A stretch of 64,000 nucleotides of DNA from Bacteroidota bacterium (GTDB taxonomy: Bacteria > Bacteroidota > Ignavibacteria > Kryptoniales > JAKASW01). Shown here piece after piece: positions 1 to 64,000 of this stretch. Below the pieces are notes generated by a model. That model was not told where the DNA came from, searched no databases, and saw nothing but the letters and a program-made list of their open reading frames with translations. A program made the position numbers and the translations under genes. How positions within the stretch are numbered: the stretch's first letter is position 1; each line of letters opens with the position of its first letter. Where the stretch lies: the NCBI GenBank assembly GCA_021825585.1, contig JAKAGT010000002.1, forward strand, positions 124,001-188,000, read 5' to 3'.

Positions 1-936
1 GTCCCACTTCTCTCTGAGACCTGCGAATGCCTTGTCTACATTTTCCACCGAACCATAATTATCGATCAGTCGCCTTGCCTCGTCGCGTCTCCCCGCTGCC
101 CCCACTGTATAACAAATCACCTTCTCCTCGCCCGGGACAAGCTCGATATCGACTTGAAGGGCGGCAATCGGGTCGGCCCATCTCCCTGTGATTCCACCGA
201 GCTTCCCGGCCTGGACCGATGCGGGGTTCCTGATGCTGCCATACATCCCGAGGAAGGACTCCTTGTCTCCATCATACCCGGCGGCCGTAACGCTCGAAGA
301 GTGAAAGGCAACGTAGGGCCAATCGGTATTCCAATGCCCATTTTCGGTAGGTACTTCCCAGAGGCGCTTCTCAGCAAGAATCGCATTCAACTGAGGCACA
401 AATTCGGTCGACGTGAAACATTTGTGAAATTCCCGGTGCCAGTCCGGCGCCGCACCCAGCCCCCATTCCATGTAAGTGAACAGGCTGAGCCGCCGGGGTG
501 ATGAGTCCAAATTCCTTAACGTGAGTTTCCATACCTCCAGCGGTTCATCGTTAGGCACGAACATCAGCAGCGAGCTTTCGATCCTCTCGTTGATAGATTC
601 AATTACTGAATACCCGATCCCATGCCTGCAGCGATAAGACTCCGGTTCGGCACAAACGGGCTTCCACCCTGCCGACCAGATTTTTCCGCCCGCCGCATCC
701 CGGATGTATATATATTTCCCCCACTCGTCTTTGATGATATCCTGTTCCCATCTGGTAATCCGGTTGAGTCCTGCATGTGTACGCCAGCTGTAGCCGCTAC
801 CTCCCTGCGAGATCACAAATCCGTAATCGCCGTTGCTTATTACGTTAATCCATGGGCGCGGGGTCTTAGGTGTTTTGATAATATATTCTTTGCCATCGTC
901 TGAAAAATAGCCGAACTCAGTTTCAAATCGTCCCAA
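1..936 (-). CDS. GH94 family glycoside phosphorylase, N-terminal part (cut by window edge)
   Basis: An open frame runs from a TTG at 936 to the left edge without a stop, giving 312 residues. The beginning (GRFETEFGYFSDDGKEYI, then PKTPRPWINVISN, GSGYSWRTHAGLNRITRWEQ and IWSAGWKP) is the beta-sandwich N-domain of GH94 enzymes. These phosphorolyse beta-linked gluco-oligosaccharides to sugar 1-phosphate, and related domains occur in cyclic beta-1,2-glucan synthases. The TTG is chosen because an in-frame TGA lies a few codons upstream, no ATG fits, and AAGGGG sits 6 nt before it. There is no signal peptide, so it is probably cytoplasmic. It is the last visible gene of the LacI-headed operon and would act on imported oligosaccharides. 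The catalytic domain lies outside the window, so the substrate cannot be read; a beta-1,2-glucan is a guess from the GH144-like gene linked to TBDR copy B. Confidence 0.8.
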   Translation of the reverse strand, partial: MGRFETEFGYFSDDGKEYIIKTPKTPRPWINVISNGDYGFVISQGGSGYSWRTHAGLNRITRWEQDIIKDEWGKYIYIRDAAGGKIWSAGWKPVCAEPESYRCRHGIGYSVIESINERIESSLLMFVPNDEPLEVWKLTLRNLDSSPRRLSLFTYMEWGLGAAPDWHREFHKCFTSTEFVPQLNAILAEKRLWEVPTENGHWNTDWPYVAFHSSSVTAAGYDGDKESFLGMYGSIRNPASVQAGKLGGITGRWADPIAALQVDIELVPGEEKVICYTVGAAGRRDEARRLIDNYGSVENVDKAFAGLREKWD

Positions 937-1027
937 TGAATTCCCCTTCTGTACGCATCACTGTCGTCATGAATCCTTTCCGTATTATTCCAGCTTGTAA
1001 AAAACAATTGTCCATCATGATACTAAC

Positions 1028-3226
1028 TTACTTGTATAGGTCTGAGAGCGCAATCGCGTAAGCTCCCGCGCCGAACCCAACCATCGGTACCGCACCGTCG
1101 TAGTAAGATGTTTTCGCGTTGTAAAGTTCGGGAATCAAATTGAAGTTAAAGGCTGCCTGATCTGTCACCCAGTTAATCAACCTAAGGGCGCCTTTGCGAT
1201 CGCCGTACCTGCACATGGCAGAAGCGACACGCAAATCAAGAAGAATCCATTCGGACGTTTCGTACCAGTCGCCTTGATTGATCCGCGAGAATCCATGTAT
1301 TCCACCTGCTACACCTAACATCCGGCTGTATTCCTGCAGCTGCGACTGGAAAAGAGCCGTATCAGGAAAAAGTCCAAAACCAAACGCCTCAAAGGTTCCG
1401 CCGTCAAAGTAGTCGTGTTTGTTTGAATCAACCGCGGCCACATCTCCCTTGATGAATTTATCATCGACAACCAGGTTCGTCCGAACGCCGTCGAGAAGTC
1501 TCTCAAAACCTCTGCGGTATTTCTCCGGATCACCAATACCCAACCGCGAAGACAGTTTGGCGAAATCCCGTAGGCCGGCAGCGCAGGCGATCGAAGTGTA
1601 TGCGAACTGTTTCCCCGGAAGGTGCCTCTCCCATGGTCCAGAATCCCTGCGTATGACATTGTTTGTGTCGATACAGTGCATAACGACATCCGCGACCTTC
1701 GTCGCAAGCTCATCATAATATTTCTTGAAGAACGCGGTATCGCCGCTGCGCTGTACGTAATCGCACAATGCTATTAAAGAAAGTCCGAAACCGTCCAGCT
1801 CAATGTTTGGACCATCTTGGTTATAATCGGACTCTTCCGTCCCTTTTCCAAAGTATCGGCACACGGAAATCTGGTACGGCATACCGACACCATAATCTTT
1901 GCCGTCAGTATACACGTAGTGGACGTAATGGCTGGACTCCGCATTGAGCATGAATGAAAGTGCATGCCGTGCTTCGTCAAACAGACCCAATCTGTTCAAT
2001 CCAAGGATTGAATAGCAACCGTCCCTAACCCATGCGATGTTCCATCCGCCTGGAGGAAGCGACGCCATAATTTGCCCGTGCGACTTGGGAAAAGGCTCTT
2101 GAGGCGGCACCTGTGCCATCTTCAATACTGAGATGGACTGCTCCAGAAGAGAACGCTGCTTCTCAGAAAGGCCTTTCGGTATCTTCGATCTTGCGAAAAC
2201 GTTCTCCATAAATTTGACCTCATCATCCAGCAAACGGCCATCGTGCGCAATCAGCCGGTCCTTCGCTGCCGTGACAATATCACGGTTGGTTTGAAGCGAA
2301 TCGACAAAACTGAACATGAAATATTTCTCCATGCCATCTTTCGCCCGGTCAAAGGATACTGAGTCGACCAACACTTCAGCACTCTGTTTTTCGTACGTGA
2401 TTGAAGATCTTGCGACTTCTGCCCGCCGACCCGACATAACTATATAGAATACTTTCTCTTCGGTCGTAAAAGGCGCAAAACAGTCAATCTCCATCCCGGG
2501 ATACTTGACGCCGATGACGTGAGTGTTGTCCTTATAGAAAGTCTTGATTGGCTGTGATTTCGTCGAGACAACGATCCTTCGAAGAAATGGCTTCACAAAG
2601 TTAGCGGAGTCGTAAGCCTGAAAAATGTCCGGCGGCACTTCCTCGATCTCAGCACGCTGCTCATTGTACACCGCGGCAATCAGGCCATTTGATGTCACGA
2701 GCTGGCAGAATGATTTCTTGGGTCCTGGCGGCGGATTGAATTGCCGCACAAAATCCCGATGGTCGTAGATTCCAATTGGACCGTACACAATGCCGCCCGG
2801 TCCCATCATGTTGTAAACTCGCACCGCGAGGACATTGTCTCTTCTAAGCAATTTAGTCGGACACTTGTAGATGCGATCCTTTGTGTATGCCGTTTCCGAA
2901 TCGGGTGGAAATTTGCCCATTCCCCCGATAAACACACCGTTCAAATATGTTTTGTCAGCATCATCGATTTTACCAAGGACCATGTATACGCTATCCCCTG
3001 ACAGAGGCTTATCAATCTTGAAATGTACACGATACCATGCGACACCAAGGTAATACCACCATGAGGGAACGTCGATACGTGTCCAGGTGCTGTCAACGAA
3101 TTTTGGGTCGGCATATACCGAACTGTCGGCAGTTACAAACTGCCATCGTTCCGGTAGGAGTATCGTCTGACCAATGGAAGAGGACGTGAGGAAAAGTAAT
3201 AAAAACAAATATCGGATGGATCTCAC
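1028..3226 (-). CDS. Exported GH15-like (alpha/alpha)6 glycoside hydrolase with N-terminal jelly-roll
   Basis: 732 residues starting with GTG and a signal peptide (LFLLLFLTSSSIGQ). Residues about 25-160 resemble the GH2-type sugar-binding jelly roll (YRVHFKID, YLNGVFIGG, NVLAVRVYN). The C-terminal half is a six-hairpin barrel with glucoamylase-like landmarks: GGWNIAWVRDGCYSILGL near 398 and DSGPWERHLPGKQFAYTS near 530. By family it should release monosaccharides from non-reducing ends in the periplasm or at the surface; specificity is unknown and GH15 is the nearest family I can name. It sits between the copy A beta-helix gene and GH94 in the LacI-headed operon. No strong ribosome site precedes the GTG, but the signal peptide begins there, so the start is likely. 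Confidence 0.72.
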   Translation of the reverse strand: MRSIRYLFLLLFLTSSSIGQTILLPERWQFVTADSSVYADPKFVDSTWTRIDVPSWWYYLGVAWYRVHFKIDKPLSGDSVYMVLGKIDDADKTYLNGVFIGGMGKFPPDSETAYTKDRIYKCPTKLLRRDNVLAVRVYNMMGPGGIVYGPIGIYDHRDFVRQFNPPPGPKKSFCQLVTSNGLIAAVYNEQRAEIEEVPPDIFQAYDSANFVKPFLRRIVVSTKSQPIKTFYKDNTHVIGVKYPGMEIDCFAPFTTEEKVFYIVMSGRRAEVARSSITYEKQSAEVLVDSVSFDRAKDGMEKYFMFSFVDSLQTNRDIVTAAKDRLIAHDGRLLDDEVKFMENVFARSKIPKGLSEKQRSLLEQSISVLKMAQVPPQEPFPKSHGQIMASLPPGGWNIAWVRDGCYSILGLNRLGLFDEARHALSFMLNAESSHYVHYVYTDGKDYGVGMPYQISVCRYFGKGTEESDYNQDGPNIELDGFGLSLIALCDYVQRSGDTAFFKKYYDELATKVADVVMHCIDTNNVIRRDSGPWERHLPGKQFAYTSIACAAGLRDFAKLSSRLGIGDPEKYRRGFERLLDGVRTNLVVDDKFIKGDVAAVDSNKHDYFDGGTFEAFGFGLFPDTALFQSQLQEYSRMLGVAGGIHGFSRINQGDWYETSEWILLDLRVASAMCRYGDRKGALRLINWVTDQAAFNFNLIPELYNAKTSYYDGAVPMVGFGAGAYAIALSDLYK

Positions 3227-3265
3227 AAAAGTTATCGTCTCTTTTCTCCCTGAGCTTTTCCCTGT

Positions 3266-3364
3266 TCAAAAACCGAGTCCGACCGTAAATCTTTGCGTGT
3301 ATCCCAGTCTTCCCGCGTTCGCGTATGCGTAATCAAATCTGAAATTGTCCCGATCCCATTTTTC
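3266..3364 (-). pseudogene. Fossil: last strands of a PorV-like outer-membrane beta-barrel
   Basis: In the 207-base gap between the GH15-like and beta-helix genes, one minus-strand frame reads 32 codons from a TGA down to a stop. Its end (DNFRFDYAYANAG, then RLGYTQRFTVGLGF and stop) alternates aromatic and polar residues and finishes in phenylalanine, as the last strands of outer-membrane barrels do. The RFDYAYAxxGRLGxxHRFTxGxxF pattern is typical of PorV/UPF0164-type proteins of the Bacteroidota-Chlorobi group. No start or remaining barrel is present. It is called a degraded remnant by resemblance. Confidence 0.45.
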
Positions 3365-3392
3365 TCAGACTGCCGTAAGTCCGTCAAATCAT

Positions 3393-3426
3393 CATGGAGG
3401 CGAAGCAAACTTGCCTCGCCTCCATG
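3393..3426 (-). terminator. Long inverted repeat after beta-helix gene A
   Basis: Two 16-base arms (CATGGAGGCGAAGCAA and TTGCCTCGCCTCCATG) separated by 2 bases form a strong hairpin with one mismatch, 7 bases after the stop codon of the copy A beta-helix gene. No T-run follows, so it may stabilise the mRNA end or act as a transcript boundary. A hairpin with the same GGAGGCGAAG core follows copy B at 42834-42861. Confidence 0.5.
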
Positions 3427-3433
3427 TCTGCTG

Positions 3434-5137
3434 TTACTTAAGCAAAAGCATTTTTCTCGTCAATAAGTTCGAACCTTCGTGCAGCGAATAGAAATAAACA
3501 CCGCTTGCATACTTGTCCATGTTGACATTGTAGGTGTATGTTCCAGCGGGTTTGTAGCCCTGGTCAACCACATCAACCAACTGTCCGAGGACATTGTAAA
3601 TCGTAAGGCTCATGATCCCCGGCCTGACAAGGCTTACTTTGATTTCAGTCGAAGGGTTGAATGGGTTCGGGTAGTTCTGACTCAGGCTGAACTGAGTGGG
3701 AATGTCGTTCGGAACCTGCTTAACCGCAAGATAGGTAAGGTACCAATTCAAATCGCCGAGCGGCTTCCCGTCGGTGCCCATAGTCTGTAGAGAAGCGTTT
3801 GTATAAGCAAAATTCTCCGGCACCGGATAGCCTTGCGTCTGTGCCCAGTTCTTCGCAACCGGCCCGAACACGTTTGCGGGATTGGTTATGAGCTGCCGCC
3901 AGAGAGGAGAAGTGGAAACCGATCCGTTCCAGCGTGCCACGGTAAACGAGTCCAGGCTGGAAATCATAGGATTGATGATAGAGGCCGAAAAACCCGGATC
4001 TGCATTGACGTTACCTGATTCACTCAAGCCAGGCCAGGCTGTTTTGTTCGAAAACATCGCTTGTGTTTGACTGTTCATCCAAGTGGGTGGAACGATCTTA
4101 TTCTTGGCGGTGTCATTCATTGCTGCGATGGTGGAATCAATTCCTTTTGGCCAGAAATAGGCGTTGTTCTTTACAACGATGTTTCTACCCGCCTCAGTTA
4201 GGTTGTACGGTGGTAAGGCAAACTGGAAGAGGGAGTCAAGTGATATTACCGATGGAGATTCATTTCCCAGCCCGCCGTACTTAATAGAAGCCGAATCCAG
4301 ACCCCCTGCGTAGGTGGCATAGAATATGTTGTTCGAAATGAGTGCCGTGTCAACCTGATATATGCGGAAAGGCCACCAGGCACATCCCACCATCGTGTTG
4401 TGATCAAATTTGAAATATCCAAGATTATCATTGCCCCATATCCCGATCCCGATGCCGAAGTAAGTGTTGTTGGTGAGTACCAGAGTGTCAGCAGCTTCGG
4501 CAAATATAACAGTGGGCTGCCAGAAGGCTCGATCCTGTAAATTTCGGAATTCGGTATTCGTAATATAAAAGCTGTTACTATCACCGCCGTAACTAATTAT
4601 GGCATCGGATTCCTTGGTGAATTCGTCGAACACGCAGTGATTAATTCGCAGCCACGAATGCACTGGAGTTCCGTCAAATAATCTGTTGTTTCCCGAACTT
4701 ATCAATCCGTCGGTGCGCTTGCCCAAGAAGTAGAGATTATCGACGCTAATGTTCCCCGTCCTGCATTCGGTGAAGGGAGCGGGCGTAGAGTTGTCTGAAA
4801 GGATAAACGGTTCAATCACCGGGGGCATACCGGTATTGGGATTGTCCTTTCCTATTATAGTGAGGGTCACACCGTTGAAATTGTTGAGCATGTTAATCGT
4901 AGCGGTAAAGAAATATGTCGTGTCTTTGCTTCCGGTCTGCTGCAGTACGTACACCCTGTTGGGATCCTTCCGGGCTCCTGTTGCGGTGGTATCCCCTGCA
5001 ATGACGTTGTTGATATTTCCCGGCGGCATCGCGGACACATAAAGAGTGTCGGATGACGCTTGGGCGAACGACGAGCTCGGCACTAAGTACAGTGTCGAAA
5101 TCGTGGTCAAAAACAATATGGTGAGCACTTTTTTCAT
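3434..5137 (-). CDS. T9SS-secreted right-handed beta-helix protein, copy A
   Basis: 567 residues from the ATG at 5137, preceded by GAGGAGAGG; an open frame runs 44 codons further upstream but has no ribosome site and no signal. MKKVLTILFLTTISTLYLV is a signal peptide. The middle has beta-helix turns (NNTYFGIGIG, HNTMVGC, NNIFYATY, NNAYFWP), as in pectate-lyase-like and surface-binding proteins; no catalytic residues can be assigned. The last ~80 residues are a T9SS type A sorting domain (LSQNYPNPFNPSTEIKV ... ASGVYFYSLHEG ... RKMLLLK), so the protein should be exported across the outer membrane and retained at the surface or released. It lies 201 bases after TBDR copy A, where SusD would be expected. 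Residues up to about the sorting domain are identical to copy B; the sorting domain itself differs. Confidence 0.85.
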   Translation of the reverse strand: MKKVLTILFLTTISTLYLVPSSSFAQASSDTLYVSAMPPGNINNVIAGDTTATGARKDPNRVYVLQQTGSKDTTYFFTATINMLNNFNGVTLTIIGKDNPNTGMPPVIEPFILSDNSTPAPFTECRTGNISVDNLYFLGKRTDGLISSGNNRLFDGTPVHSWLRINHCVFDEFTKESDAIISYGGDSNSFYITNTEFRNLQDRAFWQPTVIFAEAADTLVLTNNTYFGIGIGIWGNDNLGYFKFDHNTMVGCAWWPFRIYQVDTALISNNIFYATYAGGLDSASIKYGGLGNESPSVISLDSLFQFALPPYNLTEAGRNIVVKNNAYFWPKGIDSTIAAMNDTAKNKIVPPTWMNSQTQAMFSNKTAWPGLSESGNVNADPGFSASIINPMISSLDSFTVARWNGSVSTSPLWRQLITNPANVFGPVAKNWAQTQGYPVPENFAYTNASLQTMGTDGKPLGDLNWYLTYLAVKQVPNDIPTQFSLSQNYPNPFNPSTEIKVSLVRPGIMSLTIYNVLGQLVDVVDQGYKPAGTYTYNVNMDKYASGVYFYSLHEGSNLLTRKMLLLK

Positions 5138-7936
5138 AATGCCTCTCCTCTTTTGGTTTTTTGGCGTCTGACAGAATCTCTGCCAGACATCATTCTTTGT
5201 TTGAAAATACTCCCACTTTCCCCCATTGAGTTCTCTCAATGTTTTACTCGCCAGAAAAATAGTCCGCATATAATTATACTTTTAGCCTTTTAAACCATCC
5301 CTTAACGAATCGAATAAACTTCCTGTTTGTCATGTGCGCTATTGTAAACTCCATCTAAGTCCTAATTGTGCCACCGTGCCATAAACACTTTCGGACGTAG
5401 GGAAACCGTTTCCTTGGACCACATAAGTATCACTTGCATCGTTGAGATTAACCAGGTTCAGGTAAACAACAAGACCGGGCAAAGGAAGATTTTGTTTCGC
5501 CGTCAAGTCCCAACGCAGATATGAAAGTTTCGCGGGACGACGTTCCGGGTATTGATCCGTTCCGGTCGATACGTTCGCCTGGTATATCATGGACACAAGG
5601 ACAGAGAACCCCTGGTAGTCATACCCGACTGATAGATTAACGATGTTATCGGGCTGGTATATCAGGCGGTCGGTATAGAACGTGTCGACGTGAGTCGGTA
5701 TGTAAGTGGGATAAACTCCGGGCTTGGTCATCGTATACGGATATTTTGCACTCGAGAATATATGTGTGTAATTGATGTTGAACACCAATCCGCTCAACAA
5801 TCCGGGCAAATACCAGAAGTGCGTTTGCCAATCGAGCGATGCACCATAGTCGTCAACCCGATTGGGGTTGTTCAAAAAGGTGTTCAATTGAAAGCCTGCC
5901 GTGGTGGGAGGTAGCCCGGGATACTTAGACGGATCAGAGATGAACCTGCTCTGTGCAAATATCATATCATCGATTCTCTTCAGGAATCCGCCGACGGTAA
6001 GGAGTCCGATAGTGTTATCATAGAACGAGAGCTGTAAGTTATAATTCCTCGAATGAGCTGGTTGTAATGCGAAGTTGTTCCAGGTAACTGAGGCATTTGC
6101 CGGGAAGATGTCGATTGTCGGTATGATGCTGGTAAAGTCCGGGTAGGATAGTGTATTGGTATAGGACAATCGTGCGATGAACCATGAGAGCGGCTTGTAC
6201 ATCAAGCTCACGTCAGGCAGTAAATAACCGTGATACTGGGCAATTGTGGTATCCTGATGAGGATAGACACTCGGATAATAAATAATCTGGTTTGCGTTAG
6301 AAATCCTTGCGGTCCGGTATGATGTTGCGAGGCCCTGGTATCGAGCTCCACCTATAAGTGTTATCTGGGGTCCCATATTAACTGTCGCCATTGCATAAGC
6401 AGCACTTTCATCCTCATTTCCGGAATAATTGTTCGCAATGTTGCCGTAAGGGTCAGGAGAGAAACCCCATGACTGCCAGCCGGCTTTAGAGGCTCCCTGA
6501 GAGACGAAATTCACTATTTGTGACAGGAAGTTGAGATTTGGCGCTGGCCCCATCTTGTAGTTGCCATTAAGGAAATTCCCGTAGCTGAAATTCGGGTCGA
6601 TGAAGACAGTTAAGGGAAGTGTTGCGCTCTTTGTCGGATCGAGGTTGTAGGGTGGCTGCTCCATCCATGGATAAGCATGAATGATTGCGCCGTACACGGT
6701 GGTTGAGGCGTCGAAACCTAAGCCGCCGCCCGTCCCGTTGCTGCTATAAGACCGGTGCGTGTAATGATAGCTTCCTCCAAACTTTAGAATCCCTGAGACT
6801 AAATCCGATACACTTATGTTTCTCGTAATATCGATGGACCCCGTAATATTTCTTTGCATTGTGGTACTGTTGCTGGTGTTGATATCCAAGAGCTGCATGA
6901 TTTGCGGGTCAAGTTTGGGCAAAGCGGCCTGCGCAATCAGTTGCGGTGGCAGTGCCCCTGAGACGGTACCCAGGTTTGCAGGGTACTGCTGGAAAGTCAC
7001 CCCCCAGCCTCCGCGAGAAATATTCTCTGAGAGCGAGTGAGAGATCTTCGCATCAAGACCAAATGACAGCACCCTTTGTTTGAAGTCAAGAAGGTTTGTC
7101 ATGACAACAAGCTGGCCGGGTGAATAAGCTGCTCTGTCGATAATCTGGTTTACCTGAAGGTTGTAATCCTGGCTGATCGTCTGCGTATTCGTATTGCTGC
7201 CGCTGAAGAAGTTCATGAAATCAATCTTACCATCGGGCAGCACGTAATCTATATTGATAGTTCCGTTGTACCTGTGCGTGATACTGGGAAGAAAGCTGAG
7301 GGTGAGATCGGTAAGGAGCAAAGGATTATTCGCGCCGGGATTCTTTGACGTGAGAATATAGCTTGCCCCCAACCCATCGCTTGACAAGTTTTCCCGATCG
7401 ACAACGGCTTGCGCGAGAATTCCAAGCCGCTTGTCCAAAAACCTGTCGCCGACAGTGGCGGAAAAGTTGTAATCGCCGAATTGACTTCGGAGACCTTCGT
7501 ATCCTCCCTGTGAGGAAAGTTCAATCTCAGGTGCGCCTGAAGATGTCTGTCTTGCTTCCCTGATTTGGAAGTTCACGACTCCGCCCAGAACAGCCGCGTT
7601 CATATCAGGGGTCACGGTCTTGTATACCTCGATCCCACTAAGCATGTTCGAAGAAATCATGCTCATGTTCACCGCCCGGTCACTACTGCTGGTCGGGGCC
7701 ATTTCTACTCCATCAATCTCAACCCGGTTGTACTTAGGTTGGAGTCCATCGATGGCGACCTCGTATCCCTGCCCTCCCTGCCTGAGCAGGTAAACGCCGG
7801 GAAGTCTGCCGACAGACTCGGCAGCGTTGGCGTCCGGCAGCTGCCGAATTTTAGCGGCAGACACAACACTTACTATCTTGTTTGAGGACAGCTGCTGGTT
7901 TATAGCTGCGTTTTGCCCGCTCGCTTGAACTGTGAC
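3739..7936. repeat. 4.2-kb direct repeat, copy A
   Basis: Nearly identical to 43177-47374, at a constant offset of 39438 and with no length change. Differences noticed are at 3767, 7769, 7868, 7869 and 7871 only, so the interior of about 4 kb looks identical, including the non-coding gap 5138-5338. It covers TBDR residues from about 157 to the end and the beta-helix protein without its sorting domain. Beyond both ends the sequence is still homologous but strongly diverged. Confidence 0.95.
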
Positions 7937-8407
7937 GACTACTTCCTTCCCACGCAAGCCGACCGCCTGCAGCTTTACGTTTTCAACAAGCTTCGCTCCT
8001 CCACTTATTTTTATGTTAATATCTCGTGTTGTGTACCCGATGTACATCACTCGCAAGGTATAGGTTCCAGGCGGTATGGCTTCAATCGTGTACTCCCCGT
8101 CCAGATTTGTCGGCACCCCAAGACTTGTTCCCTTCAACACCACGGTTGCACCAATCAGTGGGTCATTTGTCTCTGCGTCAGAGACCCTGCCTGAAATTTC
8201 GGCATTACCCTGCTGAGTTTTCTCTTTCTCTTGCGGACCGGCCCAATCAGAGGCAATTTCGTTCTGCTCGTACAGATAAGGTCTCAATTGTGACTGAGCA
8301 TTCGGATGGTGGGCAAATCCGTTTCTCTGATTCAGAGGCCAAGCTAAAACAACGGTTGGGATCAAAAATGTCAGACACACCAAGCATAACAATGTATAGT
8401 CTTTCAT
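5339..8407 (-). CDS. TonB-dependent receptor, copy A (no STN domain)
   Basis: 1022 residues from the ATG at 8407 (MKDYTLLCLVCLTFLIPTVV signal peptide); the frame opens further upstream but those residues are charged and lack a ribosome site. Domains in order: a signal peptide and short linker, a CarboxypepD-reg-like beta-sandwich at about 83-160 (GATVVLKGTSLG, GEYTIEAIPPGTY), a plug (LPDANAAESVGRLPGVYLLR, YNRVEIDGVEMAPT, GGVVNFQIREA) and a 22-strand-type barrel ending LGLRWSLQ. The plug resembles the Xanthomonas-Caulobacter type of TBDR more than SusC. It should import an oligosaccharide or similar ligand across the outer membrane using TonB. It follows the LacI gene by 100 bases and precedes the beta-helix gene. 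From about residue 157 it is identical to copy B apart from an S/N change near residue 180. Unlike copy B it has no STN signalling domain. Confidence 0.92.
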   Translation of the reverse strand: MKDYTLLCLVCLTFLIPTVVLAWPLNQRNGFAHHPNAQSQLRPYLYEQNEIASDWAGPQEKEKTQQGNAEISGRVSDAETNDPLIGATVVLKGTSLGVPTNLDGEYTIEAIPPGTYTLRVMYIGYTTRDINIKISGGAKLVENVKLQAVGLRGKEVVVTVQASGQNAAINQQLSSNKIVSVVSAAKIRQLPDANAAESVGRLPGVYLLRQGGQGYEVAIDGLQPKYNRVEIDGVEMAPTSSSDRAVNMSMISSNMLSGIEVYKTVTPDMNAAVLGGVVNFQIREARQTSSGAPEIELSSQGGYEGLRSQFGDYNFSATVGDRFLDKRLGILAQAVVDRENLSSDGLGASYILTSKNPGANNPLLLTDLTLSFLPSITHRYNGTINIDYVLPDGKIDFMNFFSGSNTNTQTISQDYNLQVNQIIDRAAYSPGQLVVMTNLLDFKQRVLSFGLDAKISHSLSENISRGGWGVTFQQYPANLGTVSGALPPQLIAQAALPKLDPQIMQLLDINTSNSTTMQRNITGSIDITRNISVSDLVSGILKFGGSYHYTHRSYSSNGTGGGLGFDASTTVYGAIIHAYPWMEQPPYNLDPTKSATLPLTVFIDPNFSYGNFLNGNYKMGPAPNLNFLSQIVNFVSQGASKAGWQSWGFSPDPYGNIANNYSGNEDESAAYAMATVNMGPQITLIGGARYQGLATSYRTARISNANQIIYYPSVYPHQDTTIAQYHGYLLPDVSLMYKPLSWFIARLSYTNTLSYPDFTSIIPTIDIFPANASVTWNNFALQPAHSRNYNLQLSFYDNTIGLLTVGGFLKRIDDMIFAQSRFISDPSKYPGLPPTTAGFQLNTFLNNPNRVDDYGASLDWQTHFWYLPGLLSGLVFNINYTHIFSSAKYPYTMTKPGVYPTYIPTHVDTFYTDRLIYQPDNIVNLSVGYDYQGFSVLVSMIYQANVSTGTDQYPERRPAKLSYLRWDLTAKQNLPLPGLVVYLNLVNLNDASDTYVVQGNGFPTSESVYGTVAQLGLRWSLQ

Positions 8408-8507
8408 GGCTGCTCTTCTCGATTTCCCGTGTTTGATTATCGACATGCCACATTCACCACATGAACCTGAGTCCCTGTGACGTCCTAAGATGTCCACTGC
8501 ATCAAAG

Positions 8508-9548
8508 TCATGCCATCTCACTGACTTCCTCATCAGACTTCAATGAACATCCGCACGATTCTCTTATAACAATTGAAGTTGTCAAAACCTTTTTTATTCC
8601 TTTCATGCCATCCATGGCTTTTACTCCGTCTAGCAAATGTTTTACCGCGATAGTGCCCATTTCGTATATAGGCACGTGAACAGAAGTTAGAGCCGGTAAA
8701 ACATATCGCGCAGATGGAACATCGTCAAAACCGGCGAGTGCAATTTCACCGGGAACAATTATATCTTTCTCGTGCATCGCCCTCAGAGCACCGAGCGCCA
8801 TCGAATCATTCGCGCAGAATAATGCCGAGGGTTTTGTTTTTAGTTTCAAAATCTTCATCATCCCTTCGTAGCCAGATTCTTCGGTAAAATTGCCCCCTAT
8901 CTCGAGTTCCGGGATCCGGTGGATCCGGTTCTTTTTCAAGGCTTGCAGATAGCCGTTGAATCTTTCGCGCGCATCGAAGTTGCTCTCTTCTCCTTTAATG
9001 ATTGCTATTCTGTCGTATCCATGTCCGATGAGATGCTCTACCATCTGGTACGCGCCGTTAAAGTTATCTATCGAGACTGACACGAATTTAGCACCGTTCG
9101 TGTAGGAGTTGACGAAGACCAGGTTAGAGAGAAGGGACAGCCGTTTCAACACACCTTCCGCGCTGATATGCGGCGACATGATGATCAACCCGTCAACGTG
9201 GCCGCCCTGCATCACATTGAGCATTGACTCGATTTCCTTCTTGTTGCTGTGCGTGCTCGACACGATGATATGATAGGAACGTTCGCGGGCCGCCTGATCG
9301 ATTCCGCGTATCAGTTCGGAGAAGAATTCGCTGTGGACGTCCGGTAGAATCACACCGAGAAGATTGGTCTTATGTGTGACCAGCGCACGGCCGATCGCAT
9401 GGGGCATATAATTGAGCTCATCTATCACGGCGGCAACTCTCTGCTTCGTCTCTTCGGAGACAACCGCGCTGCCGTTGAGGACGCGCGACACAGTGGCAAT
9501 TGAGACGTTTGCCCTCTTCGCCACTTCCTTTATCCCGTTTTTGGACAT
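8508..9548 (-). CDS. LacI-family transcriptional regulator
   Basis: 346 residues from the ATG at 9548, where the helix-turn-helix begins (IKEVAKRANVSIATVSRVLNG), followed by the hinge (NYMPHAIGRALVT) and a periplasmic-binding-protein-like effector domain (LLGVILPDVHSEFFSELIRG, GFDDVPSARYVLPALTSVH). An open frame continues 29 codons upstream but crosses the promoter and operator. GGAGG lies 12 bases before the ATG, a rather long spacing. It is the first gene of a run with TBDR copy A, beta-helix A, GH15-like and GH94, and a perfect palindrome typical of this family sits just after its promoter, so it probably represses its own operon until a sugar binds. The ligand is unknown. Confidence 0.93.
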   Translation of the reverse strand: MSKNGIKEVAKRANVSIATVSRVLNGSAVVSEETKQRVAAVIDELNYMPHAIGRALVTHKTNLLGVILPDVHSEFFSELIRGIDQAARERSYHIIVSSTHSNKKEIESMLNVMQGGHVDGLIIMSPHISAEGVLKRLSLLSNLVFVNSYTNGAKFVSVSIDNFNGAYQMVEHLIGHGYDRIAIIKGEESNFDARERFNGYLQALKKNRIHRIPELEIGGNFTEESGYEGMMKILKLKTKPSALFCANDSMALGALRAMHEKDIIVPGEIALAGFDDVPSARYVLPALTSVHVPIYEMGTIAVKHLLDGVKAMDGMKGIKKVLTTSIVIRESCGCSLKSDEEVSEMA

Positions 9549-9576
9549 CTCTAAGATAAACCTCCAATCAGCTAAA

Positions 9577-9604
9577 ACGGCAATGTAAACGTTTACATCA
9601 CCGT
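9577..9604. promoter_or_regulatory. LacI-type operator
   Basis: The 16-base core at 9583-9598 (ATGTAAACGTTTACAT) is a perfect palindrome with the central CG usual for LacI-family operators. The symmetry extends to 28 bases with two mismatched pairs. It lies directly downstream of the -10 box of the lacI promoter and 29 bases before the start codon, where a bound repressor would block transcription. Confidence 0.8.
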
Positions 9605-9606
9605 TT

Positions 9607-9635
9607 ATTTTAACTCTTTTCCTTTTTCTTGTCAA
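9607..9635 (-). promoter_or_regulatory. Sigma70-type promoter of the LacI-headed operon
   Basis: On the minus strand a perfect -35 box TTGACA (9635-9630) is followed after exactly 17 bases by TAAAAT (9612-9607). The start of transcription would fall inside the adjacent operator palindrome. Confidence 0.65.
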
Positions 9636-9860
9636 GTAAAAAATATACGTGGTGTGACGGCCCCCCGTGGGAATGGCGGGACGCCGGGAAAACGCTCAAC
9701 GGAGATGATCGGCCGGCGACTCCAGGCGTCGCCTCCAGTATTTCTCAGGCTCGGTTTGGACCCCGGGCCACACATTTCGTCGGCACTTGCCGAGGGAATA
9801 GCCCGCGGGCGTCATGACATGAGATGATTAGAAAAAGGCCGCAGTTGACCGAAGGCGACC
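9636..9860. other. Intergenic region upstream of lacI promoter
   Basis: GC-rich stretch without a supportable gene. It holds a small perfect hairpin (GGCGAC 9715-9720 with GTCGCC 9728-9733). Next to the stop of the beta-lactamase-like gene there is a weak stem (arms near 9838-9861) followed on the minus strand by five T, a possible but unconvincing terminator for the glutamine-synthetase operon. Confidence 0.35.
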
Positions 9861-10805
9861 CTAGCCTCCGTGTCTGTGTTCTATCAGTCTAAACACTCTC
9901 TCAGAAATGATTTTCAATCGCGGGTCCGCAACGCTTTCGGTAACCGGAGTGAAGCATGATATGATATACTTAATCTTCCCGTTGCTTACTATCCCCACGT
10001 CGTTTGTCCAGTAGCTCCACCATCCCGTCTTATGGTAGAACATCGTGTTATGCGGGAGTCCCGGGAAGAGTTTCGTTGTATCCAGCTGCCTTCCCAGCAG
10101 CGCCTTCATCTCCATGCTCACCCACGGGTTCACCAGTTGATCGGTATATATTCTGTACATGAAGTCCGCTGCATGCAACGCGCAGGTATTTGTCCCCTTT
10201 GCGTCTTTGTAGGCAGGGTCTTCGTATTCCCTGCTCAGAAATTTTCGCGTGACCTCGCTGCCGTACCACCCGTACTCATCCATCGTCCGATTGATGCTGT
10301 CTCTTTGTGATACATCGATCAGACAGTTTGCCGCGGAGTTATCGCTCCTGGTAATCATGAGATCGAGAAGGTAATTGATAGTTACCGTATCACCCGCCTG
10401 GAGCAGAGGCCTGGGGTCCCAGTTGATCTCCTTCACCTTATCCACATCGTTCGGGGAGTGTACGACATACGGAGTGGTAAGATAGTAATCTCCGTTGCTT
10501 ATTTCCTTAAGCACCTGCATCGCCACGTACATCTTGTATACGCTGGCAGGGTAAATGAACTCGTCGTAATGTACTCCGCCGAGAACCGGCTTCTTTCCCG
10601 TAAGATCGATGACAGCAAGAGAGATTGTCTGCATGCCATCCGCTCCGACGTTGAATGTGCTGTCGAGACCGACTGACTTGACAATTGACATCAATGAATC
10701 CGACAAGCCGTCATCGATCGTGAAATAGCTAGGAACTTTCACTTCCTGGGCGAATCCAGCGGACGCGGCTAGAAGCAAAAGGGCAAGGACATTACGGGCT
10801 TTCAT
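9861..10805 (-). CDS. Exported class A beta-lactamase-like serine hydrolase
   Basis: 314 residues from the ATG at 10805 with AAGGAG 5 bases upstream and a signal peptide (NVLALLLLAASAGFA). It has the penicillin-recognising triad: SxxK as PASVYKM near residue 84, SDN as TRSDNSAAN near 153, and KTG as YHKTGWW near 258. The region where class A enzymes carry ExxLN reads REYEDPAYKD, so the omega-loop signature is not canonical; it may be a beta-lactamase or a related periplasmic serine hydrolase acting on cell-wall peptides. It lies 61 bases after glutamine synthetase and may be the last gene of that operon. Confidence 0.82.
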   Translation of the reverse strand: MKARNVLALLLLAASAGFAQEVKVPSYFTIDDGLSDSLMSIVKSVGLDSTFNVGADGMQTISLAVIDLTGKKPVLGGVHYDEFIYPASVYKMYVAMQVLKEISNGDYYLTTPYVVHSPNDVDKVKEINWDPRPLLQAGDTVTINYLLDLMITRSDNSAANCLIDVSQRDSINRTMDEYGWYGSEVTRKFLSREYEDPAYKDAKGTNTCALHAADFMYRIYTDQLVNPWVSMEMKALLGRQLDTTKLFPGLPHNTMFYHKTGWWSYWTNDVGIVSNGKIKYIISCFTPVTESVADPRLKIISERVFRLIEHRHGG

Positions 10806-10866
10806 GGCGACTCCTTCTCTCTTAGACTTAAAGAATGACAATGTCGACAGCCATTTCCGGGCATAC

Positions 10867-12219
10867 TCAGTACGCGGGGAGATACTTATCCAGCTCCCAC
10901 GGAGTTACGTCCATCCTGTAGTCTTCCCACTCGATACGCTTCGCGGCGATGAACCGGTCAAAGATGTGCGCTCCAAGTGCGTCGCGAACGACTCCATCTT
11001 TTTCCATTTCATCTATCGCTTCATCCAGCGACCCGGGGAGAACACCCAGAGCCGAACCACGCTTGGAGTCAGCCATCAGGTACACGTTTTCTTCCGTAGC
11101 TTCCGGAACAGGGAGTTCTTTCCTGATGCCGTCCAGACCGGCAGCCAGCATCACCGCGAATGCCAGGTACGGATTGCAGCTGGGATCCGGGTTCCGTAAT
11201 TCCAACCTGGTCGATTCATGCGTGTGAGCGCGTGGGATCCTGACGAGCGCCGAGCGATTTATTCTTCCCCAGCTTATGTAGACCGGCGCTTCATATCCTG
11301 AAACCAGCCTCTTGTAGGAATTGACAAGCGGAGCCAGGATTGCGCACATCCCTCTTGCATGTGCGAGCTGCCCGGCCAGAAAGTGTTTCGCAATTTTGGA
11401 GAGGCCGTGTGAATCGCCAGGATCCGAGAACGCGTTCTTGCCGTTAGCCTTGTAAGTAAGGCTCTGATGAACGTGCATGCCGTTTCCGCTTATTCCGCGG
11501 ATCGGCTTCGGCATAAAAGTGGCGTAGAGACCTCTCTGCCGGGCGATGATCTTCACGAGTACCCTGAAAGTTACTGCGTTGTCTGCCGTCTTCAGCGCGT
11601 CGGAATATCTGAAGTCGATCTCATGCTGCCCGGTCGCAACTTCGTGGTGCATCGCCTCGGCTTCAATTCCAAAGGAGGTCAAAGCTCCGGTCACCTGCCG
11701 CCATAACCCTGTAGCCACCATGTCTGCAGGCTGATCGAAATAACTGGAGCTATCCTGGGGCCGGGGTGGAATTATGCTTCCTTCCGCGGAAGGCTTCAGC
11801 AGGAAGAACTCAAGTTCAGGGCCGGTATTGTAAATGTACCCCATCTTACCCGCTTCTGCCACCACCCGTCCGAGCTGGGCACGCGGGTCACCTACGAAGG
11901 GCTGGCCATCTGGCGTGAAAACGTTGCAAATGAGTCGAGCGGTTGTCTCCTCGCCCGTCAACCACGGCAGGACCGCGAACGTCGACACATCAGGTACGAG
12001 GTACATGTCGCTTTCGGCAACGCGGGCAAATCCTTCTATTGAAGACCCGTCGAACCAGATGCCGTGATTCAGAGTGGAAGCCAGCTCCGAGGTCGGGATC
12101 GTCACATTCTTCACCGATCCTCCGATATCGGTAAACTGCAGATCAGTGAACCGTACCCCTTTCTCTTTCACGAGTGCGATGAGTTTGTCAGTATCTATGT
12201 CTTTCATAAGATTTGTCAT
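10867..12219 (-). CDS. glnA: Glutamine synthetase, type I
   Basis: 450 residues. It condenses glutamate and ammonia to glutamine using ATP in the cytoplasm. Family landmarks are FDGSSIEGFARV near the start, GPELEFFL, the NGMHVHQSL histidine region, and the GYEAPVYISW and SRSALVRIP-like segment (NRSALVRIPRA), then RLELRNPDPSCNPYLAFAVML. The length fits the shorter GSI-alpha type; the place where GSI-beta enzymes have the adenylylation motif NLYDLP reads ENVYLMADS, so control by adenylylation is unlikely. The ATG overlaps the TGA of the upstream kinase (ATGA), and no ribosome site precedes it, so translation is probably coupled to the kinase. That arrangement suggests regulation by, or together with, the kinase/phosphatase pair. 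Confidence 0.96.
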   Translation of the reverse strand: MTNLMKDIDTDKLIALVKEKGVRFTDLQFTDIGGSVKNVTIPTSELASTLNHGIWFDGSSIEGFARVAESDMYLVPDVSTFAVLPWLTGEETTARLICNVFTPDGQPFVGDPRAQLGRVVAEAGKMGYIYNTGPELEFFLLKPSAEGSIIPPRPQDSSSYFDQPADMVATGLWRQVTGALTSFGIEAEAMHHEVATGQHEIDFRYSDALKTADNAVTFRVLVKIIARQRGLYATFMPKPIRGISGNGMHVHQSLTYKANGKNAFSDPGDSHGLSKIAKHFLAGQLAHARGMCAILAPLVNSYKRLVSGYEAPVYISWGRINRSALVRIPRAHTHESTRLELRNPDPSCNPYLAFAVMLAAGLDGIRKELPVPEATEENVYLMADSKRGSALGVLPGSLDEAIDEMEKDGVVRDALGAHIFDRFIAAKRIEWEDYRMDVTPWELDKYLPAY

Positions 12220-13187
12220 TTGTGAAAAGTCTGAAGGATCAAAGCAATGGCAATAATGGCAAATAGAAGAAGGATAGCCGAGGCGACGGCTTTGAACGTG
12301 GACGAGCGCCAGAAAGCGACTCCGTAGGACGGACCGGTTGGCCGATCAAGAATCGAGACATCTATGGAATCAAGATTCTCCAGGTCGTGAAGAAGCGCGT
12401 GCATATCAGGATAACGTTCACCCGGATCGCGCTGCAGGCATCTTGCAGTGACTGCGGCAAGTTGAGGCGACACTCCCGGCTGTTTGCGGTCCAGGCGGGG
12501 GACAGCGCTGTTCAGGTGCTGTGCCATAACTGCCAGACTGTTATCACCCGTAAATGGCGGCGCGCCGGTGAGCAGCTCGTACAGCATCGTGCCGACAGCA
12601 TAGATGTCTGTGCGCTGATCTCCACGACGTCCTTCAATCTGTTCAGGCGCCATATAGTCCGGTGTTCCCGCCGCGCTGCTCAAGTTTGCATAAGTAACGC
12701 GGTGAGCACCCTTTGTCAGTGCGAGCCCAAAATCTAAAATCACAGGCTGACCTTCCGAAGTAATGAGAATGTTTTCCGGCTTCAGATCCCTGTGAATTAT
12801 CCCGTGATCGTGACAAGTCGCCAGTCCATCGGCAATCTTCTTTGTAAGTGAAATTGCATCTTCGGGAGGAACCGGAGCCGCCCTGTTGATGAACTCACGC
12901 ATTGACTCGCCATCGACCAATTCGGTTACGAGATACGGGGTGTTATTGTACTGGCCGGAGCCGAGCCCGCGCTGGACAGCAGGATGGTTGAGGGTACGCA
13001 TGACTTCCAGCTCGCGTTGGAATCTCTCATATTGTGCTGGATCTCCGATCGACATGACATCCGGAACCTTGAGAACAACCTCTTTGCCGCTCAATAGGTC
13101 GTAGACCCGGTAGATGTCGCTCATTCCACCCTTGGCGATATGAGCCCGAATCTGGAAGTGATCGAACTGGTCACCAATTTGCAGCAT
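12216..13187 (-). CDS. Membrane-anchored Ser/Thr protein kinase (Hanks type)
   Basis: 323 residues; AGGA lies 6 bases before the ATG. A complete kinase domain is present: glycine-rich loop (IAKGGMSDIYRVYD), VVLKVP lysine, catalytic HRDLKPEN near 130, DFG near 149, the GTPDYMAPEQ segment and DIYAVGTMLYELLTG. A single hydrophobic helix near the C-terminus (about 297-317) anchors it with only a few residues outside, so there is no extracellular sensor domain. Upstream is a PP2C-type phosphatase and downstream, overlapping by ATGA, glutamine synthetase. This suggests a reversible phosphorylation switch built into nitrogen assimilation; the actual substrate is unknown. Confidence 0.95.
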   Translation of the reverse strand: MLQIGDQFDHFQIRAHIAKGGMSDIYRVYDLLSGKEVVLKVPDVMSIGDPAQYERFQRELEVMRTLNHPAVQRGLGSGQYNNTPYLVTELVDGESMREFINRAAPVPPEDAISLTKKIADGLATCHDHGIIHRDLKPENILITSEGQPVILDFGLALTKGAHRVTYANLSSAAGTPDYMAPEQIEGRRGDQRTDIYAVGTMLYELLTGAPPFTGDNSLAVMAQHLNSAVPRLDRKQPGVSPQLAAVTARCLQRDPGERYPDMHALLHDLENLDSIDVSILDRPTGPSYGVAFWRSSTFKAVASAILLLFAIIAIALILQTFHK

Positions 13188-13466
13188 TCAAGATCCTGTT
13201 GTTCCTACTTCTGACGGATTTCCGCGGAAAAAATTGCACGGGGTGCTCCCTGCTCCAACAATTTGTTTTCGATCTAATAAGTGTACTCAAGAGTTCGCTC
13301 AAATGCAACGAATTGCAGCCATTCCGAGTGCCGGCCACCAACTGTGCCGGCGCCAATGCCACCCCCTGAAGCTCATGGCAATACCCCCAATCGCTTGGGC
13401 GGCTTGTCGCCTGATCGAGCAGTTGGCCCAATCCACAGGTTGTACCGGTGCATCGTCACTTCCTGC
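13188..13466. other. Gap inside the nitrogen/signalling operon
   Basis: 278 bases between the phosphatase and kinase genes with no gene I can support. It contains two copies of GCCGGC (13330-13335 and 13346-13351) that can pair as a hairpin with a 10-base loop. No promoter is evident. Confidence 0.3.
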
Positions 13467-14273
13467 TCATCGCACAAATTTGCGGAACAGCCTGGACAAA
13501 GCCGAGGTTCGTATTGCCACAGATGTATCATTCACATTAGCCAGTCGATTCAGATGGATCGCCACGATAGAAACGTTGTCGTCGCTGTTACGCTCCATCG
13601 TCGTCGTGAAAATACGCTGTCCGAGATCTTCGAGGTTGCTTGCCGAATGAGCGAGTGCTCCGAATTCTTCATCTTCGATGACGGACCAGACGCCATCGGT
13701 GCACAATATGATAGTATCCCCGTTTTGCGCCGGCATTTTGAATATATCCGGCTGGACGAAGAGCTCGAGACCGAGGCACTTGTTCAGGACAGACCTCTGA
13801 CTGTGTGAGCGAACCTTATCGGGCGACAGAACCCGCATCCGGACAAGTTCACCAACTCGTGTGTGATCGTTTGTCAGGCACCTGGTACTCCCGTCCCTGA
13901 TCAGGTAAGCACGTGAATCTCCGACATGGCCGATGTAAAGCTCGCTGCCCAGAATGCTTACGGCTGTCAGCGTCGTCCCCATCCTGCCTGCCCCCACCCT
14001 GTGGGCAGTCTGGTAGACGCTAAGATTGGCATTCTGAATGCTGACGCGGAATTTCTGAAGCGGGGATATCCCGTTAGCCGCATAATATGTCTCAAAAAAT
14101 GTTTCGAGCGCAACAGAACTTGCCACTCCGCCGTGGGCATATCCTCCCATGCCGTCGGCGATTCCGTACAAATACCCCGAGACTTCCGAAATGCCGCTGT
14201 CAGGATCGCACAACTTGACAGCATCCTGATTGTCGTCACGTACTTGTCCGACATGACTCAGACTATAAGACAT
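13467..14273 (-). CDS. PP2C-family Ser/Thr protein phosphatase
   Basis: 268 residues from the ATG at 14273, chosen because AAGGAACGGAG lies just upstream and MSYSLSHVGQVRDDNQDA is the usual beginning of bacterial PP2C enzymes; the same frame also offers an ATG at 14300 and opens at 14363. Metal-binding motifs are present: RDDNQDA, GIADGMGGYAHGG, YIGHVGDSRAYL, ILCTDGVW and SDDNVSIVAI. It should dephosphorylate Ser/Thr residues in the cytoplasm with Mn or Mg. It lies between an amino-acid permease and the Ser/Thr kinase, presumably as the kinase's antagonist. Confidence 0.93.
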   Translation of the reverse strand: MSYSLSHVGQVRDDNQDAVKLCDPDSGISEVSGYLYGIADGMGGYAHGGVASSVALETFFETYYAANGISPLQKFRVSIQNANLSVYQTAHRVGAGRMGTTLTAVSILGSELYIGHVGDSRAYLIRDGSTRCLTNDHTRVGELVRMRVLSPDKVRSHSQRSVLNKCLGLELFVQPDIFKMPAQNGDTIILCTDGVWSVIEDEEFGALAHSASNLEDLGQRIFTTTMERNSDDNVSIVAIHLNRLANVNDTSVAIRTSALSRLFRKFVR

Positions 14274-14385
14274 TATCTCCGTTCCTTCGCCTGCTGGCAT
14301 GAAATTGTTCTCGAGACGATAGGGGAACCGGAAGAGAGTATGCACACTCCGTCTCTCTTTCACCAGTCCCCCTTTGTCATTTCAG

Positions 14386-15933
14386 CTATTTGTTCGCTCT
14401 CAGGAACTGCTCCGTTGCGGCTACGGATGGCACGATCGCCTTCCCTACCTTGCGGCTTGTCAGCACCAGGTAACCTACGCTTAGTACGGTCCAGCCAGCC
14501 GTAATCCACAGCGCCATCTTGGTTGCGTCCTGCGAGACCCCCGGCGTACCGAGACCGATAAGCACCACGGCAATGAGCATTGCTATGTTTCCCAGGAGTC
14601 CGAGTATGGGAACAACCGCGTGCTTCAGACTTTGAAATTCGGTGCGCCCGACAAATGTGACGAATGTGAAGAAACAGATGAGTCCGTACAGAGCAAACGT
14701 TCCGATGTTCGAGACCAGAGTGATACCTGTAAGGGCGGTGACGCTGAGGACACCCATGCTGCCGATAATGGCAGAGACAACTACCAGGACCCACACCGCA
14801 ACGTGAGGGGTGGCGTGTCTGGGATGCAGCGCGCCGAGGACACCGGGCATTTCTCTGTCCTGAGAAATGGCGAAGCTGACCCTCACTCCGGTATTTATGG
14901 CAGCCAGTGTCGTTCCAAGAACGGCAATGCCTACGGTGATCGCGACAACTATCATCAGGGCAAATCCATTCCCTCCTAACATCGCATTCCCGATCTGCTT
15001 CGTCAAGTCGCCGATCGGGGCACCTGATGCAGCGGCAGCGGCCATCCCGGTAAGTTTCGTGCCGTCAGATCCGACATACACAAGTTTATCGCTCACCGCG
15101 TAGTTTGCGGCAAAATACTCGAAGAGGTATGCAAACAACCCTTGTATGATAAGTGAGAGTATTACACCCCTCGGTATGTCGCGCTTCGGGTTAATCGCTT
15201 CTCCTGCCAGTGAGGTAGATGATTCAAAGCCCACAAGTATCAGAATTGCAATAGTGGATTGGAAAAGCATCGCCGACAGATTATGGGGCAACAGGATAGA
15301 TGAAGCGGATGGATACGCCCAGTGTGCCGCATGAAGGGGATTTTCGACCCTGAATACTATCGCCATGATACTGAAGCCGACCAAAGAGACGAGCTGTACG
15401 ACGTTTATGGCAATGGCAACGTTGGTGGAGCCTGTTATGCCGCGAACCGCGATGAATCCGACGGTGAATGCGAAAACCACCGCGATAAGGACCTGTGTTG
15501 GGATTGAAAGACTGACGCCAAACTCGCCAAGGATATAAGTAACGAGCGTTGCCATCATTGCGACCATTACTCCCGGATAGACCCAGTAATAAAGGTGGGC
15601 CGCCCATCCGGTCATGAACTTTGCAAGCCGGGCGAAGCGCTGGTGCGACGCTTTCCCGCGGTCAAGAAAGGCTCTTTCGGCAAAGTAATAGGAGCCGCCG
15701 GCTCCCGCCTCAGGATAACGGCGGGCCATTTGGGAAAAGGAAAATGCGGTTAGAAAGGCCACAGTCAGCGCAGCAAGGATACCGCTCCACATGTCCGTCG
15801 CACCGCCTGTGTTTGATGCCTGCAGCTGGAACGTAATCCATAGAAATGCACCTGGCGCGATAAGCGCCATTGCGTTTGCGGTGACGCCGGTAAGTCCAAG
15901 CGTTTTCTTCATTGTTGGTTTATCGTCTGCCAT
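14386..15933 (-). CDS. APC-superfamily amino acid permease
   Basis: 515 residues with about 12-13 hydrophobic helices and AGGAGG 5 bases before the ATG. The first helix (GLTGVTANAMALIAPGAFLW) has the glycine-rich, unwound-helix start seen in amino acid/polyamine/cation transporters, and GFESSTSLAGEAINPKRDIP is the conserved helix 6 region plus loop. A loop rich in alanine and serine (about 275-310) is longer than usual. It should import an amino acid or amine by cation symport across the inner membrane. It follows a porin and precedes the phosphatase, kinase and glutamine synthetase genes, so its solute is likely nitrogen-bearing. Confidence 0.93.
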   Translation of the reverse strand: MADDKPTMKKTLGLTGVTANAMALIAPGAFLWITFQLQASNTGGATDMWSGILAALTVAFLTAFSFSQMARRYPEAGAGGSYYFAERAFLDRGKASHQRFARLAKFMTGWAAHLYYWVYPGVMVAMMATLVTYILGEFGVSLSIPTQVLIAVVFAFTVGFIAVRGITGSTNVAIAINVVQLVSLVGFSIMAIVFRVENPLHAAHWAYPSASSILLPHNLSAMLFQSTIAILILVGFESSTSLAGEAINPKRDIPRGVILSLIIQGLFAYLFEYFAANYAVSDKLVYVGSDGTKLTGMAAAAASGAPIGDLTKQIGNAMLGGNGFALMIVVAITVGIAVLGTTLAAINTGVRVSFAISQDREMPGVLGALHPRHATPHVAVWVLVVVSAIIGSMGVLSVTALTGITLVSNIGTFALYGLICFFTFVTFVGRTEFQSLKHAVVPILGLLGNIAMLIAVVLIGLGTPGVSQDATKMALWITAGWTVLSVGYLVLTSRKVGKAIVPSVAATEQFLRANK

Positions 15934-15982
15934 GTTTTCCTCCTGGATTTATTTATAAACTTAAATGCGTTTGCTAAGCTGA

Positions 15983-17089
15983 CTAAAAGGTCGTTATTAC
16001 TCCGACGAGCAATGTAGGCTGAGAGGTCCTCGTGAAATCGCCTGCATTGAGCGAGCCGGCAGATAAGAACGCCTTGCCGTTCGCGAAGTCGTCTCGCGCT
16101 TCGACCCGCACAATGAGCGGAATCCATGGGCGATATTCGTATGTGAGAGTCACCTCTTTCAGTGTTGCTTTAGGGAATGTCAGACCCGTTGTGTAATCAA
16201 ACGGATCGTAGTAGACTTCCCCGCGGGCCGCGATATCTGATTGGGAGTCAAGATCGTATTTTGCATAAAGAGCAACGCCTTTCCAGTCTTCATAGACCCC
16301 CGCGATGCGATCTCTCCCGTAAACAGCGTCGACCACAAGCGAAAGGTTCCCTACCGATTGTGATATGATTATCTCCGCAAGATCTCTTCTTCCGTACTTG
16401 GCGCCTGCCGGTTGTTCGAATCCACTCATACCGTTGAAGGTCAGCGTCGTGGCTGTGGTGGGGGAATAACTCAACTCCAATCCGAGGTCCTTCGACTTAT
16501 TATTATCGATTACGGTATTCCAGCTGTTCACGATGTGGAGTTGTGCGGAGAAATTGCCAGCGAAGTCATATGTCATTCTTATCCCCTCGTGGTAATAAGG
16601 GATCGCATAGGCAAACAAAAAGGAACGGCTGTAATTCCAGTTGCTATTCGATTCTATCACCTCATTCCCCATGAGCGTCACGAACTTTCCAACATCTACG
16701 GTTAATCCTGACCCGACGGGGAGGAGTGCTTCAATGTATGCTTGTTCCAATAGGGACAATGTGCTGAAAGCATTCGTCCCGTAAGGTGCTACACCCTGTA
16801 CCATGTCATTGGCAGGGCCGAAGGCCAGGTCGAGCCTGAAACCGACCGGCTGTGCCTGCTTCTGTACCGTGAGTTTTGCAAGATTGAATCCAAATTGGTT
16901 GTTGTAAATGTCGAAGTTTCTTAACTGATTCATTTCGTCCGAAGGGCTGTTGAAATTCTTGCTGTAGTAGACATCGACCAGTCCACTCCAGGTGATACCT
17001 GGAGCGGGTGTTGGACCTGAGGCAAACGCGGCGGTCGAAGATAACATGAATATCAGAGGCAGTCCCGGTAGGTGAGCGCGTCCCGTCAT
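15983..17089 (-). CDS. Outer-membrane beta-barrel porin (BBP2/OmpL-like)
   Basis: 368 residues from the ATG at 17089, which is preceded by GGAGG and begins a signal peptide (LPGLPLIFMLSSTAAFASG); the frame is open for 63 more codons upstream without support. The sequence has the typical start GITWSGLVDVYYSKNFNSP, the motif GFRLDLAFGP, DVGKFVTLMGNEVIES and amphipathic strands ending VGVITTF with terminal phenylalanine. It belongs to the putative porin-2 type of barrels and should allow passive entry of small solutes. Its stop lies 49 bases before the permease start, so the two probably form one uptake route across both membranes. Confidence 0.85.
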   Translation of the reverse strand: MTGRAHLPGLPLIFMLSSTAAFASGPTPAPGITWSGLVDVYYSKNFNSPSDEMNQLRNFDIYNNQFGFNLAKLTVQKQAQPVGFRLDLAFGPANDMVQGVAPYGTNAFSTLSLLEQAYIEALLPVGSGLTVDVGKFVTLMGNEVIESNSNWNYSRSFLFAYAIPYYHEGIRMTYDFAGNFSAQLHIVNSWNTVIDNNKSKDLGLELSYSPTTATTLTFNGMSGFEQPAGAKYGRRDLAEIIISQSVGNLSLVVDAVYGRDRIAGVYEDWKGVALYAKYDLDSQSDIAARGEVYYDPFDYTTGLTFPKATLKEVTLTYEYRPWIPLIVRVEARDDFANGKAFLSAGSLNAGDFTRTSQPTLLVGVITTF

Positions 17090-17622
17090 TTGGCCTCCCC
17101 CGGCATCTGGTAAACTTGCCTGGACACATGCTTCGGCAGTGTGCATGATCGTCGATGGATAAACTCTATTTCCTTGTTCACTCGTCCTCCTTCTTCTGAG
17201 ACCTTCGCTCATGGCGTTCCGGATGGTCCGGACAGTCACGCGAAATTCCGGTAACAGTTCTCTGTAGTGCGCATTCATTTACTTTACTAACAGCTCCAAC
17301 TATCTAAAGAATATTAACTGAATTGTCATTGAGCTATAACTAAATAACCTATTTTTATCTTTTTTGTCAAGTAAATTAAATAAAAAGTCGGGAGGACACT
17401 TAAAGATTGAAGAGGCTTTCTTGTGACAGGCGCGCCAATACCAACCGTCAAAATGGGCGTACGCATCGACTGCGTCGGAGTGAGATTCCAGGCTTGAAAG
17501 AATTATCTACCCGAGTCATGCGAACCATACGAGAAAAGGTTGCAGATCAGGTTTCGTTCGGTCCCCGTTTAAGCAGACAGGAAGACCAGTTTTAGGAGGA
17601 GATGTAGGCAGGACCACAAGCT
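17090..17622. other. Long intergenic region before the porin operon
   Basis: About 530 bases without a supportable gene. The part near the porin is open in the porin frame but has no signal peptide or ribosome site. The only regulatory-looking signal is the TTGACA tract at 17342-17370. Confidence 0.4.
17342..17370 (-). promoter_or_regulatory. Possible promoter of the porin/permease/glnA operon
   Basis: A perfect TTGACA (17370-17365) occurs on the minus strand in an A/T-rich tract, followed at 17-18 bases by TTATTT or TATTTA, a poor -10 box. The stretch resembles the lacI promoter tract (TTGACAAGAAAAA versus TTGACAAAAAAGA). It is about 250 bases upstream of the chosen start codon, so a long leader would be needed. 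Confidence 0.35.
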
Positions 17623-17669
17623 GCGCCCTCCCCGGCACAAGCATCATGGCTCGGGCCGGGGAGAGGCGC
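17623..17669 (-). terminator. Strong GC-rich stem-loop after the tricorn-like gene
   Basis: GCGCCCTCCCCGGC (17623-17636) pairs with GCCGGGGAGAGGCGC (17655-17669), with one extra base, across an 18-base loop, 17 bases after the stop codon of the protease gene. There is no T-run, but the stem is the strongest in this stretch and stands at the end of the long hydrolase block, a plausible transcript end. Confidence 0.5.
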
Positions 17670-17686
17670 ATTGCGAATATTACTGC

Positions 17687-20600
17687 TCAGTTGCCGGAGC
17701 CGCTTCCAACTTCAGGCAGCGGCGGAAGCTGCGGATGATAATTCCTGTACGGAGGGGTTTCGTACCTCGGCAACGGATGCTCCTTGAGTTCCTTGAGTGC
17801 GATCTTCACGGCTGCTTCCAGCTGCGGGTCATGCCCATCTCTCACGAGCTGCGGGTTCTGCCAGACGGCAACGTCCGGCGAGATGCCATGGTTCTCAACC
17901 GGGAAAGTACCGTTCAGCCCTTCCACTGCGATACGCGGTGCCGTGACCGTACCACCGTCCATCAGGCTTGGATAACCTCCGATTCCGACAAGTCCGCCCC
18001 ACGTCCTTTCTCCGACGAGCTTGCCAATCTTGTCCATCTTGAAATACCATGGAAGCGCGTCGCCGCCAGATCCGGCGAACTGGTTGATTACCATTACCTT
18101 CGGACCGAAGATCGCCATTGGCGGGCATATGGCCGTCTTGCCGTAGCGAGTAACGTTCATGCTCATCGGCTTGAGTAACAGGTTGTTAATGATATAATCG
18201 GAGATATATCCGCCGTGGTTGAATCGCTCGTCAATTATGACCCCGTCTTTATTCACCTGCGAGAAGAAATACCTGTTGAAATCAGTGAAGCCTTCTCCTG
18301 CCGTATTCGGAAGATAAACATAACCTATCTTTCCATCGCTCAGCCTGTTCACCAATCTCATGTTGTGCCTTATCCATGCCTCATGGCGCAGGGCAAACTC
18401 GCTTGGGATCGTCTTCACGGTAATCTGATGTGAATCCTTCATGTCAGGATTTGGTCCCACGGTAAGAGTCACGGTCTTATTGGCCAGATTCTGGAAAGCC
18501 TCGTAGATATTCATACTCCCCGTAATCTGGCTGCCGTTCACTGCCAGCAGGTAGTCACCGGCTTTCACCTTAAGGCCGGGTTGCGCCAGCGGTGCGTACA
18601 AGCCAGGGTTCCACTCCCCGGCGCTGAATATCTTCGTGATTCTGTATCTGTCATGCTCTACTTTGTAATTGGCGCCGAGCAATCCCACCTTTATGTCGCT
18701 CATTTTCGGCTCGGTTCCGCCGTAGATGAACATATGCCCGACCGACATGTAGCTTAACATTTCCCGGAACAGGAAACTCAGCTCATCTCTGCTGGCAATT
18801 CCGGGAAGATAAGCGGAGAACTCCTTCTCTGCCTGGTCGATGTTGAGACCGTCATAATTCGGGTTGTAGAAGAACGCTCTCTCTATCCTCCAGGCATCAT
18901 GGTACATCTCATCATATTGCTTTCGCGGGTCGACGTAAACCCTCATATCGGAGAGGTTAAGTCGGGAGGGACTGTGCACGCCGGGGCCGCTTGTAGATGA
19001 GATTGACCAACTGCCGCCCTGCTTGTAAAGCATCTTGCTCCCGTTCGCCGAGAGCGCAAATTGTGAAACTCCGCGAACGAGCGTTTCGGTCTTCCGGGAT
19101 TTCAGATTGAATGTGATTACGCTCGCCATTCCAGGAACGCCCCCTGGCACGGAAACCAGGGGAGCCCGAACAAGGAACAGAGTACCGTCTCTTCCAGCTG
19201 CAAGTCCCCGGTAGTTTGCCGGCGCGATGGGCAAAGGTATGACGCGAGATTCGATGTTCGTGAAATCTATTTCGACCGCCTTGGAGCCATTTTTCTTGGC
19301 ATTCGGCTTTTCTTTTCCGGTCTCCTTCTTATGGCTCGACGTGTCCTCTTTCTCGAATCCGCTCTTCGGTGCAAGGGGCGAAGAAATCCCCTTCCTGAGA
19401 ATCAGCGCGTAGACGTTTCGTTCTACCGGTTGCTCAAGCTTCGACATATCGAGCCATCCTTCCGACAATGCGGTATTGGTGCTCGATGTGAAATAGAGAT
19501 ATTTCCCGTCCTTGTCGAAAACCGGATAGAGACAATCGCTCCCTGCATCGGTGATCTGATGGATGCTCCGGTCCTTTAGCGAGTAGACGAACACTGCGTG
19601 GAGATAGTTGGGGAGGACTTTCGTGTAACTGATCCAGCGGCTGTCAGGCGACCAGCTCTCGTCGAATTCATGAAGCTCTGCGTACTGGTCCGCGTCGATC
19701 CTTATCGGCTTAGGGTCCTTCTTAGTAATATCGACATACCAGAGGTTCAGCTTCTGGTCGCTGAACGCGATCTTCTTGCTGTCCGGTGACCAGGCCGGTT
19801 GATAGTAGAATGCGCTCTTCTGTCCGAGAGTAATCATCCTCGGCTTTCCAATCCCGTCCTGGCTGCGAATGTAGAGGTCATATTCGCCGTGCCTGTCTGC
19901 AAAATACGCGATCCACTTTCCATTCGGAGACCAGGCAGGGTTTCGGTCTTCGACCCCCGGACTGCTGGTCAGATTCTCAATGCTGCCATGCCTGGTAGGA
20001 ACCGTGAGAATATCGCCATGCGCCTGGAAGACTGCCCGCACGCCGTTGGGCGAAATATCATAATCGGTTATCTCGCCGGCTACCTTCTGAAAATACGGAC
20101 GAAGTTGAGGCAGATCGCCGGATACGGTAACCGGAACGAAATGGGACGTCTTCGTGGCAAAATCATAGACATACAGCTGTCCGAACTGCGAATAAACGAT
20201 TCCTCCCGGACCTGCCGAAGCCGATGTTATATCGAATCCCTTGTTGTCTATGAGCTTCGTGGTCTCGTGGGTATCTACGTTGTAGGAGAAAAGCGTTATC
20301 GGTCCATCCTGGTCGGAGAGATAATAGACTTTGTTTCCGACCCACATCGGATCATTATAGTTTGCCCCATCCCTTGGGATTTTCACGACGCTCGAGTTCG
20401 AAATAGTCGCGATCCAGATCGGGGTTGTTTGTCCGCCACGGTACCCTTTCCAGAACGGCTCCCACTGGAACGATGGGACATACGCAATTCTTGTCCCATG
20501 AGGTGAGTACGAACCGGTCTCTGCCATGGACAGCGGAAGTTCCTCCGGAAATCCGCCCGTAACAGGGACAGTGTAAAGCTGGTCAGGATCCGAATATGTA

Positions 20601-21040
20601 TAACGCCGCGAGCGGAACAATACGTCCTTTCCGTCGGGTGTCCAGCCGACGGCAACATCTGGACCCGGGTGGTATGTCAAACGGGTTGGCTCCCCTCCGG
20701 TCGCCGGGACGACATAAACGTCCGTATTGTGGTCGTATGTCCCGGTGTAGGCAATCATGGAGCCGTCCGGAGAAAAGATGGGCATAGTAAGAACATCAGT
20801 GCCGGTAACAAGCCGGTGAGCCTGTCCGCCTCTTCGGCTTACCGTCCAGATTTCTCCTCCGTATTCGAATGATATCCGGGTCCTGGATAGAGTCGGATAT
20901 TGAAGTAAGAGTAACTTGTTCGCAGCTGTACGTTCCGGGTTCGGGTATCTTTCACCATGTGCCGGCTTGGCCGCGACGAAGGCGGAGCCCGCCATAAAAC
21001 ATAATAGAACAATTCCACGGAACAGTAGTTTTAATTTCAT
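17687..21040 (-). CDS. Exported tricorn-like protease (beta-propellers, PDZ, S41 domain)
   Basis: 1117 residues; GAGGAG lies 7 bases before the ATG and MKLKLLFRGIVLLCFMAGSA is a signal peptide. The N-terminal ~700 residues carry TolB/WD-like propeller repeats (FSPDGSMIAYTG, WTPDGKDVLF, WSPNGKWIAYF, WSPDSKKIAFSD, WSPDSRWISYT). A PDZ-like segment (GDYLLAVNGSQITG) lies near 835-850, followed by a C-terminal S41 peptidase fold with IIDERFNHGG and the serine region NQFAGSGGDALPW near 985. Tricorn homologues trim peptides; the signal peptide puts this one in the periplasm or outside. A lysine-rich low-complexity insert (about 570-600) separates propeller and protease halves. It lies 35 bases after the GH92 gene, apparently as the last gene of the hydrolase block. 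Confidence 0.93.
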   Translation of the reverse strand: MKLKLLFRGIVLLCFMAGSAFVAAKPAHGERYPNPERTAANKLLLLQYPTLSRTRISFEYGGEIWTVSRRGGQAHRLVTGTDVLTMPIFSPDGSMIAYTGTYDHNTDVYVVPATGGEPTRLTYHPGPDVAVGWTPDGKDVLFRSRRYTYSDPDQLYTVPVTGGFPEELPLSMAETGSYSPHGTRIAYVPSFQWEPFWKGYRGGQTTPIWIATISNSSVVKIPRDGANYNDPMWVGNKVYYLSDQDGPITLFSYNVDTHETTKLIDNKGFDITSASAGPGGIVYSQFGQLYVYDFATKTSHFVPVTVSGDLPQLRPYFQKVAGEITDYDISPNGVRAVFQAHGDILTVPTRHGSIENLTSSPGVEDRNPAWSPNGKWIAYFADRHGEYDLYIRSQDGIGKPRMITLGQKSAFYYQPAWSPDSKKIAFSDQKLNLWYVDITKKDPKPIRIDADQYAELHEFDESWSPDSRWISYTKVLPNYLHAVFVYSLKDRSIHQITDAGSDCLYPVFDKDGKYLYFTSSTNTALSEGWLDMSKLEQPVERNVYALILRKGISSPLAPKSGFEKEDTSSHKKETGKEKPNAKKNGSKAVEIDFTNIESRVIPLPIAPANYRGLAAGRDGTLFLVRAPLVSVPGGVPGMASVITFNLKSRKTETLVRGVSQFALSANGSKMLYKQGGSWSISSTSGPGVHSPSRLNLSDMRVYVDPRKQYDEMYHDAWRIERAFFYNPNYDGLNIDQAEKEFSAYLPGIASRDELSFLFREMLSYMSVGHMFIYGGTEPKMSDIKVGLLGANYKVEHDRYRITKIFSAGEWNPGLYAPLAQPGLKVKAGDYLLAVNGSQITGSMNIYEAFQNLANKTVTLTVGPNPDMKDSHQITVKTIPSEFALRHEAWIRHNMRLVNRLSDGKIGYVYLPNTAGEGFTDFNRYFFSQVNKDGVIIDERFNHGGYISDYIINNLLLKPMSMNVTRYGKTAICPPMAIFGPKVMVINQFAGSGGDALPWYFKMDKIGKLVGERTWGGLVGIGGYPSLMDGGTVTAPRIAVEGLNGTFPVENHGISPDVAVWQNPQLVRDGHDPQLEAAVKIALKELKEHPLPRYETPPYRNYHPQLPPLPEVGSGSGN

Positions 21041-21075
21041 AATGTACTCCTCAAGCTAAAGAGACGTTGGATGAA

Positions 21076-23337
21076 CTATTCGTTGTTGCTCATTGACGGC
21101 GGTGCATCGCCGTCGGCACTTCCCCATTTCCTATTCGGCCTCGGTCCCATCTGCAATTCGAGTACTCCGCCATTCTCGATATCCATCTGGGTAAACCAGG
21201 GCTTGTCGAGCGGCTTGCCGTTCAAAGTCGCGGATTGAATGTACTTGTGACGTACCGAGACGTTGTGTGCAATAATTGTAAAAGTCTTTCCATTGGACAG
21301 ACGAATGGTGGTCCTCCTGAATATCGGAGTTCCTATCACGTAATAAGGCGCACCCGGACAGAAGGGATAAAAGCCCATTGCCGAGAAAACATACCATGCT
21401 CCCATCGCTCCCTGGTCGTCGTCTCCGGGCAGGCCGAGCGGTGTATCGTTATACCACGCTTCCATTATCTCGCGAATCATTTTCTGCGTCTTCCATGGCT
21501 CACCGGCAAAATCGTACATGTAAGCTATATCAAAACTGGGCTCGTTTCCCTGTGCGTAGTTTCCGATAAGTCCGGTCATATCCGGAAATTTTGCGAGAAA
21601 CGTATACTTCGAGTCGCCGCCGTATTGTACCTCGAACAGGGAATCCAGTTTCACCAGGAACGGTTTTCGCCCGCCGTACAAATCGATGAGACCGGCAACA
21701 TCCTGCGGGACATTGAATGTCCACACCCACGCATTGCACTCTGCGTAATAGTCACGTCCGCCCGGTCCGCTTGGGAGTATTGGGTTAAATTCCTTGACCC
21801 ATTCGCCATCTGCAGACTTCGGAGCCATGAAACCATTGGATTTATTGAAAACATTCCTGTAATTGTGCGCCATTTTCATGAACAGTTCGTAGTCAGCGGT
21901 GTGACCCAGCGCCTTCGCCATCTGGGCGATGCACCAGTCGTCATAAGAAGCTTCGAGCGTCACCGACACGGCCTGTCGTCTTTCAAACGGATGGACCTCC
22001 GGATTAGTTTCCTGTTCTCCCTCTTTAAGTGCGGGGAAAAATCCCTTCTCGAGATACGTCCTGCCGAGATCCGTCATCGGCCCCCTTCTCCACGGGAGCA
22101 TGGTTGCATGGAGCGCCTCTTTCTTCATCGCCTCGTATGCCTTTTCCACATCGAAGTCGCGGTACCCCTTGAAGTAGGTATCGGCTATGAGCTCGTCCGC
22201 GTGGTCTCCTATCATCGCGGCGAACTCTCCCCACACTCGCGGAAAAGACGGCAGCCAGCCCCACTGCTCGTACATCCTCACCAATGACTGGATCATGTCC
22301 TCCTGCTGCTTCGGGTCGAGAAGGAGCTGGAGCGGATGTTCGCACCGGAATGTGTCCCACAGCTGGTCGTGAGTGTAGAAGTCTCTGCCGTGACTGAAGT
22401 GGACCTTATGATCAAAGCCGCTGTAGTATCTGCCGTCTTCGGTGATATTCATCATGTTTTCTTCTGCACGATACAGAGATGTGTAGAAAATTGTCTTCTG
22501 CTTCTCTGTTCCGCCTTCGACCCGTATTTTACCGAGGAGATTGTTCCACGCAGCCTTCGTCTGTTCTTTTCTGGACTCGAAATCCCATTCGTGGACTGAC
22601 TCGTTCAAATTTCTCTCGGCCTGCCGGAGACTTATGAAGGATAATCCGGCCTTGACTTCCACAAGCTTCCCGCCGCTGCCGTCGAAGTTGAGTGTGAAGC
22701 CGATTCTTTCTCCTTCCATCCTGCGCTCGTTGCCCGGCTCCCCTTCGTAATGCCATGATGATACGCCCTCGATCGGCTGCGAGAATTCGAGATAGAAGTA
22801 ATACGGGACTTCATGGATTGTCGTCGATCCCTGCACAAGTGTCGGTGAGACGACCTGCATCCACCCTTTGTCATCCATCATGATGCTTATGTGACGTTCC
22901 CCCTTTGATGGAAATCCGAACCGATAGAAGATCGCAAAATGCCCGACGGTGTATGATGCCTCTATGTCATAACTGCCAAGCAGCCCTTTGTAATAATATG
23001 GGGTGCGCGTCTCGAAATCGCGGTCGAAGCTGGAAGCGATTTGACCGGGATCCGTCCTGATACTCCCGGTATCCGGCATAATCGACACGCCGCCCGCCGG
23101 GAAGCCGTAAATTTTTGTCGCGAGGTATGAATCGGTAATGCCGGGATTGAGCACCGGAGTCACCTGCGGGTATCCGTGCGGCAGCTGCACCATCGGTCTC
23201 GTCGTCGTTAGAAGTAGACTGATTCCGCCGATATCGGGTCGCACGAAATCGACAGGTTCCCTGGGCGAATCAGCAAATGCAACGGAGCCAAGTATCAACA
23301 AAAGTCCTGTCAAGCAGACGTAAAAAGCATTCTTCAT
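21076..23337 (-). CDS. Exported GH92 alpha-mannosidase
   Basis: 753 residues with AAGGG before the ATG and a signal peptide (AFYVCLTGLLLILGSVAFA). GH92 enzymes are calcium-dependent exo-alpha-mannosidases that work with inversion. Recognisable motifs: NTFPG-equivalent start (FVRPDIGG), YSGFDHKVH, FYTHDQLWDTFRCEHPLQLL, WGWLPSFPRVWGE, MIGDHADELIADTYFKG, ASYDDWCIAQMAKALG, GNEPSFDIAYMYDFAG, and the catalytic-base region LPGDDDQGAMGAWYVFSAMG, then FYPFCPGAPYYVIGTP. The length is usual for the family. It sits next to a GH38-like fossil and in the same run as GH125, which points to alpha-mannan or high-mannose N-glycans as substrate. Confidence 0.96.
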   Translation of the reverse strand: MKNAFYVCLTGLLLILGSVAFADSPREPVDFVRPDIGGISLLLTTTRPMVQLPHGYPQVTPVLNPGITDSYLATKIYGFPAGGVSIMPDTGSIRTDPGQIASSFDRDFETRTPYYYKGLLGSYDIEASYTVGHFAIFYRFGFPSKGERHISIMMDDKGWMQVVSPTLVQGSTTIHEVPYYFYLEFSQPIEGVSSWHYEGEPGNERRMEGERIGFTLNFDGSGGKLVEVKAGLSFISLRQAERNLNESVHEWDFESRKEQTKAAWNNLLGKIRVEGGTEKQKTIFYTSLYRAEENMMNITEDGRYYSGFDHKVHFSHGRDFYTHDQLWDTFRCEHPLQLLLDPKQQEDMIQSLVRMYEQWGWLPSFPRVWGEFAAMIGDHADELIADTYFKGYRDFDVEKAYEAMKKEALHATMLPWRRGPMTDLGRTYLEKGFFPALKEGEQETNPEVHPFERRQAVSVTLEASYDDWCIAQMAKALGHTADYELFMKMAHNYRNVFNKSNGFMAPKSADGEWVKEFNPILPSGPGGRDYYAECNAWVWTFNVPQDVAGLIDLYGGRKPFLVKLDSLFEVQYGGDSKYTFLAKFPDMTGLIGNYAQGNEPSFDIAYMYDFAGEPWKTQKMIREIMEAWYNDTPLGLPGDDDQGAMGAWYVFSAMGFYPFCPGAPYYVIGTPIFRRTTIRLSNGKTFTIIAHNVSVRHKYIQSATLNGKPLDKPWFTQMDIENGGVLELQMGPRPNRKWGSADGDAPPSMSNNE

Positions 23338-23389
23338 TTTTCCCTTTCAAATATTGTTTTTGATCGATACAGTCTGTTGCGCGGCTCTA

Positions 23390-23719
23390 TCATGCTCCAC
23401 GCTCCAGCAATAGAAATCTCACTTCATACGGATTGAACTGAATCTTGCCGGTCACTTTTTTGATGGACTCCTCGAGCGAGTTTATTTCGTAAACCTGTGA
23501 GTCAGGTCATTATACATAATAGGCGGACGAATCGGACGAACGAACCAGCATCGATGAGGTAACCGACGGGTTCGGCGAGTGATATTCGAATCCCCCTCCG
23601 TGGATCGTTCTTTCGTACCCGCTGAAGAAGGTGTCGGGCCAGTTGAACCCGCTTGTCTGCGCAGCAAGGGGAACAGCGGTAAACATCAGAGATGCGGCGA
23701 AAACCAACAGGTTTCTCAT
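23390..23719 (-). pseudogene. Fossil of a secreted GH38-like alpha-mannosidase (both ends kept, middle lost)
   Basis: A good ribosome site (AGGAG, 6 bases) leads into an ATG at 23719 and a signal peptide (NLLVFAASLMFTAVPLAA). The next residues, NWPDTFFSGYERTIHGGG and HSPNPSVTSSMLVRSSDS, resemble the N-terminus of secreted GH38-type mannosidases. After 69 codons come two consecutive stops (TAA TGA at 23507-23512). The same frame then continues PDSQVYEINSLEESIKKVTG to IQFNPYEVRFLLLERGA and a stop at 23390, which resembles the C-terminal beta-sandwich of GH38 enzymes. About 900 residues expected between these ends are missing. The shared frame suggests an internal deletion with the stops at or near the join. 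The first 69 codons could still be translated. The family name rests on resemblance; a functional short secreted peptide is the alternative. Confidence 0.5.
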
Positions 23720-23810
23720 GACGGTCTCCTCCCTGGCGTTGTCCGCGCGGGCAAACAAAGGCCGGATAAATAACCGGTGTCCGGCGGCTGCGCGCCGCCA
23801 AACGTCTCCG

Positions 23811-24932
23811 TCAGTTGTTCCCTGTAATCCAGGTGTAGCCGTCCTGTCTTATATGGACCAAGGTTTTCCCGTCCTTGCTTTCAATGGTCGCCTCATACAT
23901 ATCAGGCGTCACATAAATCTTCGGCGGCCAGGAATATCCTGCAACTTGGGAGACCTTTTCATGAAGTGATGACAAACTCGCTGTAAACTCCTGATGGCTG
24001 ATGTAGTAAAGACGTTCGCCATAGTAAATTTTCCTGAGGATCCACTTCGCACTTTCCACCTCGTGCCACTTAAACGAGTCATGGCCGGTACCGACCACCT
24101 TGTCGGAGAACTGGAGAAACCCCCACATTTCCGGGTAGTGCATGTTGATAAGCCCCTGTGGGGACCAGACCCAATTATCTTCGGGAACAAGCTGCCCCGT
24201 CGAGGCATCGCGCTCTCGCCTGTAGACTCCGTTCTTGACGACGAGGTGCCATTCCACGCGCGAGAAATTTATCCTCCACTGATCGCCTTGCCTGGGCGGT
24301 GCACCGTTGAAGGCACATTCGCCCAGGATACTCCACGGGAACGCCGCCTCGACCGTCCAACCGGTGTCCACGTCGTTCGGGTTGTCAAGCGTGCCGTGCA
24401 ACCCTATCCCGACTTTTAATCCTGCAATGTCCCATGCATTGACCGCGACTTTATCTCCGTCGCGGTAAGGCATTCGCTCCATGAGGTCCCACACCGTACC
24501 GAGTGCGTTCAATTCCGTCTCGTAGTACGGATGCGTTGAGCCGTTGGGATCGATGAAGACTTCGAAATCATTGTTGTTGAAGATTACCGTGTCTCTCTGC
24601 CTGAGCGTCGCCCATAGGTTGGGTTCCTGTATTTGTGCGCCTATGTAAAGGTACTTGCTATCCCAGAGCATCTTAACACGCGTCTTGTACCTGGGAGCCG
24701 GCCTGAGGTCTCCCTGTATGTCGACAAAATACGTGGTCCAGGCCGCTTTCTTCCACGATTTTTCATCGAGCTTCCCGTCGACCTTGATGGGACCCGCAGT
24801 ACGATAACAAACATAGTGCTTCGGAGCGAAAGGTATCTCCGGCACCGGGAAACTTGTCTGGCCCAGCGGCGCTTGAGCATAAACGTCCGCGCCAAACAGT
24901 AGTGCCAGCGCTATCACTGATAAATATTTCAT
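23811..24932 (-). CDS. Exported CBM9/DOMON-like carbohydrate-binding protein
   Basis: 373 residues from the ATG at 24932, preceded by AGGAG with 6 bases spacing; two upstream in-frame starts lie inside the preceding gene. It has a signal peptide (YLSVIALALLFGADVYA). The body matches family 9 carbohydrate-binding-type proteins: VDGKLDEKSWKKAAWTTYFV, KMLWDSKYLYIGAQIQEPNL, FNNNDFEVFIDPNGSTHPYYE, TGWTVEAAFPWSIL and WRINFSRVEW. No catalytic domain is visible. Such proteins occur with polysaccharide-degrading systems and probably hold glycans at the periphery, though some are of unknown role. It starts 20 bases after the alpha/beta-hydrolase gene. Confidence 0.85.
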   Translation of the reverse strand: MKYLSVIALALLFGADVYAQAPLGQTSFPVPEIPFAPKHYVCYRTAGPIKVDGKLDEKSWKKAAWTTYFVDIQGDLRPAPRYKTRVKMLWDSKYLYIGAQIQEPNLWATLRQRDTVIFNNNDFEVFIDPNGSTHPYYETELNALGTVWDLMERMPYRDGDKVAVNAWDIAGLKVGIGLHGTLDNPNDVDTGWTVEAAFPWSILGECAFNGAPPRQGDQWRINFSRVEWHLVVKNGVYRRERDASTGQLVPEDNWVWSPQGLINMHYPEMWGFLQFSDKVVGTGHDSFKWHEVESAKWILRKIYYGERLYYISHQEFTASLSSLHEKVSQVAGYSWPPKIYVTPDMYEATIESKDGKTLVHIRQDGYTWITGNN

Positions 24933-24952
24933 TAGCTTCTCCTGGTCAATCT

Positions 24953-27532
24953 TCATTTTTGTTCTACAAAATCTCCGTTCTTCAGCGACCAATCGAGTCC
25001 GAAGAAACCGGCCACCTTAAGTCCGCTTTCGACACTAAACCCAAGCTGTCCGCCGTTTTTGTGGCCGTAGTAGCCCGGTACCTTCGATTTTCTGCCGCTG
25101 TCCTTAAACACGCTGGTGTTCAGTATCGTGAGATCAGGGAGTGAAAACCACGGCTGAAGGTAGGGCACAATATAAGTAAGCCGCATCCCTTCTATGCCGG
25201 TCCCGGATACTACTCCGACGCTCGCCAGGTTGCTCCCCTTCCTAGGCCTGATCATGAAACACGCGTAATCCTTACCTTTCATTATCCGATTGCCGAAGTT
25301 CAATTCTCCATCGGAGACCGTAACCGGAGAGTTACTCAGCACTTCGTTCCATGCCGAATTTGTCTTTTCGTTTCCATAAAGGATGATGCTCCTGTTTGGA
25401 TCGGCCTTCGGATTGAACTCTCTGTCGGATACTACTTCGATCGAACAGTTGCCCTGGTACCAGAAATACTCGGCATCGAACCTTGCCTTGTCAAAAGCCC
25501 ACTTGTTCTCAGCTTTGGTTCCATGCGTTCCGTAGACGAATTCCATATCATGCCGAAATGCGTCCTTGAATGTCCCGTAACGAACAGGGTTCTTGTCGTC
25601 CGGCGACGGTTTTCGGACCATCATCCATCGGTCTGATTGTTTCTCAAGCCAGACCTTTGTCTCATTCGCAGGGACCTTGACATCGTCGAGTTTTGTACCG
25701 TCAAGGTCGAAATTGAATGGCTTGCTTGTATCCGCCATTTCTAAATCAAACGAGATGATTTTGACGTTGTGGGTGGTTCCGACAAACCTGTTACGCGATG
25801 GAATGAAACTGACTTTGGCGTTGCTAAATTCGAGCTGTTTCTCCTGGCTGTAGATGGTGAGCCAGTAGTCCTTTGCCGATACACCCGGGCTTGCCGTCGT
25901 GAAGTCTATCTCCAGAGTCCTGCTAAGTCCAGGCCTTGCGTGCCTGGCAAAGAAGTCGAACATCGGGGGCCAGTCGACACAATCTGAGCCGGCTTCATCG
26001 TTCAGACCCCACCAGTGACCCACTCCCATCTCTTCGTGAAAAGTGTAGTCTTTATCGAACTTGCTCAGGGAGTCAACCATAGTAAGCGATTCGGTGATCG
26101 GTACGTTGTCATCCTTGCTCCCCTGAAGCATGTATATCCCGAGCTGCTTATAGTTCCTGTCGAGACCAAATGTATGGACCGGCATCGTCGCCCTCTCGAG
26201 CATATTCGCCATAGGGGAGATCATAGTGTCATGCCGGAACACGTACGTCCACCAGCTTATCCATCCGGCGCTGGGTCCCATTGCGCCGAAGAGATCGGGA
26301 TACTGCGCACCTATAATCCAGACGCCGTGACCTCCCATCGAGTGACCGGTCAGGTAAACCCGGCTCGGATCGATGTTGAGAGTAGATTCTGCGATGTGGA
26401 GTACCTGGAGGGCATCGAGTCTTCCCCAATCTTCCCAATCGAAACCGTACGGTCCCCCGTTCGTCGGGCATACTATGTAGCCCCACGTTTTTGGGTAATA
26501 GGAATTTGCCATGTTCGTCGCAATGACATCAGCACCGTGAAGCGAGAGGAACAAGGCCTTGGGTTTGCCGTTATCGGGGCCGCGGGGGGGAACGAGAGAA
26601 TAATACTGGACGCTCCCGTCGATGCTGCTGATGAAAGTTATGTTGCGCGTGGCACTGTGAGAAACCACCTTCACGGGAATTTCAGCGTGCGCCAGCTCAC
26701 GAGACATCGTACTCTCCCCTTCGTACAATGCCAGCTTAATCTTCACCACTCCCTCGTCCGAAGGCGCCGGTCCGACGAGTTTGAATGCGACTTTACGCAG
26801 ACTCATGGGTTGAATTATCGGCACTCTCGTTTCGACCGAGAAGCCGCTGTCGTTGTAGGCCTTGATATACGCGCCGCGGAGCGGCTTGTCCGTCGCATTG
26901 ATCACCGTCACTGCCGCATAATCATCCGGGGCCTCACCAACAACGAAGTCTGGAACCGTAACATGGCCGGTATTGAACAGAATGCCGGGCCGGATGTACT
27001 CCAACTCGATCTTAAGAACCCCGCGGTTGCAGACAAAAACCAACCTGTTATTTCCCCTCCGCAGACGAATCGGAATTTCAGGGTAATTATAGTTCGGCTC
27101 CCAGGATTGCCATGTGTCTTTGTAAGCATATTTGTTTCCCTGTCTTGGAACGCCGTTTATGTAGACAATGTCGTTTCCCTTGGACTCGAGGAGTGCAACT
27201 CTGTCTATATTTGATTTGACATCGAAGAATCCGTACGCTCCGTTCAGATAGTCTCCCCTGAACCAGCCGGTGGAGTCAGCGGTGTGAGAAATCCACGCTT
27301 CTTTCTTTCCATTTTGAAATTCCACTGCCCGTCCCTCAGATGCCCGGACTTCCTTGCCATCGATCATCCTCTCTATGATCGGGTCGGTCGGACCAATCTG
27401 GCTGATGTGGTCCGGAAGGAATAATCCCTGTTTGAGTGTGTCGACCGTGCGTGTCTGTGCATGAAGAGTCATCCCGGGTGCCAACATTCCTAGAATCACT
27501 ATCGCCAAAGCTCTGTTGAATGTGCTTTTCAT
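24953..27532 (-). CDS. Secreted alpha/beta-hydrolase (prolyl-oligopeptidase/esterase type)
   Basis: 859 residues with a signal peptide (ALAIVILGMLAPGMTLHA). A beta-rich N-terminal region of about 300 residues precedes an alpha/beta-hydrolase domain: LFLSLHGADV, YLTGHSMGGHGVW (nucleophile serine near 399), GSKDDNVP (aspartate near 472) and EEMGVGHWW (histidine near 505). The remaining ~330 residues are again beta-rich and may bind carbohydrate. Relatives include feruloyl and acetyl esterases and S9 peptidases; I cannot choose. Its ATG overlaps the TGA of the GH125 gene (ATGA), so the two are probably translated together, which favours removal of acyl groups from mannose-containing glycans. Confidence 0.85.
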   Translation of the reverse strand: MKSTFNRALAIVILGMLAPGMTLHAQTRTVDTLKQGLFLPDHISQIGPTDPIIERMIDGKEVRASEGRAVEFQNGKKEAWISHTADSTGWFRGDYLNGAYGFFDVKSNIDRVALLESKGNDIVYINGVPRQGNKYAYKDTWQSWEPNYNYPEIPIRLRRGNNRLVFVCNRGVLKIELEYIRPGILFNTGHVTVPDFVVGEAPDDYAAVTVINATDKPLRGAYIKAYNDSGFSVETRVPIIQPMSLRKVAFKLVGPAPSDEGVVKIKLALYEGESTMSRELAHAEIPVKVVSHSATRNITFISSIDGSVQYYSLVPPRGPDNGKPKALFLSLHGADVIATNMANSYYPKTWGYIVCPTNGGPYGFDWEDWGRLDALQVLHIAESTLNIDPSRVYLTGHSMGGHGVWIIGAQYPDLFGAMGPSAGWISWWTYVFRHDTMISPMANMLERATMPVHTFGLDRNYKQLGIYMLQGSKDDNVPITESLTMVDSLSKFDKDYTFHEEMGVGHWWGLNDEAGSDCVDWPPMFDFFARHARPGLSRTLEIDFTTASPGVSAKDYWLTIYSQEKQLEFSNAKVSFIPSRNRFVGTTHNVKIISFDLEMADTSKPFNFDLDGTKLDDVKVPANETKVWLEKQSDRWMMVRKPSPDDKNPVRYGTFKDAFRHDMEFVYGTHGTKAENKWAFDKARFDAEYFWYQGNCSIEVVSDREFNPKADPNRSIILYGNEKTNSAWNEVLSNSPVTVSDGELNFGNRIMKGKDYACFMIRPRKGSNLASVGVVSGTGIEGMRLTYIVPYLQPWFSLPDLTILNTSVFKDSGRKSKVPGYYGHKNGGQLGFSVESGLKVAGFFGLDWSLKNGDFVEQK

Positions 27533-28980
27533 CTCTCTTTCAACAAAGCAGGCCTTTCGTTATAAAGTCTGATTATCAATTCTCCGAAGAGCGTGTTGGC
27601 CCAGGCAAACCAGCTTCTTGTGAATTTGGCGGGGTCGTTTTCATCGAACGACTCATGCATGAAGCCTGTGCCGGCGCTCGAAGCGACGAGCGTTTTCACG
27701 CACGTTTTAATTTCGTCTTCCCTCGTTGTCGTGAGCGCCCGCACCATTATGCTAATCGGCCATATTTTTCCGGGACCTGTGTGAGGACTTCCGACTCCCT
27801 CACCTGCAGTCCCCTTGCAAAAATATGGATTGTCGCCGCTCAGCACAAACGATCTCGTATTCTGGTATAAGGGGTCGCTTTCGGCCACTGTCCCCAGATA
27901 CGGCATTGAAAGCAGGCTGGGAATATTTGCGTCATCCATGAATAGTCTGTCGTCGAAACCGTCGACTTCATACGCGAGCATTTCTCCGTAATCCAGATGC
28001 TTTACTCTCGCGTATGCCTCCAGGGCAGACTCGACTTCGTTCGCAAGGTCGAGACATTCGCCCGCAAAGGCATGATCGCCGGCAATATTTTCAAACATCT
28101 CCGCCAGACGTTTAAGTGACAACACGGCAAAATAATTGGATGGGACAAGGAACGGAAAGATCGTCGCATCGTCCGAAGGCCTGAACATAGAGCAGATCAG
28201 CCCTACCGGCTTGATTGGATTCCCATATCCGCCTCCCGCCTGAGTATCGGTTTGCGTAGCTGTGATTCTCTGAAATTTGTACGGCCCGTGTCCGTGTTTC
28301 CGCTGCTGCTGTTTGAAGGTCGTAACGACAAGTTTCATGGCTTCCCGCCACTTTCCGTCGAAGGGGGCAGTGTCGCCGGTTGTTTTCCAGTAGCCGTAGG
28401 CGAGCCTGATCGGATAGCACAACGAATCGATTTCCCACTTTCTTTCATGGAGTCCGGGTTTCATCTCGGTCAGGTCCTTGTCCCAGGGACTTCCCGTCGG
28501 GCCATAATTGAACGCGTTCGCATAAGGATCGAGCAGGATGCACTTCGTCTGCCGGTTTATCACCCCTTCGATGAGCTGGCGCAATTTCCTGTCGTCTTTT
28601 GTCAACGGCAGGTACGGCCAGACCTGCGCGCTGGAGTCTCGCAGCCACATCGCATCGATGTCGCCTGTTATCACAAACGTGTCCGGTCTTTCATCCAGGA
28701 TCTGGAACTGCACGGTGGTGTCGAGAGTATTCGGGTAACAATTCTCGAATATCCAACCCAGCTCTTCGTTGCCGATACTCTTTCTTACTCTCTTTATTTC
28801 TTCCTCGACCGCCTCGCTCACGAATTTCCTTTTGTCGGGGGCCGGCCTCCTGCTGATATAGCGCGTGTCGTCCGTCACCAGTGAAATCGATGATGCCGAT
28901 TTGATGGTCCTTTTTCCGAGAATGGACAACCCGGCAACCGCCATCCCGCCGGTTTTTATGAAGTTTCTTCTCGATGTCAT
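27529..28980 (-). CDS. GH125 exo-alpha-1,6-mannosidase, Tat-exported
   Basis: 483 residues from the ATG at 28980, chosen over an upstream GTG because GAGG lies 5 bases before it. It begins TSRRNFIKTGGMAVAG, a twin-arginine signal. GH125 motifs are clear: ELGWIFENCYPNTLDTTV, VITGDIDAMWLRDSSAQVWP (catalytic acid region), LLDPYANAFNYG, KWEIDSLCYPIRLAYGYW, MFRPSDDATIFPF, LFMDDANIPSLLSMPYLG and FMHESFDENDP followed by FTRSWFAWANTLFGELI. The enzyme removes alpha-1,6-linked mannose from non-reducing ends. It is coupled by ATGA overlap to the following alpha/beta-hydrolase and is part of the mannose-directed portion of the block with GH92. Confidence 0.96.
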   Translation of the reverse strand: MTSRRNFIKTGGMAVAGLSILGKRTIKSASSISLVTDDTRYISRRPAPDKRKFVSEAVEEEIKRVRKSIGNEELGWIFENCYPNTLDTTVQFQILDERPDTFVITGDIDAMWLRDSSAQVWPYLPLTKDDRKLRQLIEGVINRQTKCILLDPYANAFNYGPTGSPWDKDLTEMKPGLHERKWEIDSLCYPIRLAYGYWKTTGDTAPFDGKWREAMKLVVTTFKQQQRKHGHGPYKFQRITATQTDTQAGGGYGNPIKPVGLICSMFRPSDDATIFPFLVPSNYFAVLSLKRLAEMFENIAGDHAFAGECLDLANEVESALEAYARVKHLDYGEMLAYEVDGFDDRLFMDDANIPSLLSMPYLGTVAESDPLYQNTRSFVLSGDNPYFCKGTAGEGVGSPHTGPGKIWPISIMVRALTTTREDEIKTCVKTLVASSAGTGFMHESFDENDPAKFTRSWFAWANTLFGELIIRLYNERPALLKER

Positions 28981-29056
28981 GTGCACCTCTCGCTTGTTTC
29001 TGAAATCAGAATCACATGATGCGGCAGGCAGAACATTTCCGGATGCCGCGATATTT

Positions 29057-32000
29057 TCATTTCAACATCGTGATAGGATTGCCTTCGGTAGCGGCGATTA
29101 TTTTGCCGCTGCTGCGATCGATGAGCGCCAAACGCGTTCGCCCCGCCCCGACCGATACGCTGTACTCGTGCGTGCCTGCGAAAATATCCCTGTCAGAGTT
29201 CGCCGAAGACTCATTCACAAGTACCACGAGCGAATAATTTCCTGTGTCCAGGACTCTCGAAGCCACAGGTGTACTGTATCGGTGGACTCGAACGCCTGCA
29301 TACTTGAGGACGCTGTCAAGCAAGGCAATCAGCGGGGCCCTCTGGGACGCGTACTCCAGTGGAAGAGCTTCCTGGAGAATATTTCCCTTCAGGCTGTCGA
29401 GCTGCGGTGCGTCGCTCTTTCTCAGATACTGGTGCTCCAGATCGCCGAACGTAACGAATACATCCCTGCCGTTCTTCATTTCCCAATTCGTCGGCTCGTA
29501 ATGGCTCACCGGAGCGCTCACGTGGTTCAAGCCGAGAAGGAGAAAATCCTTCGACAGCTTGCCGTATTCGTTTCCTTCGACCGCTCCGGTGAAAAGTATC
29601 TTCGTCCCGTTTTTCGAAGCATGGTATAATTCGACCGATGCCGAATCGTAGAGCATTTCGGCGTCGGGGACGATAATCAGCCTCGCGTCCTTCAAACGAT
29701 CCGGAGTCAGCTTGTATTCCGATAGAATCTCCGGGACTATCCCGAATTTCTCGGCAAGCACTCTCACAATCCTCTGGACACCCAGCATGCTGTTCTGCTG
29801 GCCGGAGAACATCTTCGAATCGGGGCTCACGAGTATGACGGGATTCGCCCGGTAGTCGCCCAGATATGGTTGTGCCTTCTTGAAAAAGGAGGCAAACTCC
29901 TCCAGTACTTCAATTTCTATTTTAAAGGTCCCGTCGGGCCGCTCGAACCCGATAACCGCTTCGTTGTCTATCGGCTGATACGGATTGATGTTCCATGCCC
30001 ATTCGAGAACTCCGGCGCCTTCACCCTGAAAAGCATATGCGAACTTCCTCTCGAGCAGATTCCTGGCTGCAACCGGCGAGCGCCAGGCATTCCCGTCGAT
30101 GTCCTCCAGCCGCATCAGGCCTGTTTCGGAAACAATGTTAGGTTCCTCGGGAACCTTCGTCGATGCGACATCCCACAGGAGATTATCGTTGAACCACCAT
30201 GTGTGGATCGAGGTGTAATCGAGCGAAGGATAGAAGAACTGCTGCTTCGGCCGCGTCATCGTTCCGCCCTCGTCCTGGCCGAGCGTGACGAGTTCATCAC
30301 CGCCTGCATCGCGGATTGTCTGCCGCATTTCCGCCGCCCATCCGGCAACTACCGACTGAGTAAATCTATCGAAGTCGAGCCCCTTCCTCGGGTTGCGGTT
30401 TCCTCTCACCTGTTCATAAGTCAGGTCCGCCGCATTCGGGACGGAGGACACATTGTCCTTTCCATCGCGCCAGTCGTCGAGTGTCTTCTCCGCATCGTTG
30501 CCGTGCGTCCTGAGCACCCACTTTTGCCATGCTTCCTGTTCGTACTTGTCGCCGACGGGAAGATTGTTCCAGAGCCGGTCGGGAGGCGAATAAGAAGGCT
30601 CGTTTATGAGGTCGTAGTTTATCCATCCGACATTCCTGTAACGTGAGGCTATGAGCGTCACGAAGGCGTCCTGCCACCCGAGCGCACGCGGATCAACGTA
30701 TGGATTTGAACCACCGTCCATGGGAGGAGAGAATGCAAAGAGGTTGAAGCAGACCACTATGTCGTGCTTGGCTGCCGTGAGAACGAAGGCGTCGAGTGCC
30801 CTGAGAAAACCCTCGTCTACTGCGCCGCGGCTAAGCATCAGCCTTTTCCAGCCCGTCCAGATTCCGGTGCGGACGAAGTTCACGCCGAGTCTTTGCATCC
30901 TGGCGAAGTCTTTATTCCATAGATACGGGTTCGGTTCGAGGAGGAATTCCCTGTCGACGTCGGATGCCATGTAAGTCGTTCCCACTATCGGAAACACCTT
31001 GCCGCCTCTAAGCAGCCAGTCTTTGGATACCGACAGCGGCGGAGCCGATTGCAACAATTTCCTGTCCATCACCCAGAAGCCAGTTGTGACAGAATCCGGC
31101 TTCCGGTTATCCTCAGTGTTTGCTACATCCACAGTGTATAGACCCGGCGCGAGTGCCTTCATGCTTCTTACAGCAACCTCACCCGTCGAAAAGCCATTGG
31201 TACCGACCAGACCGGTCGCACCTTCGAAAACGATTGACCCCTTCGGGCTTTTCACTACGACATGTACTGTAGAAGAAGCCTTCAGATTATCACCAAGCCC
31301 GGGTTTCATTTGATTAATTCTTACGATGGGGATCTCCCCCTTGTCCACGCACGCGTGAACCGGCAGTGCCTCCAGCAGACTCGCTCCTTCCAGGGCAAGA
31401 TCAACGCACTTCCTGATCGCCGCGGCATCCAGCTTCAGGTCGGAAGGTTCGAGTATCCATCTTCCACCGGCCGATGCGCCCTGAAGTCTGTCTATCTCGA
31501 GAAGCGGGCAGGCAACGGGCAAATTATTTCCGTTGACAACCTGGAGGAGCGGCCTCAGAACTGCGTCGCGCGGTCCGTCACTCCCGCCTTCGTCGGGGAA
31601 ATTTATCTTTGTGGCGAAGCGTACCGTCAGCTCAAATACTTCGGATGGAAGTACAAAATCAGAATGGCCGAAGCCTACACCCGGCAAAGAGATCATTCTT
31701 GACCCCTTGGAATAGAACGGAGACGAATCCAGAACTATCGAGTCGGCCGGGCCGATTAGAAGCTCATGGGCATAAGTCGGCTGAGGTGTCCCCATAATCC
31801 AGCTCCCGTGATCACCAAGTACGGGCTGGTGAAACGGGTAGCCTCCAAGGTAGACGAGACTACCACCGTTCGAGAGGAAGCCATGAATGGCATCCCATGC
31901 GCCGACGGGAAATGCACTGCCGTACGGCAGGACGAGGAGCCTGAAGTCAGAGACGTTGAGCTTTTCGTTCAGCTGTCTTACGCTGTGGAAATACTCGACG

Positions 32001-32185
32001 TTGAGACCATTGAGGGCGTGCTTGAGAGTCGCCGAGTTTATCCGCGGAGAATCGACCGTAGGGAATCCGTCCGACAGGAAACATGCCACTTTACCGTTTA
32101 GAGAGGCAGGCCCAGTCTGCGCATTAAGCTGGACCGCCATGAAAGTTGATGCGATGACCGCGAAAAATAGTACAAGTCTGGTCAT
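29057..32185 (-). CDS. Secreted GH-A clan glycoside hydrolase (GH5/GH42-like, family unassigned)
   Basis: 1042 residues from the ATG at 32185 with GGAGG upstream and a signal peptide (LVLFFAVIASTFMAVQLNA). A longer open frame runs back over the end of the GH3 gene but is only an overlap. The first ~200 residues look like a class I amidotransferase-like fold (LLVLPYGSAFP, FLSNGGSLVYLGG). A TIM barrel follows with the acid/base region WINYDLINEPS near 527 and the nucleophile region NIVSETGL near 685, both glutamates in the positions expected for clan GH-A. The C-terminal third again resembles a Rossmann-type and beta domain (ARLIIVPDAEMLYD). It probably cleaves a beta-glycosidic link in a beta-mannan, beta-glucan or galactan, but I cannot name the family. 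Confidence 0.78.
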   Translation of the reverse strand: MTRLVLFFAVIASTFMAVQLNAQTGPASLNGKVACFLSDGFPTVDSPRINSATLKHALNGLNVEYFHSVRQLNEKLNVSDFRLLVLPYGSAFPVGAWDAIHGFLSNGGSLVYLGGYPFHQPVLGDHGSWIMGTPQPTYAHELLIGPADSIVLDSSPFYSKGSRMISLPGVGFGHSDFVLPSEVFELTVRFATKINFPDEGGSDGPRDAVLRPLLQVVNGNNLPVACPLLEIDRLQGASAGGRWILEPSDLKLDAAAIRKCVDLALEGASLLEALPVHACVDKGEIPIVRINQMKPGLGDNLKASSTVHVVVKSPKGSIVFEGATGLVGTNGFSTGEVAVRSMKALAPGLYTVDVANTEDNRKPDSVTTGFWVMDRKLLQSAPPLSVSKDWLLRGGKVFPIVGTTYMASDVDREFLLEPNPYLWNKDFARMQRLGVNFVRTGIWTGWKRLMLSRGAVDEGFLRALDAFVLTAAKHDIVVCFNLFAFSPPMDGGSNPYVDPRALGWQDAFVTLIASRYRNVGWINYDLINEPSYSPPDRLWNNLPVGDKYEQEAWQKWVLRTHGNDAEKTLDDWRDGKDNVSSVPNAADLTYEQVRGNRNPRKGLDFDRFTQSVVAGWAAEMRQTIRDAGGDELVTLGQDEGGTMTRPKQQFFYPSLDYTSIHTWWFNDNLLWDVASTKVPEEPNIVSETGLMRLEDIDGNAWRSPVAARNLLERKFAYAFQGEGAGVLEWAWNINPYQPIDNEAVIGFERPDGTFKIEIEVLEEFASFFKKAQPYLGDYRANPVILVSPDSKMFSGQQNSMLGVQRIVRVLAEKFGIVPEILSEYKLTPDRLKDARLIIVPDAEMLYDSASVELYHASKNGTKILFTGAVEGNEYGKLSKDFLLLGLNHVSAPVSHYEPTNWEMKNGRDVFVTFGDLEHQYLRKSDAPQLDSLKGNILQEALPLEYASQRAPLIALLDSVLKYAGVRVHRYSTPVASRVLDTGNYSLVVLVNESSANSDRDIFAGTHEYSVSVGAGRTRLALIDRSSGKIIAATEGNPITMLK

Positions 32186-32271
32186 TCCGAAAATTCCTCC
32201 GCGCGAATTATCGACGAACAGGTGTGAAGAGATATTCATTATTCCGATCAATATTAAGCAAGTGTACCATA

Positions 32272-34980
32272 TTATTCCACGACCCTCACGACTTTGGTAA
32301 GCCGGATATCGCGGGAGGAGGCGCCCACCTGAAGCCGGTACTTTCCATGGGCTACCGTGTATTCGTTCGTCTTCGAATCGTAGAGCTTGAAAGACCGAAC
32401 AGGAATAAGGAGATTGACGGTTATCGTCTCTCCTTTCTTGATACTGACACGGTCGAATCCAACCAGCGACTTTATAGGCTTGGGTCCCTTCGACGTCAGG
32501 TTCCTGACATACACCTGCACGACTTCGTCGCCATTCCACTCTCCCGCATTTCGGACCTTCACGGATAAATTCAGCGTGTCACTGGATTTCGCCCGGGTCT
32601 TGTTCAGCTTGAGGTCAGAATAATCAAATTTGGTGTAGCTCAAGCCGAATCCGAAAGGATAGAGCGGTTTCCCTTCGAAATAGCGATAGGTCCTTCCCTG
32701 CATGCTGTAATCGGTGAAAGGCGGGAGGTCCCGGACAGTTCTGTAGAACGTGACGGGGAGCCGCCCGGCCGGGTCGTAATCTCCGAAGAGGACGTCTGCA
32801 ACCGCGTTGCCACCCTCTTCACCCGGATACCAGGAATCCAAAATTGCAGGGATGTGCTTCTCCTCCCAATCGACTGCAAGCGCACTCCCCCCCACGAGAA
32901 CGAGAACGACCTTCTTTCCCGTCTTATGCAGCGCTTTCAGGAGGGCTTCTTCGCCGGCGGGAAGTCTTAACCTCGTCCTGTCGCCGCCCTTGAATCCCGG
33001 GAGGTTAATATTGTTGTTTTCTTCGCTCTCCAGCTGCGGTGAAATACCGGCGACTGCAATGAGAACATCAGATTTCTTTGCGAGTGCGACCGCACTATCA
33101 ATGAGGCTTTGCCTTGCCGGCAATTTCGGAATCAGATGCCACTGAAATCTGATTCCCGCAAAATCTCCACTGTCGGCGTATTCAATCTTCACGTTGTATT
33201 TTTTTCCCTTTTGCAGCGACACGGTCTCTGACTTGAAGACATTAATCTGGTAAGGATTCCAATTGTCGACGATCAGCTTCCCGTCAAGGTAAAGTCTCCC
33301 CCTCTCATCCGTTACGATCCCGAGTTTATACTCTCCCGTGACCGCCGGCGTGAGAACTCCGGTCCATCTCAATGAGAAGTAATGAGGCGGGACCCCTTTG
33401 CCGGGCGAGTTCAGCCCCCAGTACGGAGACATTACTGTGTCTACCCTCGTCAGGATCGGCTCACCTTTCAGGTCTGGATTATCATAATACTCGGCATAGA
33501 GGCCGTGAAGGGGGAGATCCCCTACCGGCGTCAAATATTGACTCCCTATGGTCACGGGATTGTCAATCCTGTCTTCGGGCATGTTGTAGCCCGTCGCAAA
33601 CCTGACTTTGACGTCCGGCCCCAGCTTGTTCTTTATTCCCCGAAGAATATCCACAGGGTTTGACGGTGTACCATGATAATCGCCGAGCAGAACATTCAGG
33701 TCCGTAGCATAAGCTCCGACAACGGCGACGGACTTCAGGCTTTTGCTGAGAGGGAGCGTATTTCCGTCGTTTTTCAGGAGCACGATGCTTTCATCGGCTA
33801 CCTTTCTGGCAAGCTCCTGATGAGCAGGGGTGTTGTTGTCTGCAATGGTAATAGTGTCATAAGGAACCGCCCCTTTCGGATCGAACATGCCGAGTTTCAA
33901 GCGTGCCATCATCAGCCTGGTTACCGCCGTGTCGATATCTTTTTCCGAAACCATCCCGTCCTTCACAGCCTGTGGGAGAGTGGAGTATTCACCGCCGCAT
34001 GCCAGATCGCACCCTGCTTTGACTGCAAGAGCCGAAGCCGCAGCCAGACCAGGTGCAAACTTGTGGCCGCGATAGATATCTCCGATGGCTCCGCAGTCCG
34101 AAACCACATATCCCTTGAATCCCCACTTATCCCTCAAGAGATAGGTAAGGAGGAACGGATTCGCACAGCACGGGATGCCGTTGATACTGTTGTAGGCGCC
34201 CATTACCGAATAAGCTCCTCCTTCTCTCACCGCTGCTTCGAAGGCAGGCAAATATGTATCGTACCAGTCGCTTTTGCTGACCGTCGCACTGAAAGTATGC
34301 CTGAGCGGTTCCGGCCCGCTGTAGGCATCGAAGTGTTTAGGCGTCGCGATGACCTTGAAGTATTTGGGATTGTTCCCCTGTAAGCCCCTGACGAACGCAA
34401 CGGCCATTTCGGAAGTCAAGTACGGATCCTCCCCGTACGTTTCCTGCCCCCTGCCCCATCTCGGGTCGCGGTCGATATTTATGTTCGGAGCCCAGAAAGT
34501 GAGCCCCTTGTACCTTTCATGCTCCCCCTTCGAAATAGCATAATTGTATTTTGCCCTTGCCTCGGTCGATATGACTTCAGCTTCCTTGTAGATGAGCTCC
34601 GGATCCCAGGTCGCCGCCATTCCGATTGCCTGTGGAAAAACTGTGGCTATCCCGTTTCTCGCAACTCCATGAAGGCATTCACTCCACCAGTTGTAAACGG
34701 GAATGCCGAACGAAGGGACCGCCCGCGAGTAATTTTGCATCTGTGAAATTTTCTCGCTAAGGGTCATCCTCGAGACGAGATCCACTGCTCGAGCTTGGAA
34801 GGAAAGGCTGGTATCGAGGTATGACGGGACGGCTTTATTCCCGTTTCCACCCGGCGTATTCCCGCCGTTGTCCACTGCAGTCTGGGTCGAAGTACTCTGT
34901 GCCGTCGCGTTGCGGGTGAGTCCGACAGCTAAAATCAACGCGGTGACCAGCGTGTATATACTGAACAAGATATGTTTCAA
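32272..34980 (-). CDS. GH3 beta-glycosidase with PA14 insert (first of three GH3)
   Basis: 902 residues. The start is taken as the TTG at 34980 because AAGGG stands 6 bases upstream and a signal peptide begins there (KHILFSIYTLVTALILAVG); another TTG at 35007 has no ribosome site. The layout is a GH3 N-domain (VYNWWSECLHGVARNG, NINIDRDPRWGRGQETYGED, HFDAYSGPE, nucleophile aspartate in YVVSDCGAIGD near 292), a GH3 C-domain split by a PA14 domain at about 485-620 (LHGLYAEYYDNPDLKG, GRLYLDGKLIVDNW), and a fibronectin III-like end (YPFGFGLSYTKFDYSDLKL). This type includes beta-glucosidases and xylan 1,4-beta-xylosidases and hydrolyses oligosaccharides in the periplasm. A palindrome overlaps its possible -10 box. 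Confidence 0.93.
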   Translation of the reverse strand: MKHILFSIYTLVTALILAVGLTRNATAQSTSTQTAVDNGGNTPGGNGNKAVPSYLDTSLSFQARAVDLVSRMTLSEKISQMQNYSRAVPSFGIPVYNWWSECLHGVARNGIATVFPQAIGMAATWDPELIYKEAEVISTEARAKYNYAISKGEHERYKGLTFWAPNINIDRDPRWGRGQETYGEDPYLTSEMAVAFVRGLQGNNPKYFKVIATPKHFDAYSGPEPLRHTFSATVSKSDWYDTYLPAFEAAVREGGAYSVMGAYNSINGIPCCANPFLLTYLLRDKWGFKGYVVSDCGAIGDIYRGHKFAPGLAAASALAVKAGCDLACGGEYSTLPQAVKDGMVSEKDIDTAVTRLMMARLKLGMFDPKGAVPYDTITIADNNTPAHQELARKVADESIVLLKNDGNTLPLSKSLKSVAVVGAYATDLNVLLGDYHGTPSNPVDILRGIKNKLGPDVKVRFATGYNMPEDRIDNPVTIGSQYLTPVGDLPLHGLYAEYYDNPDLKGEPILTRVDTVMSPYWGLNSPGKGVPPHYFSLRWTGVLTPAVTGEYKLGIVTDERGRLYLDGKLIVDNWNPYQINVFKSETVSLQKGKKYNVKIEYADSGDFAGIRFQWHLIPKLPARQSLIDSAVALAKKSDVLIAVAGISPQLESEENNNINLPGFKGGDRTRLRLPAGEEALLKALHKTGKKVVLVLVGGSALAVDWEEKHIPAILDSWYPGEEGGNAVADVLFGDYDPAGRLPVTFYRTVRDLPPFTDYSMQGRTYRYFEGKPLYPFGFGLSYTKFDYSDLKLNKTRAKSSDTLNLSVKVRNAGEWNGDEVVQVYVRNLTSKGPKPIKSLVGFDRVSIKKGETITVNLLIPVRSFKLYDSKTNEYTVAHGKYRLQVGASSRDIRLTKVVRVVE

Positions 34981-35011
34981 GGTCCACCCTTCGATTTGTA
35001 TTTGCAATATT

Positions 35012-35045
35012 GCAGTTATATTAACTGCCGCTTCGTTTGATTCAA
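35012..35045 (-). promoter_or_regulatory. Possible promoter with overlapping palindrome before GH3
   Basis: On the minus strand TTGAAT (35045-35040) is followed after 17 bases by AATATA (35022-35017), a fair sigma70-like pair. A perfect 17-base palindrome (GCAGTTATATTAACTGC, 35012-35028) covers the -10 box, and a second, 10-base palindrome GCAATATTGC follows at 35004-35013. They could be a regulator site for the GH3 gene. Confidence 0.4.
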
Positions 35046-35112
35046 ATAGAGGTCGCTCTTTTCCGCAAAACCGGATCTGATGTGCCTTTGCACTGATGCA
35101 TTTGGACGACAG

Positions 35113-35448
35113 CTACCGTGATTTTCTCTCACCAACTTCATTCTCCGGTTCGCATTTGGCCCGCCATAAGAGGTCGGCCCTGAAGGACTTGCCGTTTTGA
35201 AAGAATTTGTTCCCGAAGATGTCAAATGTGCGATCAGTCGGATGCGCCCGCAGCTGGGGCGTCATGAGTCTCGGCCGGAAAAGTTGAGAAGCAGGGATCA
35301 GCGCCTTCTTAACTCCGGGCCCCTTCATAAAGACGGCGAGGGAGTCCGAGCCGGCACGCTGGAAATAATCCACGGAGATGGGATGATGCCCCTTTGCCAG
35401 CACGACAGTTCCGCTTTTCTCCGTAAGCCCGTGCAAGCCGTTGTTGTC
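35113..35448 (-). pseudogene. Fossil: second half of a PA14-type domain
   Basis: A minus-strand frame open from 35520 to a stop at 35113 contains VDNNGLHGLTEKSGTVVL and HPISVDYFQRAGSDSLAVFM followed by GPGVKKALIPASQLF. This is the typical second half of a PA14 domain (ligand-binding aspartate/asparagine, then the HPI...YF...G...L.V...GP core). The first half, signal peptide and any catalytic domain are absent, and the remaining residues to the stop are not recognisable. It is probably the tail of a lost glycosidase or binding protein. Confidence 0.5.
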
Positions 35449-36085
35449 GACGCCATGCGGTATGTCGCCCCGAGGAATCCGGCGGTGGAGGATATCATGG
35501 TTAACCTGCTGCCGAATCACGCACTAAAGCCGCTCAGTTCGCGAAGATCTCGTCGATAAACATCCATGCCTTCTGCCCCCCGCCCGGATTCGGGCAGTGG
35601 ATACTGAAATTCGACGGCATCAGTGACAAGATGCTTGGAGATTCCCGGGGTTATGGTCGAATCGAATACGCCTATTACCACATGGCCTCAGATGCCGGAA
35701 TAGAAATGAAAGAGTGCAGACTTTTCGAGGAGGGGGGACGTGCCCACTTCATGACCAGAAGATTCAACAGGGAGGAAAACGGCGGCAAGCTCCACATGCA
35801 GTCGCTTTGCGGCCTGGCTCACTACGACTACAACTTGTCGGGGTAGTTAAACAATGGCCGGACTATGCCCGGGCCGCAGGCGTACAGGACGACAGGATGG
35901 AATACATCGCATCAACGCAGATGACAACGATCTGACGCCGACTTCGCCGGGGAATCGGGAGAAAAGCCAACCCGGCACAAAGGCGTGGACATCGCACTGA
36001 CACGGACTTCTCGTCGCCGCGCTTTTCTCCGGATATGCAGGGGGCACCGCCCTAGCGCATCAAGTCAAGTTACTACGCTATTTCA
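35449..36085. other. Gene graveyard between two GH3 genes
   Basis: No intact gene. Besides the PA14 fragment on one side and the HipA fragment at 35571-35846 inside, the stretch 35847-36085 shows only short broken frames; a few residues near 35895-35925 (WNTSHQ) may be the remains of a more distal HipA segment. Confidence 0.4.
35571..35846 (+). pseudogene. Fossil: HipA-family toxin kinase fragment
   Basis: A plus-strand frame of 91 codons reads FCPPPGFGQWILKFDGIS, then GYGRIEYAYYHMASDAGIEM, ECRLFEEGGRAHFMTRRFNR and KLHMQSLCGLAHYDYNLSG before a TAG at 35844. This is the nucleotide-binding core of HipA kinases (usual forms: HWLLKFDG, RIEYAYxxMA, GRxHFMTRRFDR, LHMQSLCALAHYD). The N-terminal domain, the catalytic HxxN/DxxPAxD segments and the partner antitoxin HipB are absent, so it cannot act. 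It is the only recognisable plus-strand coding remnant in the window, which suggests arrival by insertion and later decay. Confidence 0.7.
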
Positions 36086-38404
36086 TCACTCCTGTATATC
36101 CACTTTGTCGCTCACGGGCATGGACCGAGGGATGCTCACGTTCGTCGATATTACATCCACCGAGTTCCCGCCGGCCATAACTTCCAATTCCCCGGCCTCG
36201 ACCACACGCTTCATATGTGAGTTGATGAACGAAATCTCATATGGTGTCAGCGTGAAATTGACCGTCTTTGTTTCACCCGGCGGAATCTCGACTCGCCGGA
36301 AGCCCGCAAGCTGTTCCACCGGCCTGGTTACGGAGGCGCACTTTTGCCGGATATACAACTGCGCAACCTCATCGCCAGCCCGCTTTCCGATGTTTTTCAC
36401 GTCAACCGTGACTATGAATCCATCAGTCACCTTCGGATCATCCGTCACCCGCAGGTTGGAGTATTTGAAATCTGTGTAGCTCAGCCCAAATCCGAAAGGA
36501 TACTGGGGACCTATTGGCAGGTCTATGTACTTCGAAGTAAAGTGGTTTGTGGGAGATGGGGGGCGACCGGTGTTCATGTGGTCATAGTAAATCGGAACCT
36601 GTCCGACGGTCCTCGGAAACGTCGTAGTGAGCCTACCGCCCGGGTTGTAGTCGCCAAACAGGACATCCGCTATCGCGTTCCCCGCCTCCGTACCGAGGAA
36701 CCAGCTTTCAACGATCGCCGGGACATGCTTGGCAGACCACGCTATCGAGAGTGGACGGCCGTTCATAAGTACCTCAATCACAGGTTTACCGAGCGCGACT
36801 ATTTGTTTGGCAAGTTTGACCTGAACTCCCGGAATGTTCAGGAAGGCGCGCGACTCAGCTTCACCCGTCATGGTGCCGCTCTCGCCTATCGCCATGATTA
36901 CAACATCGGCTTTCTTCGCCGCCTTCAATGCGTCGGCAAAACCCGCCGTCGAAGTGTCGGTAATGCCGCATCCCCTTGCGTAGTACAACTTTGTCTGCGG
37001 AGACAGCTTCGCCTTAATCCCGTCGAGCAGACTGACAACCGGTCCCGGGTGTCCCTGACAGTACCAACAGCCGAGCATATCATGCTTGTCGTCGGCAAGC
37101 GGACCGATCACGGCAAGGGATTTCACGTCCTTGCTGAGAGGAAGAAGATGATCTTGGTTCTTCAGCAGGACTATTGCCTCGCGCGCTTCCTGCCGCGCTA
37201 ATTTGAGATACTCCTGAAGCATGAGCGATGACTTCGCTTTTGCGACATCGACGTAAGGGTTCTCGAAAAGTCCTAGCTTAAACTTAATCCGCAGAATCCT
37301 GCGAACGGCATCATTTATTATCGCCATGGGTACTTTGCCGGATTTCACCAGCGCTTCGAGGTGGCTGTGGTACGGGCCGACCATATCCATATCGACACCG
37401 GCCTCCACTGCCTTCCGCGCAGCTTCTGAAGAATCGCATGCAATGCCGTGAGCTATCAGCTCGCCCACTGCGTCCCAATCGCTGACGACAAATCCTTTGA
37501 AACGCCACTCCCCCTTCAGGATAGTTCTCAGTGTGAAAGGGTTGGCACTTGCAGGTACGCCGTCAAGATCATCGAACGCGCTCATAATCGAGCCGGCGCC
37601 GGCGTCAATCGCGGCTTTGAACGGGGGCAGATAAACGTCCCGCAACGTTCTCTGCGAGACTTCGGCCGTGTTATAATCACGCCCTCCTTCCGCGGCCCCG
37701 TAGGCAACGTAGTGCTTCGCACAAGCCAACAGCTTGCTCTGAGGCGACAGACTGTCGCCCTGATAACCTCTGACATAGGCTTGTGCCATTACCATACCAA
37801 GGTAAGGATCTTCACCTGCTCCCTCGGCAATTCTCCCCCATCTCGGATCGCGGGCGATGTCGACCATAGGAGAGAAGGTCCACCTGATTCCCTGAGAATG
37901 TGCCTCATCGGCTGCGACTTCCGCGCATCGCTTCACGAGCTCCGGGTCCCAAGTGCTTGCCTGAGCAAGGGGAATCGGAAAGATCGTCGAATATCCGTGG
38001 ATGACGTCAAGCCCGAAAAGTATCGGGATTCCCAGCCTCGATTCCTTGACGGCAGCTCTCTGAAGCTCATAGATTTCTTTCGGCGAGACCACGTTAAGAA
38101 ATGACCCGACCAGACCCTCTCGTGCCAGCTTCTTCGAATCGGAAGTGAACCCGGAGTACTGGCACATCTGGCCGATCTTTTCTCCGAGGGTCATGCGACT
38201 CAGGAGGTCGTTGGCCCGCTCCTCGACCGGAAGCTTTGGGTTTAGATAAGCCGCGGTGTCGGCCTCCGAGGAAGCTCTCGACCGACCGGCGGCAAAAGAG
38301 ACAGCCGACGCGGTAAACAACAGCATCGCGATGAAAGCGAGCAACGAGCTGCCGGGCTTTGCAGATGAAATTGAAAGCTTATGGATGACGTGAGCACGAT
38401 GCAT
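36086..38404 (-). CDS. GH3 beta-glucosidase, BglX-like (second of three GH3)
   Basis: 772 residues from the ATG at 38404, preceded by GGAGG and 5 bases; an upstream GTG overlaps the ribosome site. A hydrophobic segment near residues 20-40 (LLAFIAMLLFTASAVSFAAG) is the signal peptide. No PA14 insert is present. Motifs: YLNPKLPVEERANDLLSRMT, PILFGLDVIHGYSTIFPIPL, DIARDPRWGRIAEGAGEDPY, CAKHYVAYGAAEGGRDY, nucleophile aspartate in FVVSDWDAVGEL near 306, and the fibronectin III-like end PFGFGLSYTDFKYSNL. BglX-type enzymes are periplasmic beta-glucosidases with broad linkage range. It has its own good promoter candidate at 38434-38462. Confidence 0.95.
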   Translation of the reverse strand: MHRAHVIHKLSISSAKPGSSLLAFIAMLLFTASAVSFAAGRSRASSEADTAAYLNPKLPVEERANDLLSRMTLGEKIGQMCQYSGFTSDSKKLAREGLVGSFLNVVSPKEIYELQRAAVKESRLGIPILFGLDVIHGYSTIFPIPLAQASTWDPELVKRCAEVAADEAHSQGIRWTFSPMVDIARDPRWGRIAEGAGEDPYLGMVMAQAYVRGYQGDSLSPQSKLLACAKHYVAYGAAEGGRDYNTAEVSQRTLRDVYLPPFKAAIDAGAGSIMSAFDDLDGVPASANPFTLRTILKGEWRFKGFVVSDWDAVGELIAHGIACDSSEAARKAVEAGVDMDMVGPYHSHLEALVKSGKVPMAIINDAVRRILRIKFKLGLFENPYVDVAKAKSSLMLQEYLKLARQEAREAIVLLKNQDHLLPLSKDVKSLAVIGPLADDKHDMLGCWYCQGHPGPVVSLLDGIKAKLSPQTKLYYARGCGITDTSTAGFADALKAAKKADVVIMAIGESGTMTGEAESRAFLNIPGVQVKLAKQIVALGKPVIEVLMNGRPLSIAWSAKHVPAIVESWFLGTEAGNAIADVLFGDYNPGGRLTTTFPRTVGQVPIYYDHMNTGRPPSPTNHFTSKYIDLPIGPQYPFGFGLSYTDFKYSNLRVTDDPKVTDGFIVTVDVKNIGKRAGDEVAQLYIRQKCASVTRPVEQLAGFRRVEIPPGETKTVNFTLTPYEISFINSHMKRVVEAGELEVMAGGNSVDVISTNVSIPRSMPVSDKVDIQE

Positions 38405-38433
38405 TTTTTCCTCCACGGATTTAATACCCGGTC

Positions 38434-38462
38434 ATTTTATATAAACTGGTTTTCTCGTGCAA
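38434..38462 (-). promoter_or_regulatory. Promoter candidate of the BglX-like gene
   Basis: TTGCAC (38462-38457) is followed after exactly 17 bases by TAAAAT (38439-38434) on the minus strand, the same -10 box as in the lacI promoter. Transcription would begin about 20 bases before the ATG. Confidence 0.5.
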
Positions 38463-38593
38463 GAAAAATTATTCATGAGCAGTCATGAAGTGTTTTTCTA
38501 CCTGATTTGGAACGGTTCCATAATTTTGGCGCATATGTCCAAAGCCGACTGGCAAACTGCGATTCAATCCTTGAAACCCACCACCGCGCCAAC

Positions 38594-41155
38594 TCACTTC
38601 AATACCTTGAACGAGCCTTTCAATTTTATGTCGGCGGATGAGTTGCCTATCATAACGTTGAATTTACCCGGATCCACCTTCCATCTTCTCAGGCTGCTGT
38701 TATAAAACGCGAGCTGGTTTGCCGTAAGGACAAATTTGATCCTATTGATTTCGCCAGGCTGAAGTTTTACTCGTTGGAATCCCTCAAGCTCTTTTATCGG
38801 TCGTTTCAGACCTGGAGCGGTATCGTGAACATACAATTCGACGACATCGTCTCCCTCACGATTGCCGACGTTCTGCACATCCACACTGACATGAACTTTT
38901 CCCGTGGGACTGATCACTTTCGGTCTTATTTCCAGATTGCTGTATTTGAATCTTGTGTAGCTCAGCCCGTATCCGAAAGGAAACAGCGGCTTCTCTCTAA
39001 AATACATGTAAGTCCTGCCCTTTCTGATGTCGTAATTGTAAAACGGCGGCAACTGCGCGATAGATCTATAAAATGTTATCGGGAGTTTTCCGCCGGGATT
39101 GTAGTCTCCTAATATCACATCTGCAATCGCTTTCCCTCCTTCTTCACCGGGAAACCACGCCTCGATAATTCCCGGGATGTTCGCCTTCGTCCAGTCAATC
39201 GACAGCGGAGCGCCGTTGATCAAGACCACTATCGTTTTGGGATTAGCCTTGTAGACTTCTTTGATCAGATTCTCCTGGACGCCCGGCAGACTCAGCCTTG
39301 ATCGGTCATGGCTTTCTTCCTGCACGCTTCTATCTTCTCCCACGAACACAATCGCCAGGTCGGCCTCGCTCGCGACTTTCGCAGCTTGCTCTATGGAAGG
39401 CTCGTAGTCCCATCCCAAATGTGCGCAGGCGTTGTCGACGTCCTGGAAGTATTCCATCTTGATGTCGTACGAATGTCCGGCATCGAGTCTGATCGACGCC
39501 GTATACGTATGCGGGGACTGATCCTGCCACTGGTCGATGAGTAATTTGCCGTCAATATAAAGACGGCCGCCGTCATCAGTATTCATCTGGAACTGATATG
39601 TTCTGGTCACTGGAGGTACGAGCGTGGCCGTCCAACGCGCAGAGTAATCGTTTCGATGTATGCTTGCAGCCGGCGTGCCCCATCGCCAATTGAAATTTAT
39701 CTGCTTGTCGATCCGTACCAGGACCGGTTTTCCCGACAAAGACTTATTGTCGAAGTATTCTCCTCTCCAACCATGTTGTCCGTGTTTTGCGCCGGCCGGT
39801 GTCAGATACTTCGCCTGAATCGTCGACCATATTCCACAACCTTTCGCGTACAGCACCCTGGTTCCTGAAGAGACCGCATTTCTTATCCCTTGCAGTGGAG
39901 TTATAGAGTCGGAGGAGATTCCGCTGTAAGTGCCGAATTGACATACAGCGGCGTTGGGACCTATCACGGCAATCGATTTTACCTCCTTCGATACCGGCAG
40001 CAAATGATTCTCATTCTTCAGCAGAACGATAGACTCGAGCGCGGTTTGTAGGGCTAATTCCTTGTGCGTTTCACTGTTGACAACACTGTAGGGAATCTTC
40101 GTGTATGGTACCATCCCCGGAGGATCAAACATGCCTAACCGGAACTTGACTGTAAGAACTCTGGCAAGAGCACGATCGATTGACTTCGTTGAAACCAATC
40201 CTTCTCTGACTGCTTTCAACAGGTAGCCCTCGTATGTGCTTCCACGGAGATCCACATCGACACCGGCCTTGAGCGCCACCGCGGCTGCTCCCTCCGGCGA
40301 CGAGACATATCTGTGTGTGTCATACAGGTTCCTGATTCCTCCCGCATCCGAGATCACATAACCATCAAATCCCCACTCGTCTCTCAGTATGCCGGTAAGC
40401 AATTCTCTATCGGCCGTGCAGGGAACACCGTTGATCGCGTTGAAGGCAACCATTACAGATTGTGCATCTGCATTAGTAACGCACGCCTTGAATTGCGGCA
40501 GGTAATATTCCCTCAGCACTTCATTGCCTACGTTCGCCGAACTCCAGTGACGTCCCCACTCGTCGCTGTACACCGCAAAATGTTTCAATGTGGCTGCGAC
40601 CTTAAGGTACTTAGAGTTGTTGCCCTGGAGTCCTTTGACGAAGGCAACTCCCAAACGTGATGTCAGGTATGGATCTTCTCCGTATGTTTCCTGTACGCGT
40701 CCCCATCTCGGGTCTCTTGCCATGTTGATGACCGGAGCGAAGAAAGTAAGATACCTCTTGTCATTATATTTGTTTGCAAGCGCCCGGCCTTCATCTGAAA
40801 TTGCTGAAGCCACTTTGTATATCAAACCGGGGTCCCACGTGCTCGCCATTCCGATAGCTTGTGGAAACACCGTTGTCGGGACACTCGGGTTGGTCGTCAC
40901 AACTCCGTGAAGACATTCAGCTCCGATCGTGTATGCACTTAAGCCTAACCGAGGTATGGCGGGTTCAAAAGCTCCCAGCTGCGAGATCTTTTCTTCAAGC
41001 GTCATCCTTGAAATCAGGTCTCGAACTCTCGTTGCGATCGGCTGATCAGGATTAAGATAGACAGGTTCCTTGTCCTGGCACAGAGCGAGAGAACTGAGGC
41101 AGACAAAAAAAAGAAAAGCACCGAGAAGTGTTCTATTTATAGCAGAAGCAAACAT
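38594..41155 (-). CDS. GH3 beta-glycosidase with PA14 insert (third GH3)
   Basis: 853 residues; signal peptide LLGAFLFFVCLSSLALC. The arrangement matches the GH3 at 32272-34980: N-domain (YTIGAECLHGVVTTN, NMARDPRWGRVQETYGEDPY, LKHFAVYSDE), nucleophile aspartate in GYVISDAGGIRNLY near 268, a PA14 insert at about 465-585 (WRGEYFDNKSLSGKPVL, DGGRLYIDGKLLIDQW) and the fibronectin III-like end (PFGYGLSYTRFKYSNLEI). The PA14 insert shapes the +1/+2 subsites in known beta-glucosidases of this type. It lies 163 bases after the GH144-like gene and would cut its oligosaccharide products. The two PA14-containing GH3 proteins are paralogues but clearly diverged. Confidence 0.94.
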   Translation of the reverse strand: MFASAINRTLLGAFLFFVCLSSLALCQDKEPVYLNPDQPIATRVRDLISRMTLEEKISQLGAFEPAIPRLGLSAYTIGAECLHGVVTTNPSVPTTVFPQAIGMASTWDPGLIYKVASAISDEGRALANKYNDKRYLTFFAPVINMARDPRWGRVQETYGEDPYLTSRLGVAFVKGLQGNNSKYLKVAATLKHFAVYSDEWGRHWSSANVGNEVLREYYLPQFKACVTNADAQSVMVAFNAINGVPCTADRELLTGILRDEWGFDGYVISDAGGIRNLYDTHRYVSSPEGAAAVALKAGVDVDLRGSTYEGYLLKAVREGLVSTKSIDRALARVLTVKFRLGMFDPPGMVPYTKIPYSVVNSETHKELALQTALESIVLLKNENHLLPVSKEVKSIAVIGPNAAVCQFGTYSGISSDSITPLQGIRNAVSSGTRVLYAKGCGIWSTIQAKYLTPAGAKHGQHGWRGEYFDNKSLSGKPVLVRIDKQINFNWRWGTPAASIHRNDYSARWTATLVPPVTRTYQFQMNTDDGGRLYIDGKLLIDQWQDQSPHTYTASIRLDAGHSYDIKMEYFQDVDNACAHLGWDYEPSIEQAAKVASEADLAIVFVGEDRSVQEESHDRSRLSLPGVQENLIKEVYKANPKTIVVLINGAPLSIDWTKANIPGIIEAWFPGEEGGKAIADVILGDYNPGGKLPITFYRSIAQLPPFYNYDIRKGRTYMYFREKPLFPFGYGLSYTRFKYSNLEIRPKVISPTGKVHVSVDVQNVGNREGDDVVELYVHDTAPGLKRPIKELEGFQRVKLQPGEINRIKFVLTANQLAFYNSSLRRWKVDPGKFNVMIGNSSADIKLKGSFKVLK

Positions 41156-41199
41156 TGGTCACTTATAAGTTTGTTTAGCACAATCAAAGCAAAAAAAAA

Positions 41200-41290
41200 C
41201 ACTGATTTACACTGAATAAACAAGATGACCACGGATAGGAATAATATCAAAAGATCAGTGGGAATCTGCTCTGATCCGTGAATATCTGTG
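41200..41290. repeat. Degenerate inverted-repeat element
   Basis: CACTGATTTACACTGAAT (41200-41217) can pair, with mismatches, with ATCCGTGAATATCTGTG (41274-41290), and ATC(T/C)GTG-like words recur between. Such ATCTGTG/CACGGAT intergenic elements are common in several environmental bacterial genomes. It lies in the gap between the GH144-like and GH3 genes. Confidence 0.35.
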
Positions 41291-41318
41291 TGCCTATCTT
41301 GGTTTTGGCTCCGCAGTG

Positions 41319-42668
41319 TTAAGGCCTCGTTCGATGGAAGCCTGCCTTTTGCAGAGCCGTCTGAATGTACGGTATGTTCATGAACTCGTTCCATACTCCA
41401 CCGCTCCTGAAATTTTCCAGCATCAACACCATGTTCCCCTCGTCGATACCAGTATACCTGGTATCATACCAATTCTCTTCAGGGTTGAACGAGTCCGTGA
41501 ATCCATATGGGGTCCATATCTTGTCCGAATACTTATCATACATGTATTTAAGCGTAGGAAGAGCAAGTGTCGGAATGAACGGCAGGGAAGCGGCGACCGC
41601 CGACGGAGCCACGGTCCCGTTGAAGGGCACTCCATAGCCGAGATATCCGTTTTCCCCGTCGCAGGCAGTCCAACCCCATAGAAGAGTGTCGGCATAGTTT
41701 TGCCTTGCCCAGATAAGGCAAAGATGCCGGTTGGCAGTGAGCGCGTTCGCCGCGTTTTGCCAGTAATCGGCGTAGTTGTCTCTCATCCCGTTAAAGTTGA
41801 ACCAGCAAGCCGGAAACTGGTACAGGTACGCTTCCGGAGTCAAGGCACCGCCGGGAGTCAAGAAAGCTCCCGTTCCGTAAGGATTAATGAAATGGTAAGT
41901 ACTTACCCAAGTGTTCCAGCTACTCGCGGGAATCGGGTGAGTCGGGGAGCCCATTGCCAGAAGGTAAACAAGGATATACTCATTATATCCGGTGAACGCG
42001 TTCGAGAATCCGTTCTCAGGAGTCCACGCTCCGGCAATCCCGCCGTCGGGTCGCAGAAACGAATTCCAATCCGCGGCCTCATATATTTTTCGTGCCAGTG
42101 TGTCGATTTCAGTCCCCTCGAAATGCTCCATGCACTGAAGCATTCCGGCAAAGAGTATTCCGGAATCAATTGTCGACACTTCACTGTTTCCGAAGCGCTG
42201 TCCCGTCTCACTATTTATGAAATGATAGAACAAGCCATCGTGACCTTGCACATAAAAGTCATTCGCCTTGGTCGTATCCCTGTAAAAACTATTCAGTATC
42301 AACAACAGACGCTGATACGCTTCCCGATAAGTTATCCACCCTCTTGTATCAGCTATGCATATCGCCGAGAGGGCGAATCCCTCGGTGGCTATACTCACGC
42401 GATTGGGAACAGATGATGAAGCGTCTCCCAATCCAGTGTTGGGATCAACTCCGTTCCAGAAGAATTCGAATGCCGCCTTCTCAATCTTGTCGAGCAATCG
42501 TTTATCGTTAGGGTTCAGAGTATCCCACGTCGTGAAATAGATACTATGGATAGTAACCCCGGAGGGCTGGACAATCTGACAAGACCCAATTCCAAGAGTT
42601 AGCATTGCCAGACAACAGACTGAAATCAAAGCAAGTGAGCTCTTCATTCTCCTCAAAATCCTTTTCAT
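41319..42668 (-). CDS. GH144-like (glycoamylase-domain) lipoprotein, probable endo-beta-glucanase
   Basis: 449 residues. A hydrophobic start ending LGIGSC suggests a lipoprotein. ATG codons at 42668 and 42647 are both possible; GAGG lies just before the second. The protein carries the (alpha/alpha)6 glycoamylase domain: LLDKIEKAAFEFFWNGVDPN, RVSIATEGFALSAICI, FYHFINSETGQRFGNSEVST, TGYNEYILVYLLAMGSP, WGWTACDGENGYLGYG and YTGIDEGNMVLMLEN. Characterised members of this type (GH144, GH162) are endo-beta-1,2-glucanases. It is the first enzyme after the TBDR/beta-helix copy B pair and precedes a GH3, suggesting that this sigma/FecR-controlled unit handles a beta-glucan. The beta-1,2 linkage is an inference. 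Confidence 0.85.
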   Translation of the reverse strand: MKRILRRMKSSLALISVCCLAMLTLGIGSCQIVQPSGVTIHSIYFTTWDTLNPNDKRLLDKIEKAAFEFFWNGVDPNTGLGDASSSVPNRVSIATEGFALSAICIADTRGWITYREAYQRLLLILNSFYRDTTKANDFYVQGHDGLFYHFINSETGQRFGNSEVSTIDSGILFAGMLQCMEHFEGTEIDTLARKIYEAADWNSFLRPDGGIAGAWTPENGFSNAFTGYNEYILVYLLAMGSPTHPIPASSWNTWVSTYHFINPYGTGAFLTPGGALTPEAYLYQFPACWFNFNGMRDNYADYWQNAANALTANRHLCLIWARQNYADTLLWGWTACDGENGYLGYGVPFNGTVAPSAVAASLPFIPTLALPTLKYMYDKYSDKIWTPYGFTDSFNPEENWYDTRYTGIDEGNMVLMLENFRSGGVWNEFMNIPYIQTALQKAGFHRTRP

Positions 42669-42725
42669 ACAATACCCAACGAATCACCATTGCGTGCCTT
42701 CGCGTCGGCAGGAGTGCAAGTACGT

Positions 42726-42769
42726 GAAATACGCGAAAGAATTTTTCTTCGTGTCCTTTCGGGTATTTC
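42726..42769. repeat. Inverted repeat between GH144-like and beta-helix B genes
   Basis: GAAATACGCGAAAG (42726-42739) and CTTTCGGGTATTTC (42756-42769) form a 14-base stem with one mismatch and a 16-base loop. It is flanked by ACGT on both sides. It resembles GTGTCCTTTCG(T)GTATTTCG-type intergenic repeats seen in many genomes. Confidence 0.45.
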
Positions 42770-42833
42770 GCGGGCACGTAAAGAGGTTCTTCATCGGCCT
42801 ATTAGAAAGCCGACGAATCGATCCATTTAACGT

Positions 42834-42861
42834 GGAGGCGAAGTGGCTTCACTTCGCCTCC
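42834..42861 (-). terminator. Perfect hairpin after beta-helix gene B
   Basis: GGAGGCGAAGTG (42834-42845) and CACTTCGCCTCC (42850-42861) form a 12-base perfect stem with a 4-base loop, 10 bases after the stop codon. No T-run follows. The same core stem is found after copy A at 3393-3426. Confidence 0.5.
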
Positions 42862-42871
42862 ATGTCCATCG

Positions 42872-44575
42872 TTATTTTAAGAGCACCATTTTCCTTGTCA
42901 ACATATGCGAACCTTCGCGCAGCGAATAGAAGTATACACCGCTGGCGTACTTATTCATGTTCACCGTGTAGGTATATTCACCCGCCGGCTTGTATCCGTT
43001 CTGAAGCACATCAACCACTTGACCGAGCACATTGTATACCTTCAGGCTCACGTTGCCCGGCTGTTTCAGACCCACTTTGATTATCGTGGACGGATTGAAG
43101 GGATTGGGGTAGTTCTGACTCAGAGTGAACTTGGTGGGTATCGCGTTGGGCCGCGGTATAACAGCGTTGAGAGACGGGTACCAATTCAAATCGCCGAGCG
43201 GCTTTCCGTCGGTGCCCATAGTCTGTAGAGAAGCGTTTGTATAAGCAAAATTCTCCGGCACCGGATAGCCTTGCGTCTGTGCCCAGTTCTTCGCAACCGG
43301 CCCGAACACGTTTGCGGGATTGGTTATGAGCTGCCGCCAGAGAGGAGAAGTGGAAACCGATCCGTTCCAGCGTGCCACGGTAAACGAGTCCAGGCTGGAA
43401 ATCATAGGATTGATGATAGAGGCCGAAAAACCCGGATCTGCATTGACGTTACCTGATTCACTCAAGCCAGGCCAGGCTGTTTTGTTCGAAAACATCGCTT
43501 GTGTTTGACTGTTCATCCAAGTGGGTGGAACGATCTTATTCTTGGCGGTGTCATTCATTGCTGCGATGGTGGAATCAATTCCTTTTGGCCAGAAATAGGC
43601 GTTGTTCTTTACAACGATGTTTCTACCCGCCTCAGTTAGGTTGTACGGTGGTAAGGCAAACTGGAAGAGGGAGTCAAGTGATATTACCGATGGAGATTCA
43701 TTTCCCAGCCCGCCGTACTTAATAGAAGCCGAATCCAGACCCCCTGCGTAGGTGGCATAGAATATGTTGTTCGAAATGAGTGCCGTGTCAACCTGATATA
43801 TGCGGAAAGGCCACCAGGCACATCCCACCATCGTGTTGTGATCAAATTTGAAATATCCAAGATTATCATTGCCCCATATCCCGATCCCGATGCCGAAGTA
43901 AGTGTTGTTGGTGAGTACCAGAGTGTCAGCAGCTTCGGCAAATATAACAGTGGGCTGCCAGAAGGCTCGATCCTGTAAATTTCGGAATTCGGTATTCGTA
44001 ATATAAAAGCTGTTACTATCACCGCCGTAACTAATTATGGCATCGGATTCCTTGGTGAATTCGTCGAACACGCAGTGATTAATTCGCAGCCACGAATGCA
44101 CTGGAGTTCCGTCAAATAATCTGTTGTTTCCCGAACTTATCAATCCGTCGGTGCGCTTGCCCAAGAAGTAGAGATTATCGACGCTAATGTTCCCCGTCCT
44201 GCATTCGGTGAAGGGAGCGGGCGTAGAGTTGTCTGAAAGGATAAACGGTTCAATCACCGGGGGCATACCGGTATTGGGATTGTCCTTTCCTATTATAGTG
44301 AGGGTCACACCGTTGAAATTGTTGAGCATGTTAATCGTAGCGGTAAAGAAATATGTCGTGTCTTTGCTTCCGGTCTGCTGCAGTACGTACACCCTGTTGG
44401 GATCCTTCCGGGCTCCTGTTGCGGTGGTATCCCCTGCAATGACGTTGTTGATATTTCCCGGCGGCATCGCGGACACATAAAGAGTGTCGGATGACGCTTG
44501 GGCGAACGACGAGCTCGGCACTAAGTACAGTGTCGAAATCGTGGTCAAAAACAATATGGTGAGCACTTTTTTCAT
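42872..44575 (-). CDS. T9SS-secreted right-handed beta-helix protein, copy B
   Basis: 567 residues from the ATG at 44575 (ribosome site GAGGAGAGG). The first ~470 residues are identical to copy A: signal peptide, beta-helix turns and the end TMGTDGKPLGDLNWY. Immediately after this the sequence becomes a related but different T9SS sorting domain (FTLSQNYPNPFNPSTIIKVG ... ASGVYFYSLREGSHML ... RKMVLLK), in which many residues differ from copy A. It should be exported and anchored or released at the cell surface. It follows TBDR copy B and precedes the GH144-like gene, so it probably binds or processes the same glycan. No catalytic motif is visible. Confidence 0.85.
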   Translation of the reverse strand: MKKVLTILFLTTISTLYLVPSSSFAQASSDTLYVSAMPPGNINNVIAGDTTATGARKDPNRVYVLQQTGSKDTTYFFTATINMLNNFNGVTLTIIGKDNPNTGMPPVIEPFILSDNSTPAPFTECRTGNISVDNLYFLGKRTDGLISSGNNRLFDGTPVHSWLRINHCVFDEFTKESDAIISYGGDSNSFYITNTEFRNLQDRAFWQPTVIFAEAADTLVLTNNTYFGIGIGIWGNDNLGYFKFDHNTMVGCAWWPFRIYQVDTALISNNIFYATYAGGLDSASIKYGGLGNESPSVISLDSLFQFALPPYNLTEAGRNIVVKNNAYFWPKGIDSTIAAMNDTAKNKIVPPTWMNSQTQAMFSNKTAWPGLSESGNVNADPGFSASIINPMISSLDSFTVARWNGSVSTSPLWRQLITNPANVFGPVAKNWAQTQGYPVPENFAYTNASLQTMGTDGKPLGDLNWYPSLNAVIPRPNAIPTKFTLSQNYPNPFNPSTIIKVGLKQPGNVSLKVYNVLGQVVDVLQNGYKPAGEYTYTVNMNKYASGVYFYSLREGSHMLTRKMVLLK

Positions 44576-47374
44576 AATGCCTCTCCTCTTTTGGTTTTTT
44601 GGCGTCTGACAGAATCTCTGCCAGACATCATTCTTTGTTTGAAAATACTCCCACTTTCCCCCATTGAGTTCTCTCAATGTTTTACTCGCCAGAAAAATAG
44701 TCCGCATATAATTATACTTTTAGCCTTTTAAACCATCCCTTAACGAATCGAATAAACTTCCTGTTTGTCATGTGCGCTATTGTAAACTCCATCTAAGTCC
44801 TAATTGTGCCACCGTGCCATAAACACTTTCGGACGTAGGGAAACCGTTTCCTTGGACCACATAAGTATCACTTGCATCGTTGAGATTAACCAGGTTCAGG
44901 TAAACAACAAGACCGGGCAAAGGAAGATTTTGTTTCGCCGTCAAGTCCCAACGCAGATATGAAAGTTTCGCGGGACGACGTTCCGGGTATTGATCCGTTC
45001 CGGTCGATACGTTCGCCTGGTATATCATGGACACAAGGACAGAGAACCCCTGGTAGTCATACCCGACTGATAGATTAACGATGTTATCGGGCTGGTATAT
45101 CAGGCGGTCGGTATAGAACGTGTCGACGTGAGTCGGTATGTAAGTGGGATAAACTCCGGGCTTGGTCATCGTATACGGATATTTTGCACTCGAGAATATA
45201 TGTGTGTAATTGATGTTGAACACCAATCCGCTCAACAATCCGGGCAAATACCAGAAGTGCGTTTGCCAATCGAGCGATGCACCATAGTCGTCAACCCGAT
45301 TGGGGTTGTTCAAAAAGGTGTTCAATTGAAAGCCTGCCGTGGTGGGAGGTAGCCCGGGATACTTAGACGGATCAGAGATGAACCTGCTCTGTGCAAATAT
45401 CATATCATCGATTCTCTTCAGGAATCCGCCGACGGTAAGGAGTCCGATAGTGTTATCATAGAACGAGAGCTGTAAGTTATAATTCCTCGAATGAGCTGGT
45501 TGTAATGCGAAGTTGTTCCAGGTAACTGAGGCATTTGCCGGGAAGATGTCGATTGTCGGTATGATGCTGGTAAAGTCCGGGTAGGATAGTGTATTGGTAT
45601 AGGACAATCGTGCGATGAACCATGAGAGCGGCTTGTACATCAAGCTCACGTCAGGCAGTAAATAACCGTGATACTGGGCAATTGTGGTATCCTGATGAGG
45701 ATAGACACTCGGATAATAAATAATCTGGTTTGCGTTAGAAATCCTTGCGGTCCGGTATGATGTTGCGAGGCCCTGGTATCGAGCTCCACCTATAAGTGTT
45801 ATCTGGGGTCCCATATTAACTGTCGCCATTGCATAAGCAGCACTTTCATCCTCATTTCCGGAATAATTGTTCGCAATGTTGCCGTAAGGGTCAGGAGAGA
45901 AACCCCATGACTGCCAGCCGGCTTTAGAGGCTCCCTGAGAGACGAAATTCACTATTTGTGACAGGAAGTTGAGATTTGGCGCTGGCCCCATCTTGTAGTT
46001 GCCATTAAGGAAATTCCCGTAGCTGAAATTCGGGTCGATGAAGACAGTTAAGGGAAGTGTTGCGCTCTTTGTCGGATCGAGGTTGTAGGGTGGCTGCTCC
46101 ATCCATGGATAAGCATGAATGATTGCGCCGTACACGGTGGTTGAGGCGTCGAAACCTAAGCCGCCGCCCGTCCCGTTGCTGCTATAAGACCGGTGCGTGT
46201 AATGATAGCTTCCTCCAAACTTTAGAATCCCTGAGACTAAATCCGATACACTTATGTTTCTCGTAATATCGATGGACCCCGTAATATTTCTTTGCATTGT
46301 GGTACTGTTGCTGGTGTTGATATCCAAGAGCTGCATGATTTGCGGGTCAAGTTTGGGCAAAGCGGCCTGCGCAATCAGTTGCGGTGGCAGTGCCCCTGAG
46401 ACGGTACCCAGGTTTGCAGGGTACTGCTGGAAAGTCACCCCCCAGCCTCCGCGAGAAATATTCTCTGAGAGCGAGTGAGAGATCTTCGCATCAAGACCAA
46501 ATGACAGCACCCTTTGTTTGAAGTCAAGAAGGTTTGTCATGACAACAAGCTGGCCGGGTGAATAAGCTGCTCTGTCGATAATCTGGTTTACCTGAAGGTT
46601 GTAATCCTGGCTGATCGTCTGCGTATTCGTATTGCTGCCGCTGAAGAAGTTCATGAAATCAATCTTACCATCGGGCAGCACGTAATCTATATTGATAGTT
46701 CCGTTGTACCTGTGCGTGATACTGGGAAGAAAGCTGAGGGTGAGATCGGTAAGGAGCAAAGGATTATTCGCGCCGGGATTCTTTGACGTGAGAATATAGC
46801 TTGCCCCCAACCCATCGCTTGACAAGTTTTCCCGATCGACAACGGCTTGCGCGAGAATTCCAAGCCGCTTGTCCAAAAACCTGTCGCCGACAGTGGCGGA
46901 AAAGTTGTAATCGCCGAATTGACTTCGGAGACCTTCGTATCCTCCCTGTGAGGAAAGTTCAATCTCAGGTGCGCCTGAAGATGTCTGTCTTGCTTCCCTG
47001 ATTTGGAAGTTCACGACTCCGCCCAGAACAGCCGCGTTCATATCAGGGGTCACGGTCTTGTATACCTCGATCCCACTAAGCATGTTCGAAGAAATCATGC
47101 TCATGTTCACCGCCCGGTCACTACTGCTGGTCGGGGCCATTTCTACTCCATCAATCTCAACCCGGTTGTACTTAGGTTGGAGTCCATCGATGGCGACCTC
47201 GTATCCTTGCCCTCCCTGCCTGAGCAGGTAAACGCCGGGAAGTCTGCCGACAGACTCGGCAGCGTTGGCGTCCGGCAGCTGCCGAATTTTAGCGGCAGAC
47301 ACAACGTTCACTATCTTGTTTGAGGACAGCTGCTGGTTTATAGCTGCGTTTTGCCCGCTCGCTTGAACTGTGAC
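43177..47374. repeat. 4.2-kb direct repeat, copy B
   Basis: Partner of 3739-7936 in the same orientation. Both ends fall inside reading frames: one at the junction to the T9SS sorting domain, the other where the CarboxypepD-reg-like domain passes into the plug of the TBDR. Confidence 0.95.
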
Positions 47375-48067
47375 AACAACACTCTTTCCCTGCACACCAA
47401 CCGAACGCAACTTGATATCCTCGGACAGCTTTTCCTTACTTTGAATTTCAACTTTCACATCCGCTGTCGTATAGCCAACATAGGTTACTCGTATTGTATA
47501 CGAACCTGCAGGCACACCTTGAATTATGTATCTCCCATTCAGATCCGTCGCCGCTCCGAGACTTGTTCCCTTCAGAAGTACGGTTGCCCCCGGTAGCGCC
47601 TCGCCGGTCTCAGCGTCCATTACCTTGCCCGAAATGCTCCCGGTTCCCTTAGCTCCATCCTTCTTGTCTCGTATTACAATATGCTCCCCCTCCATCGGAA
47701 CCCAGCTTAGCTCCGTCCCTGCCAATACACGGTTCATCGCTTCACCCAATGTCAGATCTTTCAAGTCGACATCGATCCTGTTGTCCTTTGGAACCGATCC
47801 GTCGCGGTAGGAGAAATTGACGCTGGTGGCAGACGCAATCTTGTTCAAAGCTTCTCTTAAGGAAACGTTTTTGAATGTCAATGAAAGGCGACGGTTGAGG
47901 TACGCTTGAGGTCGGCTGGGGGTATCGATCTTCGCATTTGTCCAGTTTGCAACAGAAGAGCCTGGCGGCAAATCGCTGGCCAATTGGGCTCTTGAAATTC
48001 CAGCGACAGAGATTACGATCATCATCGTCACAAAAGGCAACACGAAACTACGAACTTTCATCGCCAT
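44777..48067 (-). CDS. TonB-dependent transducer, copy B (with STN domain)
   Basis: 1096 residues from the ATG at 48067 (AGGA 4 bases upstream; a second ATG at 48061 is possible). After the signal peptide comes an STN signalling domain at about 60-135 (RRLSLTFKNVSLREALNKIA, DVDLKDLTLGEAMNRVLAG, LSWVPMEGEHIVI), then a CarboxypepD-reg-like domain (GATVLLKGTSLGAATDLNG), plug and barrel. From about residue 231 to the end it is identical to copy A apart from one S/N difference. The STN domain is what contacts FecR-type anti-sigma factors in the periplasm, and the FecR gene overlaps this start by 20 bases, so ligand binding should switch on the sigma factor encoded just upstream. Confidence 0.93.
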   Translation of the reverse strand: MAMKVRSFVLPFVTMMIVISVAGISRAQLASDLPPGSSVANWTNAKIDTPSRPQAYLNRRLSLTFKNVSLREALNKIASATSVNFSYRDGSVPKDNRIDVDLKDLTLGEAMNRVLAGTELSWVPMEGEHIVIRDKKDGAKGTGSISGKVMDAETGEALPGATVLLKGTSLGAATDLNGRYIIQGVPAGSYTIRVTYVGYTTADVKVEIQSKEKLSEDIKLRSVGVQGKSVVVTVQASGQNAAINQQLSSNKIVNVVSAAKIRQLPDANAAESVGRLPGVYLLRQGGQGYEVAIDGLQPKYNRVEIDGVEMAPTSSSDRAVNMSMISSNMLSGIEVYKTVTPDMNAAVLGGVVNFQIREARQTSSGAPEIELSSQGGYEGLRSQFGDYNFSATVGDRFLDKRLGILAQAVVDRENLSSDGLGASYILTSKNPGANNPLLLTDLTLSFLPSITHRYNGTINIDYVLPDGKIDFMNFFSGSNTNTQTISQDYNLQVNQIIDRAAYSPGQLVVMTNLLDFKQRVLSFGLDAKISHSLSENISRGGWGVTFQQYPANLGTVSGALPPQLIAQAALPKLDPQIMQLLDINTSNSTTMQRNITGSIDITRNISVSDLVSGILKFGGSYHYTHRSYSSNGTGGGLGFDASTTVYGAIIHAYPWMEQPPYNLDPTKSATLPLTVFIDPNFSYGNFLNGNYKMGPAPNLNFLSQIVNFVSQGASKAGWQSWGFSPDPYGNIANNYSGNEDESAAYAMATVNMGPQITLIGGARYQGLATSYRTARISNANQIIYYPSVYPHQDTTIAQYHGYLLPDVSLMYKPLSWFIARLSYTNTLSYPDFTSIIPTIDIFPANASVTWNNFALQPAHSRNYNLQLSFYDNTIGLLTVGGFLKRIDDMIFAQSRFISDPSKYPGLPPTTAGFQLNTFLNNPNRVDDYGASLDWQTHFWYLPGLLSGLVFNINYTHIFSSAKYPYTMTKPGVYPTYIPTHVDTFYTDRLIYQPDNIVNLSVGYDYQGFSVLVSMIYQANVSTGTDQYPERRPAKLSYLRWDLTAKQNLPLPGLVVYLNLVNLNDASDTYVVQGNGFPTSESVYGTVAQLGLRWSLQ

Positions 48068-49217
48068 AACATCCTTTCTTGCCTGGACCGGCATCGGCTC
48101 TTCGGCGGCCCGCCGATATGGTGGTGGCGTGGCGGGATTCCAACCCTGGGCGCTCGGGAATGAAGTAGACTGAATCCCGCGACACTTTATATTTCAGATC
48201 CAGCGAGAGTGCGATCATATCGAGGACTCGCTTAGCAGGATCACGATTGTCAAATGAGGTTGTTAATCTGCTTGACAGTATCGATGTATCGGATACGAAA
48301 CAGTGAATCCCATACGACCTCCATATCTGCCTGATTATTTCGTAGACCGGCTTGTTCTGGAACACATGCTGTCCCTTCATCCACTCAATATCATTCAGAA
48401 CATTCGCGTTAGTTGGGGGGATAAGGACGCTGTTATTTCCTACAATTGAGTACTGGTCTCCGTGAATTATTACCGGCTTCCCTGACCCATTTCGTGGATG
48501 CAGAGAAACCATCCCCTCCACAACAGCAACTCGTGTGGTCTCATCACCTGGCCACGCTCTTACGTCGAACTTTGTACCCACATCTCTAATCGTGCCGTTC
48601 TGAACATGAACGATGAAAGGATGTGCCTTGGAATGAACCACTTCGAAGTAGGCTTCGCCGCTCAGATACACGTTCCGCACGCCGGCCCTGGTCGTGCTGT
48701 ACTTAAGCTCACTGTCCGAGTTGAGGACTACTTTTGTTCCGTCGGCAAATCGCAGCGAAACCTGCTGCCCCGGGTTGGTCGAGGCCTCCTGGATCATAAA
48801 GCTCTCGTTTTGTGCCTCTTCCGCCTTTTGCAAAGCTTGGTTCCTGAAATATATCGCGAAATATAGGAGACCGGCGAATCCGACAAGCGCAGAGACAGAC
48901 TGAAGAACAGCTTTCATGGGAAATCTGGAGACACGCCGGCTGGAGACAATTCGATACAGCTTGAATTCCCTCCCCGTGTCCCGCCTGTCTTCTCGCTCCA
49001 GTTCAGCTATCTTTGCACTGAGCGATCGCAGCGTTTGCGCGGGATCCCATTCTGTCTTCACCTCTGACGAGAGGTCCCAAATCTCCTTAAGTTTGCTGAA
49101 CATCTCCATATTCCTCGGATTCTCGGCTGCCCACTTCTCAACCTGAAGTTTATCCTTTTCCGAGCACCTCGAAGAAAAATAGCGTGTGAGCACTCTCGAA
49201 CTTGGTTTTTTCTTCAT
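48048..49217 (-). CDS. FecR-family anti-sigma factor, partner of TBDR copy B
   Basis: 389 residues from the ATG at 49217; the frame opens further upstream without support. The cytoplasmic N-part (VLTRYFSSRCSEKDKLQVEK, AAENPRNMEMFSKLKEIWD) would bind the sigma factor. One membrane helix follows near 100-120 (LQSVSALVGFAGLLYFAIYF). The periplasmic FecR domain has QQVSLRFADGTKVVLNSDSE, YLSGEAYFEVVH, PFIVHVQNGTIRDVGTKFDV and VAVVEGMVSL, and an STN-like C-terminal domain follows (NKPVYEIIRQIWRSYG). It overlaps the TBDR gene by 20 bases. A GTAGGGGTA motif lies 30 bases upstream. Confidence 0.93.
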   Translation of the reverse strand: MKKKPSSRVLTRYFSSRCSEKDKLQVEKWAAENPRNMEMFSKLKEIWDLSSEVKTEWDPAQTLRSLSAKIAELEREDRRDTGREFKLYRIVSSRRVSRFPMKAVLQSVSALVGFAGLLYFAIYFRNQALQKAEEAQNESFMIQEASTNPGQQVSLRFADGTKVVLNSDSELKYSTTRAGVRNVYLSGEAYFEVVHSKAHPFIVHVQNGTIRDVGTKFDVRAWPGDETTRVAVVEGMVSLHPRNGSGKPVIIHGDQYSIVGNNSVLIPPTNANVLNDIEWMKGQHVFQNKPVYEIIRQIWRSYGIHCFVSDTSILSSRLTTSFDNRDPAKRVLDMIALSLDLKYKVSRDSVYFIPERPGLESRHATTISAGRRRADAGPGKKGCYGDESS

Positions 49218-49246
49218 CTCATCTGTTATACGATTGTTTGAGCTAA

Positions 49247-49255
49247 TACCCCTAC
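49247..49255 (-). promoter_or_regulatory. GTAGGGGTA motif before FecR (copy B locus)
   Basis: GTAGGGGTA on the minus strand, 30 bases before the FecR start. The identical nonamer occurs at 59201-59209 between the other sigma gene and its FecR. A further AGGGGTGAGGGGTAATG lies at 49361-49377. Role unknown; possibly part of an ECF sigma-dependent promoter. Confidence 0.35.
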
Positions 49256-49424
49256 TCCTCGGATGATTTTTTCTTACGGCGGGAATCACCGACCATACCC
49301 CTTTGTTGCCATGCAGTCCCCGGCTGGCCTTCAGCCGCGAAGGGTCGGCAGAATGACGATACATTACCCCTCACCCCTGTCTGTCAACAAGTCTCGATAT
49401 CGACCGGCTTCGCCTTGTAACTCT

Positions 49425-50000
49425 TTATCCGATAAAATCTTTCAGATGTTTTCTCAAAAGTCTAAATGCCCGACCCATATGGTTCTCCACGGTCTTTTCT
49501 GAAATTCCGAGTATTTCGCCGATCTCCGAATAGGTAAGGTACTCCTGTCTACTCAAAGTGAAAACCATCTTACACTTACGTGGGAGACTCTCAATCGCAT
49601 CTCTCAATGCGATAGCAAGGTCATGATTGATCAGTTCTTTCACCGGGTCTGAAGCCGAGTTATCGTCAACTCTGTCCTCTCCCAGCGGTACAAAATCCCT
49701 CGTTCTTCCTTTCAGGTTGTCGTATACCTGGTTCTTTACGGCTTTGAACAAATACGCTTCTATGGATTTCGAGGAATCGAGCCTCTCACGATTAAGCCAA
49801 AGCCTTTCGAACACCGCTTCGACAATGTCTTCAACTTCGTCCCTCGAAGGAATGAATCTATAGGCAAACCTGCAGAGTCCGGCATAGCGTCTCCTGAAGA
49901 GTTCTTTGAACGCGAATTGGTCGCCCGCCCTTATTTTCTCAACCAGCTCCCCATCGGATTCGGAAAACGTTTCAGCCCGTCGAACCCGTAGATTGTACAT
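49425..50000 (-). CDS. ECF sigma factor, FecI-like (controls copy B locus)
   Basis: 191 residues. Sigma region 2 (AFKELFRRRYAGLCRFAYRF, EDIVEAVFERLW) binds the -10 region, and region 4 (ALRDAIESLPRKCKMVFTLS, YSEIGEILGISEKTVENHMG) contains the helix-turn-helix for the -35 region. It is followed by its FecR partner after 207 bases and then by the STN-bearing TBDR, the standard order for cell-surface signalling. It probably drives the TBDR/beta-helix/GH144 transcription unit. Confidence 0.95.
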   Translation of the reverse strand: MYNLRVRRAETFSESDGELVEKIRAGDQFAFKELFRRRYAGLCRFAYRFIPSRDEVEDIVEAVFERLWLNRERLDSSKSIEAYLFKAVKNQVYDNLKGRTRDFVPLGEDRVDDNSASDPVKELINHDLAIALRDAIESLPRKCKMVFTLSRQEYLTYSEIGEILGISEKTVENHMGRAFRLLRKHLKDFIG

Positions 50001-50546
50001 CTTGTGACGCTCCCATGGTTAAAAGGTCAACGCGATACTAGCTCCATTTCTTGGTGTCGGGTCAGCGAGAAAGTCATTTTAGCTTCAAACTTCATCTTAG
50101 ATCGTTGATTGGATATGAATATTAAAAGGAAATGTGTAGAACTGATCGACCACAACGGAAGTTGAACTTAGAGTACAAGGAATGCGGGTGGGAAGCGCTA
50201 AGACCGACCTCGACTCGTGATATATCCGTAGGTCAGTCTGCAGAAACTGAGTCAGTAACATTCGAATGCTGTTGCCGGTCCTTTCTAAGTGCGGGCAAAT
50301 GGCTCAGGTATCAACCTTCCTGCCTCCTATGGCCGGGAGCTTCGATGGAAAGTCCGATATTCAAGCATCACTTCTGCCGCAAATGGTTTTTCACAACTTC
50401 ACGTTCTTCCGACATCCCTGCATCACTTGGTTGCGGATAGATTGATAACGCTAGGATGGTCATTCCAGTTCCATGCGTGAAATCCCGAATGATTCATACT
50501 CAGTGTCATCTCCCGCTGAGTTGCGGGGGCACTCAACAATAGGAGT
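50001..50546. other. Intergenic region upstream of the sigma gene
   Basis: About 545 bases with only short random frames on either strand. No gene, promoter match or clear repeat can be supported, apart from the likely insertion-sequence end that begins near 50547. Confidence 0.4.
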
Positions 50547-50855
50547 ACTAACCCAAGTTCGACACTTCTCGGTAAAAGACGCTGGTTGCATGCGAAAATA
50601 GGGTAAATACGGGAAAAGTCGGCACTACAATTCGTAGTCTTTCGTGAGCCGCTCGGGAGGGAAGAGTTGCAGTTTCTCCAACATCCACGCGAGGTCCTTG
50701 TCCGGTTTTGAGACGCATTGTAACCTGATGTCGATCCCTTTCCGAGTGGGTAGGATGACATCGACAAGCATCATGGCTTTGAGCGACTGGATGAGTTTTC
50801 TTGGTTCGTCACCTAAACCGGCGTTCTTGCACAAGACGAAGGAAAATTGTCGAAC
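50547..50855 (-). mobile_element. Remnant of an insertion sequence with transposase C-terminus
   Basis: The minus-strand frame 50855-50625 reads SFVLCKNAGLGDEPRKLIQS, then KAMMLVDVILPTRKGIDIRL and CVSKPDKDLAWMLEKLQLF followed by PPERL and a stop at 50625. The pattern LVDVxLP...IRLxCVSKP...LLxxLxLxLPERL resembles the C-terminal end of IS4/IS1634-type transposases. The minus strand after the stop reaches AGTGTCGAACTTGGGTTAG near 50547-50565, which could be an old terminal repeat. The catalytic DDE region is missing, so the element is dead. Family assignment is tentative. Confidence 0.5.
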
Positions 50856-52184
50856 TCATTTCGTACCCGATTCACTCTTCACCCAATCCATGACTATGCT
50901 CGCCAGTTTCTCTCTTACCGGACCTAGATTGTAGTAGTATCCGGCTTTGTCTACTCCCACGTTTTCACGGTTGGTCAATAGAAGAATCGAGAGCTTGTAC
51001 TCCGGTACGATCACTATACTCGTGCCTGTGAATCCGGTATGTCCGTAGGTGTCGGGCGGAAGATCACGCACCTGAATGACATTCGGCTCCATATCCCAAC
51101 CGAGTCCGTTCTTGAATTTATCCATAGTGGTAAATTCTTTGACGGTCTGAGCCTTTATGTACCTTCTTCCTCCGTACGTGCCATCGTTCACCATCAGGTC
51201 GACCAGCACCTGCAAATCCGACGCCGTCGAAAACAGACCTGCATGCCCGGCCACGCCACCATTTGCGTAATAGGAATTGCCGTCGTTGGCCTCGCCGCGC
51301 AGAGTATAATCACGCCATCCCTTGAAGGACTTCACGTTTTCACCCGTTTTGTAGACAAAATTCGGATCTGCAACCATGTGATACTCGAATGGATTTCCTT
51401 GCGACGTAGCCGCAATCTGCGACGGTGAGAAGCCGTGCTCGAGAGGGTTGAAGACGGTATGCTTCAGTCCAAGCGGCCCGTAGAGTTCCTTCGATAAAAA
51501 CACATCGAGCGCTTCACCGGTGACATGCTGGATAAGGTAGCCGAGCATCATGAAACCAAGGTCGCTATAATGCCGCGCCTCGCCGACCTCGTATTTCAGC
51601 GGCAGTTTGCAGATGTAACGGTAAGTCTCCTCCGGCGTATGTGCATGATAGTATAGCGGCTGCCACTCGTTAAGTCCGGAGGTATGGTTAAGCAGCTCGC
51701 GAATCGTAATCTTGCTTTTCCCCCCTCCGACAAACCTTTTGAGATACAGGTGGACCGGATCATCGAGGTGGATCTTACCCTGGTCGACAAGCATCATTAT
51801 CCCAAACGTTGTAGCGAATACCTTGGTCAACGATGCTAAATCAAACATATCATCGGTGGTCATCGGGTCTGGATTGTTACGCCGCATCATGCAGCCTTTC
51901 ACTGATATGAATTTCTCCGCATAACCGTAGGCCTTCGTGTAGAGAACGGTCCCGTCTTGAGCTACTTGGACGACAGCTCCTCCGACATGATCCAGCATCA
52001 CCTGTGAATTAAGCAGGCTGTCGATCGAACTTATAGCCGCGGAAGGTAACGTCTTCCCAGCCTTCGAACCGGATTCTCCTGAACTTATCCGACCGGATGG
52101 ACTTTGGAACGCGAGGGAAACGCTGCTGGCGTAAAGAAAGGCGACCGTGATCCACAGCAAGTTCGGGAGAAATGTTCTGCGCAT
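50856..52184 (-). CDS. Exported serine hydrolase, beta-lactamase class C/esterase type
   Basis: 442 residues; AGGG with 6 bases spacing precedes the ATG, and a signal peptide (LLWITVAFLYASSVSLAF) follows. The SxxK catalytic pair is in FDLASLTKVFATT near 115; the tyrosine motif appears as RHYSDLGFMMLG and the third motif as YGHTGFTGTS. These are features of the class C beta-lactamase/DD-peptidase/EstB superfamily, whose members include peptidases, esterases and transacylases. It follows the GH18-like gene and closes the SusCD locus. The substrate is unknown. Confidence 0.9.
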   Translation of the reverse strand: MRRTFLPNLLWITVAFLYASSVSLAFQSPSGRISSGESGSKAGKTLPSAAISSIDSLLNSQVMLDHVGGAVVQVAQDGTVLYTKAYGYAEKFISVKGCMMRRNNPDPMTTDDMFDLASLTKVFATTFGIMMLVDQGKIHLDDPVHLYLKRFVGGGKSKITIRELLNHTSGLNEWQPLYYHAHTPEETYRYICKLPLKYEVGEARHYSDLGFMMLGYLIQHVTGEALDVFLSKELYGPLGLKHTVFNPLEHGFSPSQIAATSQGNPFEYHMVADPNFVYKTGENVKSFKGWRDYTLRGEANDGNSYYANGGVAGHAGLFSTASDLQVLVDLMVNDGTYGGRRYIKAQTVKEFTTMDKFKNGLGWDMEPNVIQVRDLPPDTYGHTGFTGTSIVIVPEYKLSILLLTNRENVGVDKAGYYYNLGPVREKLASIVMDWVKSESGTK

Positions 52185-52261
52185 GTCAAACCCTATTAGT
52201 TTATTAGATACGGCGTCGTTTCAACGAAATTATCTAATCCCTGTCTGGAATCAAAACAGAT

Positions 52262-53326
52262 TCATTTCAACAGTTTCCATATTCCCGGGTCTTCGTCTCC
52301 GATTACCCATGCAGAAAAGCCGCGCAGGTGGTACTTCTTCATGATGTCGAACTTGGCTGCAAAGCTGCGAGCATCTTCGATGTAGAGGTATTCAAAGACG
52401 CCGTCGTTATTGAGGACCGCATAGTTCACTTCATCCGTGTCGTCCCATACCGCCTTGGCGTTATAACTATCGAGCAGCGCTTCAACCTCACCGTAGCTCA
52501 GAGTCTTGGAGGTAGAATGGGCATACTTGCCGGAGACGGTGCTGGGGGGCGCGTCGTAAGCGGTGTACCAGTGCTCGGAGTATAGCGGGATTCCAAGGGA
52601 CAGCTTCTCAGGCGGGACATATTTTAGGAAATACTTCACGACTTTCTCGACCCATGGAAGTGCAGCAACGGGACCTGGGGTTGTGCGGCCTGTATGTTGA
52701 GAGTATGTCATGACAGAGATAAAGTCCACTATTTTTGCAAGCTTCTTCAAATCATAACCCTCGCGCCAGTTTTCATATAGCCATGCCAGATACGCCGTTG
52801 TACCCGGATCCTGTTCGGGCTTATGGACAACTGCCAGGCTGAGCTCAAACCCATGTTGATGCAACGCCTGGGCTGCCCTTCTGCACATCGCCGTATACAG
52901 ATTCCTGTCAAGCATGTTGAGGTTCTCGAAATCGAACTGGATCCCCATGTATTTGTTCTCTGTGCAGAGATGCACGAGGGTTCTTACCATGCGTCCTACA
53001 GCAACGGAATCACTGAGTAGCTTATGGAGCAATTCCTGGTCAAAACCTCTGTTCTTCAGGAGAGGCATAACTTTCACGTTATGTTCGCGTGCGAGTTTGA
53101 TGACGCGGGGATCAACGCCTCCCCAAACAGTGCCGTTCTCATCGACGTCATATGCCTTTGGTGAAACGACAGTTATTTGATCTATGTGGTCTTTAAAACT
53201 CTTGAATGCGTTCTCTGTATTAACATAATAGAACAGGCGCTCTGCTCTTGGCGAGACTTGTGCATAACCCTGATTGACAAACCAAACAGTCAAAGCGACG
53301 ATAATTCCAAAACGAAAGTGCTTCAT
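52262..53326 (-). CDS. Exported GH18-like protein (YaaH type)
   Basis: 354 residues from the ATG at 53326 (AGGAG, 6 bases), with a signal peptide (FGIIVALTVWFVNQGYA). The TIM barrel resembles GH18 proteins of the YaaH type: LFYYVNTENAFKSFKDHIDQ, VSPKAYDVDENGTVWGGVDP, IVDFISVMTYSQHT, LSLGIPLYSEHWY and FSAWVIGDEDPGIWKLL. The catalytic motif DxxDxDxE reads MGIQFDFEN: the last aspartate and the catalytic glutamate are kept, the first two acids are not. It may still hydrolyse N-acetylglucosamine-containing glycans, or mainly bind them. It follows SusD directly, as endo-N-acetylglucosaminidases do in N-glycan loci. Confidence 0.85.
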   Translation of the reverse strand: MKHFRFGIIVALTVWFVNQGYAQVSPRAERLFYYVNTENAFKSFKDHIDQITVVSPKAYDVDENGTVWGGVDPRVIKLAREHNVKVMPLLKNRGFDQELLHKLLSDSVAVGRMVRTLVHLCTENKYMGIQFDFENLNMLDRNLYTAMCRRAAQALHQHGFELSLAVVHKPEQDPGTTAYLAWLYENWREGYDLKKLAKIVDFISVMTYSQHTGRTTPGPVAALPWVEKVVKYFLKYVPPEKLSLGIPLYSEHWYTAYDAPPSTVSGKYAHSTSKTLSYGEVEALLDSYNAKAVWDDTDEVNYAVLNNDGVFEYLYIEDARSFAAKFDIMKKYHLRGFSAWVIGDEDPGIWKLLK

Positions 53327-53413
53327 AAGAATCTCCTGTTTCTTATTGAACTGATCACGGCAAAAAGCATCCACCTTGGCAAATCAAGCAGGACGGGCCA
53401 TGAGCATGTTCTC

Positions 53414-54727
53414 TCAATCTGCCGGGTCGGCCGGCGTATTCGGATTGTTGATCCGCTCTTGGAGTGGATAAGGGTAGTAGTTCCGATTACGCTCTAAAGT
53501 GCTTGTTGGTGGTCCCGGTCTGCCGAGCCTTCTGCTGTCTTCCAGCCGCATACCTTCCAGATATAGCTCCGCACAGCGCTGATAGTATATCTCATTCAGC
53601 AACGCGCCGGTAGTTACTGGCCCGCTGTAAGCCGGAAGAGACGCGCCAATGCCGAACGGATCCTGTGACGGCGTCTCGGTGCGAACGATATTGATCTGAG
53701 TTACCGCATCCGCAAGATCGCCCAGCTCCACGTAAGCTTCAGCCTTGATGAGAGGCATCTCACCCGGAACGTATGCAGGGATAGGCTGGGTGGCATTACC
53801 GAAAAATCCCGCAAGAATATCAATCGGGTAATGGTTGGGCTTACTGAATGCGCTGTCAGGCTTCAGGTAAAAACTCAACCTCTGGTCACCGGATTCCACA
53901 AGGGGCGTTCCGAGGCTGTCTCTTGCTGCATATCGTGCCTGAATGAACACTCCTTGATAAATCGGATTTTGACTCAGACTAGAGTATGAGAATACAGAGG
54001 TTGCTTTAGGGTTCACCGCATTTGCAGCGTTGATTGCATCCTGATATCGTCCGGCAAACAGATCGTACCGCGCAAGATAAGCCTGGATCGTGTTGGGAAG
54101 ATTGAACCCGCTCCCCAACACCTGTGAATTGAATTGTGAGGAAGGCGGAGTCGCCGTAATTGCCTGGGAGGCACTGTCGAGCAATGAGATTGCTTCGACA
54201 AACAGGGCAGATTGCGAGACGAACTTCGCGTGTCCGGATGGATCCGCATCAATCGGCGCTTCCTGGAAATCCTGCGCGAGATTTCCCAGAGCCATGGCCT
54301 TGAAGAGGTATGCCTCTGCCATCATCCCGCTCCGGGTTCCTGGATCGAGCGTGACATTAGGTGCATTCGATATGATCTGGTCGCACATCCCGATTACCTC
54401 GTACAGGTCGGACCACAAGGCCGTGACATTGGCGTTGTTGTTCAGCAGAGACGATTCGCCTGCTTCCAATTCAACCAGGTTCTCGAGCGTATTGTTGATT
54501 GCAAGCTCTCTGGTAGTGACCCCGGTGGTCAGGATTATCGACCCGAGCGCCGATGTCGAATAATACTGCTGCAACCCGACGGCAAGTGCCATTATTCCGT
54601 TTGGATTCGTCAGCACCTGCTGATTAGTAGCGGCGTTGGGATCATTGATGTTCAGACTGCAGCCCGAGAGGGACAGCAGCAAGCCCGCTACTGCCGCAAT
54701 ACCGATGAAATGCAATTTCTTTTTCAT
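53414..54727 (-). CDS. SusD/RagB-like outer-membrane lipoprotein
   Basis: 437 residues from the ATG at 54727 with AAGGAG upstream. The N-terminus has a lipobox (LLLSLSGCSLNINDPN), followed by the SusD-typical NDPN and alpha-helical TPR-like body (AYLFKAMALGNLAQDF, ARYDLFAGRYQDAINAAN, EAYVELGDLADAVTQINIVR) and the C-terminal LLNEIYYQRCAELYLEGMRL segment. SusD proteins form the lid that hands glycans to the SusC barrel on the cell surface. It follows the SusC gene by 35 bases. This is the only SusD in the window; TBDR copies A and B lack one. Confidence 0.93.
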   Translation of the reverse strand: MKKKLHFIGIAAVAGLLLSLSGCSLNINDPNAATNQQVLTNPNGIMALAVGLQQYYSTSALGSIILTTGVTTRELAINNTLENLVELEAGESSLLNNNANVTALWSDLYEVIGMCDQIISNAPNVTLDPGTRSGMMAEAYLFKAMALGNLAQDFQEAPIDADPSGHAKFVSQSALFVEAISLLDSASQAITATPPSSQFNSQVLGSGFNLPNTIQAYLARYDLFAGRYQDAINAANAVNPKATSVFSYSSLSQNPIYQGVFIQARYAARDSLGTPLVESGDQRLSFYLKPDSAFSKPNHYPIDILAGFFGNATQPIPAYVPGEMPLIKAEAYVELGDLADAVTQINIVRTETPSQDPFGIGASLPAYSGPVTTGALLNEIYYQRCAELYLEGMRLEDSRRLGRPGPPTSTLERNRNYYPYPLQERINNPNTPADPAD

Positions 54728-54762
54728 GTCTTTAATTCTCCTTGTGCAGTGTTTTGGCATCG

Positions 54763-57700
54763 CTAAAAATGGAATGCTAATTCCATCGACACGGTAACCG
54801 GGATGGGAACGTCAACGAAGTCGAATCCGCGTACTCCCGTCCTCTGTCCGCCCACATTCGTTTCGGGGTCATAGCCGTTATAACTGGTAAAGCAGAACAG
54901 ATTACGGCCGATCAGACTGATATCCAGGCTTGAAATACCCAGGGGTCTTAGATACAGTGTGCGAGTGACCGAGACCTGACGGACCTCCACGTAGGAACCG
55001 TTTTGTACCCAGTTTTGGAAGATTGAAAACACAGCCGCGTTGTAACCGGCCGGAAGTTGCCCTTCCAATTCACGCTGGTAGCCATACAGCGTGCCAAACG
55101 CCGGATAATCTCCGAGACGCTGCGTGAAGTTGAATATCTGTTGTCCGACCACAGCGTCCAGCTGGAAACTGACGTACCAATCACGCCCGATGTTGAATTC
55201 GTTTATAAATGACCCGAGCCATTTCGGGTTCGGATTTCCTATGACCTCATTCTGAGCCGCGCGCTGGGGTATCCCGTTTACATAAACGATGTTTCCGCTC
55301 GCATCGCGCTGAAAAGCTGAGCCGTAAAATACCGGGAAGGGCTGGCCGTTAACCGCGCCTGCGATCCCAAATCCCTGGGAAACGAGGAGAATCCCGCCAG
55401 GAACGTTCCTGATCTCATTGTGGTCGGTAGAGAAGGTGAGAGTCGAGGTCCAGCGAACATAACCGTCAATCGGTATTGCCCTCAAGAGCCACTCGGTTCC
55501 CCAATCGTACAACGTACCGACATTCGACAGGCCGCTTGAATATCCGGTGGAGGGTGAAAGACTCTCTGTCAACAGCAGGTCGGATGTATTTCTTTGGTAG
55601 TAAGTGAATTCTAATCCCACACGATCCCCGAGGAAACTCATATCTGTTCCAGTCTCGAGTTCCTGCTCTCTTTCGGGTTTGATGCTTGAAGCACCCAGCT
55701 GAGTACTCGGTACGAGACCGGCCTTGCCATCGTAGGAGACAGGCTGATAAAGTGTGTACCTATCATAAGGACCAATTGCAGTTAATCCTCCTGATTCACC
55801 ATATGCCGCACGCAGCTTAAGCGTGGGTATGTAAGCCGACAGGATGGAGTTTTTCCAGAAATCTTCTTCAGAGAGGAGGTAGTCCGCGCTGAACTTAGGA
55901 TAGAACTGGACCCTGTCATTCCTTCCGAATACGGACGAAGCATCCATCCTTCCTGCTGCGGTCAGGAAGAGTCTGTTCAGTATGCCTAATGTCTCTTGCC
56001 CGTAGACACCGTAGAGGGCAAACTCACTGTTGAATTCGCTGATTGACTGAGTTGCACCGGCTGGAACAATCTGGGCGATGGGCGACAATTGCGTGCCCGT
56101 CCCGCTGAACGACCCGGATTGCTCATACAACAGTTGACCTCCGACTGCTGTTGTGGACAACAACGACGGCGTGATCGCAGTTTTGTACGAGACGTTCAGA
56201 TCATTTTCGAGATGAAGGAAATTCAGATTTGCCTGCTGCGCGTATCCCTGTGATAATCCCGGTGCCGATGTGCCTATCGGAATAAAGGCGTCAGCGAGCT
56301 GGGTGAAAGTGTCGAAGCCCAGTGTGTAGTTTACGTTCAGTCCGTCTATAGGATTGGCAAAAAGCCGAACGCTGCCTATGAGGCGGCTGACCCGCTGTCG
56401 AAATTTGTACAGGTTAATTGCCTCGACAGGGTTCGCAAGGATGCTGCTATGAGGGTACACCCCGGTAACAGGGTTCGGTTCCGGGTTAAACGTGTTCGGT
56501 CCAAAAAGGAAACCGGTCAAGACTCCCCACGCAGAAGTAAGGCCCCCGTTAGGTAGATCGTGCGCATCGCTGTTGGAATACATGGCATTTACCGACATAG
56601 TCAATCGCGGAAGCAGAATCTGGTCCAGGCCTAAGTTGATATTCTCCCTCTGGTAATCCTCTCCCCTGATGATTCCTTGATTCCCGAGATAGGATGTAGA
56701 AACGATGTATCTTGTGCCGCCGCTGCCTCCCGAAATATCCAGGTGGTCGGTCGTCCCGAAAGCGCGCCGGAAAATATCGTTCTGCCAGTTGTACCTTTGT
56801 ACGGGCACTTTTGTACTGTCGTTGAAACGTTTGTTGTAAGGATACATGTTTACCGCCAACTCCTTCCTGACGGTGTTCATGTTCATCCCCAGGGTCAGAG
56901 TAACCTTGGGCGGGCCGGGCTCACCTTGCTTGGTGAATATTTGCACGACGCCGTTGTTGGCAAGCGACCCATAGAGCGCCGCAGCAGCTGCACCCTGGAC
57001 TACTTCGATATGACTTATCATACTCGGATCCAGGTCAGCCAGCCTGTTCTCTGCGCCACCGCCGAGATCGATAAGCACGGGCGAAGAATTGTTTACGATA
57101 ACGCCATCCACCTCATAAAGAGGGTCCGCACTTCCGAGCACCGTACTCGTTCCTCTGAGCCTAACGCTCACTCCGCCGTCAGGGGCGCCGGAGTTCTCCT
57201 CGACCAGTGCTCCGGGAATCTTGCCCGCGAGTTCCTGGTCGACGGATGTCGCGCCGCTGTAGCGGAGAGCTTTTGCGCTGATCGTCGTAATCTGATTCCC
57301 CAGCTCTCTTTTTTCCGTCGCTACTCCGGTACCGGTGACCACCACCTCGCTCAGACCCAGTGCGGTCGGGGTTAACCTGAAGTCTGCCGTTATCGTTTCG
57401 CCTGCTCTTACGGTTAGACGGCGTGACGAAGGAGAGTACCCGACGTACCGCACTTCAATCGTGTACGTGCCTGCCGGCACATTAGCAATGGTGAATTTCC
57501 CCGACAGGTCAGTCGCGGCTCCGTATTTGGTACCACGCAGGAGAATGTTAGCGCCGATTAACGCATCGCCGCTGCGCGCGTCCGATACCTTTCCCGTAAT
57601 CGTTCCGGATTCGCCCGGAGGATCAGACCTCCTCGTCAGGATGATCAAACCGTTGCTCATCGGTACCCATCTTATGTCCGCGACCTGAAGGATTTTGGTC

Positions 57701-58032
57701 AGAGCCCCGCGCAGGGGAGCGGAATGGACCTGCACGTACAGCAGCTTGTCCTTCGGCAAAATCTCGGAGTCATACGAGAATCCGACCTCAGCCTTTCTCG
57801 ATATCTCCGAAAGAGCCTCTCCAACTGTCGCACCCTTCAATGAAATGGAGATAGGCCGTTCGAGATATGAAAAGCCAATCTGGGCGGTTGAAGGAGCATC
57901 GCCTTGTTGAGACGTACCAACCAACTCCGTCGCCTCGTTTGCGCTCCCCAGCTGGACCACCTCTTGTGCTGGAACTAGAACCGGGAGAAGAAACACTAAA
58001 GCTGCCGCCAAAAATCGGTAAATGGTTCTCAT
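54763..58032 (-). CDS. SusC-type TonB-dependent receptor with STN domain
   Basis: 1089 residues; AGGGA lies 6 bases before the ATG and a signal peptide (FLAAALVFLLPVLVPA) follows. Domains in order: STN at about 55-130 (ISISLKGATVGEALSEISRK, IRWVPMSNGLIIL), CarboxypepD-reg-like (GDALIGANILLRGTKYGAAT, GTYTIEVRYVGYSPSSR), a SusC plug (LSEVVVTGTGVATEKRELG, DPLYEVDGVIVNNSS, ISHIEVVQGAAAAALYGSLA, NNGVVQIFTKQG) and a barrel ending VTVSMELAFHF. It imports oligosaccharides together with the following SusD. The FecR gene ends 2 bases upstream, so the STN domain should signal to that anti-sigma factor. It is not closely related to TBDR copies A and B. Confidence 0.96.
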   Translation of the reverse strand: MRTIYRFLAAALVFLLPVLVPAQEVVQLGSANEATELVGTSQQGDAPSTAQIGFSYLERPISISLKGATVGEALSEISRKAEVGFSYDSEILPKDKLLYVQVHSAPLRGALTKILQVADIRWVPMSNGLIILTRRSDPPGESGTITGKVSDARSGDALIGANILLRGTKYGAATDLSGKFTIANVPAGTYTIEVRYVGYSPSSRRLTVRAGETITADFRLTPTALGLSEVVVTGTGVATEKRELGNQITTISAKALRYSGATSVDQELAGKIPGALVEENSGAPDGGVSVRLRGTSTVLGSADPLYEVDGVIVNNSSPVLIDLGGGAENRLADLDPSMISHIEVVQGAAAAALYGSLANNGVVQIFTKQGEPGPPKVTLTLGMNMNTVRKELAVNMYPYNKRFNDSTKVPVQRYNWQNDIFRRAFGTTDHLDISGGSGGTRYIVSTSYLGNQGIIRGEDYQRENINLGLDQILLPRLTMSVNAMYSNSDAHDLPNGGLTSAWGVLTGFLFGPNTFNPEPNPVTGVYPHSSILANPVEAINLYKFRQRVSRLIGSVRLFANPIDGLNVNYTLGFDTFTQLADAFIPIGTSAPGLSQGYAQQANLNFLHLENDLNVSYKTAITPSLLSTTAVGGQLLYEQSGSFSGTGTQLSPIAQIVPAGATQSISEFNSEFALYGVYGQETLGILNRLFLTAAGRMDASSVFGRNDRVQFYPKFSADYLLSEEDFWKNSILSAYIPTLKLRAAYGESGGLTAIGPYDRYTLYQPVSYDGKAGLVPSTQLGASSIKPEREQELETGTDMSFLGDRVGLEFTYYQRNTSDLLLTESLSPSTGYSSGLSNVGTLYDWGTEWLLRAIPIDGYVRWTSTLTFSTDHNEIRNVPGGILLVSQGFGIAGAVNGQPFPVFYGSAFQRDASGNIVYVNGIPQRAAQNEVIGNPNPKWLGSFINEFNIGRDWYVSFQLDAVVGQQIFNFTQRLGDYPAFGTLYGYQRELEGQLPAGYNAAVFSIFQNWVQNGSYVEVRQVSVTRTLYLRPLGISSLDISLIGRNLFCFTSYNGYDPETNVGGQRTGVRGFDFVDVPIPVTVSMELAFHF

Positions 58033-58034
58033 GG

Positions 58035-59138
58035 TTAATCCCTCTGTTTAGTTGCTTTGCTAACTGCTCGTTGAGTTCCTGGAATCAAGAAAATCGTGTT
58101 CCCCTTCTTCTCGTAGCGGATATCGAGAGAAATCATTATCGCCTTCAATATTTCATCGAACGGTTCTCGCCTAAAAGAAGCAGTCAGCTTCTTCGAAAGG
58201 AGAGATGGATCGGAAGCGACAAAAGAATAGGGATACTTGCGTCCTAACTCGGTAATCACTTTTCGAAGCGGTGTTTCACGGAACACCAGTGAGCCGTTCA
58301 GCCAGGCTAATTCCAATTGAAGGCTGGCCTTGACAGGCGGAATCACAGCACCGGTCGGACTTGCCCTCGAGATCTCCCCGGCCCTGACTATCACACCGCG
58401 GCCCTTGGGAGGAATACCGTCTCTCAGTATCACGTTGCCCTTCTTCACAACTACTTCGGTCTCTTTCTCTCCCGGCCATGCTTTCACGTTGAATTCAGTA
58501 CTAAGGTCTTCTACCGTTCCGTTTCTTGTGTGCACAATGAAGGGTACCTTCTTATGCGCCACAACAAAAAAAGCCTCCCCGACAAGGTCAATGTCCCGGT
58601 TCACTCTGCCGAAGGACTTGGAAAATCGGACGGTCGTCTCCGAATTAAGCGTCACTTTGCTTCCATCTGCAAGGAGGAGCTGTTTTTGTTCCCCTCTACC
58701 GGTCGAGACCGAGATCAAACTTTCTGTCGCGGGTTTTTGCCAAAAGAGAGATCTGAAATTTAATGCGACGTATGAGCTCCCAATCAACATGACGATCACA
58801 GCCGCGATCCTCAACAGACTTCCGATGTAAGATTTTTCCTTGAATGCCGCCGGGGTTGAGGAAGAGGGCTCTCGATTCTCTTTAATCGTCGACGAGTTAC
58901 TGTGTACGAAATCGGGAATGTCGGGAATTCTACCGAGGTTGTGTACAGTCTCCAATGCAGACTCGATATCCCACCTGCTGGCAACTCCTTGCCGATGAAA
59001 CCGTTCGTTGAGATAAGTGCGAAGAATTCTTACCTGTTCCATCAATTCGGGATTACCCTCTACTTCCTTCTTCTCACTTTCCGAACACTCCTCCGCTAAA
59101 TATTTGGCAATAATTTCCCAGTCAAGATCTCTCTGCAA
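58035..59138 (-). CDS. FecR-family anti-sigma factor of the SusCD locus
   Basis: 367 residues with a TTG start (GAGG, 7 bases upstream; no ATG or GTG near the conserved start). N-part: DWEIIAKYLAEECSESEKKE, which would hold the sigma factor. One membrane helix near 108-127 (LLRIAAVIVMLIGSSYVAL). Periplasmic FecR domain: QKQLLLADGSKVTLNSETTV, LVGEAFFVVAHKKVPFIVHT, NGTVEDLSTEFNVKAWPG, VVVKKGNVIL; then an STN-like end (ETPLRKVITELGRKYPYSF). It lies between sigma and SusC and is inactivated when SusC binds its ligand. Confidence 0.93.
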   Translation of the reverse strand: MQRDLDWEIIAKYLAEECSESEKKEVEGNPELMEQVRILRTYLNERFHRQGVASRWDIESALETVHNLGRIPDIPDFVHSNSSTIKENREPSSSTPAAFKEKSYIGSLLRIAAVIVMLIGSSYVALNFRSLFWQKPATESLISVSTGRGEQKQLLLADGSKVTLNSETTVRFSKSFGRVNRDIDLVGEAFFVVAHKKVPFIVHTRNGTVEDLSTEFNVKAWPGEKETEVVVKKGNVILRDGIPPKGRGVIVRAGEISRASPTGAVIPPVKASLQLELAWLNGSLVFRETPLRKVITELGRKYPYSFVASDPSLLSKKLTASFRREPFDEILKAIMISLDIRYEKKGNTIFLIPGTQRAVSKATKQRD

Positions 59139-59444
59139 TTAGCTTCCTCTCTTTTATGCACCTATGCCTCATTGTATTGTTGACAACTTGAGTTGGCCCT
59201 TACCCCTACAAACGGCCAGTGAAATTTTTCCTATCGGTCCTTTTTAATTGAATTCGAGCCCATTTGATCAGGGGAGCGGCCATGTCTCACAGCAAGAAGT
59301 CATACGTGACCTGCACAATACCCTTCCTCATACCCCGCAGGTCACCCGACCCCGGACGGTGATATGTTGTGTTCAGGACAGTTCTCGCTTACTTACGGAA
59401 TTTTGATGAAGTGGGAGGTTCTCAAAGCGGGCAGATGACCTGAG
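59139..59444. other. Sigma-FecR intergenic region with stem-loop and GTAGGGGTA motif
   Basis: 306 bases without a gene. It contains a perfect 9-base inverted repeat (GTGACCTGC 59306-59314 and GCAGGTCAC 59337-59345) around a 22-base loop, and the nonamer GTAGGGGTA on the minus strand at 59201-59209 that also occurs upstream of the other FecR gene. Confidence 0.45.
59201..59209 (-). promoter_or_regulatory. GTAGGGGTA motif before FecR (SusCD locus)
   Basis: Identical to 49247-49255; here 62 bases before the FecR start and followed by AGGG. Both copies precede A/T-richer stretches leading to the FecR gene. Confidence 0.35.
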
Positions 59445-60002
59445 TTAGTAACGGGGTTTTACTGCAGGCTCCAGGACGTGTCGGCGGAGCGTCTTCAATG
59501 CCCGCCCCATCTGCGTTTCGACAGTCTTCTTCGAGATATTGAGAACGTCGGCAATCTCCGTATAAGTCAGTCCTTCCTCGCGACTGAGGAGAAAGATGGT
59601 CCTGCTCCCGTCAGGCAGCTGTTCAATAGCCTCTTGTAGGGCACTCAGGAGTTCGCGGTTTGCCACTTCTTCAACTACATCGTTGCTGTAGGTTTCAGGC
59701 TGCTTTGACGACCAGCTGGTTATTACCTGAAGGTGTTTGAGATAATTCAGAGCCGTGTTCCTCACCGCCTTATGAAGGTAAGCCCGCACCGAAATCTCAG
59801 GGATCCAGTCGGACCTGTCTATCCACAGACGGGCAAATACTTCCTGCACAATGTCTTCGGTGGCATCGTGTGACTTCACGATTCGCATCACAAAATCGCA
59901 TAGGGGGGAGTAGTACTTGCGGAACAACCTGTCAAATGCCGCTCCATTTCCCCTTCGAATTTCATCGGCCAGCTGCGAATCCGATTCGAGGGACGTACTC
60001 AT
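59445..60002 (-). CDS. ECF sigma factor, FecI-like (controls SusCD locus)
   Basis: 185 residues. Region 2: AFDRLFRKYYSPLCDFVMRI and TEDIVQEVFARLWIDR; region 4: ALQEAIEQLPDGSRTIFLLS and YTEIADVLNISKKTVETQMG. It is a typical FecI-type sigma followed by FecR, SusC and SusD, and should start transcription of the SusC operon when the anti-sigma factor is signalled. It is related to, but clearly different from, the sigma at 49425-50000. Confidence 0.95.
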   Translation of the reverse strand: MSTSLESDSQLADEIRRGNGAAFDRLFRKYYSPLCDFVMRIVKSHDATEDIVQEVFARLWIDRSDWIPEISVRAYLHKAVRNTALNYLKHLQVITSWSSKQPETYSNDVVEEVANRELLSALQEAIEQLPDGSRTIFLLSREEGLTYTEIADVLNISKKTVETQMGRALKTLRRHVLEPAVKPRY

Positions 60003-60149
60003 TGCATCTCACATTGTCTTTGCTAAGATAAGGACGAAGTAACCAGCAGTCAATCTTTTTCAACATAACAAAGAGGCATGTTTTACGTTCCCCGGAAGAG
60101 CTACCCGACTGCAGTTCCTCAGTCACGTCCTCGATTCCAAGACAGGGAG

Positions 60150-61232
60150 TCAGCGTTGAATACGAGCCGACCCGCCCTTCGCAAAGGCCTTTACTTGTTC
60201 AACAGTTGCCATGGTCGTATCGCCGGGGAAAGTGGTCAGAAGTGCACCATGCGCCCAGCCCAGCCTCAGAGATTCCTCCGGAGACCCGCCGGTCAACAGT
60301 CCGTAGAAGAATCCGGATGCAAAGCCGTCCCCGCCGCCTACGCGATCCAGCACGTCGAGTTCACAGGTCGGCGAAGAATACGACTTTCCTTCGACCCACG
60401 CTACGGCACCCCAGCTGTGTCGATTCGAGGAATGCACCTCACGCAGAGTAGTAGCTACAATTTTCACCTGCGGATGCTTGGCTGCAACTTTGTCCATCAT
60501 CCCGAGAAATGTGTTCGGGTCTAGCCTGGATTCGGCCGCTACTTCCGGACCAGGAATCCCCAACCCTTTCTGCAGGTCCTCCTCGTTCCCGACGAGGACG
60601 TCCACGTTTTCAGCTATTCGCGAAATGACCACCGCTGCCTTCTCCTCGCCTCCCCAGATGTTCCACAATTTTCCGCGATAGTTCAGGTCGAAACTCACAA
60701 TGGCCCCTGCCTTCTTTGCCGCCTTCATCCCTTCGATGATGAGTTCTCCCGTGGTTTCGGAGAGCGCTGCGAAGATTCCTCCGCTGTGGAACCAGCGCAC
60801 ACCACCAGAAAAAATTGAGGCCCAGTCGAAATCGCCCGGCTTCAATTGCGAAGCTGCTTCATTGCAACGATTGTAAAAAACCACGGGCGGCCTGATGCCG
60901 TGGCCACGGTCACTGTAGACTGTCGCCATGTTGGGGCCGTTTACGCCGTTGTGCTTGAAATGTTTGTAGAAAGGCCTTACGCCCATCGCCTTTACCCTCT
61001 CGGCAATCAAATCGCCGATCGGATAATCAACCATGGCGGTGACAATTCCCGTTTTCAACTCGAAGCAGTCGGACAAATTGGCGGCGACATTATACTCCCC
61101 GCCGCTCACATGGATTGAACACTCGGTCGCCTTGCGGAACGGGACTTCTCCGGGGTCAAGACGATGAACCAGGGCTCCCAATGAGACAAAATCAAGCGCA
61201 GCATCGGAACGAATTTTCAAACTCGCGGTCAT
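60150..61232 (-). CDS. PfkB-family sugar kinase, probably 2-keto-3-deoxygluconate kinase-like
   Basis: 360 residues from the ATG at 61232. The fold is ribokinase/PfkB: SGGEYNVAANLSDCFELKTG near the start, DYPIGDLIAERVKAMGV, AGAIVSFDLNYRGKLWN, VDVLVGNEEDLQKGLG, and the PfkB signature with catalytic aspartate DRVGGGDGFASGFFYGLL near 310. SFDLNYRxKLW is typical of 2-dehydro-3-deoxygluconokinases, which phosphorylate KDG in the Entner-Doudoroff-like or uronate pathway. It lies next to 6-phosphogluconate dehydrogenase, which supports a sugar-acid role. Fructokinase or 5-dehydro-2-deoxygluconokinase are alternatives. Confidence 0.85.
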   Translation of the reverse strand: MTASLKIRSDAALDFVSLGALVHRLDPGEVPFRKATECSIHVSGGEYNVAANLSDCFELKTGIVTAMVDYPIGDLIAERVKAMGVRPFYKHFKHNGVNGPNMATVYSDRGHGIRPPVVFYNRCNEAASQLKPGDFDWASIFSGGVRWFHSGGIFAALSETTGELIIEGMKAAKKAGAIVSFDLNYRGKLWNIWGGEEKAAVVISRIAENVDVLVGNEEDLQKGLGIPGPEVAAESRLDPNTFLGMMDKVAAKHPQVKIVATTLREVHSSNRHSWGAVAWVEGKSYSSPTCELDVLDRVGGGDGFASGFFYGLLTGGSPEESLRLGWAHGALLTTFPGDTTMATVEQVKAFAKGGSARIQR

Positions 61233-61338
61233 CTTATATTCTTTCTTTGTATCCGGCAGGAGCGGAGAGTACACTCGCCGGCAAAATCTGATGATTCCAT
61301 TCTACGTCTTTTCGATATCGAAGAATCCGACAATTTTA

Positions 61339-62793
61339 TCACACGTGATAGGTCGATGAAGCAGTGTCGCTGCCATGTCCGGTCCAATTCGTATGGAAAA
61401 ATTCTCCTCTCGGTTTATCGACCCGTTCGTACTGGTGTGCTCCGAAGTAATCACGTTGTGCCTGGAGCAAATTGGCCGGCAGGCGGGAATTGCGGTAACC
61501 ATCGAAATAGTTTAGCGCCGTGGAGAAAGCCGGCACCCATATCCCATTCAAAACCGCAATCGAAATTACCCTTCTCCAAGCCTCCTGTGACGACTCGATC
61601 TTCTCCTTGAAAAACGGATCGAGCAGCATATTGTTCAGTTTCGGATCCTTATCGAACGCCTCCTTGATCTTCCCGAGGAAGGCGCTTCTAATAATGCAGC
61701 CGCCCCTCCACAGCAGTGCGATGCTGCCATAATTCAGATTCCATTTGAATTCTTCGGCCGCCGCACGAAGCAGGGTGAACCCCTGGGCGTAAGAGACTAT
61801 TTTGGAGGCGTACAGCGCCTTCTCCAAATCATCCAGAAATGTATTCCTGTCACCGCTGAAGCCCGGCTTCGGCCCGCGCAGCATCTCTGACGCGGCCACT
61901 CTTTCCTCCTTCAATGCCGAAAGGCAGCGGGCATAAACAGCCTCGCTGATTAGGGTCAGTGGAATACCGATATCGAGCGACGTCTCGCTAGTCCATTTTC
62001 CGGTACCCTTCTGCCCGGCAGTATCCAGAATCTTGTCGACCAGCGGCATGCCGTCCGCGTCTTTGAACGCAAGGATGTCTCTTGTAATCTCGATCAAGTA
62101 GCTGTCCAGGCCGCCCGTGTTCCACTTCCTGAACACCTCGTGCATCTCTCCGGCGTTCATCCCCAGCAGCTCTTTCATGATATGGTATGCTTCACTTATC
62201 AGCTGCATATCGCCGTACTCGATGCCGTTGTGAACCATCTTCACGAAGTGTCCCGCTCCGTCACTGCCGACCCAGTCGCAGCAGGGTGTGCCATCGGCGA
62301 CTTTTGCGGCTATCGACTGGAAGATCGGTTTGACGTGCGGCCAGGCTGCGGGTGATCCGCCGGGCATTATGGACGGGCCGTGGAGGGCTCCCTCCTCACC
62401 GCCGGACACACCCGTTCCGATAAACAACATTCCCTTGCTTTCCAGGTATTTTGTTCTCCGAATCGTGTCGGGGTAATGAGAGTTGCCTCCGTCAATGACG
62501 ATGTCACCTTTTTCCAGGTGAGGGACCAGCACTTCAATGAACTCGTCCACCGGCTGTCCGGCTTTCACCATAAGCATGACTTTGCGGGGAGTCTTCAGAG
62601 TCGAGATAAGCTCCGTGATGGAGGTCGTGCCGATTATGTTCTTTCCTTTCGCACGGCCGCCGACAAAGTGCGTAACCTTATCGACGGTCCGGTTGAAGAC
62701 GGCAACGGTAAATCCCCTGCTCTCGATGTTCAGCACGAGATTTTCACCCATAACCGCCAACCCTATCAATCCAATATCAGCTTTTTGAGACAT
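61339..62793 (-). CDS. gnd: 6-phosphogluconate dehydrogenase, decarboxylating
   Basis: 484 residues, the usual length; AAGGA lies 8 bases upstream. It oxidises 6-phosphogluconate to ribulose 5-phosphate with CO2 release in the pentose phosphate pathway. Motifs: dinucleotide-binding GLIGLAVMGENLVLNIESRG, DIVIDGGNSHYPDTIRRTKY, FIGTGVSGGEEGALHGPSIM, catalytic GHFVKMVHNGIEYGDMQLI, GTGKWTSETSLDIGIPLTLI, and near the C-terminus QAQRDYFGAHQYERVDKPRG. The NRT (FNRTVDKV) after the second strand favours NADP. It lies between the LarA-like and sugar kinase genes. Confidence 0.97.
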   Translation of the reverse strand: MSQKADIGLIGLAVMGENLVLNIESRGFTVAVFNRTVDKVTHFVGGRAKGKNIIGTTSITELISTLKTPRKVMLMVKAGQPVDEFIEVLVPHLEKGDIVIDGGNSHYPDTIRRTKYLESKGMLFIGTGVSGGEEGALHGPSIMPGGSPAAWPHVKPIFQSIAAKVADGTPCCDWVGSDGAGHFVKMVHNGIEYGDMQLISEAYHIMKELLGMNAGEMHEVFRKWNTGGLDSYLIEITRDILAFKDADGMPLVDKILDTAGQKGTGKWTSETSLDIGIPLTLISEAVYARCLSALKEERVAASEMLRGPKPGFSGDRNTFLDDLEKALYASKIVSYAQGFTLLRAAAEEFKWNLNYGSIALLWRGGCIIRSAFLGKIKEAFDKDPKLNNMLLDPFFKEKIESSQEAWRRVISIAVLNGIWVPAFSTALNYFDGYRNSRLPANLLQAQRDYFGAHQYERVDKPRGEFFHTNWTGHGSDTASSTYHV

Positions 62794-62856
62794 CTTCTAC
62801 TTCCTTATGAGTAAGAGTTTTATCGCAATGAGGCCTGTCGAATATCTGATCAGCAG

Positions 62857-62873
62857 AAAAAAAAGCAGTGCTT
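62857..62873 (-). terminator. Possible short terminator after the LarA-like gene
   Basis: On the minus strand a short stem (AAGC with GCTT) directly after the stop codon leads into a run of eight T. The stem is too small to be convincing. Confidence 0.25.
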
Positions 62874-64000
62874 CTACTCGAATCTTCCTTTGAATGCCCA
62901 CAGCCCGAGGGCCGGGTTGGATATGTAAAAAATTTCCTCCCCATCCGGCATCGTATTGAAACCGTCGGAGAGTTTATTAGGATCGTACTGTTTCATCATC
63001 GAGTCCAGGTTGGCATATCGGAAATTTACGCTCTCGATTTCCTCTTTGGTCAGGTGGCCCGGGCAGTACGTGATGGAAAATCTCCCTTCGGATGAACCGT
63101 GTACCAGGTGCGCAGCGGCCCCTAAACTGTTCTTCAAGTCATCGTTCTGTATGACGAGGTCCAGCACTTTCATGGTGCCGACGTACCCATACTTACGAAT
63201 GATCCTGTCGTTTCCGGGGTCCTCCCCGAACTCTTTCAGACCGGGTGCAAGCACGATAAGCTCGCCTCCGTCTGCGATTGCCATCCTGGTACGATAGACG
63301 GACTTGTTTCCAAGCCACGTTGTCTTGAACTCGGTAGGGTCGAGATATACGACCACTTTTTTAAGCGGCCTGTCCAGCATGAAGAAATTCACCTTGAGCG
63401 ACAGAGCTGCGGCAAGATTGAAACATTCGATATCGTCGCCGATGAAAAGACCCCTCACGACAATATTGTCACTTTCATCTTTGTCAATGACCGTCAGGAC
63501 GTACACGATAGGGATGTCACTGGCAAAATGGTCTGCACCGTAGTTCAACACCCGCTTCACCGGTGTATCCGCTCTACCCATTATCCTTTCGAGTCCGTAA
63601 ACCGCGCCCAGGAAATGAGTCTTGTTTATCCCTTCGCTCCCGCCCGTTCCAATTAGCACGTTCTTGTTGTGGTTCGCCATCCCGACGACCTCGTGCGGAA
63701 CGACCTGGCCGATTGAGAGGATAAGGTCGTGGCCGCCCACGGCAACAAGTCTATCCACCTGGATCGGGATCGGATAATCAACTGCATCTTCCGAAACGTG
63801 CTTGATGTAATCGGAGGGCACTTCGCCGAGTGTCGTGCAGCCGTTTCTCCAGTCGTGTATCCTGAAGAGGTCTTTCGGCGTCTTACCGTACATCATCCCG
63901 ATTTCCTTCTCGCTCATCGGGTAATGCGTTCCGGTTGACGGCAGCACATCGGACAAATTGTTCCCGTAATATTCCCAAACCAACTCCGTCAGAATACCTG
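62874..64000 (-). CDS. LarA-like (nickel-pincer lactate racemase superfamily) protein, 5' end cut
   Basis: The frame is open from the right edge (…GILTELVWEYYGNNL) to a stop at 62874, at least 375 residues, so the true start is outside. LarA/DUF2088 features include LPSTGTHYPMSEKEIGMMYG, DRLVAVGGHDLILSIGQVVP, HEVVGMANHNKNVLIGTGGS, NYGADHFASDIPIVYVLTV, ADGGELIVLAPGLKEFGEDP and the C-terminal histidine segment AAHLVHGSSEGRF. The superfamily racemises or epimerises 2-hydroxy acids with a nickel-pincer cofactor. With gnd and a KDG-kinase-like gene beside it, an aldonic-acid substrate is plausible, but the exact reaction cannot be read. Confidence 0.85.
   Translation of the reverse strand, partial: GILTELVWEYYGNNLSDVLPSTGTHYPMSEKEIGMMYGKTPKDLFRIHDWRNGCTTLGEVPSDYIKHVSEDAVDYPIPIQVDRLVAVGGHDLILSIGQVVPHEVVGMANHNKNVLIGTGGSEGINKTHFLGAVYGLERIMGRADTPVKRVLNYGADHFASDIPIVYVLTVIDKDESDNIVVRGLFIGDDIECFNLAAALSLKVNFFMLDRPLKKVVVYLDPTEFKTTWLGNKSVYRTRMAIADGGELIVLAPGLKEFGEDPGNDRIIRKYGYVGTMKVLDLVIQNDDLKNSLGAAAHLVHGSSEGRFSITYCPGHLTKEEIESVNFRYANLDSMMKQYDPNKLSDGFNTMPDGEEIFYISNPALGLWAFKGRFE

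Follow-up and report, generated by a model that had tools for sequence, protein, structure and literature searches.

Two uptake cassettes in this Bacteroidota genome share a core of about 4.2 kb that was probably copied from one to the other by recent gene conversion between old paralogues, and that has also been exchanged between species. The cassettes lie 39 kb apart in the window (the whole 64,000-nucleotide stretch analysed, part of a 317-kb contig in a genome of 4.97 Mb and 88 contigs), and are best explained as old paralogous sugar-uptake loci. Each consists of a TonB-dependent receptor gene, followed by a gene for a 611-residue protein with a type IX secretion (T9SS) tail, referred to below as the partner.

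Direct recomputation reproduced exactly the repeat reported in the first-pass annotation. The two copies (Table 1) match at an offset of 39438, with only five differences (positions 3767, 7769, 7868, 7869 and 7871), which is far beyond chance; the 4001 bp of the core (3768–7768 and 43206–47206) carry zero differences as assembled. The edges were said to lie inside genes, and they do, with two genes cut in each cassette. The left edge falls just ahead of the secretion tail of the partner gene, and the right edge at the start of the receptor plug, in the sequence KEVVVTVQASGQ, which is read as the TonB box. The strong divergence described outside the tract is also present: identity between the copies drops to ~75% beyond the left edge (3400–3738), and to ~60% and then to background beyond the right edge (7937 onward). 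A search of the genome for a third, donor copy found none, the next best match being 70% over 0.7 kb. A search for RNA features found none.

Table 1. Coordinates of the two cassettes, the repeated tract and the adjoining genes (positions in the window).
Feature	Position	Strand	Remarks
Repeat copy 1	3739..7936	-	core 3768-7768 identical to copy 2
Repeat copy 2	43177..47374	-	core 43206-47206
Unique spacer between copies, 35 kb	7937..43176	.	GH92, GH125, GH5-like and GH3 genes, and others
Copy-1 receptor (TonB-dependent), 1064 aa	5339..8533	-	CarboxypepD_reg, plug and barrel; STN absent
Copy-2 receptor (TonB-dependent), 1105 aa	44777..48094	-	STN, CarboxypepD_reg, plug and barrel
Copy-1 partner gene, 611 aa	3434..5269	-	T9SS sorting tail; beta-helix fold predicted from the copy-2 model
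Copy-2 partner gene, 611 aa	42872..44707	-	T9SS tail; right-handed beta-helix model, nearest to PL6 lyase C-terminal domain
Copy-1 secretion-tail part outside tract	3434..3738	-	95-98% identical to G008
Copy-2 secretion-tail part outside tract	42872..43176	-	the divergent one; 67-76% to G002, G009, G008
Copy-1 receptor N-terminus outside tract	7937..8533	-	91-94% identical to G008
Copy-2 receptor N-terminus with STN, outside tract	47375..48094	-	78-88% to G002, 67-85% to G009
LacI-family regulator adjoining copy 1	8508..9635	-	
FecR-type anti-sigma protein adjoining copy 2	48048..49364	-	
ECF sigma factor adjoining copy 2	49425..50000	-	

The regulatory ends of the two cassettes are of different kinds. 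Copy 2 combines an ECF sigma factor and FecR with an STN-bearing receptor, the components of a FecIRA-type system; copy 1 does not, its receptor being without STN and its neighbour a LacI gene rather than FecR.

Core and flank give conflicting trees. Copy 1 is closest to relative G008 over the right flank and less than 65% identical there to copy 2, which is closest to G002 and G009 (Table 1); the tree places copy 1 with G008 (support 100/99), and a grouping of copy 1 with copy 2 is rejected (p-AU 0.00026). In the core tree, the two copies fall together with G002 next to them (100/100), the exact identity of the copies being limited by the assembly. The tree of the left tail gives no resolution. 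Grouping of a core by genome and of its flank by locus is what gene conversion, and with it concerted evolution, typically leaves behind, a reading that the sequences compared here support.

The arrangement of genes in the relatives bears on whether both loci exist. On a 12-kb contig of G008, the copy-1 left flank is followed by a core of 92% identity, by the LacI gene and by orthologues of window positions 36086–40066; the LacI side is 84% identical. Orthologues of the copy-2 neighbours adjoin the core in G002, G009, G011 and G004, and the FecR/sigma side is carried by G002 and G009 at 80–82%. With the exception of the divergent copy-2 left flank, all cassette junctions have an independent orthologue; the 35-kb spacer is unbroken unique sequence that runs from one core to the other. 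Since relatives carry either the copy-1 (G008) or the copy-2 (G002, G009, G011, G004) arrangement, both loci are real. The flanks are orthologous locus by locus, in agreement with the earlier proposal of conversion between paralogues; relatives with full-length genes retained as a simple identical duplication were looked for and none was found, each relative showing one locus and one core. A chimera of strains was considered and rejected, as a core junction at each end of the spacer puts the two inner junctions on one molecule.

The perfection of the repeat is at least in part of technical origin. In a 1.63-Mb sample of the genome, which included every contig start, overlaps of 125–127 bp, exact to the base, are common among contig ends, and the sequence contains two stretches of ten N; the overlaps are the mark of a de Bruijn-graph assembly of short reads with k=127, the assembler itself being deduced from them. 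The two copies have blocks of 28, 4001, 98 and 65 bp in common, of which only that of 4001 bp exceeds 127 bp; the simplest reading of the core is thus a single graph edge that was used twice. Apart from it, exact repeats in the sample reach at most 346 bp. Both k-length overlaps between contigs and an edge in common that exceeds k are expected of short-read repeat collapse, and both are seen here. Metagenome assemblers collapse bulges, and fragment lengths below 1 kb leave long repeats unresolved by short read pairs (PMC8021871). An edge written twice guarantees zero internal differences by construction, so the 100% identity is no evidence of recency, and neither identity nor recency is measured here.

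There is about an even chance that such an assembly effect, in which similar but non-identical cores were merged into one edge and written into both loci, made both the identity and the concentration of differences near the ends; that the assembler made these in part is our conclusion in any case. The remark in the first-pass annotation that the differences lie near the ends, with none inside, is accurate as worded, but the assembler yields such a pattern even where there are a few true internal differences. Merging has its limits, however. In a simple simulation, with assumed values for the limits on collapsible bulges, cores differing by ~0.5–1% still merge and cores differing by 2% hardly do, while the cores of G008 and G002 differ by ~12%. 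The true copies are thus probably at least ~99% identical, the exact figure not being readable from the assembly. Since merging over 4 kb needs cores that are ~99% or more alike, the assembly effect accounts for the perfection of the repeat and not for its homogenisation, and is compatible with conversion. An assembly artefact had been named as the main alternative; this holds for the perfect 4-kb identity, but not for the loci, both arrangements of which are found in relatives. Likewise, the proposal of conversion between older paralogues is correct in kind and supported by the orthologous flanks and the conflicting trees, but its best evidence, the perfect identity, comes at least in part from the assembly.

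The core has also been exchanged between species of the genus. Four-fold silent sites of rpoB are only 31–43% identical to those of the relatives, which is near saturation, and silent identity in the neighbouring GH3 and glucoamylase genes is 38–54%. In the core it is 81% for G008, 78% for G002, 79% for G009 and 68% for G011, against a background of 40–48% drawn from rpoB and three neighbouring genes only (Fisher p 1e-25 to 1e-44). The core of G004, at 49%, is close to its own background of 43%. Codon bias was examined as a cause and rejected, as composition alone would give 27%; silent identity this far above background points to exchange. The right edge of the interspecies exchange is variable, from ~7400 to 7936. 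The exchanged unit consists of the plug, the barrel and the secreted partner, while the regulatory N-terminus and the secretion tail stay local. Nor is the mosaic confined to one event here: a like contrast of core and flank between species indicates repeated recombination across lineages, of which the tract described in the first-pass annotation is one instance.

These exchanges lend some weight to an alternative in which a core from another species was imported into both loci, in one or two imports, with no conversion between them. Imports do occur, as shown by a silent divergence of the core between species that is far below background, and a foreign core placed in both loci would leave a similar pattern. 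However, the nearest cores (G008 and G002) are still 8–9% different, so that no sampled species is the donor, and two separate imports would need near-identity; this course of events is unlikely. It is very improbable that one cassette arose by a recent simple duplication and then had its outer ends replaced: later swaps could in principle put edges inside genes, but the orthology of the copy-1 flanks to G008 and of the copy-2 right flank to G002 and G009 means that both loci predate the identity. Least credible of all is a single chromosomal core with its second copy on a circle formed by excision of the 39-kb segment, which the same graph edges and loop-out between direct repeats would permit, since in relatives left flank, core and LacI gene, and glucoamylase gene, core and FecR gene, are contiguous, as in a linear arrangement.

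Under gene conversion, homologous recombination would have overwritten ~4.2 kb of one locus with the sequence of the other, a stretch that runs from the TonB box through the plug and barrel and across most of the partner gene. The regulatory N-termini and secretion tails of each locus would have stayed unchanged. From the sequence pattern, recombination would act on the long conserved core because it is there that similarity has stayed high enough for it. Transporter and secreted partner would then stay matched, with each locus under its own regulator, which may be the benefit of the process. We infer conversion in preference to crossover products, and likewise its direction and the advantage of keeping one core under two regulators. 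The direction was probably from copy 2 to copy 1, judging from few relatives; copy 2 is favoured as donor because between 7396 and 7846 the core is 95–97% like G002 and 80–89% like G008. At positions 7769, 7868, 7869 and 7871 more of the relatives agree with copy 2 than with copy 1, and the copy-1 base is private at 7868, which does not settle the direction. A core clade of copy 2, G002 and G009 is rejected (p=0.0008), and the type of core does not sort neatly with the type of locus.

Further irregularities are seen in the flanks. The secretion tail of copy 2, and with it the DNA that follows (window 42669–43176), is 50–75% identical to G002 and G009, which are otherwise syntenic; just behind the partner gene, G002 and G009 are 90% alike. 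The best matches found for this divergent tail are copy 1 and G008, at 72–74%, and no better donor was found. The near flanks of copy 1 (window 3409–8820) are 91–98% identical to G008 outside the core, falling to 62–80% within the LacI gene; a recent transfer between these two lineages, with its edge inside the regulator gene, is a possible cause of this pattern.

The partner is a T9SS type A cargo protein (PF18962, 36–41 bits against a cut-off of 27; TIGR04183, 44 against 23 for copy 2). Beyond the tail, its body has no match to the PDB or to a Pfam or NCBIfam family in the libraries searched. The predicted model of the copy-2 partner is a right-handed beta-helix (mean pLDDT 77.7), which aligns with the PL6 alginate lyase 7dmk (Z 29.8, 2.6 Å over 294 residues, 17% identity), the match covering the C-terminal part of the lyase only (chain residues 426–747). 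Foldseek alone gave no match for this model at E ≤ 0.001. The model suggests a PL6-type beta-helix, an assignment that concerns the fold only. In 79 loci fetched by receptor similarity (L059–L137), from Ignavibacteria, Melioribacteraceae, Kryptoniota, Calditrichota and Marinimicrobia records, there are 81 receptor genes; the partner lies directly downstream in 68, while eight are at contig ends and five have no partner there. The partner profile was built from these same 79 loci, and a single-sequence search gave the same picture. Because the partner so commonly follows the receptor, the two are probably a functional unit. In two loci (L063, 8285–10981; L064, 9914–12910), the receptor is preceded, not followed, by a partner homologue. 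No paper on the pair was found in the literature searched. The receptor/beta-helix pair is widespread in Ignavibacteria and neighbouring phyla, with a partner body that has no named family in those libraries.

Concerted evolution of prokaryotic paralogues by gene conversion is known, for example in tufA/tufB (PMC6053082). As in that case, paralogues of one genome are closer to each other than to their orthologues, and their genomic contexts are distinct; unlike it, the unit in the present case is not a whole gene but a core that spans two genes and has an edge within each of them. Full-length conversion was the subject of that study, and TonB receptors are absent from its text. The present case belongs to this known kind, with an unusual unit.

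Copy 2 resembles FecA/FecR/FecI signalling (PMC9249621, PMC11637429) in its ECF sigma factor, FecR protein and STN receptor, whereas copy 1 differs in having no STN and lying beside a LacI gene, and the setting is one of carbohydrate enzymes, not iron. TIGR01782 is the best family of the receptor by score, with nearly the full model covered but just under the cut-off (297 against 310 bits), and the Xanthomonas carbohydrate-scavenging TonB loci (PMC1790865) share the neighbouring glycoside hydrolases and the LacI regulator; the T9SS beta-helix partner sets the present loci apart from them. As in SusC/SusD pairs (PMC7782687), a TonB receptor adjoins a gene for a surface partner, but here the partner is a T9SS-tailed beta-helix protein and not SusD, and the receptor scores 58–66 bits on the SusC/RagA model TIGR04056, far under its cut-off of 368.

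The spacer contains a run of GH92, GH125 and GH5-like genes with three GH3 genes (window 21076–41155), which suggests use of mannan or of mixed glycans, and recombination between the direct repeats could lead to loss of this run. A second uptake system, with GH18, SusD-like, TonB-dependent receptor, FecR and ECF sigma genes, lies at window 52262–60002.

For genomes assembled from short metagenomic reads, long perfect repeats should be taken with caution, as they are not measured identity. For the biology of these cassettes, a wider reading can be put forward tentatively: uptake may be modular, with one core of transporter (TonB box, plug and barrel) and secreted beta-helix partner swapped repeatedly as a unit within genomes and between species under STN/FecR/sigma or LacI heads, the edges being set by domain boundaries. 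What the cassettes show is that a receptor core can be homogenised and can pass from species to species without loss of local regulation, so that transport specificity and regulation can evolve separately.

Follow-up and report, generated by a model that had tools for sequence, protein, structure and literature searches.

TonB-dependent transducers carry an STN-fold signaling domain that binds an anti-sigma factor and is missing from non-signaling receptors (PMC11637429). Among cell-surface signaling systems of this kind are FecA/FecR/FecI, PupB/PupR and FoxA/FoxR. One of the two TonB-dependent transporters (TBDTs) described here, copy B, resembles them in having an STN head on the transporter with adjacent genes for FecR and an ECF sigma factor. 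It differs from them in its glycan context, in its host, an uncultured member of the Bacteroidota, and in that the same barrel also exists headless under a LacI repressor (copy A). The closest functional precedent is artificial. In laboratory chimeras of PupA and PupB (Koster et al. 1994), swapping the N-terminal head kept transport specificity and moved the barrel onto or off the sigma pathway (PMC9249621). In contrast to these chimeras, the rewiring described here is natural and recurrent, a second surface gene is carried along, and one of the wirings is a LacI repressor.

Copy A is similar to LacI-controlled glycan uptake operons, since a LacI gene with a promoter-overlapping operator lies directly upstream of the TBDT operon; unlike in those systems, this LacI precedes unrelated transporters in two relatives, G010 and G003. 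Both copies share with SusC/SusD pairs the combination of a CarbopepD_reg-bearing TBDT and an adjacent surface-protein gene, but the barrel is TIGR01782-like, and in place of SusD there is a T9SS beta-helix protein. In Bacteroides, DNA exchange in SusC/SusD shufflons puts transporter genes under other expression contexts. In contrast, we saw no invertase or inverted repeats, and the pattern points to homologous exchange, both from one fixed locus to another and across species. Every part of the arrangement (a cell-surface-signaling TBDT, a LacI operon, gene conversion) is of a known kind. In our partial coverage of the open-access literature, we found no precedent for TBDT gene conversion or natural rewiring, nor did any paper found there describe rewiring that recurs in nature at fixed cut points, or a single genome holding a matched pair of which one member has STN and the other lacks it.

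Two regulatory frames in one window

The window, meaning the whole stretch of 64,000 nucleotides that was analyzed, lies on contig C39 of a 4.97-Mb genome in 88 contigs (G000) and contains two TBDT loci, 39.4 kb apart and in the same orientation. Copy B (44777..48094, minus strand, likely start 48067) encodes an STN domain, CarbopepD_reg, a plug and a TIGR01782-like barrel. Its STN domain was identified with Pfam (PF07660, residues 92-144, E=1.1e-12). Copy B is directly downstream of genes for a FecR anti-sigma factor (48048..49364, minus strand; PF04773 and FecR_C PF16344) and an ECF sigma factor (49425..50000, minus strand; TIGR02985 above cut-off). The FecR and TBDT open reading frames overlap, and alignment with relatives indicates that FecR probably starts at about 49217. 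Both hallmarks of a TonB-dependent transducer, an STN domain before the plug and barrel and adjacent FecR-type anti-sigma and ECF sigma genes, are thus present in copy B, as the original prediction had it. The barrel is a relative of TIGR01782 (TonB-Xanth-Caul receptors) and not a member by cut-off, as its score across the whole model, 297 bits, is slightly below the curated cut-off of 310. It does not belong to the SusC/RagA family TIGR04056 (58-66 bits against a cut-off of 368), and its neighbor is the T9SS beta-helix protein rather than SusD. Downstream of copy B, all on the minus strand, are a GH144-like enzyme (41319..42668; PF10091; homolog PDB 5gzh, an endo-beta-1,2-glucanase) and two GH3 enzymes (38594-41155 and 36086-38416), the second of which was assigned by similarity to the first and by synteny in relatives. 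A separate SusC/SusD pair with an STN domain and its own sigma/FecR genes is also found 3-12 kb upstream of the B locus (53414-60002), beside a GH18-like gene.

Copy A (5339..8533, minus strand, likely start 8407 or 8446) consists of CarbopepD_reg, plug and barrel, without the STN signaling domain of a transducer. An STN-like domain in its N-terminus was looked for, and it is absent by HMM (no Pfam match), by length, since the ~45 residues between the predicted signal peptide and CarbopepD_reg leave too little space for one, and weakly by structure, as the poor AF2 model (pLDDT 31) has no folded part ahead of CarbopepD_reg. Directly upstream of copy A lies a gene with the LacI HTH (PF00356) and sugar-binding domain (PF13377) of LacI/GalR repressors (8508..9548, minus strand; the open reading frame is listed to 9635, with a likely ATG at 9548). 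A sigma-70-like promoter for lacI-TBDT_A (TTGACA-17-TAAAAT, 11/12; 9607..9635, minus strand) precedes it, and 8 bp past the -10 of this promoter begins the predicted LacI operator, the perfect 16-bp palindrome ATGTAAACGTTTACAT (9583..9598). The palindrome thus precedes lacI and does not stand between the repressor gene and copy A. The original prediction of an STN-less copy behind a LacI-type repressor with an operator was therefore borne out, and the two regulators do differ: LacI for copy A, FecR and an ECF sigma factor for copy B. A GH15-like enzyme (1028..3226, minus strand; PF00723) is encoded downstream of copy A.

The predicted operator is kept in five relatives. The lacI orthologs of G008, G010 and G003 are preceded by operator and promoter in the same arrangement, and both elements recur at two further loci (L043 and L044) before a LacI of 43-44% identity, where the same TBDT/partner pair follows in the opposite gene order. 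In the 4.97-Mb genome the operator is the sole site at ≤1 mismatch, so the LacI of copy A appears to be a local regulator that controls its own expression. The LacI ortholog of G010 and G003 (L147, L148) has this operator too but is followed by another T9SS protein and another TBDT. Judged from these gene neighborhoods, the LacI regulator likewise changes cargo.

A shared tract that covers two genes

The two loci share 4,198 bp (3739..7936 at locus A and 43177..47374 at locus B), of which 4,001 bp form a single exact run (3768-7768 and 43206-47206). Within the plug and barrel there is one amino acid difference, S222 in A and N263 in B, just as predicted. The near-identity therefore stood, but its extent had been set too small: the tract spans the plug and barrel, the intergenic DNA and partner residues 1-510, the latter two of which the original prediction had left out. 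Because the tract also covers the gene for a second, T9SS-exported beta-helix protein, the shared unit is a two-gene cassette. The tract contains five mismatches, all ≤170 bp from an end, as if an older, wider exchange had been followed by a newer, inner one, and the flanks outside it are 60-71% identical between A and B. On the 5′ side, its border lies past the end of CarbopepD_reg but ahead of VVVTVQASGQ, which from its position would be the TonB-box region, while the 3′ border is at GDLNWY, immediately before the linker and T9SS tail. Both borders lie in or beside the most conserved blocks of the family. When the cassette DNA was used as a query, both places matched at 97-100% and all else at ≤79%, and ~585 kb sampled from the window's genome contained no further near-identical repeat of ≥150 bp. 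The identity of A and B is thus not due to chance. The two-copy state is known from one genome assembly.

Each TBDT is followed by a 611-aa partner with a T9SS sorting tail (3434..5269 for A and 42872..44707 for B, both on the minus strand), and the partners are identical over residues 1-510. In the AF2 model of the partner, which has a mean pLDDT of 71, a right-handed parallel beta-helix is seen. PL6 alginate lyases provided the closest fold found with VIA-align, in their later beta-helix domain (7dmk residues 426-747; Z 29.4, rmsd 2.7, 295 residues aligned), a match in fold only. Foldseek alone matched mostly the T9SS tail, no sequence family was matched beyond this tail, and a PDB sequence search with the partner gave no credible match. 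The pair of TBDT and T9SS beta-helix partner is an amplified, syntenic unit with relatives in 12 of the 13 genus genomes and ~16 partner matches in the window's genome, and it is perhaps a non-SusD counterpart of SusC/SusD. The T9SS tail of the B partner (42872-43176) is the odd one out, being 62-77% identical to every relative, whereas the A-partner tail is orthologous to that of G008. A search of the genus for the source of B's divergent tail found nothing closer than ~77% over its length. From these comparisons, T9SS tails seem to be exchanged separately.

Wirings and recombination among relatives

Our comparison covered 13 genomes of the genus, which are fragmented and mostly 90-99% complete, so that single absences are no proof. 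The relatives named here are metagenome-assembled genomes, and the window's genome may be one as well. Orthologs of this barrel are 74-93% identical at the amino acid level. The barrel occurs with sigma/FecR/STN in four genomes (G002, G009, G011 and G004), with LacI and without STN in one (G008), and with both wirings together only in the window's genome (1/13). The flanks follow this division, with A's lacI, head and T9SS tail resembling G008 and B's sigma, FecR, GH144 and GH3 genes resembling G002. The A locus of G008 has GH94 downstream and GH3 upstream. The regulators of G004 come from a different clade: compared with B, its FecR is 29%, its STN 30% and its core 80% identical. Trees that group the FecRs of this barrel were rejected (AU p = 0.0003), as were those that group its sigma factors (AU p = 1.7e-66), which argues against co-inheritance of these regulators with the barrel.

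Pfam detected STN in 10 of 51 family members, and a local STN HMM returned the same ten. FecR is encoded directly upstream in nine of these ten and in none of the STN-less members. The exception, on contig C16 of G002 (L201:3598-6834), is an STN-bearing TBDT without adjacent sigma/FecR and with LacI and fucose-isomerase-like genes upstream; its neighborhood makes it a possible orphan signaling head. On a tree of the core built from 54 paralogs, the presence of STN switches at least six times (7 by parsimony; shuffled mean 9.3), an approximate number since the tree was built on recombining sequence.

Synonymous divergence of the TBDT core is far below that of rpoB. Between G000 and G002/G008/G009, pS was 0.73-0.78 for rpoB, which is nearly saturated, and 0.22-0.28 for the core. 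Among G002, G008 and G009 themselves it was 0.30-0.36 for the core and 0.60 and 0.72 for rpoB (two pairs computed), giving overall ranges of 0.22-0.36 for the core versus 0.60-0.78 for rpoB. For the B locus against G002, pS was 0.22 in the core, 0.42 in sigma/FecR, 0.43 in the partner, 0.47 in the head and 0.61-0.65 in the GH genes. The core is also a mosaic: 7748-7436 is G002_B-like, its 60 informative sites including 8 that are A-like, and 5334-4583 is G008_A-like (79 of 100 informative sites). In all, 179 runs were counted, and none of 5000 shuffles was as low. The low divergence and the mixture of A-type and B-type sequence indicate that the core moves by recombination. Simple one-way conversion, whether from A to B or from B to A, was dropped because the shared core mixes both allele types. 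At locus A, similarity to G008 rises from 71-81% to 91-99% inside lacI at ~8800. This jump in identity between G000 and G008, in the 3′ third of lacI (8500-8800), suggests a recombination end within the repressor gene.

The original prediction placed the border of identity so that it separates the regulatory heads, as it indeed does, and the same junction is repeated in a second barrel lineage. There, an STN-less TBDT of the window's genome (L157; C42:88000-101930) and one with STN and FecR in G009 (L178; C56:13000-26000) are 74-86% identical in CarbopepD_reg, reach 99-100% at the plug start for ~0.6 kb, and remain mostly at 93-100% for 1.7 kb, in contrast to rpoB, which is 77.6% identical between these genomes. 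Two paralogs within the window's genome, L158 (8489-8989) and L159, show a patch of 95-98% at the plug start and are otherwise 82-85% identical. By its sequence this patch is conversion-like and sits at the plug start, as elsewhere.

Proposed working and alternatives

Based on these observations, we think it probable that a portable two-gene import cassette recombines between species and loci and has here been homogenized between two regulatory frames. The cassette, comprising the TBDT plug and barrel and the T9SS beta-helix surface partner, would move by homologous recombination, and exchange would stop at its edges, namely the TonB-box/plug start of the TBDT and, in the partner, the junction ahead of the T9SS tail. 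With recombination ending there, the regulatory head would stay with its locus: STN, FecR and ECF sigma factor in the B frame, a short STN-less N-terminus and LacI/operator in the A frame. The cassettes in the window's genome have been homogenized recently, as seen in their 4,001 bp of exact identity. We predict that copy B would be autoinduced, with ligand at the barrel signaling through STN, FecR and sigma, and that copy A would be derepressed when an imported sugar in the cytoplasm lifts LacI from the operator that starts the lacI-TBDT_A-partner operon. Copy A would import B's ligand yet, having no STN, would be unable to trigger FecR. From the GH144-like and GH3 enzymes beside B, and GH94 and GH3 beside the A locus of G008, the ligand is likely a beta-glucan. 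Since A is followed by a GH15-like enzyme and B by GH144/GH3, the two wirings would couple one importer to different enzymes. Dual control in living cells is plausible.

The original prediction went further and saw a two-input strategy of one cell. Its anatomy of two wirings holds. In the comparative data, however, the wirings are normally alternatives between species, and what is exchanged takes in a second surface protein as well. The border can be accounted for by homologous recombination at conserved blocks, so that designed dual control is not needed. Both copies may nevertheless have been kept by selection as an OR-gate, so that surface sensing and a cytoplasmic sugar could each induce one and the same import specificity. 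Two intact, different control systems on practically identical importers and the different enzyme neighbors (GH144/GH3 for B, GH15-like for A) speak for this, but the arrangement is not conserved, as no congener has both wirings of the barrel, and we regard it only as a tentative reading. The rarity of co-occurrence (1/13 genomes) leaves a conserved OR-gate strategy unsupported and favors a portable cassette that is sometimes doubled. We are similarly doubtful about a combined version, in which a cassette with natural cut points (TonB box/plug start and T9SS tail junction) circulates on signaling and non-signaling heads, and in which matched copies are kept here as an OR-gate while recombination keeps their specificities identical. 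A stronger candidate, with a chance that we would put not far short of even, is neutral merodiploidy: both locus types would have been recently acquired and homogenized by gene conversion, with no selected function and one copy to be lost. This agrees with the single type found in each relative, the horizontal signal in the core, the conversion-like patches among other paralogs of the genome (L158/L159) and borders in or beside the most conserved family blocks, where homologous exchange is easiest. Against it, the two operons appear undamaged (the operator is perfect, and sigma/FecR are intact), and purifying selection acts on the core (dN 0.038, dS 0.27 versus G008) and on the A head, although either observation is compatible with merodiploidy nonetheless.

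Two other explanations concern the origin of the repeat. If the core was duplicated by the assembler, the true copies may differ or only one may exist. A repeat of 4,001 exact bases in one contig is hard for short-read assemblers, and the few mismatches lie at the tract ends only. However, both frames match relatives on both sides (A like G008, B like G002), and ~585 kb of sequence contained neither N runs nor a further repeat of this kind, so we consider an artifact unlikely. The conclusion on rewiring is independent of this question, because each wiring is seen alone in relatives. The reassortment of heads and barrels also resembles the outcome of a shufflon, a site-specific recombination system that would swap barrels between heads. 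This is highly improbable here, as the copies lie 39.4 kb from each other as direct repeats, the window has no inverted repeats of ≥60 bp, no recombinase was found among the window proteins read, and the mosaic core and ragged ends fit homologous recombination.

In terms of the portable cassette, evolution would be repeating the PupA/PupB handwork, setting one barrel on different control heads, repeatedly and at a reproducible junction. The regulatory rewiring of outer-membrane transporters thereby becomes testable in nature, and the matched pair, one barrel with and without STN, allows transport to be separated from signaling. There is also a caution, namely that the regulator adjoining a TBDT and the substrate of that TBDT are not necessarily conserved together.
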